A stretch of DNA of 35,878 bases, taken from positions 1 to 35,878 of the IMG/VR virus record IMGVR_UViG_3300009503_000378; one strand, given 5' to 3'. The DNA comes from a virus. A program made the position numbers and the translations under genes. Under the pieces are notes generated by a model. That model made no database searches, was not told the origin of the DNA, and saw only the letters and a list, made by a program, of their open reading frames with translations. This document shows, in pieces, positions 1 to 35,878 of the stretch (its first letter is position 1; each line of letters opens with the position of its first letter).

Positions 1-1986
1 AATACACAGATTATAATGATTGATAGTAATTTAAATACACAAATTGTATCTGCTATTGCTTATGGGTCTGATATATCTCCAGCTACATCTAATATAACTT
101 ATGTTAAAGTAAGTGGAAGTACTATTGTTGATTCGTGGACCAATACTGTTCCATTCCTTAGTTATGGAGGTAGTGGTTCGGTTTATAATGGATATTTACA
201 TTATTATGGTGGATTATCAAAATCTGCAATTGATGTTACAAATATACATTATTATGCTCCAATAGGAGTTAGTGGCACTCTTGGTACTTGGGGTTCAGAA
301 TATTGGCCGGGTCCTCCAATGGCTTATGGAAATGCTGTAAATTTAAATGATAAAGTTTATTTTTCTGGTAATCCCTATCCCTATCCATATCCATATACTA
401 TGATTGGTACTTATGGTATTGGTGGATCTATGTTAACTTGGACCTATGATGCTCACGCGCCAAAACCAACATGGGGAGAACGATTGCTTGCTGCATTAGG
501 AAAATTATTTAGAATAGGTGGAACTACAGATTCTGATACATATTATCCAATTAACGATGTTTTTATTGCAGATAATTTTACTCCAACTATAACTCCAACT
601 ATTACACCAACTTGGACTCCAAATTTAACACCAGTTACTTTTAATGATTGGGTACAAGTTCCTACACCATCTTCGGATATACCAGGCAGATCTGGTCATG
701 CATTAATTGATGGAAGTGAAATTGGATCACCAGGATGGATGTTTGTTGCATTAGGATATAATTATGATATTTTTCTTAAAGATATACGGAAGTCTCCAAA
801 TGGTTCTGATTGGGAATTTGTATGTTCATCTAATACTCTTAGTTATAAATATTCTTTTGGTTATACAACTTTTAATAATAAACTATGGATGATTGGCGGA
901 GTTGATAGTTCTGGTCTTACAAATTCTGTATATTCTTCAACTGGATCTAATATTAAATGGGAATCACGTTTACCATTAGGCGTAGCTGCTCCAGGCGTTG
1001 TAGTTTTTAATAACTATATATATGTAATTGGTGGTGGAGATGCTGGTACGGGAGCTGGACAAGCATCAGTTTTTCGTTCTTCAAATGGAATAGATTGGGA
1101 AACGGTTACATTAAATGCAGAATTTGGACAGAATGCATATGCACCTGCGGCGTGTGTTTATAATAATAAAATATGGTTAATTGGCGGAAATTATGCATAT
1201 GGATCTGGGACACAAAACGTATATTATTCATCAGATGGAGTTTCCTGGACATTGGCTACAAGTTCTGCAGCCTTCGGAAAGAGAGAGCATGCAAAAGCTT
1301 TAGTATTTCAAAATAAAATGTGGTTAATTGGTGGAGAGAGTAGTAATACTTATTATAATGATACTTGGTATTCAACTGATGGAATAAATTGGACACAATA
1401 TATTACAGATCATACTTATACAGGACGTTCCAGATTTGGCGCAACTATTTTTGACGGAAGAATGTGGATCCAAGGAGGTTATGCTGGTGTTGGCTCTAAT
1501 TCTAGTCTTAGAGATGCGTGGTATTTAATTCCTGGAACTCCTACAATAACGCCTACTGTTACAATAACACCTACTGTTACTAAAACATTTACACCTAGAA
1601 ATACTGCTACCAATACAATTACTCCGACTCTTACTCCTACACTTTTTCTAACAGCAACTATAACACCAACAGTTACAGTTACTTTAACACCTACTCCATA
1701 TGATATATGGTGGAGAACTACTGGTACTGTATATCATGGTTCTATTTTAATGGATTCATCAAATGGTAAAAAAGTTGTTACTTTACCACCAGAATCTGCA
1801 ATATATTTTCCTGATGGACAATGGAAAGCAAAATTAAGTCGTGATAGAATACAACCTGATACGTATCTATTATATACACCAGGTTCTATGCAATTTACAA
1901 TAATTATACAAAATAGAGACGGAACTGAGCACGATTGTTCATCCGATACGTGCACAGTATATTTTAGTGTATTTAAGGAGCCATAA
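1..1986 (+). CDS. Kelch-repeat adhesin or tail-fibre-like protein (5' end probably cut)
   Basis: Residues are numbered from the ATG at 16, but the frame stays open to base 1 and no ribosome binding site precedes that ATG, so the true start is probably upstream. About five kelch-like blades lie between residues 215 and 500. Each has a pattern such as NNKLWMIGG followed by a Ser-Ser-x-Gly turn and a W, which predicts a beta-propeller. Two Thr-Pro-rich linkers (about 189-207 and 508-560) flank the propeller, and a C-terminal domain of about 95 residues follows with a Cys pair near the end (DCSSDTC). By inference this is an exposed, receptor- or glycan-binding virion protein. A bacterial-type secreted kelch protein carried as a moron is an alternative. 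The CCA-enzyme gene follows immediately. Confidence 0.6.
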   Translation, partial: NTQIIMIDSNLNTQIVSAIAYGSDISPATSNITYVKVSGSTIVDSWTNTVPFLSYGGSGSVYNGYLHYYGGLSKSAIDVTNIHYYAPIGVSGTLGTWGSEYWPGPPMAYGNAVNLNDKVYFSGNPYPYPYPYTMIGTYGIGGSMLTWTYDAHAPKPTWGERLLAALGKLFRIGGTTDSDTYYPINDVFIADNFTPTITPTITPTWTPNLTPVTFNDWVQVPTPSSDIPGRSGHALIDGSEIGSPGWMFVALGYNYDIFLKDIRKSPNGSDWEFVCSSNTLSYKYSFGYTTFNNKLWMIGGVDSSGLTNSVYSSTGSNIKWESRLPLGVAAPGVVVFNNYIYVIGGGDAGTGAGQASVFRSSNGIDWETVTLNAEFGQNAYAPAACVYNNKIWLIGGNYAYGSGTQNVYYSSDGVSWTLATSSAAFGKREHAKALVFQNKMWLIGGESSNTYYNDTWYSTDGINWTQYITDHTYTGRSRFGATIFDGRMWIQGGYAGVGSNSSLRDAWYLIPGTPTITPTVTITPTVTKTFTPRNTATNTITPTLTPTLFLTATITPTVTVTLTPTPYDIWWRTTGTVYHGSILMDSSNGKKVVTLPPESAIYFPDGQWKAKLSRDRIQPDTYLLYTPGSMQFTIIIQNRDGTEHDCSSDTCTVYFSVFKEP

Positions 1987-1987
1987 T

Positions 1988-3514
1988 ATGGATATAATAT
2001 CTGGAATTAAACAAGCTTTTACCTTATATAAAATGTCTAAAAAAGTTAATACAGATGTGGAAATACCTGAACCGTATGCATCTATCATAGAAAAAATGCA
2101 ACGAGTTGCAGAAAAAACTGGCTATAAAATTTATCCAGTTGGAGGATTTGTTAGAGATTTAGTTTCTGGATATTTTCCAAAAGATTTAGATATATTAGTA
2201 GATGGTCCAGGAGATAATCCAGCTGTTGAATTTGCTTCTATTTTAGAACAGAATAACGTTGGAAAAAATGCAGTAACGTTTGAAAAAGAAGTATCAGATA
2301 TAGATCCAATGGCTGCAAAATTTGGCGTTGCTAAAATGATTATTGATGGTATTCCTGTAGAATTAGTTATGCCACGTGGAGAAAAGTATAATCCTGATTC
2401 TAGAAAGCCTGAAGTTTTTAAAGCAGATATAAAACAGGATGCTTTAAGAAGAGATTTCACTATTAACACATTAATGTATGATCCTGCAACCAAGCAAGTA
2501 TTAGATCCGACGGGACACGGTTTAGAAGATTTAAAAAACGATGTTATAAGATCTGCTAATCCTGATGTAGATACAGTTTTCAAAGATGATCCATTAAGAA
2601 TGCTTAGAGCTATCAGATTTATGATAACTAAAGATATGAAAATTGATCCAAATACTTTAGATGGTATTCGTAGGAATGTTGATAGGCTTAATATAATTTC
2701 TAAAGAACGAATTGCTGATGAACTTAAAAAAATAATTTTAGCAGATAAACCCAGTAGGGCAATCAGGCTAATGAAAGACCTTGGTCTTTTAAAATACATT
2801 ATACCGGAGCTTGAAGATACAGAGAAAGTGATGGAAGTTTCTAAATATCATCTTGAGGAACCTACTTTTGAACATATTATGCGAACATTAGATAACATTC
2901 CTCCAGAAATAACTTCTAGATTAGCAGCTTTATTACATGATATTGGTAAACCATTGACAAGAACCATAGAAAAAGGAGTAGTGCATTTTATAAATCATCA
3001 CAATGTTGGTGCTGATATGGCTAGGAAGATATTACAAAGATTAAAATTTCCAAATGAAATGATAGAAGATGTTAGTAAATTGATCCAATATCATATGGTG
3101 CCTCATATGTATACTAGCGAACAAGGAGATAAATCATTAAGAAGATTCTTATTAGATATTGGTCATTTGATAGATTTCATATATGATTTAGCAGAAGCTG
3201 ATAGAAAAGGTTCTGGAGTTAGAAATGAAGAAGCCGAAGCTAGATTTCAAGAATTTAAAGAAAGATTAGAAAAGTTAAGACATCAACCTATTACGGTTGA
3301 ACAGTTGAATAAACCTCTTATTGATGGGAATGAACTAATGGAAATGTTTAATAGTCCGCCTGGAAGGTGGATACGTGATGTACATAAAGCTCTTGTAGAT
3401 TTGCAACTAGAAAATCCACAATTAACAAAGGACCAAGCCAAGACTTTTGTTGAGGAATATGTAAGATTAAAGCATCCCGAAATTTTTAAGAATAGACTCT
3501 TGACAGAACATTAG
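1988..3514 (+). CDS. cca: CCA-adding enzyme / poly(A) polymerase family tRNA nucleotidyltransferase with HD domain
   Basis: The family adds or repairs the 3' CCA of tRNA from CTP and ATP. The N-terminal pol-beta-type head has GGFVRD at residues 52-57 and the catalytic DLD at 66-68. The motifs RRDFTINTLMYDP, DDPLRMLRAIRF and KERIADEL follow in the order seen in class II enzymes. A C-terminal HD domain has LLHDIGKP with H317-D318. At 508 aa it is full length and looks intact. The ATG at 1988 is chosen because AAGGAG lies 7 bases upstream; an in-frame ATG at 1967 lies inside the previous gene and lacks such a site. A phage copy could maintain host or phage tRNAs during infection. No tRNA gene was seen in this window. 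The family call is strong; CCA versus poly(A) activity cannot be separated by eye. Confidence 0.9.
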   Translation: MDIISGIKQAFTLYKMSKKVNTDVEIPEPYASIIEKMQRVAEKTGYKIYPVGGFVRDLVSGYFPKDLDILVDGPGDNPAVEFASILEQNNVGKNAVTFEKEVSDIDPMAAKFGVAKMIIDGIPVELVMPRGEKYNPDSRKPEVFKADIKQDALRRDFTINTLMYDPATKQVLDPTGHGLEDLKNDVIRSANPDVDTVFKDDPLRMLRAIRFMITKDMKIDPNTLDGIRRNVDRLNIISKERIADELKKIILADKPSRAIRLMKDLGLLKYIIPELEDTEKVMEVSKYHLEEPTFEHIMRTLDNIPPEITSRLAALLHDIGKPLTRTIEKGVVHFINHHNVGADMARKILQRLKFPNEMIEDVSKLIQYHMVPHMYTSEQGDKSLRRFLLDIGHLIDFIYDLAEADRKGSGVRNEEAEARFQEFKERLEKLRHQPITVEQLNKPLIDGNELMEMFNSPPGRWIRDVHKALVDLQLENPQLTKDQAKTFVEEYVRLKHPEIFKNRLLTEH

Positions 3515-3549
3515 ATATTTTGTATACTTTATAAAAAAGGAGTAAAACT

Positions 3550-4170
3550 ATGGGTTACCCTACAAATTATGACAGTTTTGTACCTGTAAAAAAGACTGGA
3601 GATACGATAACAGAAGTTATTAATATTCCTGCATCGGCAGCTCCAATTACAGTTTTTACAACATATCCAATTTTAAGAGGCGTGTCTATTCCTGGTTATG
3701 TGGAAGTTGTTGCCATTCCGGCTACTGGACAGTTTAGAGTCTATTATAAATCAAACCAGATTGTATTTGGTCCAACACCATTACCTGTTTCGGTAACTAT
3801 TACTTATATAACTACCGGGACACCAATTGCAGATATTCCATTTCAAGCAATATTAGATGCTATTACAGCGATTGAAAAAGCTCTCGGTTTAAATCCAGGA
3901 GGAACATTTTCAACACTAGCAGATAGGCTTATCGCAATTGAAAGCGGAGCAAATCATACACATAAAGTATATGATGGTACTGGAGCAATTAATGGAACTA
4001 ATATAATATTTACATTGCCTGAGGCACCATCACAACCAGAAGCGACCATAGTAGTTTTAAACGGAAGTGTTTTAACTTATAATACAGATTATATTCTTAG
4101 TGGTGCTGATGTGGTATTTTCAGATCCTCCATCAGTTGGAGATACTTTAATAATTTATTATACAGTCTAA
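3550..4170 (+). CDS. Putative virion structural protein (fibre/decoration-like)
   Basis: This 206-aa, beta-rich protein has an AAGGAG site upstream. The C-terminal 70 residues match a module that recurs in phage fibre and decoration proteins: a NGTNIIFTLPEAP-type strand, VVLNGSVLTYNTDYILSG, then FSDPPSVGDTLIIYYT. The middle has a short helical stretch (AILDAITAIEKALGL) that could trimerise. There is no catalytic motif, signal peptide or membrane segment. It lies between the CCA gene and small structural genes upstream of the terminase. A role as a fibre, fibre connector or capsid decoration protein is inferred from the module type only. Confidence 0.5.
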   Translation: MGYPTNYDSFVPVKKTGDTITEVINIPASAAPITVFTTYPILRGVSIPGYVEVVAIPATGQFRVYYKSNQIVFGPTPLPVSVTITYITTGTPIADIPFQAILDAITAIEKALGLNPGGTFSTLADRLIAIESGANHTHKVYDGTGAINGTNIIFTLPEAPSQPEATIVVLNGSVLTYNTDYILSGADVVFSDPPSVGDTLIIYYTV

Positions 4171-4183
4171 ATAGGAGGAAAAT

Positions 4184-4468
4184 ATGGCTAAATATAATGC
4201 TAAAATACGTGGAAGTAGACAGATTATGGATAAAACTATAACAAATGCAGAGATAGCAGATGGAGCTGGAATAGAAGAACAAAAATTAGCCTTAGCACAC
4301 GGAACTAAAGATTTATATGATAAAAGTGTTCGTACAGATGAATCTAGAACAGTAGAGGACAATGTTGATATTGAAGTTCCTCATATTATTATACGAGACA
4401 AAGTAAACGGTAAAAAATATCGTTTAGAACTTCGCAATGGAACTCCAGTTACGGTGGAATTAACATGA
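4184..4468 (+). CDS. Small putative virion/tail-fibre-associated protein
   Basis: This 94-aa protein follows AGGAGG with good spacing. The segment ITNAEIADGAGIEEQKLAL resembles the 'agI-x-ESKLAL' stretch common in phage fibre and other virion proteins, where it precedes a coiled or beta-helical part. The C-terminal half is beta-strand-like (HIIIRDKVNGKKYRLELRNG). Its stop codon overlaps the next start (ATGA at 4465-4468), which indicates translational coupling. It could be a short fibre or a fibre-attachment protein. The assignment rests on one motif and on context. Confidence 0.45.
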   Translation: MAKYNAKIRGSRQIMDKTITNAEIADGAGIEEQKLALAHGTKDLYDKSVRTDESRTVEDNVDIEVPHIIIRDKVNGKKYRLELRNGTPVTVELT

Positions 4469-4716
4469 ATGTTAATCCTGATTCATTAAAAAAGCTTTGG
4501 GAGATTCAAAAACAATATTCTGGAAAATCCAGAAAAAGAATATTAGACTCTTTGAGAAAAAAGGAATATAATCCTCACCAAGATACGGATTATGTTAACC
4601 AGATGCAAGTTACTGATAGAGATACACAAATGGATCCAGATTTACAAGGAGAAGGAGGATCTTCTCTTGGAGTTGGAATACCAAATTTAACAAACGATAA
4701 ACTGGAGGGTTACTAA
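4465..4716 (+). CDS. Small hypothetical protein, translationally coupled
   Basis: This 83-aa hydrophilic protein starts within the stop codon of the preceding gene (ATGA). The N-terminal half is basic and helical (SLKKLWEIQKQYSGKSRKR); the C-terminal half is acidic and Gly-rich. No known family is recognised. Its position two genes before the terminase large subunit allows a DNA-packaging accessory role, but the sequence does not show one. The next gene begins directly after its stop codon. Confidence 0.65.
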   Translation: MNVNPDSLKKLWEIQKQYSGKSRKRILDSLRKKEYNPHQDTDYVNQMQVTDRDTQMDPDLQGEGGSSLGVGIPNLTNDKLEGY

Positions 4717-5385
4717 ATGCTGCTCACTCCCAAGGCTTTGCTTCTTAAGAAGTTAGAGTTTTTAGTTGGTCGTCCTCTTACTGCAGAAGAACATATGGAA
4801 TTAACTAAAAAAATTAAAGTAGGAAATAATGCAGAAATTAAGGCTGCTGTAGACAAATTACGTCAAGCAAATAGAAAATTTGAACCTCTTTATGTTATTG
4901 TTGAGAAATATGCTAAAAATCAAGATTTATCAAAGTTATCTCAGGAGGAATTGATCAATATTGTAGAGGATATAGTAGTAAAGACAACTTCAGTACAAGC
5001 AGGATTACGCATTCTTAAAAAATCTAAATCTATGTCTAAAATGGCTCTAATTAGGTATATCTATAATCTTTATCTCAGAGATGTACGTAGAAGAGAAAAG
5101 AAAGGAAATCGTGAAGCAATTACAAATGATCAATCAAATAGGCCACCAGTCGGAGAAAGTATGGCAGCTCCGTTAGGATTTGAAAATCCAGTTAAACTTG
5201 ACCGTCTTTTGCCTATTGACGAATATGATTCAAAGGATGAATATCTAAATACTGAATTTAGGAATCGTCCTTCACATAATGAACCAAAAAAACTTACTGT
5301 AAAAGAACGCATTAAAAATTATATCCAAAATTTTATTGGAAAACCAACAGGAGGAAAAGAAGATGTCGGAAATCAAAAGAATTAA
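4717..5385 (+). CDS. Hypothetical protein upstream of terminase
   Basis: This 222-aa, mostly helical and basic protein starts right after the stop of the previous gene, with GGAGGG about 8 bases upstream. Residues 1-130 are predicted helical (SQEELINIVEDIVVKTTS; ALIRYIYNLYLRDVRRREKK). The rest is a polar, probably disordered tail rich in Arg and Lys. It overlaps the following gene by 23 bases. Small terminase subunits often sit in this position and are helical, but no helix-turn-helix motif is obvious, so that is only a possibility. Confidence 0.65.
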   Translation: MLLTPKALLLKKLEFLVGRPLTAEEHMELTKKIKVGNNAEIKAAVDKLRQANRKFEPLYVIVEKYAKNQDLSKLSQEELINIVEDIVVKTTSVQAGLRILKKSKSMSKMALIRYIYNLYLRDVRRREKKGNREAITNDQSNRPPVGESMAAPLGFENPVKLDRLLPIDEYDSKDEYLNTEFRNRPSHNEPKKLTVKERIKNYIQNFIGKPTGGKEDVGNQKN

Positions 5386-5635
5386 CACAAAGTATTCTAG
5401 AGTTAAACCAGCAACAAAATCAGATCCTAATTCTAATCAACTTAAACGCAAAGCTTTTTTAGATGCCTTATTAGATGAAGCAATGGAGGACCCGTATACA
5501 TATAGTTCTTTTGAAGAGGCTATTGCTGATTTAAGTGGAAAGTTTAAATTATCTTTAGACGAAATTAAATATTTGAAGCAATCTTCTAAAGATAAAAAAA
5601 TTAAATTTGTAGAGGAATTTAGAAAAAAACATTAA
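5363..5635 (+). CDS. Small helical hypothetical protein, candidate small terminase subunit by position
   Basis: This 90-aa protein starts at the ATG at 5363 (MSEIKRIN), with GGAGG 8 bases upstream. An in-frame TTG at 5336 has no such site. It overlaps the end of the preceding gene and lies directly before the terminase large subunit. After a basic, polar N-terminus, residues 30-85 form helices ending in a Lys-rich tail (SKDKKIKFVEEFRKKH). Size and position fit a small terminase subunit, but no diagnostic motif is visible. Function is unassigned. Confidence 0.6.
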   Translation: MSEIKRINTKYSRVKPATKSDPNSNQLKRKAFLDALLDEAMEDPYTYSSFEEAIADLSGKFKLSLDEIKYLKQSSKDKKIKFVEEFRKKH

Positions 5636-5639
5636 TTCT

Positions 5640-7421
5640 ATGCTCCAAGAACTAGACCCAATATATTTTATAGAGAAGAATTTTGAATTAAATGGCAAGC
5701 ATTTTACTTTAATAGATGATAAACTAGAAAATGCTCGCCATTATATTCGTGGTATTTATTATACCATAGCATTTACTTTGCCTAAAATAAAGAAGCCTAT
5801 GGTTATTGTAAAAGGTCGTCAGGTTGAGATGTCAACCACGATGAGTAATATTATAGCGTATTTTACAGAGACATATCCATATTTTAAAACGTTATATGTT
5901 ACTCCTGCTCTTGAACAGATGAAGAAATTTTCTGGAGAAAAAATTTCTCCGTTACTAAGATATAAACGTAATCCAGATATTTTAAATCCTTTAGCCAAAC
6001 AGGAGGATATTGAAGGAACGTTTACAGTTAAAATGAAACAGTTTTCGAATGGATCTACTATCTATTTAGAATCAGCATCAGATGAAGGAAATAGGATACG
6101 TAGTATTTCCGCAGATATGTTAATAAAAGATGAGTATCAGGATTTTGATGAAAATGCAGAAAGCAATATAGACGAAGTTTTAAGCCATTCTGCTTGGGGT
6201 TTAGATATAGCTTTAGGTACTCCGAAATATACAGAGACTAATTTTGAAAGAAAATGGAAGAGTTCAACTCAGCATTATTATCATTTACAATGTCCATCGT
6301 GTAAACATTGGTTTGTATTGAAATTTGATTTATTAACTACAGGATTTAAAGTTCAATGTCCGAATTGCCATCACGAAGAAGACAAAAGAGCACTAATTCC
6401 GCACGGGAAGTGGATACCATTAGGTAATCCAAATGCCTTATATATAGGTTATCATTTATCACAGCTTTATGTTCCTTGGAAGTCTAAAGAAAAACTGGAC
6501 CAAAACATAAAGGAAAAGCAGGAAGCTGGAATTAACGTTGAGAAATATTTAAAAAACGAAATTTTAGGAGAATTTTACGCTGGTATTTCTCAAAAACCTC
6601 CGACAGAAGCTATTGAACGTGCTTTTAAGCGAGATTTGCCTTATAATATTATTATTCCTATTTCTCGTCCAGTTTATGCTGGAGTTGACTGGGGTGGATG
6701 GAGTGCTTTGGAAGATGACCCGACACAATGTTATACTATTTATGCTGATGGTACATTAACAGAAAACGGAGTTTTATTTGTTAATTATATGGAAGTTATA
6801 GATATGCAAGATGATATAGAAAAAGCTGATAGAGTTGCACAATTAATGGAGCAGCGTCGTGTTAAATTATGTGTAGCTGATAGTGGATATGGCAAAAATC
6901 AATGTTTGCGTTTATATTCAAAGTTTCCTACTAGATTTTTGCGTTGCAAATATCTTCCAGGATCATCGCTTACTTTAATTGATACTAAATCAGAAATAAA
7001 ATCTGGTCTTATAAAAGCTAATATAGATTATTCATTAGAAGAGCTTTATTCTGCGATGCAGCAGGATAAAATACATATTGCTCGAAATCAATATACAGAA
7101 AGATTTATAGAACATTTTAAGAACTATGAAATAACTTTACAAGAAACGCATAATCATGTCCATAAACATTTTCAGAAAGTAAGAGGAAAGAAAAATAAAG
7201 TAGATGCAGTTCACGCAATCAATTTTTTACGTTTAGCTGCGTTACACGATTCTAATGCTTTAGAGCATTCAGATCTACCTGTAGTAGGTGGAGAAAGTAT
7301 GCGTCCTAGAGCATATCCTTTATTAACTGGGCATTCATTGGAAGAATTAAAATATAGAGCACAAATGGGTAATCCATTAGGAGTTCTTAGTAGATCCATT
7401 AGACGCACAATGGGTGAATAA
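5640..7421 (+). CDS. terL: Terminase large subunit (packaging ATPase and nuclease)
   Basis: The protein drives DNA translocation into the prohead and cuts concatemers. The ATPase domain has a variant Walker A, KGRQVEMST (58-66), and Walker B MLIKDE (160-165) with D164 and E165. A CxxC...CxxC zinc knuckle follows (C218, C221, C240, C243), as in GpA-type terminases. The RNase-H-fold nuclease has D350 (YAGVDWGG), D414 (CVADSGYG) and D522 (VDAVHAINF). At 593 aa the length is normal. The ATG at 5640 has only a weak upstream purine site four bases after the previous stop, so translation may be coupled. The portal gene follows after 20 bases, the classic packaging pair. Confidence 0.93.
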   Translation: MLQELDPIYFIEKNFELNGKHFTLIDDKLENARHYIRGIYYTIAFTLPKIKKPMVIVKGRQVEMSTTMSNIIAYFTETYPYFKTLYVTPALEQMKKFSGEKISPLLRYKRNPDILNPLAKQEDIEGTFTVKMKQFSNGSTIYLESASDEGNRIRSISADMLIKDEYQDFDENAESNIDEVLSHSAWGLDIALGTPKYTETNFERKWKSSTQHYYHLQCPSCKHWFVLKFDLLTTGFKVQCPNCHHEEDKRALIPHGKWIPLGNPNALYIGYHLSQLYVPWKSKEKLDQNIKEKQEAGINVEKYLKNEILGEFYAGISQKPPTEAIERAFKRDLPYNIIIPISRPVYAGVDWGGWSALEDDPTQCYTIYADGTLTENGVLFVNYMEVIDMQDDIEKADRVAQLMEQRRVKLCVADSGYGKNQCLRLYSKFPTRFLRCKYLPGSSLTLIDTKSEIKSGLIKANIDYSLEELYSAMQQDKIHIARNQYTERFIEHFKNYEITLQETHNHVHKHFQKVRGKKNKVDAVHAINFLRLAALHDSNALEHSDLPVVGGESMRPRAYPLLTGHSLEELKYRAQMGNPLGVLSRSIRRTMGE

Positions 7422-7441
7422 TCAACCGGAGGTTCTAATAT

Positions 7442-10204
7442 ATGTATATAAATAGTTCTACTCCTCAAGGACAGTCAAATTTTTACAAAAAGATAGCTTC
7501 ACAGAAACTTGCAAGAGGCAATCAAGGATTTACACGTAAAGCTTCAGTATTTGGATATGGTACAGGATCGGATTCTGTTGGTATGCCTCCAGTAGCACTT
7601 AGTGGTGGACAGGTTAGCCGTATGGCTATGAAGCCGTTCAGTCCATTATACCAAGAATCCAATTTAATGTTGCCAAAAGATAGAAAGACAATGAACGCCT
7701 ACAACAGGCATTATTATGAAACAGATTATTGGGTTGGGAATATTATTGATTTACATACTTATTATCCACTTGGTGGATTTGATATTATTTCAAAAAATAA
7801 AGATCTAGAACGTCTAATGATTCGTGCAGCTGATCGTGTAGATTTATTAAACATAGTATTAGGGGTTGGGTTAGAATATTGGGTTTATGGGGAAGCATTT
7901 CCGTTCTTAGAATGGGATAAAAATACTATGATGTGGAGCAGAGCAACTATATTTAATCCTGATTTAATGGAAGTTCGAAGAACCATATTTATGGATAAAC
8001 CAATTATTACTTTAATTCCTGATGCTGAATTAAAGAGAATTGTTACTTCTACACACCCAGCGGATGCAGTATTGCGTGAACAAATTCCGAGAGGAGTTTT
8101 GGAATATGTTTTAAAAGGTGAGAATATTCCATTATCATCAAGAAATATATCTCATATTCTTAAAAAGACCGTTCCACACGATTTACGTGGAACTTCTATT
8201 ATTCAAAGAGTTTGGAAAGAACTTATGTTACGTGATGCATTCAGAGAAGTATTATTTGTTATTGCTCAAAACCATATTACTCCATTAAAGATATTCAAGA
8301 TTGGTGGAGTTAATAAAGAATATTATCCAAGTTCTGATGAATTAGCAATATGGCAAGGAATTATTGAAGAAGCACAGAACGATCCGAATTTTAGTATTAT
8401 AACACACGAAGGATTAGAAGTAGATTATAAGGGTGCAACTGGACAGATTCTAGATGTTCATTCATATTTAGAGCAAATACAAAATAACGTATTGACAGGT
8501 TTATTTGCTTCTAAAGCTATGACATCTGGTGATGGTCCGTGTTATGATTGTCAAACGGAAGTATTAACTGAAAATGGATGGAAGAAATATGAGGAAGTTT
8601 TAGAAAATGAAAGGATAGCAGTTTTTGATCCTGAAACTCATAAAATAGACTATGAACTTCCAGAAGAGCGGCATTATTGGTTAAATGATGGTAAAAAAGA
8701 TATGATCCATTTTGAAACTCAGCATATAGATGTTTGTGTAACTGCAGACCATAATATGCACGTTTTGCGTGACGGTAAATGGATAAAGATTCCTGCACAA
8801 GAGGTACGTTTAGGAGATAAATTTTGTGGACATTTAGAATGGGAAAGTCCAATTGAACCAAAACCTATAGTAATTGGTGATAAGATTATAGATCCAAAAA
8901 TTTGGATGAAATTTTTGGGCTATTTTATTTCAGAAGGTTATATTAGTTATAATAAATCAGAACACGAGAACGGACCCAATAGTTTTACTTATCAAATACG
9001 TATACCACAGAGTAAATTAAGAAATCCAGAAACATTTGCAGATATAGAGGAAACGCTAAAGGCTATGGAATTTACTTATTCTATCATAGAGAAATCTCCA
9101 AAAGGATCGGAAAGCTATGATTTTATTATTTATTCAAAAGAGTTAGTAGAATATTTAGAAGAATTATTTGATGTAGTTCAAATAAATTCGTATACTAAAT
9201 ATATTCCACAAGACTATTTAATGTGGCCGAAAGAATATTTAAGTTTACTTTTACAAACATTGATGTCTGGAGATAGACATATTCGTTATTCACATAAGAA
9301 GAGAGGGCATTATTATGCGTACTCTACTTGTTCTGAGAAATTGGCTGATTCTATACAAGAACTTATTTTAAAGGTAGGATATTTGCCAACTAAGAGATGG
9401 GATCCTTATAGTGGAACTTCTGGGTTATGGCGTGTATATTACTCAACGAATTCCCCAGATATTGTTACGCCAGGATTAGCTAGTGCAGAACATATAAGTA
9501 AACTAGATGGCTATAAAGATTATGTATGGTGTTTTAAAATGCCATCAGGTGCTTTTATAACGAGACGTAATGGTAAAATTGGTACACATTTCAATACATA
9601 TGCAAACGCACAAGTAGCTTATGAAATTCTTCAGAAGCGTTATGTTTATTTTAGAAATGTTATTGAGAGATGGCTTAAGAATAAATTTTTCCTTCCTATT
9701 TCTATTATGCATGGTTTCAAAAATAAAGAAGGTGGATATGATGTACCACAGATTAAATGGTCTCGTATGGATTTTAATAAAGATGATGCTTGGAGAAATA
9801 AAGTTATTGAACTCAATCAGTCAGAGAAAAAACTTATTTCTGATAGAACTGTTGTTACGGAACTCGGTTTTGATTATGATGAGCAACAGGAACTTATTCA
9901 GACAGAACGTATTGCTCAACAAGCACAAAAAGAAAAAGCCAAAGCAATGGCTAAAGGAGAAGAAGGTGGAGCTGGTGGTTTAGGAGGTTTAGGTGGAGGT
10001 TTAGGTGGAGGTTTGGGAGGCGGACTTGGAGGTTTAGGTGGAGGTGGAGGTTTGGGTGATTTAGGTGGGGGAGGAGGTTTAGAAGGTCTAGGTGGAGGAG
10101 GAGAAGGCGGACCAGAACTTGGAGGTCTTGGTGGTGGCTTAGAAGGTTTAGGTGGTGGCGGTGAAGGTCCAGAATCAACAGCATTTGGTACACCTGGAGA
10201 ATAG
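7442..10204 (+). CDS. Portal protein, interrupted by an intein, with Gly-rich C-terminal tail
   Basis: The extein parts form a 568-aa portal. Residues 60-366 carry the stem/wing region (HYYETDYWVGNIIDLHTYY, FREVLFVIAQNHITPLKIF). Residues 719 onward continue with TYANAQVAYEILQKRY. Joining across the intein gives SGDGP-TYANAQVA, which matches the conserved GxGxxYAxAxVA-type segment of phage portals. Residues 367-718 are the intein, listed separately. The last 80 residues are almost entirely Gly with Leu and some Glu (about 9964-10190), which is unusual for a portal and probably flexible. CGGAGG precedes the ATG. The 12-fold portal ring sits at the capsid vertex and accepts the terminase, encoded just upstream. 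Function depends on splicing. Confidence 0.9.
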   Translation: MYINSSTPQGQSNFYKKIASQKLARGNQGFTRKASVFGYGTGSDSVGMPPVALSGGQVSRMAMKPFSPLYQESNLMLPKDRKTMNAYNRHYYETDYWVGNIIDLHTYYPLGGFDIISKNKDLERLMIRAADRVDLLNIVLGVGLEYWVYGEAFPFLEWDKNTMMWSRATIFNPDLMEVRRTIFMDKPIITLIPDAELKRIVTSTHPADAVLREQIPRGVLEYVLKGENIPLSSRNISHILKKTVPHDLRGTSIIQRVWKELMLRDAFREVLFVIAQNHITPLKIFKIGGVNKEYYPSSDELAIWQGIIEEAQNDPNFSIITHEGLEVDYKGATGQILDVHSYLEQIQNNVLTGLFASKAMTSGDGPCYDCQTEVLTENGWKKYEEVLENERIAVFDPETHKIDYELPEERHYWLNDGKKDMIHFETQHIDVCVTADHNMHVLRDGKWIKIPAQEVRLGDKFCGHLEWESPIEPKPIVIGDKIIDPKIWMKFLGYFISEGYISYNKSEHENGPNSFTYQIRIPQSKLRNPETFADIEETLKAMEFTYSIIEKSPKGSESYDFIIYSKELVEYLEELFDVVQINSYTKYIPQDYLMWPKEYLSLLLQTLMSGDRHIRYSHKKRGHYYAYSTCSEKLADSIQELILKVGYLPTKRWDPYSGTSGLWRVYYSTNSPDIVTPGLASAEHISKLDGYKDYVWCFKMPSGAFITRRNGKIGTHFNTYANAQVAYEILQKRYVYFRNVIERWLKNKFFLPISIMHGFKNKEGGYDVPQIKWSRMDFNKDDAWRNKVIELNQSEKKLISDRTVVTELGFDYDEQQELIQTERIAQQAQKEKAKAMAKGEEGGAGGLGGLGGGLGGGLGGGLGGLGGGGGLGDLGGGGGLEGLGGGGEGGPELGGLGGGLEGLGGGGEGPESTAFGTPGE
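8540..9595 (+). other. Intein with LAGLIDADG-type homing endonuclease inside the portal
   Basis: The element covers precursor residues 367-718 (352 aa). It begins with Cys1 in CYDCQTEVLTENGW (block A). Block B is VTADHNMHV with the expected T-x-x-H. Endonuclease blocks are FLGYFISEGYI (491-500, acidic E498) and LLQTLMSGDRHI (603-614, D611). The end reads ITRRNGKIGTHFN, with terminal Asn718 and a Thr at +1. The penultimate residue is Phe rather than the usual His, though a His sits one place earlier. The second endonuclease motif has Arg where Gly is usual. Splicing looks feasible; endonuclease activity is less certain. Confidence 0.9.
9964..10190 (+). repeat. Gly-Leu low-complexity repeat in the portal C-terminus
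   Basis: Imperfect GGT/GGA-rich repeats encode GGLGGGLGGGLGG-like sequence, broken later by Glu-rich GLGDL, GLEGLGGGGEG and GGPELGG. The coding strand is locally G-rich in an AT-rich genome. The tract lies entirely within the portal reading frame and keeps it open, so it is expressed. Slippage-driven length variation is likely. Confidence 0.9.
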
Positions 10205-10242
10205 TCATGAATTTCTTTAATAACTCATTGCGAGGTGTAGAT

Positions 10243-11373
10243 ATGAAAATATCCAAGGCAGCTGAAATTGCCATAGATTTAGATGGAACTTTAATAGAAG
10301 ATAGATTTCCGTTTCTTGGCAAACCTATTGAAGCAAATGTAGAATTGGTGCGTAAATTACACGATGCTGGTTATCGTATTGTAATTTTTACTGCAAGGCT
10401 TACTACTAGACCAGGTGATAAAGCAAAAATTGAAAAATTTCTACGTGATCGTGATATTCCATTTGATAAAATTACAAATGTAAAACCTAGTACAGCTTCA
10501 GTTTTTATAGATGATCGTAGCATTAATGTTAAATATAATGAAAACTGGCCAAGAAATATTATAGATCGTATTAAAAAGATTATAAAAGACCATAAAGATG
10601 CAAAAGCTAAATTAAAAAAAGCGTCTTTAGAACATCCAGATACAATAGTGTTCAAACCAAATGAATATTATACGCAAGGATTGACAGAACAACAAGTTTT
10701 TGATTATTATAATAAGTATGCAAATCAAATTGTTGAACAGCTAAAAGATAAACCAGTAATGATTGTGATAAGAACACCTGCTGGAGATATAATTAGAAAG
10801 AACGACCCAGCTGATGGAACTCTTACTATTTCAAATATTGAAGATTTTAATAATAAATTAAATACAGGTAGAACTATTGAAGTTCATAGAATATTAAAAG
10901 ACGAAGAAAAATTTGGTCTTGTAGATGTAGATCCAAGACCGGAAGTACCATTTGAAGATACTAAAAAACTAACCCAAGAATTAGTAGATTTTTTAAAGGA
11001 AGCTTTTAATGATATTTTAGATAACATTCAGGTTTATTTTAGTGGGAATAGAGGATTTCATATATATCTAAATTGGAGAAAAGAGATGAATGTCACTGAA
11101 ATGCGTCAAGAACTTAGAAAGGCACTTGAAAATTTTTTAATTCAAAAGAAAGATCCTAAAGTAAAATTAGAATTACCCACTAGAAATGATGAGACCAGGT
11201 TAGATATTACAATTTATCATCCTGGTGGCTCTATTAGAGTTCCTTATTCTTTACATAAGAAAACAGGTTTAGCTGCTATACCAGTTAATAATATTATGGA
11301 ATTTGATCCAAAATCGGCTATTATTGTAAAATCAAAAGGTAGTTATATTAACCTAAAATTTTTTAAAAAATAA
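10243..11373 (+). CDS. HAD phosphatase fused to LigD-PolDom-like archaeo-eukaryotic primase/polymerase
   Basis: Residues 1-125 are a HAD-superfamily phosphatase: IDLDGTL with nucleophile D12 and D14, VIFTAR with T50, and FIDDRS with D90-D91. Residues 135-376 read as the polymerase domain of NHEJ LigD. LTEQQVFDYYNKYANQI and LKDKPVMIVIRTPAG match its N-terminal lobe. VDVDP carries metal ligands D228 and D230; SGNRGFH (267-273) is the nucleotide-binding motif. D321 is the third acid, followed by RVPYSLHKKTGL (332-343). No ligase or Ku domain is present. The ATG at 10243 is preferred (CGAGGTG 5 bases upstream); ATG 10207 with GGAGA is possible and adds 12 residues. A role in healing and filling DNA ends is inferred. 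Co-location with head genes is unusual. Confidence 0.85.
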   Translation: MKISKAAEIAIDLDGTLIEDRFPFLGKPIEANVELVRKLHDAGYRIVIFTARLTTRPGDKAKIEKFLRDRDIPFDKITNVKPSTASVFIDDRSINVKYNENWPRNIIDRIKKIIKDHKDAKAKLKKASLEHPDTIVFKPNEYYTQGLTEQQVFDYYNKYANQIVEQLKDKPVMIVIRTPAGDIIRKNDPADGTLTISNIEDFNNKLNTGRTIEVHRILKDEEKFGLVDVDPRPEVPFEDTKKLTQELVDFLKEAFNDILDNIQVYFSGNRGFHIYLNWRKEMNVTEMRQELRKALENFLIQKKDPKVKLELPTRNDETRLDITIYHPGGSIRVPYSLHKKTGLAAIPVNNIMEFDPKSAIIVKSKGSYINLKFFKK

Positions 11374-11386
11374 GGAGGAAAGAGAA

Positions 11387-11854
11387 ATGGCAATTGTTAA
11401 TCACAAGTATCATGTAACGTTTACGGAAGATACTGATACGTATCCATCAGTAGACAGAGAGATTAATTTTACAGATAGTTCAACTCCGATAGATGATAAG
11501 GATAGGATTTTTATTGCTCCTAGTTCTGCTGCTACATGGACTTTAGACACACCAGTTAAAATTTTTGATGTCAGTGCCCCTATTTCTGGAGTTGCCCCAA
11601 ATGGACGTAAAGCTCGTTATATGCTTATTGAAGTTACTTCTCCGGTATATTTATGGTTTGAAAATGACCCTACTCCGACAAATCCAGTAGATCCAATTAC
11701 TGCTGTTCCTATACGTATAGAACGTATGATGATGGTTGAGGGTCCAACAAGTGGAAGTATTCAAAAGATTTGGGCTGTTAATCCAAGTAGAACAACTGAT
11801 CCGACCCCAGTGACTGTAGAAATTAAATTATACTATACATTAATTAATTTATAA
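11387..11854 (+). CDS. Putative virion structural protein
   Basis: This 155-aa protein is preceded by AAGGAGG. It is beta-strand rich with many Thr, Pro and Ser and an Asp-rich start (TFTEDTDTYPS). No enzyme motif, signal peptide or membrane segment is visible. Composition and position between portal-linked genes and the capsid genes suggest a virion component such as a decoration or head-fibre protein. I do not recognise the family. Confidence 0.55.
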   Translation: MAIVNHKYHVTFTEDTDTYPSVDREINFTDSSTPIDDKDRIFIAPSSAATWTLDTPVKIFDVSAPISGVAPNGRKARYMLIEVTSPVYLWFENDPTPTNPVDPITAVPIRIERMMMVEGPTSGSIQKIWAVNPSRTTDPTPVTVEIKLYYTLINL

Positions 11855-11868
11855 AATAGGAGGATACC

Positions 11869-12111
11869 ATGCAAAATATTAAAAAGACACTTGAATCATT
11901 AAAAAAATCTGGTGATAGTAAAACAGTTAAAACAGGTAAAGTAGGTCCTATGCTTGATCCTATAGACTATCTTTTAGGATTAGGACTTCAGTTTTATAGA
12001 GATCCTCTTTTTAGAAAATTTGTTTATAAAAAAACTCATAAGGTTCCGGCTGATTTACCGGAAGAACAACAATTAGAATTATTAGCAGAATTCTATAAAG
12101 GTTTATCTTAA
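11869..12111 (+). CDS. Small hypothetical protein
   Basis: This 80-aa protein has a strong AGGAGG site. The basic N-terminus (KKTLESLKKSGDSKTVKTGK) is followed by a more hydrophobic helical part (DPIDYLLGLGLQFYRDPLFRKFVY) and an acidic helix (LPEEQQLELLAEFYKG). The hydrophobic stretch is too short and polar for a confident membrane segment. Function is not recognised; its neighbours are the HAD-polymerase region and a DNA-binding protein. Confidence 0.6.
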   Translation: MQNIKKTLESLKKSGDSKTVKTGKVGPMLDPIDYLLGLGLQFYRDPLFRKFVYKKTHKVPADLPEEQQLELLAEFYKGLS

Positions 12112-12138
12112 TTTTTTCTAACCTGAAAGGAGGAGATT

Positions 12139-12924
12139 ATGGCATTTTATGGACCTGTTATTGGGAGTTCACGATTAAACAAAGCTTTGTATTTATTAGC
12201 CCAAGGAAAGTCAAAACGAGCAGCCTGTTCAATCGCAAAAATAGATAGACAGCGATTGAGTTTTCTGTTAGGAGGAAGTAAATTAGTTCCATATAAGTTT
12301 GCTACAAAAGTAGCTAAAGATGTATTACAAAATCATCTTACTTTTGATCAAATTAAGAAAAAATATGGAATTCGTGGCTTACGTGCTCTTAATAATTATC
12401 AGATAATTGTGAAACTGTATAGAGATAAGATTGAAGAACAAATGATTTTAAGAGCTCGGATTAAGGCGGATTCAGTAGAAAATATACCAAGTGTTAAAAC
12501 TTTAAGTAAAACTCTAAATGTCTCTAAAGATAAAGTTTATGCTAAACTCCGAAAAATACTAAATTCAGTACGAATAGGAAACGTAGCATTAATGAGAGGT
12601 TCTAAGGTTAGAACTACAGTATTTGCACTTTGGAAACAAGGGGTTCGTGATCCATATGTTATTAGTTCTATAGTAAAAAGAACACCACAATATGTTGTTT
12701 ATATTTTAAATAGATATGGAATTCGTGTTAGAGAAAATAAAACTCCATTTTTTACAGATAGGGACTATGAGTTGATTGACCGTTTACGTAAGACCATGAC
12801 ATGGCGTGAAATCGCCACAGTTTTCGGTTGTTCTATTGGGTCAGTTTACAACTTCTACGTCCAGTATAGAATAAAACCAAGGAGGAACGAAAATGAAAAA
12901 ATCTACTCAGCTGTCCGCAGTTGA
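12139..12924 (+). CDS. Multi-helix-turn-helix DNA-binding protein
   Basis: This 261-aa basic protein contains at least three helix-turn-helix-like units. The first is near residues 15-50 (KALYLLAQGKSKRAACSIAK). A central one is near 115-140 (SVKTLSKTLNVSKDKVYAKL). C-terminal ones are near 165-200 (DPYVISSIVKRTPQYVVYIL) and 210-245 (TWREIATVFGCSIGSVYNF). The arrangement resembles resolvase- or sigma-type DNA-binding modules used in tandem. There is no catalytic domain. The gene overlaps the following phosphoesterase gene by 32 bases, and that protein starts with a similar helix-turn-helix, so the two may share a DNA target. A regulator or a small-terminase-like DNA-recognition role are both possible. 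Confidence 0.7.
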   Translation: MAFYGPVIGSSRLNKALYLLAQGKSKRAACSIAKIDRQRLSFLLGGSKLVPYKFATKVAKDVLQNHLTFDQIKKKYGIRGLRALNNYQIIVKLYRDKIEEQMILRARIKADSVENIPSVKTLSKTLNVSKDKVYAKLRKILNSVRIGNVALMRGSKVRTTVFALWKQGVRDPYVISSIVKRTPQYVVYILNRYGIRVRENKTPFFTDRDYELIDRLRKTMTWREIATVFGCSIGSVYNFYVQYRIKPRRNENEKIYSAVRS

Positions 12925-13984
12925 AGTCCGAGCAATTCAGGCTCTTATCAACAAAGGAAATTCCCCAGAAGTTATTTCTGAAGTCTTAAAAATTCCAAAG
13001 AAGCACGTCGTTTATGTACTTCGTAATTTGAAAAAATTTGATCCAGTTTTAGAACCTAAATCTATTGAGCAGAGAGAGACTGAAGAACAAATTGAAGATT
13101 TTACCAGGATACTTATAGATAAAAAAAGTTCAGCCGAAATAGGTGCTAAACTGTTTGAACATATTTCAGAATTATCTGAAGATTATATGCATAATTTTAA
13201 AGCCGATTCTATTTGTAAATTCAAATGGAAACCTCGTTATGTCGGGATAACAGCATTATCTGATTTTCATATAGGGCATGAAGGAGTAGACTATAAACGA
13301 CTTCAGCATGATATGAACGTGATAGCAAAAACACCAAATATGTTTATAGCTTTCTTAGGCGATGCTATTGATAATTTTATTAACGAAAAGCATCTAGGTG
13401 CCATTATTAATGCAGTTAGTAGCCCAAAACAGCAATTGTATATGTTACAGCATCTTTTGAGTATGCTAAAAGATCCTAAAGCCAAGATTTTGTTTGTTAC
13501 AAAAGATAATCACGTTTCTAACAGACTTAAAAAAGCTACTGGAATTGATTGGTCCAATAAAATGTGGGACGATTACGGAGTATTTTATGGTGGTGAAGAA
13601 GTTCGTTGTGAATTATATCTGGGAAAACAACAGTATAATATTTTAGCTAGACATAGTTTTCGTGGTCAATCATCTGTACATCTAACGGCTGGAGCTAAAA
13701 AACTACTCCGAGAAGGTATGTATGAAGATATAGATGTCGTTATGTTAGCCCATAAACACGAAGGAGCGGCTGAACTCTTTTCATATAGAGGTCGTCCTCG
13801 TTTGGCTATTCAAACCTCTACTTATAAACTTTTGGATCCATATGCTGCTCATTTAGGGTTCCATCCTCCGACGGTATTTATGCCTTGTATTATTTTATCT
13901 CCAGAAAAAAAGGATTTTATATTTTGTCCTAATGTGGACGTTGCTGCGGAAATGCTGGAAGTTTTAAATAAAAAATATAAATAA
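12893..13984 (+). CDS. Calcineurin-like metallophosphoesterase with N-terminal helix-turn-helix
   Basis: Residues 1-48 hold a helix-turn-helix (SPEVISEVLKIPKKHVVYVL) very like the one in the preceding protein. Residues 115-345 have the phosphoesterase signature in order: D124-x-H126 (SDFHIG), G156-D157 (FLGDAID), N206-H207 (TKDNH, where GNH is usual), H254 (ARHSF) and H287-x-H289 (AHKHE, where GHxH is usual). All metal ligands appear present despite the altered flanking residues. The family includes nucleases and nucleotide phosphatases, and the DNA-binding domain favours a nucleic-acid substrate. AAGGAGG precedes the ATG. A terminator follows, so this gene ends a transcription unit. Confidence 0.82.
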   Translation: MKKSTQLSAVEVRAIQALINKGNSPEVISEVLKIPKKHVVYVLRNLKKFDPVLEPKSIEQRETEEQIEDFTRILIDKKSSAEIGAKLFEHISELSEDYMHNFKADSICKFKWKPRYVGITALSDFHIGHEGVDYKRLQHDMNVIAKTPNMFIAFLGDAIDNFINEKHLGAIINAVSSPKQQLYMLQHLLSMLKDPKAKILFVTKDNHVSNRLKKATGIDWSNKMWDDYGVFYGGEEVRCELYLGKQQYNILARHSFRGQSSVHLTAGAKKLLREGMYEDIDVVMLAHKHEGAAELFSYRGRPRLAIQTSTYKLLDPYAAHLGFHPPTVFMPCIILSPEKKDFIFCPNVDVAAEMLEVLNKKYK

Positions 13985-13990
13985 GCATTA

Positions 13991-14026
13991 TAGGCGGCTC
14001 AAAAGAGCCGCCTAACTGATTTTTTC
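13991..14026 (+). terminator. Rho-independent terminator
   Basis: A perfect 10-base-pair GC-rich stem (TAGGCGGCTC paired with GAGCCGCCTA) closes an AAAA tetraloop. After a short ACTGA spacer comes a six-T run at 14020-14025. It lies seven bases after the phosphoesterase stop codon and is the clearest terminator in the window. Confidence 0.92.
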
Positions 14027-14036
14027 TCATATTTTT

Positions 14037-14064
14037 CCCCATACCCCCACCCACACCCCACCCC
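14037..14064 (-). promoter_or_regulatory. G-quadruplex motif on the - strand (C-rich tract on the + strand)
   Basis: Five C-runs of 4, 5, 3, 4 and 4 bases (14037-14040, 14044-14048, 14050-14052, 14056-14059, 14061-14064) are separated by spacers of 1-3 bases. The complement fits the canonical G3+N1-7 quadruplex pattern, with five runs available for four positions. It is conspicuous in AT-rich DNA and lies between the terminator and the next gene. A role in transcription or replication is inference. Confidence 0.7.
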
Positions 14065-14104
14065 TAATATATATTAGAGTGTATTTTTGAAAAGGAGTCT
14101 TAAA
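14065..14104 (+). promoter_or_regulatory. Possible promoter and leader of the capsid transcription unit
   Basis: An AT-rich palindrome (TAATATATATTA, 14065-14076) follows the G-quadruplex tract and could supply a -10-like TATATT. No convincing -35 element is seen because the C-rich tract occupies that place. AAAGGAG at 14091-14097 is the ribosome binding site of the next gene. The call rests on position after a terminator and is tentative. Confidence 0.3.
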
Positions 14105-14458
14105 TTGATAGGTTATACTATAAATTCTATAAAACGTGCAGAAGTAATGGATGAGATGCCTACTAGTCCTAATCAACAGGGATTAGGTTTTGGGCCTTAT
14201 CTTGATAATGAGCATCCAAACGATGGAGAGAGTCTAGTAGCGATAGAACGTAGCTTTCCAAAACCAACTGGCTGGAAAGCGATTAAAATAAGAAAGCCAA
14301 GTGATAAATCTACGATAGCTTTTGAAGATCTTTTGAGAGTTAGCGAAGAGTTTGAAGATTTAATTAGATTTTTAGTAGATGAATCTCAAGGAGAGACTTT
14401 AGAAGAGTCTTTAGCGGAACAATTTAAACATTTTCCACGAGTAAATTGGAGTTTATAA
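14105..14458 (+). CDS. Hypothetical protein, TTG start
   Basis: This 117-aa protein starts at the TTG at 14105, which has AAAGGAG 7 bases upstream; an earlier in-frame TTG at 14087 has no such site. The N-terminal part is polar with a Gly-Pro stretch (NQQGLGFGPYLDNEHPNDGE). The C-terminal half is acidic and helical (FEDLLRVSEEFEDLIRFLVD). It is the first gene after the terminator and G-quadruplex tract. Its stop abuts the next start (TAAATG). The family is not recognised. Confidence 0.6.
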   Translation: MIGYTINSIKRAEVMDEMPTSPNQQGLGFGPYLDNEHPNDGESLVAIERSFPKPTGWKAIKIRKPSDKSTIAFEDLLRVSEEFEDLIRFLVDESQGETLEESLAEQFKHFPRVNWSL

Positions 14459-14638
14459 ATGGCATTTACAAAAGTTGGTGACAGTATTATCACAAAGATA
14501 ATGGATGTTAAAGATGGTAAAATTGTAAAGACCAGTGAGGTTAATAGTATTAGTAATGTATGTCCTAAATGCGGTAAAAATCCGTGTGAATGTACTAAAA
14601 CTCAAAATTTAGAGGAAAACAATGGACTTAAAAGATAA
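14459..14638 (+). CDS. Small zinc-ribbon-like protein (59 aa)
   Basis: This short frame follows the previous stop directly, with GGAG about 7 bases upstream, and overlaps the next gene by 17 bases, as coupled genes do. Residues 35-45 read CPKCGKNPCEC, a compact four-Cys knuckle likely to bind zinc. The N-terminal part is a short beta-like stretch (KVGDSIITKIMDVKDGKIVK). Four closely spaced cysteines and perfect packing between neighbours make it a probable gene. Function is unknown. Confidence 0.65.
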   Translation: MAFTKVGDSIITKIMDVKDGKIVKTSEVNSISNVCPKCGKNPCECTKTQNLEENNGLKR

Positions 14639-17111
14639 GATTACTCAAATTTTTAATTATTTAGAAAACAGATCTATTGCTAATCCAGAAGAAGCGGCTC
14701 AGATGCAAAAGCAAGCTGTTATGAAAGAAAGAGAAATTTTTGAGAGAGCACTTATAGATACAGTTAAAAGTGGTGGAATGTCTTATGATGAAGCCGTGGC
14801 TAGAGTAAAGGCTTCAGATTTTTCACCATTAGACCAAAATATAATTTTAGCAAATATAGGTCATCTTGAAGCAAATCTACCTATAAAAACAGCTAGTCAA
14901 AAATCTATGGAGGTTGACACTATGGACCCAGTTTCAAAGGAAATTGAGGAATTAAAAAAACGTCTTCCTCATTACGGGGCATTTGTCGAAAATGTTTTAA
15001 AAACTTCTTATTATTTGGGCACTGGTGATAAAGCAAAACCAGATCCTCAAGGTGAGAAAGTTTTTAAAGAAGACGAAAAATACGTTGAACAATCTAAATC
15101 AGAGGAGGCTAAAAGAATGAGCCAGACAGAAAAGAGAATTAATCCAGAAACAAGACTTTATCCAAAAACCGCAGGAACTGACAAGTATAATACGAAAGCT
15201 CCGGAAGATCTTAGAGAATCGTATGCTCCAAAACACGATCAATGGGACAATGATGTTTTGGATAAAGAATTAGCTGACAATAAAAAAGGTCAGAGCGAAC
15301 AGGAACGTCGTACGAAAGAATTGCAGAAGAAGAGAGAAGAGTATTTAAGAGCAGCAGACAAAGTAGATGTTAAATTTTCACACGCATCTAATGCATGGGT
15401 TATTTCAGAAAAAGCAACTGGAATTCCAATAGTGATCGCTTCTGTAGAAGATATCACAGGCAATCATCCTATTAGTCCAGAAGCATTAGCAGAATTAAAG
15501 AGTGGTGAATTTGGTAAATTAATTGTGGAAGATATCAAAGAAAATGGATTAGAAACTGCAGCAAGAAATTTACTTGGTGATACTTTTGATAAACTTGCTG
15601 CAGAACACGCGTCTTCTATAAAAACAGCCGAAGAGAAAGCAGATATGAGAGTGAAACTTGAGACTCTTAAAGATATTTATGCTTCTCTTAAAGAAGGTCT
15701 TGGTAAATTAACAAAAGTAGCTTCAGTTTCTAGATTATTTAAAAGAGCAGTAGAAGCTATTCAAGATGCTGAGGAAGCAGTAGAAACTGATAAAGATAAT
15801 GCTCCAGAAGCAATTTCTGATGCAGCAGAAGCACTTACACCTATAAGTGATATGGGTCTTGCAATGGAAGGCCAGAGTGAACAGCCTGATGCAAATAAAC
15901 TTGCAGAAGAAATTAAAGCATCAATTTCTGACCCAGAAATTCAGGCTAAAGTTGATCAGTTAGTAGATATGGTACTTTCTTCAAATTCAGGTACTACTCC
16001 TCTTATTGAAAATGAAATAGGAGAAGCAGAGGAAGAGATAGGAAAAGCAGAAGAAGAAATAGGAGAAGCAGAAGAAGAAATAGGAGAAGCAGAGGAAGAA
16101 ATAGGAGAGGCAGAAGAAATAGGAGAGGCAGAAGAAAAAGAGGAAAAAGGAAAGAAAGAGAAAAAAGAAGATAAAGAAGAAAAGGAAGATAAAGGCAAAG
16201 AAAAGAAAACCTCTGCAGTTGTTGCAGCACTTAGGAAACTTGGTGCTGATAGAGGCAAAGGCGATTATGATGTAACAAAAGGATTTAGCCTGGATCAGAT
16301 GGGTGAACATAACAAAGGAAACATCACTCAAGATGGTAAAAAGTTTATGACATGGGAAACATTAAAGAAGCAATTTGAAGCTTTAGTAAATAAAAAACCT
16401 ACAGGTAAACTTGTTGCTAACTTTGTAAATGAATTAGTAAAAACAGCAGCTGGAACTGGGGTTATGTCAGCAGAAGAAGTTTATAGATTAGCATTTGGTC
16501 CTGAATATGCAAAACAATTAACAAAGGAAATGACACAGAAACAAATTCTTAAAGAACATGATAGATTAACAAAAGACACAGATAATGTATATGCTTCTGC
16601 AAGCGAAGCTTATATGAGTGGTGCAACAAGGATGAAGCTTGCAATTGAAGCTACGCAGAATATGGTTAAAAAAGGTTTGATCAAAGAAGCGGATAGAGAA
16701 GCATTTGATCGTCAGGTAGATAATTTTATGAAAATGGATGAAGATACATTTAGAGCGTTTATGGATTCAACTGAAAATATAGTAGCAACGTCAGAACTTG
16801 AAGATGGTAGATTTAAAGTTGCAGCTTTAGACAGACCAGACGAATATGGAAACATAGTGACAGGTTGGATTGATGGAAAACACGTTGCATCTATGTCTGG
16901 TGAAGATATAAAAGCTCCAAATGGTAAAGTAACAAAAGCACATTTAGCAAACGCAATGCATTTATTAAAACAGGCATTTAAAGAAGGGCTCTTTGATGAA
17001 GAGCTTTCTGATGGTAAAGTTCCTACTGATGTTCAGGGTGTAGACTTAAAAGGCTTGAACGTTGGACAGGAATCATCTAAACCAGTTTTGAAAGTAGAAG
17101 ATTTAATATAA
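14622..17111 (+). CDS. Large acidic head protein, possible scaffold or internal core protein
   Basis: This 829-aa, highly charged, mostly helical protein is encoded two genes before the major capsid protein. Residues 200-260 and 325-420 look coiled-coil-forming. Residues 465-506 are six copies of a Glu-rich EEIGEAE-type repeat, followed by a Lys/Glu run (about 507-530) ending near AVVAALRKLGA. The motif K-T-A recurs (IKTASQ, PKTAGT, IKTAEE, VKTAAG) and could mark protease cleavage sites. Composition and position suit a scaffolding or prohead core protein processed by the protease encoded at 24669. There is no enzyme motif. GAGG lies upstream of the ATG. The role is inferred from context. Confidence 0.55.
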   Translation: MDLKDKITQIFNYLENRSIANPEEAAQMQKQAVMKEREIFERALIDTVKSGGMSYDEAVARVKASDFSPLDQNIILANIGHLEANLPIKTASQKSMEVDTMDPVSKEIEELKKRLPHYGAFVENVLKTSYYLGTGDKAKPDPQGEKVFKEDEKYVEQSKSEEAKRMSQTEKRINPETRLYPKTAGTDKYNTKAPEDLRESYAPKHDQWDNDVLDKELADNKKGQSEQERRTKELQKKREEYLRAADKVDVKFSHASNAWVISEKATGIPIVIASVEDITGNHPISPEALAELKSGEFGKLIVEDIKENGLETAARNLLGDTFDKLAAEHASSIKTAEEKADMRVKLETLKDIYASLKEGLGKLTKVASVSRLFKRAVEAIQDAEEAVETDKDNAPEAISDAAEALTPISDMGLAMEGQSEQPDANKLAEEIKASISDPEIQAKVDQLVDMVLSSNSGTTPLIENEIGEAEEEIGKAEEEIGEAEEEIGEAEEEIGEAEEIGEAEEKEEKGKKEKKEDKEEKEDKGKEKKTSAVVAALRKLGADRGKGDYDVTKGFSLDQMGEHNKGNITQDGKKFMTWETLKKQFEALVNKKPTGKLVANFVNELVKTAAGTGVMSAEEVYRLAFGPEYAKQLTKEMTQKQILKEHDRLTKDTDNVYASASEAYMSGATRMKLAIEATQNMVKKGLIKEADREAFDRQVDNFMKMDEDTFRAFMDSTENIVATSELEDGRFKVAALDRPDEYGNIVTGWIDGKHVASMSGEDIKAPNGKVTKAHLANAMHLLKQAFKEGLFDEELSDGKVPTDVQGVDLKGLNVGQESSKPVLKVEDLI
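16014..16139 (+). repeat. 21-base tandem repeat coding EEIGEAE heptads
   Basis: Four full 21-base units (GAAATAGGAGAAGCAGAAGAA and close variants) and two shortened 18-base units lie in tandem within the scaffold-like gene. All units keep the frame. The heptad period is consistent with a coiled coil. Length variation by slippage is expected. Confidence 0.9.
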
Positions 17112-17263
17112 TTTTTTTGTCCTTATTTCTGAGGCCTTTATGAATTGAAAAAGCCTGACTTTGACTGGGTCAAGGCTTTGTAAATGAGTAAAGAGCGTGT
17201 AAGAAAAGAGGAAAGCCGCTTAATAAAAGGCTTTATACTTAAATTAATAGGAGGTATGAACGA
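17112..17263 (+). promoter_or_regulatory. Non-coding leader with alternative hairpins before the decoration and capsid genes
   Basis: One hairpin pairs 17150-17159 with 17169-17179 (AAAGCCT-GAC with GTC-A-AGGCTTT, one bulge). A second pairs AAAGCC at 17212-17217 with GGCTTT at 17229-17234. Because the arms repeat, AGGCTTT of the first can also pair with AAAGCC of the second, giving mutually exclusive folds. An upstream AGGCCTTT (17132-17139) can compete as well. AGGAGG at 17249-17254 is the start site of the next gene. A regulatory leader or processing site is inferred. Confidence 0.4.
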
Positions 17264-18052
17264 ATGGGTTTTTTCAGACCAGTAATGGCTGTTAACAAAC
17301 CGGCTAGCTTTCCAATTGAAAGTGGCATAGCATTTGAACGCGGCACGTTTTTATGGTTCAAAAAAGGTAGTGGTGTCGCAACAACTGATCGTGACGCTAC
17401 TTATCAGCCACTTGGAATAGCAGATGATGACAAAACGGATAATGTTACAGCCAAAATTCAGAACCAGGTGATTTCTTATACTTTGGTTGTTAATTCATCA
17501 GGTAATGCAACAGCAACATATTCACTTGGTCGTACAATCGCGAAAGATTCTGTAATAGAGACTGCAATTCAAAAACCAGCTTCTTGGACACTTGTTTCAA
17601 CACCTAATTTAGATGGTACATCAACTTTTACATTGTCAGCAGACGGTATATTGACGCATAATGTTACAGGTGCAACTGCAGGTACATACAATGTAACCTT
17701 AACACTTGATTATTCTTATGTAAAATCAGCATCACAGAATGGCGGAGCTGCTATAGTAACAGATATGTTTAACAACAATAGCACAGCAGCGTCTCAATTA
17801 GTTACAGTTTGGTTCATGGAAGGAATCTATGAATCAGACCAATATGATCCTTACGTAAGTTATTCAGTTGGTGATCCAATTTATGCAAAAAATGGTGGTA
17901 TTTTAACTTCTGACAGTACAAATGCAACAAAAATTGGGTTTATTACAAAAGTTCCGTCAACAAACTGGAACGCAGAAACGAAGACAACTCTTGGGCATTC
18001 ACAGCCGAAACCAGAAGCTGTGCAATTCCTTATGAGATTGTCTCTTGTATAA
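17264..18052 (+). CDS. Probable capsid decoration / head protein
   Basis: This 262-aa protein lies 16 bases upstream of the major capsid gene, where decoration and cement proteins usually sit. It opens with MGFFRPVMAVNKPASFPIESGIAFERGTFLWF and is almost all beta-strand and turn. A central Ig-like insertion (about residues 68-152; TFTLSADGILTHNVTGATAGTY) separates parts that resemble the small beta-barrel of capsid stabilising proteins (YVSYSVGDPIYAKNGGILTS). There is no membrane segment or catalytic motif. AGGAGG precedes the ATG. The role is inferred from fold type and location. Confidence 0.6.
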   Translation: MGFFRPVMAVNKPASFPIESGIAFERGTFLWFKKGSGVATTDRDATYQPLGIADDDKTDNVTAKIQNQVISYTLVVNSSGNATATYSLGRTIAKDSVIETAIQKPASWTLVSTPNLDGTSTFTLSADGILTHNVTGATAGTYNVTLTLDYSYVKSASQNGGAAIVTDMFNNNSTAASQLVTVWFMEGIYESDQYDPYVSYSVGDPIYAKNGGILTSDSTNATKIGFITKVPSTNWNAETKTTLGHSQPKPEAVQFLMRLSLV

Positions 18053-18068
18053 GTGGAGGTAATTAACT

Positions 18069-19100
18069 ATGCAGATAATTAAAACAGGTACAGGATTTGA
18101 CAGAAGGGCAGATGTATCCTTCGGCAGAGATGGCAACATCAATGCTTTTGATAGACAGGATGCAATCAATCGTATTGCAAAATATTTAACTGCAAGCGAA
18201 CAGCCCACTTATGATGAGAGAGTGTCTTCGTTATTTTCTGAAGAAGAAAAAAACCACCTAATTAACAAATTTGCATCACCAAACGTAAGGTTAGTAATTG
18301 GACAGGCAATGGCCAGTCCATTAAAAACGTTCTTAGAATACAAGGGCGTTATGAGACGTGCATTAAAAGTTGATCCGCTTGCTCCAGGTGCTATTCCGAT
18401 TTACGATCGTGATACAGAAGAAATTTCAGCTGAGCCGATTGCTTCCCAGTCAGCAATTACTCAGACGAAAATAGTTGGGGAACGTATCATGGTCCCAGTT
18501 TTTGAAATCGCAGCGAACCCAACTATAAAACTGCGTGAGGTTAAAATTCGCAGATTTAACATAATTGACCGTATACAAGTTCGTACACGTCAATTTATGC
18601 AGGAAGCTGAAGACGCAAGTATTATAAACTTGTTAAATGCAGCTTCTACTTTGGTTAACTCTCCAGTTGTAGTTGACACTTCTGCAAGTGGAAACTCACA
18701 GGGTTATATCCAGAGAAAAGACTTGGTCAAGCTTGCTCGAGAAATTGAACAGCATGACTTATTTGCAGTATCTATGTTCTTTTCAATTTACAGATATGCA
18801 GATATCAAACAGTGGGGTACACAAGAATTGGATCTTGTAACCTTAAAACAGGTTATAGATACAGGTCTTGTAGCTCAGTTACATGGGCAGAATATCTATG
18901 TGACAAAGAAATTGCCACATGATATAGTACTCTGCACTTCAGATCCTGACTATGTTGGCGTGATGCCAGTATATCAGGATATTGAAGTAATCCCTGCTGA
19001 TATTCCTTGGGAAACCTCATTCGGATGGGCGTTCACAGAGCTCATTGGAATGTCGGTATTTAACCCGAAGGGCGTCAGTAAGTTAGTTATTTCAAAATAA
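18069..19100 (+). CDS. Major capsid protein (HK97 fold)
   Basis: This 343-aa protein has GGAGG upstream. Features fitting an HK97-fold shell protein are an N-terminal helical region (residues 20-75), the E-loop-like stretch with TEEISAEPIASQSAITQTKIVGERIMVPVFEIAANP, a long spine-like helix (IDRIQVRTRQFMQEAEDASI) and a C-terminal beta region (GMSVFNPKGVSKLVISK). The preceding decoration-like gene and the following hairpin-rich gap are typical of a highly expressed capsid gene. It may be processed by the prohead protease at 24669, although no clear long delta domain is seen. Confidence 0.8.
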   Translation: MQIIKTGTGFDRRADVSFGRDGNINAFDRQDAINRIAKYLTASEQPTYDERVSSLFSEEEKNHLINKFASPNVRLVIGQAMASPLKTFLEYKGVMRRALKVDPLAPGAIPIYDRDTEEISAEPIASQSAITQTKIVGERIMVPVFEIAANPTIKLREVKIRRFNIIDRIQVRTRQFMQEAEDASIINLLNAASTLVNSPVVVDTSASGNSQGYIQRKDLVKLAREIEQHDLFAVSMFFSIYRYADIKQWGTQELDLVTLKQVIDTGLVAQLHGQNIYVTKKLPHDIVLCTSDPDYVGVMPVYQDIEVIPADIPWETSFGWAFTELIGMSVFNPKGVSKLVISK

Positions 19101-19114
19101 CTAGCTGTAATATT

Positions 19115-19149
19115 TTAGCTATGGAGGTCGATTAAACCTCCATAGCTAA
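19115..19149 (+). other. Strong hairpin after the major capsid gene
   Basis: A perfect 14-base-pair inverted repeat (TTAGCTATGGAGGT with ACCTCCATAGCTAA) encloses a 7-base loop. No T-run follows, so it is not a canonical terminator. It may stabilise the capsid mRNA 3' end or be a processing site. Its right arm contains ACCTCC, able to bind Shine-Dalgarno sequences. Confidence 0.75.
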
Positions 19150-19163
19150 TTGGACTTATACCT

Positions 19164-19184
19164 ATCGGGTCGTGATGACCCGAT
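19164..19184 (+). other. Second hairpin after the major capsid gene
   Basis: A perfect 8-base-pair stem, ATCGGGTC with GACCCGAT, closes a GTGAT loop. No T-run follows. It stands 14 bases downstream of the first hairpin, so the two would form side by side in the transcript. Confidence 0.7.
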
Positions 19185-19205
19185 TCGCTTCTCATTATAT
19201 AGAAG

Positions 19206-19216
19206 CACCTCCTTTC
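19206..19216 (+). promoter_or_regulatory. Copy of the 16S rRNA anti-Shine-Dalgarno tail
   Basis: CACCTCCTTTC matches the conserved 3' end of bacterial 16S rRNA over 11 bases. It sits between the hairpins downstream of the capsid gene and is followed at once by AGGTGGAGG, which could pair with it locally. It could mask ribosome binding sites in the transcript. Chance similarity remains possible. Confidence 0.4.
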
Positions 19217-19220
19217 AGGT

Positions 19221-19245
19221 GGAGGCCAGGGTTTCCTTGGCCTCC
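19221..19245 (+). other. Third hairpin after the major capsid gene
   Basis: GGAGGCCAGGG pairs with CCTTGGCCTCC (11 base pairs including one G-T), with a TTT loop. The following bases are TAAAAAAATC, an A-run rather than a T-run, so a + strand intrinsic terminator is not supported. It completes a cluster of three stems in 171 non-coding bases. Confidence 0.7.
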
Positions 19246-19271
19246 TAAAAAAATCAAAAATGGAGTAAAAA

Positions 19272-19862
19272 ATGGCTGAAAATCCAAACAAAAATCAAAA
19301 CAAAGATGTCAATAAACACGTAAATAAACCCTCAATGCAATTAGATACAATGGAACTTGCCATTGTTAATGCTATTAAAAAGAATATTTTTAATTTAGCA
19401 GCTCAATGGGTAAATAATCTTTCAGCTGATCAAGCTAAAGCACTTTATACTCAATTAGGGGAAGGTAATATTGATTTTGGTAAACCTGAAGTTCTTTCTT
19501 TAATGAAAAAATTTGATGCTCAAATGAAGCCAAATTATTATGGACGTAAATCTTTTATTTATTATATACCTTTCGCTATTAGGGAAGCTATAAAAAATAA
19601 ATATGCTAGAGAACTTAAATTAACAAATAGTTTCGTCAATATTAGATTATTCCATAAATATGCTAAAATTCCAGAAAGACCATATTTAGTTAAAAATAGT
19701 AAAGTTTTGTTACCAAATAATCGTGGTGTTGGAGTATTGGAAGATGATCCAGAACTTTTAGAAAGCTTTACTGGATTTGATTGGATTGCTCGTGTGAAAG
19801 CAGAAAATCCAGTACATTCTGGAATATATTATGTGTCAACGCTAAAAGAACTGAAAAAATAG
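19272..19862 (+). CDS. Hypothetical protein after the capsid gene
   Basis: This 196-aa protein starts after GGAG. An Asn/Lys-rich disordered N-terminus (residues 1-22) leads into a helical part (AIVNAIKKNIFNLAAQWVNN) and a basic, aromatic middle (YYGRKSFIYYIPFAIREAIKNKYARELK). The C-terminus has beta-like stretches (SKVLLPNNRGVGVLEDD). No family is recognised. Its place downstream of the capsid gene suggests a head or neck component. It follows the hairpin cluster and may be expressed at a different level from the capsid protein. Confidence 0.6.
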   Translation: MAENPNKNQNKDVNKHVNKPSMQLDTMELAIVNAIKKNIFNLAAQWVNNLSADQAKALYTQLGEGNIDFGKPEVLSLMKKFDAQMKPNYYGRKSFIYYIPFAIREAIKNKYARELKLTNSFVNIRLFHKYAKIPERPYLVKNSKVLLPNNRGVGVLEDDPELLESFTGFDWIARVKAENPVHSGIYYVSTLKELKK

Positions 19863-19875
19863 GGGTAATTTCAAA

Positions 19876-20697
19876 ATGGCGTTACCTGCACCAACAAATT
19901 TTGACGCAGATTATGAAACGTTATCTAGAGATAGATTATGTGTAACATTATGGTGGGAAGAAGATCCACGTGCAGCATATTATCGCCTTTATAGAGATAC
20001 CGATGTGCGTGAAATTCGTCCTCCATATGAATATAAAACTGTAGATGGAAAAAAGTTTATAGTTTATCGTGATGTAGAAGCTTGGTCAGCAGGCCAAGCT
20101 TTAGATTTATTTTATTGGGTTGCAGCAGTAGAAAACATTGCTCCCTCAGGGAGTCCTCCAATCTATCAAGAAGGGGCCCTCTCAGACGCTATCACCAATT
20201 TACATCCTTTCGGACTTAGGGTCATTGAAGAAGCCAGATCAATGATCGGTGATGATTTACGTATTTTTAATGATAAAATGAATAAAGTCCAAGAACAAAT
20301 TTCAATTTATAATTATAAAATAGCTATGGATCAAGCTTTGAGTGCTATAAATTCAACTCCGACTTTTACCTCATATACTTATGGAAGTATTCCATATGAA
20401 TTTAAACATTTATTAACTCTTGGAACATTAGTTAATGTCCTACCAAAATTAATTCTTTTAGAAAAAGCAAAAGCTATGCAATTTGAAGATCAGGGGCAAC
20501 AGTGGACTCCTCCTGATTTATCAGCAGCATTTGAAACTAGGCTAAAAGAATTAAAAGAAGATTTTAATACACTCAGAAAAGAAATTAAACATAATGTTCG
20601 TCCAAATCCAAGAGGAGTTGGTAGTTTAAAAGCTTTATTTATCAGTCCACAAATGTTAAAATGGCGTCACGTTCCAACTGGAAGAAATTTCTTCTAA
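19876..20697 (+). CDS. Putative structural protein with fibronectin-III-like N-terminus
   Basis: This is a 273-aa protein. Residues 1-110 read as a fibronectin type III-like beta domain: LPAPTNFDADYE, then LCVTLWWEEDPRAAYYRLYRD and DLFYWVAAVENIAPSGSP, the usual W...Y-x-(L/V)-Y-R...A-V-d-x-x-G-x-S pattern. Residues 115-273 are mostly helical (RVIEEARSMIGDDLRIFNDK, ETRLKELKEDFNTLRKEI) and end in a basic, aromatic tail. Such domains are common in phage virion proteins. Its location between capsid and accessory head genes suggests a head or neck protein. The assignment is by fold pattern only. Confidence 0.55.
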   Translation: MALPAPTNFDADYETLSRDRLCVTLWWEEDPRAAYYRLYRDTDVREIRPPYEYKTVDGKKFIVYRDVEAWSAGQALDLFYWVAAVENIAPSGSPPIYQEGALSDAITNLHPFGLRVIEEARSMIGDDLRIFNDKMNKVQEQISIYNYKIAMDQALSAINSTPTFTSYTYGSIPYEFKHLLTLGTLVNVLPKLILLEKAKAMQFEDQGQQWTPPDLSAAFETRLKELKEDFNTLRKEIKHNVRPNPRGVGSLKALFISPQMLKWRHVPTGRNFF

Positions 20698-20708
20698 GGA
20701 GGAAAATC

Positions 20709-20873
20709 ATGGTAAAAATAATAGAATTTTTATACGGAATAGTAAAAGATTATATAATAAAACAAGCGAATGCTACAGGTAATAATGCTTTTATAACTAA
20801 ATTTGAGATAGCTTTTAGGATCATTGAAGAAACTTGGAATGAGATTAAAGCAATAAAGCAAAATTTGAAATAA
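20709..20873 (+). CDS. Very small hypothetical protein (54 aa)
   Basis: The ATG at 20709 has AAGGAGG 5 bases upstream and is preferred over an in-frame ATG at 20661 inside the previous gene. The peptide is one or two amphipathic helices (MVKIIEFLYGIVKDYIIK; FEIAFRIIEETWNEIKAIKQ) with hydrophobic faces but charged residues throughout, so a true membrane span is doubtful. It lies six bases before the nucleotidyltransferase-like gene, which lacks its own clear ribosome binding site, so it may act partly as a coupling leader. No family is recognised. Confidence 0.5.
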   Translation: MVKIIEFLYGIVKDYIIKQANATGNNAFITKFEIAFRIIEETWNEIKAIKQNLK

Positions 20874-20879
20874 ATAAAA

Positions 20880-22454
20880 ATGAGCTTTGTAAATTTCAAA
20901 AGATTAAGTAGTATAATTGATTATCCTAGGAGTGGTCTAGATAGTAAAGTTTGGACTACTCAAGGGATTTTAAAACCTAGAATTAAAGATTTTATTTTAA
21001 AAAAATTAGATAAGTTTTTTAGAAGTAAAGGATATACATTAAATGAAATTTTAAGTGCAGTTAATGCTGTATATTTTATAGGTTCTTTGACATCTTATCA
21101 ATATACAGATAAGACAGATTTGGATATTCATTTCCATTTTGATCAGAATAAGATAAAAGATGTATTAAGAAGACACGGTCAAATAGTAAAATCTAATGAA
21201 GAACTTGATGAGATATTAAATAAAGAATGGAAAGATGCTATTGATGAAGATATAATACCTGGAACTCAACATCCTCTTGAAGTTTATTTTGAAATTGACG
21301 GGTTTACAAAGAGTGATAATAGTGATGGAGTTTATGATATTATTAACGATAAATGGTTAAAAGAACCCCCTTCTATTGAGGATGATTTTGATGTAGAAGA
21401 GATATATCCAGCAGCAGTAGACGAAGCAATTGATATTATGAGGAATATTGATGATAAAATTGGACATATAAAGCGTGAGATAAAAGATATTAGTCTTTTA
21501 AAGGAAACTCTTAGATCTTGGGATAAAGGTAAGAAAAAATTATTTTTTAAAAAGCTCTTAGATAAAATAGATACAATAGAAAAATCAATACGAGATATAG
21601 TAGAGATGGGTTCTGAAATTATAGATAATAGACAAGATGATTACGTAAAACAATCAGAAGATAATATTAAATTTAAATATTTACAGAGATATAAATATAT
21701 TTGGCTTGTTAAAAATCTGGAAGATGCTTTAGAAGATGAAAAAGAAAAAATTCAAGTTGAAGATGATGATGATATTGAGAGAATTAGGATAATTTTGAAA
21801 GAATTTGAAGATAAAGATACGAGTAAAGATATAGAATTTGAAAAAAAGGAGAGTAAAATGAGTTTTATAAATTTTAAAAAATTAGGTTTAGGTTTTGGTT
21901 TGGGTCCTGGTGCAGGATTCGGGTTAGGTCCTGGTGTAGGAAGAGGTTTAGGTCCTGGTGCAGGTTTAGGTCCTGGTGTAGGAAGAGGTTTAAATCCTGG
22001 TGTAGGAAGAGGTTTAGGTTTAGGTCCTGCAGGATTAGGAAGAGGTTTAGGCCCTGGTGCAGGACTCGGTTTATGTTTGGACCAAGATGTAGGACTTACA
22101 CCTTCCGATCCTACTTTAGTACAACCAGATGTTTCTATAGAGGTTCCTAAAGAAGTTTTTCCAGAAACTCTTCCAGAAGGTTCGTCAGCGACTTCTTTAG
22201 AAATTCCTTCTGGAATACCTGAAGGAAGAGAAAGAGATTATGAAATTTTAAAAAGAGATATCATATTGGAGCAAGCAGCTATTGACGAATATCGTGGACA
22301 ACTTAGGGATGCTTCTCCAGAAGTCAAAAAGATATTGGAACATTTAATTAAGGAAGAAGAGGAACATAGGAAAGAATTGGAAGAATTAATAGAAGAAATA
22401 AAATCTAAACCGTCAGGCAATACAACGGACGAAATCAAAGTTATAGAATTGTAA
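20880..22454 (+). CDS. Tagged nucleotidyltransferase-like protein, read through into a Gly-rich ferritin-like part
   Basis: This 524-aa protein begins with the shared peptide MSFVNFKRL. Residues 60-88 carry a pol-beta-type nucleotidyltransferase signature, [20 protein letters not shown], with G68-S69 and metal ligands D80 and D82; a later acidic strand (LEVYFEIDG) could give the third. Residues 180-325 are charged helices. At residue 327 the tag recurs ([10 protein letters not shown]) with its own AAAGGAG, so the frame looks like two genes fused or an internal start, followed by a Gly-rich linker and a two-helix end. No Shine-Dalgarno precedes the first ATG; coupling to the previous gene is likely. 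An RNA- or protein-modifying transferase packaged in the head is inferred. Confidence 0.65.
21858..22454 (+). CDS. Internally initiated Gly-rich protein with short ferritin-like C-terminus
   Basis: An AAAGGAG site 5 bases before the in-frame ATG at 21858 predicts a separate 198-aa product. It starts with the shared tag [10 protein letters not shown]. Residues 11-75 are GLGPGAG/GVGRG repeats, probably a flexible linker. Residues 124-183 form two helices with E138-x-x-A-x-x-x-Y145 and E167-x-x-H170, the spacing seen in rubrerythrin/ferritin-like half-domains. A dimer could build an iron-binding four-helix bundle, but the second helix is very Glu-rich and could be a plain coiled coil. Tag, linker and cargo domain together resemble an encapsulated cargo protein, which is inference. 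Confidence 0.5.
21882..22075 (+). repeat. Gly-Leu-Pro repeat (GLGPGAG / GVGRG)
   Basis: Imperfect repeats of 12-21 bases built from TTAGGTCCTGGTG and GTAGGAAGAGGT encode alternating GLGPGAG and GVGRGLGPG units. They stay in frame throughout. The composition differs from the portal Gly-Leu tail by regular Pro and Arg. It is likely a flexible linker and prone to length change. Confidence 0.9.
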
Positions 22455-22482
22455 TTCTAAGTTCTTTTATAATTTTTTCATA

Positions 22483-22656
22483 ATGAAAAAACTGAACAAA
22501 GAGAAAATTGAAAAATGTGAAATGTGCGGTATGTTCACAGTCGAGACTATTAAAGTAGTAGGTCCAAAAGGTTTCGTGCATTTGTGTGTTTCTTGTTATA
22601 ATAAATTTTTTAAAAACAGATATAAAAAGTCAAATAGGAGTTCAGAACATGAATAA
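22483..22656 (+). CDS. Small zinc-finger-like protein (57 aa)
   Basis: The frame starts at the ATG at 22483 and overlaps the next gene by 8 bases. It fills a gap that would otherwise be empty. Residues 12-15 (CEMC) and 35-38 (CVSC) form two CxxC pairs 19 residues apart, a treble-clef or zinc-ribbon-like layout, with a basic C-terminus (NKFFKNRYKK). No good Shine-Dalgarno is seen, which lowers confidence. Function is unknown; nucleic-acid binding is plausible. Confidence 0.55.
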   Translation: MKKLNKEKIEKCEMCGMFTVETIKVVGPKGFVHLCVSCYNKFFKNRYKKSNRSSEHE

Positions 22657-23488
22657 TAATTATTTAAAACAATTAAAAGCTGCAAATATGTGGTTACGTA
22701 GAATAGCAGTACGAACACCGGAACAGACTGTAAAACAAATTTTATCTGATCTTAGAAAAGTTAATAAAGAATTAAAAGATATTCGTGCTGCTGTAAAAGA
22801 TGGAAAATATTCAGAAATTTCTGAACAAGTTCAAGCTGCTATTTCCTATTTACAAGCTATTGACCATGTATCAAAATCTCCAACTGCAAAAGCTATAGAA
22901 GAAAAACGTGAGAAAAATCTAGCAAAAAATATATCTGAAACTAATGAAGAAGATGAAGATGATGAATCAGAAGAAACAGATAAAGCAGATGAGTCAGAAG
23001 AAACGGATGAGGATATAGATAGATCTTTAGGACTAGGATTTTTAACTACAAAGTCTAGACTTTTATCTATTATTAAGAATTCTGCAAAAGATTTTCCTAC
23101 ATCTTGGGAAGAGCCTATGATGGAAATTAAAGGTTCTATGAAAGTTGAGATAGTACCTCAAGGAAATGATGAATATTTAATTAAAGGATATTGGATGACA
23201 GATCCAAAATTTAAAGCAGAGAAAAAAATTAAAGGATTAGATCAGATAAGTAATGCTATTATAGAACTTGAATATATGATTTTAGATCAAAAACCTTTAA
23301 AACCTGGAAATTCTTCTAATAAGACAAGTTCTAGTATTAATTTTGATAAACTTGGTAGAATTGTAAAAGAAAAAGGCGGATATTACGTCAAAAGTGAAAA
23401 AGGTAAAAATCTTGGTGGGCCATATAAAACCAAAGAAAAAGCGAAAAAAAGGCTTCGCCAAGTAGAATATTTTAAACATAGAGGGTGA
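22649..23488 (+). CDS. Putative head-associated protein with acidic centre and basic C-terminal module
   Basis: The ATG at 22649 follows AGGAG and is preferred to an upstream in-frame start at 22586; it gives 279 aa. The N-terminal part is helical and basic (YLKQLKAANMWLRRIAVRTP). An acidic low-complexity stretch lies near residues 112-135 (EEDEDDESEETDKADESEET). A folded middle (150-225) follows. The C-terminal 40 residues (GGYYVKSEKGKNLGGPYKTK, then KAKKRLRQVEYFKH) match a short module seen at the ends of assorted phage proteins. Just before it, SSSINFDKLGRIV looks like a degenerate copy of the shared NFKKL tag. Function is unknown. Confidence 0.55.
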   Translation: MNNNYLKQLKAANMWLRRIAVRTPEQTVKQILSDLRKVNKELKDIRAAVKDGKYSEISEQVQAAISYLQAIDHVSKSPTAKAIEEKREKNLAKNISETNEEDEDDESEETDKADESEETDEDIDRSLGLGFLTTKSRLLSIIKNSAKDFPTSWEEPMMEIKGSMKVEIVPQGNDEYLIKGYWMTDPKFKAEKKIKGLDQISNAIIELEYMILDQKPLKPGNSSNKTSSSINFDKLGRIVKEKGGYYVKSEKGKNLGGPYKTKEKAKKRLRQVEYFKHRG

Positions 23489-23492
23489 TTAA

Positions 23493-23810
23493 ATGTCCAG
23501 TTTTATAAATTTCAAAAAATTGGCCTCGATGAGTTCTAATAAAATAAGAAAAATTTCTACTAATTTGTTGGAATGGATAGAAAACACAAAAAAGATGAAT
23601 GAGAAATATCCAAGTCTTGTCAATTTTTTAGAAGCGGTAAAGGAACATTATTTGAGGAATTTTAGTGATGATCCAAAAATAAGACAGATGGGGATTTCTC
23701 TTGAACAAGCTAAGAATATAATTTCTTCTGCTCTTGGCAGACATAAAGAATATAATTTAGATTTTCAAGCGTTACATAATGCAACAGAAACATATTTTTC
23801 AAAAGACTAA
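23493..23810 (+). CDS. Tagged small protein, candidate packaged head protein
   Basis: This 105-aa protein begins [17 protein letters not shown], the shared N-terminal tag with one extra Ser. GAGGGTGA lies upstream. The rest is helical and basic (NLLEWIENTKKMNEKYPSLV, EAVKEHYLRNFSDD) and resembles no family I recognise. It lies two genes before another tagged protein and three before the prohead protease. Targeting into the capsid is inferred from the tag; what the body of the protein does is not visible. Confidence 0.6.
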   Translation: MSSFINFKKLASMSSNKIRKISTNLLEWIENTKKMNEKYPSLVNFLEAVKEHYLRNFSDDPKIRQMGISLEQAKNIISSALGRHKEYNLDFQALHNATETYFSKD

Positions 23811-23831
23811 CTACTAAATTTGAGGTGTTTT

Positions 23832-24185
23832 ATGGAAGATGCACAGCTTAAGTTAATTTTAGAATCTTTAAAAGAATTAAAAGATGAGGTTAAATCTATT
23901 AAAAAGCTCCTAAATGGAAACGGAGAAATTGGTTTATTAGAAGCTCATAGAGATTTAGAGCAAAAATTTACTAGTGTTAGCGTAAGAGTTCGTGCTATTG
24001 AAGAAGATGTTAAACCATTAAAAGAGTCTTCTTTTAAAAGAAATACATTAAAAGAATTTGTCAAACAAATTGGGGTTATTTTAGCAACTATGTCGCCTAT
24101 CATAATTCCTACGCTTATTTGGATGACAAAAATTTGGGACAAACTTAATCAGTTAGTTCCATTGGATACAGTTATTAGAAAATAA
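23832..24185 (+). CDS. Membrane-anchored coiled-coil protein, possibly lysis-related
   Basis: The ATG at 23832 follows GAGGTG and gives 117 aa; an in-frame TTG at 23820 is weaker. Residues 1-28 form a short coiled coil (LKLILESLKELKDEVKSIKK). Residues 35-68 are a second helix (VRVRAIEEDVKPLKE). Residues 78-99 are a single membrane segment (KQIGVILATMSPIIIPTLIW). A coiled coil followed by one span recalls XhlA-type phage proteins that assist holins. No endolysin is seen in this window, so the lysis role is only a suggestion. It interrupts the run of tagged genes. Confidence 0.55.
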   Translation: MEDAQLKLILESLKELKDEVKSIKKLLNGNGEIGLLEAHRDLEQKFTSVSVRVRAIEEDVKPLKESSFKRNTLKEFVKQIGVILATMSPIIIPTLIWMTKIWDKLNQLVPLDTVIRK

Positions 24186-24202
24186 AAGGAAATAAAAAAT
24201 TT

Positions 24203-24652
24203 ATGAGTTTTATCAATTTTAAAAAAATGACAAAAATATCTAAAGAATGGTTTCCGAATTTGGAACCACACGAACAATATTCATATGTTACTTCTCATAG
24301 TAACCAGCCAGAATTACTAAAAGAGTTATATCCTAGTGCAAAAGATGATATAACTCGTTTGGAAATAGTAAATATAACTGGAGATAGTGATCTTGCAGAA
24401 AGATTATTTATTAATACTAAATATCCGTTAATAAAAGCACGTCTTGTTCCTTTTATAAAAAATAAGGAGTTATTAAGAGACTTTTTTGTATCGTATATTA
24501 ATTCTGCAGAAGCATTACGAAAAGTTAAAACACGTTTAACGGATGAACAAAATAGAGCTTTAATCCAAAGTATGAAAGAACTTCATTTGTTGCCTGATAA
24601 TATAAATACAGAGTTTGAAGATATGAAAAAAAGAAATCCAATGATAGACTAA
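24203..24652 (+). CDS. Tagged helical protein, candidate packaged head protein
   Basis: This 149-aa protein begins [16 protein letters not shown], the shared N-terminal tag. AAAGGA lies about 12 bases upstream, a longish spacing. The body looks like short helical repeats (PELLKELYPSAKDDITRLEI, DLAERLFINTKYPLIKARLV, KELLRDFFVSYINSAEALRK), reminiscent of HEAT-like pairs. There is no catalytic motif. It directly precedes the prohead protease gene. Packaging into the head is inferred. Confidence 0.6.
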   Translation: MSFINFKKMTKISKEWFPNLEPHEQYSYVTSHSNQPELLKELYPSAKDDITRLEIVNITGDSDLAERLFINTKYPLIKARLVPFIKNKELLRDFFVSYINSAEALRKVKTRLTDEQNRALIQSMKELHLLPDNINTEFEDMKKRNPMID

Positions 24653-24668
24653 GGAGGATAAAAGGTAT

Positions 24669-25559
24669 ATGTTTACTAAAATTGCAGAATCAGCAATTAT
24701 AGATATTAAATCAAAACCTTTAAATTTGTTTGAAGAATTAGCACAAAGGCACGCTACAGAATATGCCAAAGTTGCTACATTGGGAGAGGAAGATATTCGT
24801 AAACAGAATTATAATTTATATAGAACTATAGCAGAAAAGAAACCGAATCTGTTAGCTTTTGCAACTCGTGCTATTTCTGCATATGAAACTTGGGGTCCAA
24901 ACAAGAATGGAGATGCTTTTGAACGTGCAGAATTAGAAAAATATTATCCTACATTTTTTATGCGTCCGCATTTATTGGACCACAGGATGGAGATCCCATA
25001 TATTCGTGGAATGATAGCTGGAAGTTATTGGCGTCCTTTAACAAAAACGGCATCTAATAGACCAGATGGAGATTATGTAGAGACTTTAATTTTTGTAAAT
25101 AGAGATGATTTTCCAAAATATGCATCAATGGTAGAAAACGGTACTGTAAATTCGTTTTCTATGGGTGTCGAAGTTCAAGAAGCTGAGTGTAGTCATTGTC
25201 ATAACATAGCCAGAAATCCATCGGAACTCTGTGAATGTGTTTCAAGGTTAAAAAATTTAGTAGTTGGAGGGCGTAAAGTTTTCGAATTTAACCGTGGTTT
25301 GAATTTTATTGAACAATCTGCTGTAGTAAGTCCAGCTGATGTTGATTCACATACTTTGTATATTTTAGCTAGTGTAAAAAATACAGCTCATCAAGATGTA
25401 GAAAGATTAAAAAAGATAGCTTCTGTACTTGATAGTTATTCAGAAACTGAAAAACAAATAAGACGATACGAATATCAGATGTTAGAAGCATATGCCAATC
25501 AATTGGCAGATAAGATAATGCTCGATTTAAATATTCTTCCAAGGAGGCCCAATTTATGA
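24669..25559 (+). CDS. Prohead maturation protease
   Basis: This 296-aa protein matches phage prohead serine proteases. A His region, PHLLDHRMEIPYIRG (H101, H105), is followed by a beta region and the Ser motif VNSFSMGVEVQ (S162/S164). An inserted zinc-knuckle-like segment has C174, C177, C188 and C190 (CSHCHNIARNPSELCEC). The motif FIEQSAVVSPADVDSHT (213-229) is the E-x-S-x-V-x-x-PA signature of the family. Such proteases cleave scaffold, capsid and internal proteins during maturation. Unusually it lies downstream of the capsid gene, among the tagged cargo candidates. AAGGAGG is 11 bases upstream, and the stop overlaps the next start (ATGA). Confidence 0.82.
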   Translation: MFTKIAESAIIDIKSKPLNLFEELAQRHATEYAKVATLGEEDIRKQNYNLYRTIAEKKPNLLAFATRAISAYETWGPNKNGDAFERAELEKYYPTFFMRPHLLDHRMEIPYIRGMIAGSYWRPLTKTASNRPDGDYVETLIFVNRDDFPKYASMVENGTVNSFSMGVEVQEAECSHCHNIARNPSELCECVSRLKNLVVGGRKVFEFNRGLNFIEQSAVVSPADVDSHTLYILASVKNTAHQDVERLKKIASVLDSYSETEKQIRRYEYQMLEAYANQLADKIMLDLNILPRRPNL

Positions 25560-26710
25560 GCTTTGTAAATTTTAAAAGAATTGCAGCAGAAAGGAAAGTT
25601 AGAGCTTTATGGAGACGTGCGAACCAGAATTTGCCTTTGTTTTTGTCACAGTTAGAAGACACTTTTCAATCACCAGAGGTTAAGAAAAAGTTTCAAGATT
25701 TAAAGAAAAGATATCTTGAGAATCAGATTGCTGAAAAACTGCTTTTACAAGAATTAACCAAACTTTTAGAAGAAGATATGAATTATATAGATAAGACGCA
25801 ACACGAACAAGATAAAAATCTTTTTGCTCCACCTATATCAAATCCAAAAACATCTAGATCAACATTTAGAAATACTCGTTTACTAACTGCCGAACAGTTT
25901 AATCTTTTATGGAAGTTTTCAGGTTTTGATATTTTATCTTTCTTATTAAAATTAAAGAATTTAGTAAAAGATCCTCAAAGTATAAAAGAATTGGACGCTT
26001 TAAAAAAAGCATATTTAGCTAATAAAATGGACGAAAAGACTATTTTAAATAGAGTTCAATATATATTAGATAAAGATATGGCTTATACGGATGCTTTTTA
26101 TCGTCAAAGAGATAGAGAATTATTTTCTCCAAAAACTAACAAAGCCAGTTCTTTATATAATCGTAGATTAGTTATTGCAAATTTATGGAAACGCGCCGAT
26201 AAGGATCCTATAGTTTTTTTAGATGAATTGATAAATAATAATACATTTCAGACTCCAGAAGTGTTAGAACAAGCTAAAGCTTTAAGAGCTAAAGCTGATA
26301 AAATGGATAAACGTGTCCTTCTTGATAAAATACAAAAATTACTAGATGAAGATGCTGAATTGTCTCTAGAATCTGCAAAAGATAGAGATATAGAAATAGC
26401 TAAAAAGGATCCATTTTATGCTAGACAGTATGAGACTCCTGACTATGACTTTACAAATACAGATACAGAAGAATGGTCACCAGAGGATTATAACGTTATA
26501 AATATTTTTGAATCTAATAATAAAAAAAGTTCTAATTTTAAAAATAAAAGATATATTTTTGGAGAAGAAATATCAGATGAAGATTTAAATAGTATACCTA
26601 CTGATCCAGATAAAATTTCTGATTTTGCGCAAAAGAAGAGAGAGTTGGCAGATAAAGCGGAAGAAATAGGAAAGATTTTGCAGGAATTGAAGCAATTGAA
26701 AAAACAATAG
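25556..26710 (+). CDS. Tagged protein with three helical tandem repeats
   Basis: This 384-aa protein begins [14 protein letters not shown], the shared tag, with AAGGAGG 8 bases upstream, and overlaps the protease stop by 4 bases. Three repeats of about 74 residues (17-90, 117-190, 208-281) each run from an LW-R/K helix through SPEVK/DPQSI/TPEVL, then K(K/A)xYL/KAD-N/DKM, to LL/YIL-x-(E/K/D)-D and an RD-type end (DKNLF, DRELF, DRDIE). The tail (290-384) is acidic and then coiled-coil (RELADKAEEIGKILQELKQL). It may be an internal scaffold or ejection protein. The repeats are seen directly; the function is not. Confidence 0.65.
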   Translation: MSFVNFKRIAAERKVRALWRRANQNLPLFLSQLEDTFQSPEVKKKFQDLKKRYLENQIAEKLLLQELTKLLEEDMNYIDKTQHEQDKNLFAPPISNPKTSRSTFRNTRLLTAEQFNLLWKFSGFDILSFLLKLKNLVKDPQSIKELDALKKAYLANKMDEKTILNRVQYILDKDMAYTDAFYRQRDRELFSPKTNKASSLYNRRLVIANLWKRADKDPIVFLDELINNNTFQTPEVLEQAKALRAKADKMDKRVLLDKIQKLLDEDAELSLESAKDRDIEIAKKDPFYARQYETPDYDFTNTDTEEWSPEDYNVINIFESNNKKSSNFKNKRYIFGEEISDEDLNSIPTDPDKISDFAQKKRELADKAEEIGKILQELKQLKKQ

Positions 26711-26721
26711 GAGTATAACTT

Positions 26722-27618
26722 TTGTTTGGATATCTGCATAGTTTCATCAGACAGGCATTTATCAGAGAGATCCAGAATTTATTGGATGAACATCCGTTTT
26801 ATACTAGATCAAAAGATTCTGGATTTCAACGTTCTCCTGTAGTAGTTTCAGAGAAATATAATTTTGATGGCAGACAATTTCCAGCGGTAATTGTTGATAC
26901 TTCTAGTGCTTCAGAATTTAGGCTAGATTTTACTAATTTTATTGAAGATGTTTATGGGAACGTAAGATTAACAAGTATAATTCCTTACGTAGTAACCAAA
27001 GTAGAAACAGATAAAACTTATTCTAAGCCTAGAACTGACAATGTATATGGATTGCAATTTGTTAATATTGGTCGAGATAATAAACGAGAAATTAATCTAA
27101 GAGTGTCTGATGGAAATGCAGGAACATATAGCTATTTTGCTGTAAAGCCTTGGGAAGTAAGAAATGATATTATACCTGGTGCAATATTGTTCTTTGGAAG
27201 TTTTAATGATATAGAACCTGGTAAAGTAATTTATATTGAAACTTTTAAAGACACTACTATACTTGGCGAATTATATGGAAAAGGTTTTGATTTTTCTATA
27301 AGTATAAATGTTTATGCCCAATCACAAAACGAAGCAAAGGAATTAACAGATTTAATAAACGCTTATGGAGTGTATATTCTTCCACAGCATCTACATAATG
27401 CTCATGGTTTTGTATTAAAATCTATGAAAACAGATGGTGTGATTGAAAAAGATGGAGAATTAGGTGAAGAAGTATTTAAAGGTGGATTTAGCGTTGATCT
27501 TTGGACTGAACATCAGTTTTTTGTTCCAGTTGATAGAGCTGAGAGTTATACACTTTGGGTAGAATTACGTGAACGTGTAGATCATTTGGTGAACCAATTA
27601 TGGCAATACACGGAGTGA
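26722..27618 (+). CDS. Putative neck / tail-completion protein, TTG start
   Basis: TTG at 26722 is the start: AGGAG lies 8 bases upstream and no ATG fits. The 298-aa protein is mixed alpha/beta. An N-terminal helix (FIRQAFIREIQNLLDEHPFY) is followed by beta strands and a C-terminal domain with FDFSISINVYAQSQNEAKEL and a helix, then GGFSVDLWTEHQFFV. That last arrangement resembles tail terminator or completion proteins that sit at the head-tail joint. Position between head genes and the sheath fits. The gene marks the switch from accessory head genes to the neck and tail module. Confidence 0.5.
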   Translation: MFGYLHSFIRQAFIREIQNLLDEHPFYTRSKDSGFQRSPVVVSEKYNFDGRQFPAVIVDTSSASEFRLDFTNFIEDVYGNVRLTSIIPYVVTKVETDKTYSKPRTDNVYGLQFVNIGRDNKREINLRVSDGNAGTYSYFAVKPWEVRNDIIPGAILFFGSFNDIEPGKVIYIETFKDTTILGELYGKGFDFSISINVYAQSQNEAKELTDLINAYGVYILPQHLHNAHGFVLKSMKTDGVIEKDGELGEEVFKGGFSVDLWTEHQFFVPVDRAESYTLWVELRERVDHLVNQLWQYTE

Positions 27619-27621
27619 TTC

Positions 27622-28371
27622 ATGTCTAGTTATATTCCGAATAGTAATCCTAGAGAATCAAGATATATACCTAAATCAAAAGAAGAACGTATATATACTC
27701 ATACATTTCAGAGTTTAACGGATTTATGGGATCCTAAAGAAATGTATGATCGTAATATTATTAAGGAAGCAACAGGTGGACAGAATATTCTAGATGAGCA
27801 TATAGAGAGGCTTCAGAGGCTCATAGAGGCACGTGGTAACTATGTATTTTTAGTGAAGCGGATACTTGACGGAGACTATTGTAGTTGCTATAATCCTATT
27901 AGTAAGGAAGTTATGAGAAAGTATTGTCTTGAATGTTATGGAACTAGGATTTCAGGTGGTTATAGGCTCTTTTATAACAAAGATAGAGTAGATGGAAAAA
28001 TCATTATATCTCAGCCATTTGCTGATGAGTCTATTTCAATGGAAGAATGGGGCAGAGATTGGAAAGAGGAATTAGAAGGTTGGACTTTACCTTGGATTCC
28101 TTTAGAAAATGGTTCTACAACATTTTCATATGATTTTATAATTAAGTATAATAAGGATGGAACAGAACTCGGAAGATATTATATTACATCTGTTAAACCA
28201 TCTAGAGCCATTGGAAATAAAGTTACGTATCAAAGATTTTCTATGAGACTTGCTGATAAACCAACCTATGAAATAGGTCGCAATGGTGAGAAGATTATTT
28301 CTCGCCGTGGCGATATTATATATGAAGTAGATATTAATAAGTTAGATAAAGTATTTGGCGGAAAACCATAA
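27622..28371 (+). CDS. Putative neck / connector protein with Cys cluster
   Basis: This is a 249-aa protein. Residues 75-115 hold a C-x-C...C-x-x-C cluster (DYCSCYNPI, KYCLECYGTRISGGY) of the type found in phage neck and baseplate proteins, probably zinc-binding. The rest is beta-rich (DFIIKYNKDGTELGRYYIT, TYQRFSMRLADKP). GGAGTGA upstream overlaps the previous stop codon. It follows the tail-completion-like protein and precedes the duplicated genes and the sheath, so a head-tail joining role is likely but not proven. Confidence 0.5.
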   Translation: MSSYIPNSNPRESRYIPKSKEERIYTHTFQSLTDLWDPKEMYDRNIIKEATGGQNILDEHIERLQRLIEARGNYVFLVKRILDGDYCSCYNPISKEVMRKYCLECYGTRISGGYRLFYNKDRVDGKIIISQPFADESISMEEWGRDWKEELEGWTLPWIPLENGSTTFSYDFIIKYNKDGTELGRYYITSVKPSRAIGNKVTYQRFSMRLADKPTYEIGRNGEKIISRRGDIIYEVDINKLDKVFGGKP

Positions 28372-28382
28372 AGGAGGATTAA

Positions 28383-28718
28383 ATGAAAGATTTTCAAAGA
28401 ATGTATAAAGCATTAAATGTTAATCCAGGAGAAACTAAAACACTTGTTATTAGTAGAACTGAAGCTGTTAATAATAAATTTGCTTTTGTCTTTAGTGGAG
28501 TTGGTTCAGGTGATTTATATCAATATGCAAAAATATGGATATTAGCTGGAGCGGCAGATAAAAAAGTTAATTTGACAGATTGTTTAGATATTATTTTAGA
28601 TTGTGGTGATGCCGGATGTATTCTTACAGTGGACTTTCCAATAGTAAGTGATATTGAAATATCTATTACTGGTCCAAGTAACGGTTTATCACTAGGTGTT
28701 CATGCAGGAAATGATTAA
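28383..28718 (+). CDS. Duplicated small protein, copy A
   Basis: This 111-aa, beta-rich protein has AAGGAGG upstream. Its first 121 bases are identical to copy B at 28755 except for two positions, and its last 31 bases are identical as well, while the centre has diverged (GSGDLYQYAKIWILAGAADK versus DRSDVINHAKILITAGAEDK). Three cysteines lie in the central part. There is no signal peptide or enzyme motif. A small virion surface or neck protein is likely from context; the family is not recognised. Confidence 0.7.
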   Translation: MKDFQRMYKALNVNPGETKTLVISRTEAVNNKFAFVFSGVGSGDLYQYAKIWILAGAADKKVNLTDCLDIILDCGDAGCILTVDFPIVSDIEISITGPSNGLSLGVHAGND

Positions 28719-28754
28719 GATTCTCCGTAAGATTTTTGAATAAAAGGAGTCTAC

Positions 28755-29096
28755 ATGAAAGATTTTCAAAGGATGTATAAAGCATTAAATGTTAATCCAG
28801 GAGAAACTAAAACACTTATTATTAGTAGAACTGAAGCTGTTAATAATAAATTTGCTTTTGTCTTTAGTGGAGTTGACCGTTCGGATGTAATAAATCATGC
28901 AAAAATATTGATAACGGCTGGAGCTGAGGATAAAAAAATTGATTTAGTACAATGTGGAAGTCGTGTTTTAGCTTGCGGTTTTCATGCGTGTATTCTTGTA
29001 GTAGATTACCCTATAATGAGTGATATTGAAATAATACTTATTGGGCAGCAAAGAAGTGGTGTTATATCACTAGGTGTTCATGCAGGAAATGATTAA
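28755..29096 (+). CDS. Duplicated small protein, copy B
   Basis: This 113-aa paralogue of the preceding gene has its own AAAAGGAG site in a 36-base spacer. Both ends are nearly identical to copy A (MKDFQRMYKALNVNPGETKT at the start and SLGVHAGND at the end). The middle keeps the pattern AKI-x-I-x-AGA-x-DKK and CILxVDxPIxSDIEI but changes many exposed-type residues. The pattern suggests recent duplication with either fast divergence or conversion of the ends. Function is unknown. Confidence 0.7.
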   Translation: MKDFQRMYKALNVNPGETKTLIISRTEAVNNKFAFVFSGVDRSDVINHAKILITAGAEDKKIDLVQCGSRVLACGFHACILVVDYPIMSDIEIILIGQQRSGVISLGVHAGND

Positions 29097-29126
29097 ATAA
29101 ACTCTAAAGAAAAGGAGTTTGTGGAT

Positions 29127-31007
29127 ATGTATTTAGTACATACAATTAGAATAGCATTAGCAAAAGAACAAATGGAAGAGAAGAAAGCATTTATAGTAGA
29201 AAATATAGTAGATGTCGCATTAAATCTACTAGATAATAGAAATCTTATACAAGCTTTAATGAAACTTAATCCATTTGTTGTGATTGAAAAAGGTACATAT
29301 AAAACTACATATAAAGCTATAGAAACTGTTGAGATTGAAAATTTAATTAGATATATAGTATCTTCTCATTGGCATGATATTTTATGGAAGTTTGCAAGCT
29401 TAGATAAAGACGACTGGAGTAAAGACGCATTTATAGCAGTATCTAATGTTTATTTAAATAAATATTTAAGTAGATTAGAACAGGAGCAAAAAATAAAGAG
29501 AATATTGAATCCTTTGTCACCTGATTCTTATCATAAAGATAAAGATTCTGTAATATATTATAAAATCCTTCCAGAAGGATATAGTATATCTGGAAGGAAA
29601 TCCATGAAAAAGTATTTGGAAGAACAGGAACCTACATATGCTAGTTATGTTGACGAATTAGTAACATCGCTTGATCGTAGAGCAACTCCAAATGATTATG
29701 TAGCGAAGCTCTTAGAATTTATTTTTAAATATCCAAATAAACCAGAAGTTATGTGGATATTAAATACTGTCAATAAATCTTTTTTTACTATAAAAAGAAA
29801 GTATGGATCTACATCATATATTGATAATGAATTATACGATGCAGAACTCTTTAAACTTTTACGTGAAAAGAATATTTCTGATAAAAATTTACCCTTATAT
29901 GAACTTTTAGCAAAAACAGTTGAAGACTTAACGCCAGAATTAACCGATTCACAAACCAGAATTTCATTTGATAAATTAGTAAGGGATAAGAATATTATTA
30001 ATCAAATTATTGATAAAGTTAAAACTAAGGAAGGACTTACGCAATTTTTTGCTAAATTTTTAGATAATTATAAAGCTCATATAGAGAAAAAACGAGAAGA
30101 ACGAAAAAATCGCCAGTCTGTTTATGCGGTTACAGTTTCATTTAAATCTAAAAATGATGATGATAATGGTAAATATAAAGATTTAGACGCTGTTCTTGAA
30201 GAATTACCTGACGACTCATATACTGTTGAGGATTTGAATGATAAAATATATTTTTCCGATAAGCTTGTTAGGATGATTTATGCACAAGTATTAGCAAACA
30301 TATTACAGCAAAATGTATTTCCAAAGATGAAAGCAATACTTAATACTGATGAGATTGCGAATATTATAAAAGATATTATTGAAACATTATTAAAAGAATG
30401 GCACCTTGATACAGAGATATTAGGTTTAGAAAGCTTTACACCATCGATAGCTTCACAATTTCAAAAAGTATTAATAGATTTATTAGAGAGAGAGCTTAAT
30501 CCACAAAAGTTGTCGAAATATTTTGATATTCAAACAACTGTTGACGATACAAGTAGTATTATTAACTTACGTAATGTATTTTTTGAAGTGACAGAAGAAA
30601 TAATTAAGGAAGCTATACAAAAATTAATACGTATATCTGCTGGAACTTCTGGAACTCCTGGAACTCCTAGAACTCCTGGAACTTCTGGAACTCCTAAAAC
30701 TCCTGGAATAGTTGGAATAAAAATATTTGAGACGCGAGCATTTCAAATTGCTCTTGCTGCGGCTTTAAATGTAAGAGTACTTAGATCTATTCTACCTGAA
30801 GTTGAAAGTAACTTACAAAACAACTTTGAAACTGTAAAAACTAACTTTATAAACTTTCTTCTTGGGTCTAAAAAGAGTAAAAAAGATAAAAAATATATTG
30901 AAGACTCTACGGAGGGAATACTTAGTGATATAATTAATGAAGTTAAAATTTTGAGAACAAATGTAAGCAGACGTAACAATCAAACAGAAAAAACGCAAAA
31001 CACATAG
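29127..31007 (+). CDS. Large helical hypothetical protein, possible tail or neck component
   Basis: The ATG at 29127 has AAAGGAG 9 bases upstream and is preferred over a GTG at 29121 that is too close; it gives 626 aa. The protein is mostly helical and charged (YVSSHWHDILWKF-like and KFLDNYKAHIEKKREERKNR stretches). Near residues 506-527 it has a GTSGTPGTPRTP linker. The tail after it is helical and basic (LGSKKSKKDKKY). There is no catalytic motif and no membrane span. It lies directly before the sheath gene. A structural, ejected or assembly role is possible; none is shown by the sequence. Confidence 0.55.
   Translation: MYLVHTIRIALAKEQMEEKKAFIVENIVDVALNLLDNRNLIQALMKLNPFVVIEKGTYKTTYKAIETVEIENLIRYIVSSHWHDILWKFASLDKDDWSKDAFIAVSNVYLNKYLSRLEQEQKIKRILNPLSPDSYHKDKDSVIYYKILPEGYSISGRKSMKKYLEEQEPTYASYVDELVTSLDRRATPNDYVAKLLEFIFKYPNKPEVMWILNTVNKSFFTIKRKYGSTSYIDNELYDAELFKLLREKNISDKNLPLYELLAKTVEDLTPELTDSQTRISFDKLVRDKNIINQIIDKVKTKEGLTQFFAKFLDNYKAHIEKKREERKNRQSVYAVTVSFKSKNDDDNGKYKDLDAVLEELPDDSYTVEDLNDKIYFSDKLVRMIYAQVLANILQQNVFPKMKAILNTDEIANIIKDIIETLLKEWHLDTEILGLESFTPSIASQFQKVLIDLLERELNPQKLSKYFDIQTTVDDTSSIINLRNVFFEVTEEIIKEAIQKLIRISAGTSGTPGTPRTPGTSGTPKTPGIVGIKIFETRAFQIALAAALNVRVLRSILPEVESNLQNNFETVKTNFINFLLGSKKSKKDKKYIEDSTEGILSDIINEVKILRTNVSRRNNQTEKTQNT
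30642..30704 (+). repeat. 9-base tandem repeat GGAACTCCT
   Basis: Seven consecutive 9-base units (GGAACTCCT with variants GGAACTTCT, AGAACTCCT and AAAACTCCT) encode Gly/Arg/Lys-Thr-Pro/Ser triplets within the preceding gene. They form a flexible Thr-Pro linker and are likely to vary in copy number. Confidence 0.95.
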
Positions 31008-31020
31008 GAGGTAGTAAATT

Positions 31021-32739
31021 ATGGCATACACATCGCCAGGCGTTAGAATTACAAATCAATTTCAACCACTTGCAAATCCGGCTGTAGGTGGCGACAGATT
31101 ATTAGCTATTGTAGGGAAAATACCAACAAATCCAAATCTTTTTCCAAGATTGAATGTTGAGGCTAGGAGAGCAAATTCAAACCCAGATGCAATAACATTT
31201 TTAGTACCGGATCCATCTTTAGGTACTATCTCAGATAATCAGCGTGTAGTACGTATATGGCAAGGAGGTACACGATATAATCCAGCTCCGGCAGACCATA
31301 TTTATACAGTAACTCACGGATCATCAGGTGGTACAGATACTATAACTACTACTTTATCAACTCCAGCTTCAGGTGCAAATGTTCTTGCTGTATATAGCAA
31401 AGTAGGAACAAGCTTTGTTAAATATATAGCAGGGACAGATTATACTTTTACTTTATCCAACGGATCAGGAGGCGAATTACAAGTAACTATTGATTGGTCG
31501 CCGTCCGGAAGTGAACCACCAGCAAATGAAGATTATGTTGTAGTTATTGAAGATTCGTCTGTAGATTATACATATGCAGTAGATGATACTGTGGAAGGTA
31601 AAGTGACTGTATATGTATATTGGGGTACAATTTCTAGTAATAAACCAGAGACTGGATCTGCTTATATGGCTACTGTAATATTACCATTTCCATATGATAG
31701 ACAGATTATTACGTCTACAGATGAAGCATATCGTATGTTTGGACCGGTATTGGACCCGACAAATCCAGATCCTTCAAATGCATTTTATATTAATGAATTA
31801 GCAATGGCAGCTTATTTGGCATTTAACGAAGGTGCTGGACAAATTATGCTTGTTCCGTATGATACAACTACATTAACATATGAAGCTGCTCTTGATTTGC
31901 TTAAATCGGATGATTTACCAAATATTATAACAGGTATTGATTCAACGGTAATTCAATCTGGTAATCCATCATTAAATAACAAAATTATTAATCATGTTGA
32001 AGATGCTAGTTCTCAGCAGTTTCAGAAATTTCGTATTGGGATTTTAAATCCGTCAGTTGGAGATTTCAATGATGCTAAAAGTAAATATGCTAATATGGTA
32101 GCACTTGCAGATTCTCGTCGTATAATTATAGTAGGACCATCGCAATTAACTTTTAAAATTCCTATACCAGGAACAGGTGAATATGTAGATTTTAAAACAG
32201 ATGGTGGTTATGGTGGAGTAATTTTAGGAGCTATGATGAGTCGTATTGAATATGATTTAGCAACTTCTATGTTACGTAAACCTTCTCGTACTATTTTTAA
32301 GGTTCGTAAAGATCAAGAATGGGATGATAGGAAATTAGATATTATTGCAGCTTTAGGTATTACATTATTTCAGAAAATGGATGGAGTTTATAAATGCCGT
32401 GAAGATATAACGACATCTCAATCTGGAACAATTTTTGAAGCCGAACCGACTATTACTATGATTTCTGATAATATTGCAAAATCTGCTATTAAGGTATTAG
32501 ATGCAACAGTTATTGGAACTAAACTTTTATTGCCTACAACATTAGAAAATATAAAAGCACGACTCATAAGTATGTTGGAAAATAAAGCAAAGGCTCCATC
32601 TATTATTATAGGTTATGGATCACCAGAGATTTCAGTAGATAGTACTGATCCTAGAAAAATTAATGTAGTTATTCCAGTTCAACCAGTTCAGAAAGTTAGA
32701 GAAATCAATGTTACATTTAGTTATGTAGCATCACTATAA
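31021..32739 (+). CDS. Contractile tail sheath protein
   Basis: This 572-aa protein shows the typical sheath start MAYTSPGVRITNQFQPLANP and end VREINVTFSYVASL. Between them are a variable beta insertion (about residues 85-205) and the conserved C-terminal sheath fold (RRIIIVGPSQ, GGYGGVILGAMMSRIEYD, DDRKLDIIAALGITLFQKMDG). The C-terminal strand is the part that links neighbouring subunits in known sheaths. AGGAGG precedes the ATG. Together with the tube gene it shows that the virus has a contractile (myovirus) tail. Confidence 0.9.
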   Translation: MAYTSPGVRITNQFQPLANPAVGGDRLLAIVGKIPTNPNLFPRLNVEARRANSNPDAITFLVPDPSLGTISDNQRVVRIWQGGTRYNPAPADHIYTVTHGSSGGTDTITTTLSTPASGANVLAVYSKVGTSFVKYIAGTDYTFTLSNGSGGELQVTIDWSPSGSEPPANEDYVVVIEDSSVDYTYAVDDTVEGKVTVYVYWGTISSNKPETGSAYMATVILPFPYDRQIITSTDEAYRMFGPVLDPTNPDPSNAFYINELAMAAYLAFNEGAGQIMLVPYDTTTLTYEAALDLLKSDDLPNIITGIDSTVIQSGNPSLNNKIINHVEDASSQQFQKFRIGILNPSVGDFNDAKSKYANMVALADSRRIIIVGPSQLTFKIPIPGTGEYVDFKTDGGYGGVILGAMMSRIEYDLATSMLRKPSRTIFKVRKDQEWDDRKLDIIAALGITLFQKMDGVYKCREDITTSQSGTIFEAEPTITMISDNIAKSAIKVLDATVIGTKLLLPTTLENIKARLISMLENKAKAPSIIIGYGSPEISVDSTDPRKINVVIPVQPVQKVREINVTFSYVASL

Positions 32740-32750
32740 GGATCAATCGC

Positions 32751-33200
32751 GTGAATATATTAGAAGCTAACAGATATTTGAAGAGTTTGAAAAAATCTCG
32801 TGTCAAAAACAGGATGAAACTCTCTTTTACTGTTAGTAAAATTCTTCTTACTGCTATTGAGCGTGGCGGATCTTTTAAAAAAGAGATTCCTCAAGTTATA
32901 GAAGAACGTTTTAAAAAACAACCACGTCCAATTAAAGAGGATATAAGACAACTTATTATTAAGATGCAATCAAGTGTAAATAAGGAGTTAATCTACAATC
33001 TCTCTCATATTACAGAAGTTGCACAAAAACTAGATAAAGACCAAAACGATTGGAGTGCTTTAAGATTATTAGTAGGTCCAAAATTATTGGACTTTTTGTC
33101 AAAACATATTGACATGACAGCTAAAGAATTTTTCTACAAATTGATTGGTAATAGCGGACAATTGGATAAAATATTTGATACTACAAATCATATCTTATAG
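32751..33200 (+). CDS. Hypothetical protein between sheath and tube, GTG start
   Basis: This 149-aa, basic and helical protein starts at GTG 32751 with AAGGA about 9 bases upstream. Helices include MNILEANRYLKSLKKSR, FTVSKILLTAIERG and KLLDFLSKHIDMTAKEFFYK. There is no family I recognise. It lies inside the sheath-tube pair, so a tail assembly role is plausible. Confidence 0.6.
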   Translation: MNILEANRYLKSLKKSRVKNRMKLSFTVSKILLTAIERGGSFKKEIPQVIEERFKKQPRPIKEDIRQLIIKMQSSVNKELIYNLSHITEVAQKLDKDQNDWSALRLLVGPKLLDFLSKHIDMTAKEFFYKLIGNSGQLDKIFDTTNHIL

Positions 33201-33213
33201 GAGGTAAAATATT

Positions 33214-33759
33214 ATGGCGAATCTTTACGGTCCTTCAGCTCCAGGAGTTAGGACTCAAACAGTTTTTAGTTTACAAGTAGTTATAGGAAGCTCAGTTATA
33301 GAAAGCTCCAATAATACAACTGGTACAACGAACTCAACAGATGTACAAATTGGAACAGCAACTGAACTTAGTCCTAACCACGAACGTTCTAATACGCTTA
33401 TTGGTGGTGTAGGTATAGGTGATAGAATAATGGAGATCGTTCCTGGACGTTCAAAATATTCTGTTTCCTTAAAAAAATTTTCACTATGGACAAAAAGACT
33501 GGCGGAAATTTTTGGATATAGTAGAGATTTCAGAATGTTAGCAGAAATGCAAAAACCTTTTGATATTAAAGTTTATCACGTTAATCCAAATAATAAAGAT
33601 GAAGTTGAAGTTACCATATATAGGAATTGTGTGATTAGAAGTTGGAGACGTAGACAAGAATGGTCTGATGAAGTAGTTATTGCAGATGATGTAGAAGTTG
33701 ATGTTACTTCAATAGATGCAAATAAAACACTATGGCCATCATTAAGTGAATTATTCTAA
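33214..33759 (+). CDS. Tail tube protein
   Basis: This 181-aa protein has AGGAGG upstream. The beta-rich sequence ends with the strand pattern YRNCVIRSWRRRQEWSDEV and VIADDVEVDVTSI, which fits the tube fold in which long strands form the inner barrel; an earlier segment (YSVSLKKFSLWTKRLAEIFG) fits the tube helix. Order sheath, small gene, tube, chaperones, tape measure is the usual order for contractile-tailed phages. Confidence 0.75.
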   Translation: MANLYGPSAPGVRTQTVFSLQVVIGSSVIESSNNTTGTTNSTDVQIGTATELSPNHERSNTLIGGVGIGDRIMEIVPGRSKYSVSLKKFSLWTKRLAEIFGYSRDFRMLAEMQKPFDIKVYHVNPNNKDEVEVTIYRNCVIRSWRRRQEWSDEVVIADDVEVDVTSIDANKTLWPSLSELF

Positions 33760-33781
33760 ACTAATTTAAAGGAGGTGCCCA

Positions 33782-34147
33782 ATGGGAGCACTTGAAGATT
33801 TAAAAGTTCTTATTATGGAAGGAATGCTAGAGAAGGAAGTTGAAGTAAAATTAAAGGACAAGGTTTTTAAATTTAAAATTCGTACTATGACGCTTTTGGA
33901 AGATTTAAAGGCTATGCAGGACGCAGGTTTAACTGATGTTCCTAAAAATGGTGTAGAAAACTTTAATTATATTCTTGCTGCTATTCCTTATATTGTTAAA
34001 GAAGTTAATGGAGAACCAGTCAAACCTGAAACTCTTAAAGAATTTATCGGGGTATTTCCCGGTGATGTTGTAATGCAAATATTTGACGCATATAATCAAT
34101 TACGTTCTAGAGAAATAAAAGCAGGTGAAGAACTAAAAAACTCCTAA
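33782..34147 (+). CDS. Tail assembly chaperone, zero-frame product
   Basis: This 121-aa acidic helical protein lies between the tube and tape measure genes, where tail assembly chaperones are encoded. AAGGAGGTG precedes the ATG. It ends ELKNS just after a slippery heptamer (34135-34141). A shift of one base back at that point enters the open frame 34141-34536 and gives a fusion of about 251 aa. Known chaperone pairs (lambda G and G-T) use the same arrangement: the short form and the fused form together hold the tape measure during tail assembly. Confidence 0.8.
   Translation: MGALEDLKVLIMEGMLEKEVEVKLKDKVFKFKIRTMTLLEDLKAMQDAGLTDVPKNGVENFNYILAAIPYIVKEVNGEPVKPETLKEFIGVFPGDVVMQIFDAYNQLRSREIKAGEELKNS
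34135..34141 (+). promoter_or_regulatory. Slippery heptamer for programmed -1 frameshift
   Basis: A-AAA-AAC in the zero frame (codons CTA AAA AAC) is a classic X-XXY-YYZ slip site, two codons before the TAA at 34145-34147. A GC-rich segment follows 40-60 bases downstream (34184-34200, able to form a short GATCC/GGGTC stem). No closer strong stimulator is seen. Confidence 0.8.
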
Positions 34148-34536
34148 ACGACTCCGAGTTTCGTGCCTATTGGCAATTAATAAGATCCGCGGCCGGGGTC
34201 GTTAGTGAGGAAAGATTTAGCGGATCTAAACGTACCCCAAATAGATTACAACTTATTTGGTCAGTACTGAATATGCGATTAGATGAGGGTGTTCCAATAG
34301 AAGATCTTGAAGTTGCTGAACAGGATATTTCTACTGTTCCTGATTTCTTTATTTTTGAATTATCACAACATATGTCTAGGGCTGATATTGCAAAGAAATT
34401 CCATACTACTGAAGAAGAAATAGACAAAATCATTACGAGATATATCGAAGTAGCAGCTAGACTCAATCAAGTAAAAGAGAAACTAGACACGGAATTGCGA
34501 GAAAAATATAAAAATACATCAGATAATATAGGGTGA
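34141..34536 (+). CDS. Tail assembly chaperone extension expressed by -1 frameshift
   Basis: The -1 frame is open from the slip site to TGA at 34536 and encodes 131 residues beginning LLNDSEFRAYWQLIRSAAG. The opening and the helical content (SQHMSRADIAKKFHTTEEEI, with a helix-turn-helix-like look) suit the T-type chaperone part. An ATG exists at 34273, but no Shine-Dalgarno precedes it and half of the conserved-looking region would be lost, so expression as a fusion to the preceding gene is preferred. The stop overlaps the ribosome binding site of the tape measure gene. Confidence 0.75.
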   Translation, partial: LLNDSEFRAYWQLIRSAAGVVSEERFSGSKRTPNRLQLIWSVLNMRLDEGVPIEDLEVAEQDISTVPDFFIFELSQHMSRADIAKKFHTTEEEIDKIITRYIEVAARLNQVKEKLDTELREKYKNTSDNIG

Positions 34537-34541
34537 CTTTT

Positions 34542-35878
34542 ATGGCAGATTTAGAATTAAATAAGATTATAGAAGAGTTAAAAAAGGCTACACAAGATCT
34601 CAAAGAAGTTTTTGAGATGAAAGATTTGGATGATAAATCTACCCTTCTTTTGACTAAACTTAAAGCTGTCGAAACCCTATTTGCCTCCCTTAATAAATTG
34701 GAAGAAAAATCTAAAACCAATATATTAAATTTAACCAAAAGCCAAAAAGCTTGGACGGATGAAGCTAAAAAGACTAAAAAAGCTATTGAAGAAGCTTTTA
34801 TAGCGAATGCGGAAAAACGTATTTCAAAGATGAAAGGTGTTGATTATGAGGAACAACGAGCTACTAATGAAATGGTCGGACAGCTTCGGTTATTGCAGAG
34901 AATTGGAGATAAAGAAACAGCATCATTAGCTACTAATAAACTTCGTGTATATTACACTACTGTTTGGACAAAACAAGTTGGAAATGCCCTTCAAATAGCT
35001 AAACAGTTTACATCTGAAGAAGGAATGGCAGGAGGGCTTAGTAGCTTAGCTACAGCTGGAATTAGTAAAGGTCTAGGAAGTATTATTGGAGGATTAACAG
35101 CTGGGGGTATTGGAGCAGTTTCAACTTTTATGGTAGGGATTATCGGTGTAGGTACAATCGCTTATAGTCTTTATCAAAATTTGCATCAGTTAAAGGATCG
35201 TGTAGCTGGTTATACTACTATGATAGGATCAAGTACAAAATCCAGTTATGAAGTAGCCAGACAAGCTGAATTTTATTCTGGGACTCTTGCTAAAGCTTCT
35301 CACGATTTTGCTATGAAGACAGACGAAGTAAGATCAGCTCATAGTATTTTTGCTCAGAATTTAATGGTTGAATCAGAAGATTTTTTTAATATTCTGAAAA
35401 GTGGAACAAAGAGTTTAGGAGGTATCCGTCGCTATGCTACAGCATTTGGACTTTCTTATGATGATGCTACTCAAGCATCTATACTTTTAACTAATACACA
35501 ACGTAAATTAGTTGGAGCAAAAAAAGCTGAAGAAGCAGCTACTAAAGATTCAATTTATTTATTTTCTAATTTAAGATATGCAGCTAGGAAAACTGGTATA
35601 GCACTTCCAGCTTTAGAAAGAGCTGCCAGAAGTGCTGTTTCTTCTACTAATGAATATGCTACATCTGCAGAATCAGTTAGCAGAATGATGACTATGCTTT
35701 TGACTCAAAAAAGTTCGGTAGCTCCTGCTACAGCTGAACAAGCTGCAAGCGATGTGGCAGCTATTACTAGTGCTATTAGAAGTATGCCATTAACAGCAAA
35801 AATGTTAGCTATGCCTCAAGCAGGTTTAGGAGCAGGGATTGAAATGATGGGATTAGATCCTATGCAATTATTAGAAAA
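34542..35878 (+). CDS. Tail tape measure protein, N-terminal part (runs off window)
   Basis: The frame opens at ATG 34542 after GGGTGA and stays open for 445 codons to the window end. Residues 1-105 are charged coiled coil (LELNKIIEELKKATQDLKEV). Around residues 160-215 is a Gly-rich hydrophobic region (GLGSIIGGLTAGGIGAVSTF, then VGIIGVGTIAYS) as found in tape measures that insert in membranes. The remainder is Ala-rich helix (AARKTGIALPALERAARSAV). The position after the chaperones fits. The protein sets tail length and is ejected with DNA. The C-terminus is missing here. Confidence 0.85.
   Translation, partial: MADLELNKIIEELKKATQDLKEVFEMKDLDDKSTLLLTKLKAVETLFASLNKLEEKSKTNILNLTKSQKAWTDEAKKTKKAIEEAFIANAEKRISKMKGVDYEEQRATNEMVGQLRLLQRIGDKETASLATNKLRVYYTTVWTKQVGNALQIAKQFTSEEGMAGGLSSLATAGISKGLGSIIGGLTAGGIGAVSTFMVGIIGVGTIAYSLYQNLHQLKDRVAGYTTMIGSSTKSSYEVARQAEFYSGTLAKASHDFAMKTDEVRSAHSIFAQNLMVESEDFFNILKSGTKSLGGIRRYATAFGLSYDDATQASILLTNTQRKLVGAKKAEEAATKDSIYLFSNLRYAARKTGIALPALERAARSAVSSTNEYATSAESVSRMMTMLLTQKSSVAPATAEQAASDVAAITSAIRSMPLTAKMLAMPQAGLGAGIEMMGLDPMQLLE

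Follow-up and report, generated by a model that had tools for sequence, protein, structure and literature searches.

Polymerases of the PolDom type fill ends during break repair in bacteria and archaea, typically in concert with Ku and a ligase. In LigD the polymerase domain (PF21686; PDB 2fao and 2irx) is fused to a ligase and to the LigD_N phosphoesterase. The same fold occurs as a gene of its own in the stand-alone NHEJ polymerase of Methanocella (5dmu) and in mycobacterial Prim-PolC (5op0, 6sa0), which are cellular enzymes that work with a Ku/ligase operon or with LigC, and which carry no HAD domain. The 5'-phosphate pocket of LigD comprises Asn13, Lys16 and Lys26 (PMC8656161). HAD phosphatases of the BT0820 type (PDB 2obb; PHROG 1238) stand alone or are joined to partners other than PolDom, and a HAD core is also found in the 3'-phosphatase domain of T4 polynucleotide kinase-phosphatase (T4 Pnkp; 5uj0).

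The window analysed here is the whole of a 35,878-nucleotide stretch of viral DNA (IMG/VR virus record IMGVR_UViG_3300009503_000378, positions 1 to 35,878). Unlike that of LigD, the PolDom encoded in it is fused to a HAD phosphatase domain, with no Ku found, and this HAD-PolDom fusion is a new architecture that was not met elsewhere in the collections searched. From position 1 to ~35.9 kb the window matches a contig of 149,961 bp (IMGVR_UViG_3300005573_000004, here G001) at ~83.8-119.7 kb, with 99.9-100% nucleotide identity. Its source is a large myovirus-like phage; all genomes compared are metagenomic contigs. The features of the locus are as follows.

5640-7421, + strand: terminase large subunit, in the same gene run
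7442-10204, + strand: portal gene directly upstream of the fusion, with an intein-like insert
10207-10242, + strand: in-frame leader (MNFFNNSLRGVD), remnant of an N-terminal extension of ~118 residues kept in sister contigs L003 and L004
10243-11373, + strand: HAD-PolDom fusion gene, 376 aa, one open frame, kept in sister contigs
10243-10617, + strand: HAD phosphatase domain of BT0820/PHROG 1238 type, residues 1-125, with D12, D14, T50, R52, K81, D90 and D91
10276-10284, + strand: HAD motif I, catalytic D12-x-D14 (DLDGT), read from the sequence
10618-11370, + strand: archaeo-eukaryotic primase (AEP) domain of LigD-PolDom type, residues ~130-376, from Pfam, sequence alignment and fold
10924-10932, + strand: polymerase motif I, D228-V-D230 (VDVD)
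11041-11061, + strand: polymerase motif II, SGNRGFH, residues 267-273 (H273)
11203-11205, + strand: polymerase motif III, metal ligand D321
11236-11268, + strand: RVPYSLHKKTG motif, residues 332-342, also in archaeal PriS
L003 7611-8000 and L004 3137-3526: N-terminal extension of HAD-PolDom in the sister contigs, in frame, absent from the window

The gene order is terminase, portal, HAD-PolDom, and the fusion gene begins 2-38 nt downstream of the portal stop. An alternative in-frame ATG at 10207, 2 nt past that stop, would add 12 residues; both starts are plausible, with the ATG at 10243 being the likelier because a ribosome-site-like GAGGTG (10232-10237) stands before it. In L003 and L004 (~95% nucleotide identity) the same frame is ~355 bp longer at its 5' end, providing ~118 extra N-terminal residues for which family-model searches matched no family. 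This stretch is absent from the window and from two near-identical contigs, which is most simply explained by an in-frame deletion. The long form retains both ribosome-site-like sequences and might give two products. The portal insert (~8535-9600) is intein-like, includes a domain of LAGLIDADG type (PF14528, E 4.7e-7) and is kept in the sister contigs, as these are collinear.

Four contigs, all from one phage species group, retain the HAD-PolDom frame with 97-100% protein identity, and codon changes among its three versions are mostly synonymous (dN/dS ~0.03-0.16, on small counts), suggesting that purifying selection acts on both domains, which look maintained. An artefact or a frame error was ruled out on the same grounds, namely the frame shared by four contigs and the mostly synonymous changes. 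The assignment of the two domains as HAD and PolDom is virtually certain.

All three metal-binding motifs of the polymerase (DxD, SGxxGxH and the third Asp) are present, and the Asp columns are invariant in alignments. The domain scores 42.1 bits with Pfam LigD_Prim-Pol (PF21686; gathering cut-off 27.4), and residues 145-220 can be aligned with the N-terminal region typical of LigD polymerase domains (TEQQVFDYYNKYA..I...LKDKP....R.P.G ... IEVH). As archaeal PriS also carries RVPYSLHKKTG, this motif by itself has no diagnostic value. An AlphaFold2 model of the domain (pLDDT 84.8, pTM 0.84) superimposes on the P. aeruginosa LigD PolDom with Z 21.5 (229 aligned residues over model positions 1-241, 2.9 Å), followed by M. 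tuberculosis LigD (Z 21.0), the M. paludicola NHEJ polymerase (20.5) and Prim-PolC (20.2), and the score drops to 15.1 against PriS and 11.3 against CAPP. Thus the window protein shares with LigD PolDom the whole-domain fold (Z 21-21.5), the three catalytic motifs and the N-terminal region, and with the stand-alone cellular enzymes the same fold (Z 20-20.5). Ranks 1-16 of a Foldseek search with the model were all PolDom or Prim-PolC, and in a viral fold library no hits other than generic primases were obtained, with TM not above 0.48. Among loci fetched by motif, a Methanocellales locus (L079) gives the best cellular sequence match. The domain also differs from LigD in sequence: its score of 41.9 bits lies far under the cut-off of the NCBIfam TIGR02778 equivalog (214.7), and equivalents of Lys16 and Lys26 are absent as judged from alignment, LTE replacing ITK. 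One alignment pairs an Asn with LigD Asn13, and another does not keep it.

A profile search yielded 63 more viral AEP relatives, which are PrimPol-helicase-like, mostly 600-1100 aa long and without a HAD domain; an identity as an ordinary PrimPol-helicase was rejected on the basis of this size and composition.

The active site of the HAD domain is complete, with all four motifs present (D12/D14, T50, K81 and D90-D91); the capless core with catalytic DxD, T, K and DD is that of the BT0820 HAD family. The protein is matched by the PHROG 1238 HAD (E 1.5e-17) and its HAD domain by PHROG 415, a polynucleotide kinase family (E 3.3e-8); the BT0820 model of NCBIfam (NF046079) gives 38.5 bits, under its cut-off of 165. 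With BT0820 itself the domain shares the capless core and the DxDGT, TxR, K and DDR motifs at 29% identity. PNKP phosphatase models (PF08645, PF25109) had no match to the window protein at E<=1. By sequence, the HAD domain is BT0820-like and not PNKP. Its AlphaFold2 model (pLDDT 88.6, pTM 0.75; the alignments for the PolDom and HAD models held 12 and 17 sequences, respectively) compares about equally with BT0820 (Z 10.6), the phage enzyme AfhF (10.3), V. cholerae 1xpj (10.1) and the 3'-phosphatase of T4 Pnkp (9.8), the last with the smallest rmsd of these four tied folds (2.0 Å over 92 residues, 23% identity); because of this tie the fold leaves the substrate unsettled. In contrast to T4 Pnkp, the window protein has no kinase domain, its content being HAD and PolDom only, and the HAD domain is ~48 residues shorter across the aligned region and is missed by the PNKP sequence models.

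The initial annotation had thus read the phosphatase-polymerase frame at 10243-11373 correctly, as frame and motif residues can be read directly, and was right in recognizing a DxDGT-type HAD phosphatase (with its active site intact) and, in the C-terminal half, a LigD PolDom, for which family score and primase fold agree. The likeness to polynucleotide kinase-phosphatases that it had drawn proved not to be specific, since BT0820/PHROG 1238 is closest, the T4 Pnkp fold score is tied with HADs of sugar-phosphatase type, and a kinase domain is missing.

The HAD domain could instead be a phosphatase of small molecules (sugar or nucleotide phosphates), for instance in nucleotide salvage or DNA modification, joined to the polymerase as such HADs hop between phage genes, with PolDom acting alone. 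The BT0820/PHROG 1238 likeness points this way, as does the structural tie with AfhF, which is a phage D-arabinose 1,5-diphosphate phosphatase (sugar-diphosphate type), and for the BT0820 family no polynucleotide substrate was shown in this analysis. By tblastn this HAD type is present in 182 phage records; stand-alone genes are common beside ThyX, NadR or sugar genes, and in Lactobacillus phage LJ (L156 4998-5954) the same type is fused to the HK97 prohead protease, directly 3' of the portal gene. Against this, a distant phage lineage has HAD and PolDom in close proximity (see below), and selection seems to maintain both domains. We regard a small-molecule role as unlikely.

The G001 genome encodes a family A DNA polymerase, DnaB, RecA, a split DnaG and an ATP-dependent DNA ligase of 290 aa (139633-140505), the last lying outside the operon, ~45 kb from HAD-PolDom. 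The family A polymerase carries a uracil-DNA-glycosylase-like N-terminal part (L010 164-2437, G001 57164-59440), and the zinc ribbon and Toprim parts of DnaG reside in two separate genes (G001 35564-35965 and 62394-63059). As the phage has its own replisome, HAD-PolDom constitutes a second polymerase, encoded apart from the replication genes, and with separate PolA, DnaB and split DnaG a primase role for it is unneeded; a role as the sole primase of the phage was rejected on account of split DnaG and DnaB. The remaining variant appears very improbable; in it, PolDom would support late replication or recombination as an accessory primase or by making primers, and HAD would dephosphorylate the initiating nucleotide or the product. 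AEP enzymes such as CAPP do prime DNA (PMC8211822), and RVPYSLHKKTG is PriS-like, but PriS and CAPP are much more distant in fold than LigD PolDom, the gene is located away from the replication genes, and the phage itself encodes DnaB and both parts of DnaG (zinc and Toprim), which also argues against it.

Direct searches for relatives of the fusion gave just the same phage species group. A second HAD-PolDom fusion was not found by tblastn of phages and plasmids, by protein-based and TerL scans of viral contigs, by a DNA-motif scan of viral and genome contigs or in 46 phage records searched whole, nor was such a fusion found in the literature among open-licence papers. Stand-alone PolDoms could be identified in two other phages. 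The first, a contig of 55.5 kb (G011, IMGVR_UViG_3300038466_000036) found by screening HAD-bearing phage contigs, encodes a PolDom of 226 residues with 27% identity to that of the window over 236 residues (E 6e-18), and its gene ends 8 nt before TerL. A separate HAD gene, adjoined by an InPase gene, lies 3.7 kb from it. Among 155 ORFs of G001, HAD and PolDom are the only proteins with a tblastn match in G011. The second, a jumbo phage of 312 kb (G050, IMGVR_UViG_3300032046_000001) found when all viral contigs were scanned with an alignment, has a stand-alone PolDom of 225 residues in its late genes, followed by an RlaP-type RNA-repair nucleotidyltransferase (NTase). It also encodes two tandem LigD-type (LigD_N) 3'-phosphoesterase proteins at 16 kb from PolDom (L247 11959-12729, G050 30959-31729), as well as RNA ligases and RtcB; its HAD lies among late genes that, by eye, resemble those near the HAD of G011.

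The PolDoms of G011 and G050 show 27-30% identity to that of the window over 174-236 residues and share with it a GLTE...YxKY N-terminus, the DxD and the third Asp; they differ in lacking a fused HAD and in a diverged motif II (SAEGYH, TGKTSFH), and both are encoded in late genes. Neither matches any Pfam or NCBIfam family above chance. G011 and G050 are related, because they share late genes, and G001 stands apart. The sequences thus point to a family of phage PolDoms with members, in this analysis, in three phages that belong to two distant groups; all three PolDom-bearing lineages also have a PHROG-1238 HAD. The fusion in one lineage and the close neighbourhood in another form the strongest evidence that HAD and PolDom cooperate, which we consider probable. 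The functional pairing of phosphatase and polymerase presumed in the initial annotation is in keeping with this arrangement, and so is the proximity to head and packaging genes, the fusion following the portal gene here and PolDom lying beside TerL in G011.

The partnership with host Ku that had been envisaged is not borne out: Ku was not found in G001, G050 or G011, albeit that these contigs may be incomplete, and the lysines of LigD that contact the 5'-phosphate are not conserved. A host ligase, likewise suggested, is not needed, as the phage encodes its own ATP-dependent DNA ligase. With no Ku found and both phosphate-pocket lysines missing by alignment, membership of the NHEJ system is not supported, which argues for a filling of gaps or ends that would be independent of that pocket. 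Linkage to an NHEJ ligase and a LigD_N phosphoesterase is also lacking, the ligase being ~45 kb away and LigD_N not being detected in G001. As the defining features failed, we do not file the protein as LigD, NHEJ polymerase or PNKP.

Tentatively, and with slightly less than even confidence, we propose that the window protein is a two-domain, Ku-independent enzyme of the phage for healing and short filling of nucleic-acid ends. HAD would take a terminal phosphate, most likely a 3'-phosphate, off a broken or damaged strand, after which PolDom would extend the 3'-OH by a few ribo- or deoxynucleotides, either added or templated, leaving a product that could be sealed by the phage's own ATP-dependent DNA ligase. 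Working late in infection and without Ku, the enzyme would act on gaps, nicks or ends in the DNA of the phage and thereby ensure that what is packaged is intact. The combination of phosphatase and PolDom would follow a logic of healing and then filling, in which a blocking 3'-phosphate is removed, nucleotides are added and the end is handed to a ligase. In LigD the first of these steps falls to the LigD_N phosphoesterase, an enzyme type that G050 possesses, and in the window phage HAD could stand in for it. End healing is favoured by the presence of two intact predicted catalytic domains within a single conserved protein, by the retention of both among late packaging-linked genes in the lineages of the window and of G011, and by the LigD-type 3'-phosphoesterases that G050 encodes in addition to its PolDom. 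Counted against it are the stand-alone PolDoms of two phages, which imply that HAD is not covalently required, as well as the absence of Ku, the missing Lys16 and Lys26, the BT0820-like nature of HAD and the distance of the ligase. Both the DNA ligase and the PolDom/Prim-PolC fold seem to speak for DNA rather than RNA as the substrate; the RNA-repair NTase beside the G050 PolDom counts against end healing of DNA.

This last neighbour bears on the alternative with most support, RNA repair, which is a serious rival even if we judge it unlikely. HAD would then be an RNA 3'-phosphatase of the Swiss-army-knife type, and PolDom, along with the CCA-adding enzyme encoded 8 kb upstream, would restore nucleotides to cleaved tRNA or other RNA and so counteract host RNases. 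In support of such a function, a survey of jumbo phages (PMC7824862) places NTases and HADs of the PKN-HAD and Swiss-army-knife kinds in RNA repair; further support comes from the RlaP NTase that follows PolDom in G050, the RNA ligases and RtcB of that phage, and the CCA-adding-type NTase with HD domain that the window encodes a few genes upstream of the terminase (1967-3514). On the other hand, neither an Rnl2-type nor an RtcB ligase was found in the 150 kb of G001, the window is without tRNA genes, and PolDom is by fold nearest to polymerases of DNA gaps.

A more far-reaching version of the end-healing proposal is that a phage-specific family of LigD-type polymerases, with HAD and free of Ku, belongs to the late packaging programme and fills genome gaps or ends before or during packaging, the window protein being the fused form and the N-terminal domain of the sister contigs perhaps bringing the protein to the head; this is doubtful at present. 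If true, viruses would run a reduced, Ku-free form of end repair, with PolDom joined to a phosphatase in one phage lineage and a related gene placed by the packaging motor in another. The single small protein lets end cleaning and filling be tested together, and it draws attention to a family of viral polymerases whose stand-alone forms are missed by the Pfam and NCBIfam models.

Several other genes of these phages are of interest. Directly after a gene for an HTH protein, the window encodes a calcineurin-like phosphoesterase (12893-13984) of PHROG 7339 (DNA repair exonuclease, E 7.9e-38). A glycine-rich protein (20880-22454) has an NTase-like start and a C-terminal ferritin-like domain (~22233-22409) that resembles the encapsulin cargo EncB, albeit below cut-off (E 1e-5), and a short protein of similar kind seems to be encoded in G050 (30257-30571). 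The late proteins at 20880, 23493, 24203 and 25556 share an N-terminal MSF[VI]NFK[KR] (or MSSFINFKK), which is perhaps a head-targeting propeptide, near a putative head protease at 24669. Two genes at 28383-28718 and 28755-29096, encoding 111 and 113 aa, are tandem duplicates with ~81% nucleotide identity. Finally, many ankyrin-repeat-like proteins could be recognized by eye in G001 (847-15736 and 141351-149797), with repeated copies near both contig ends.
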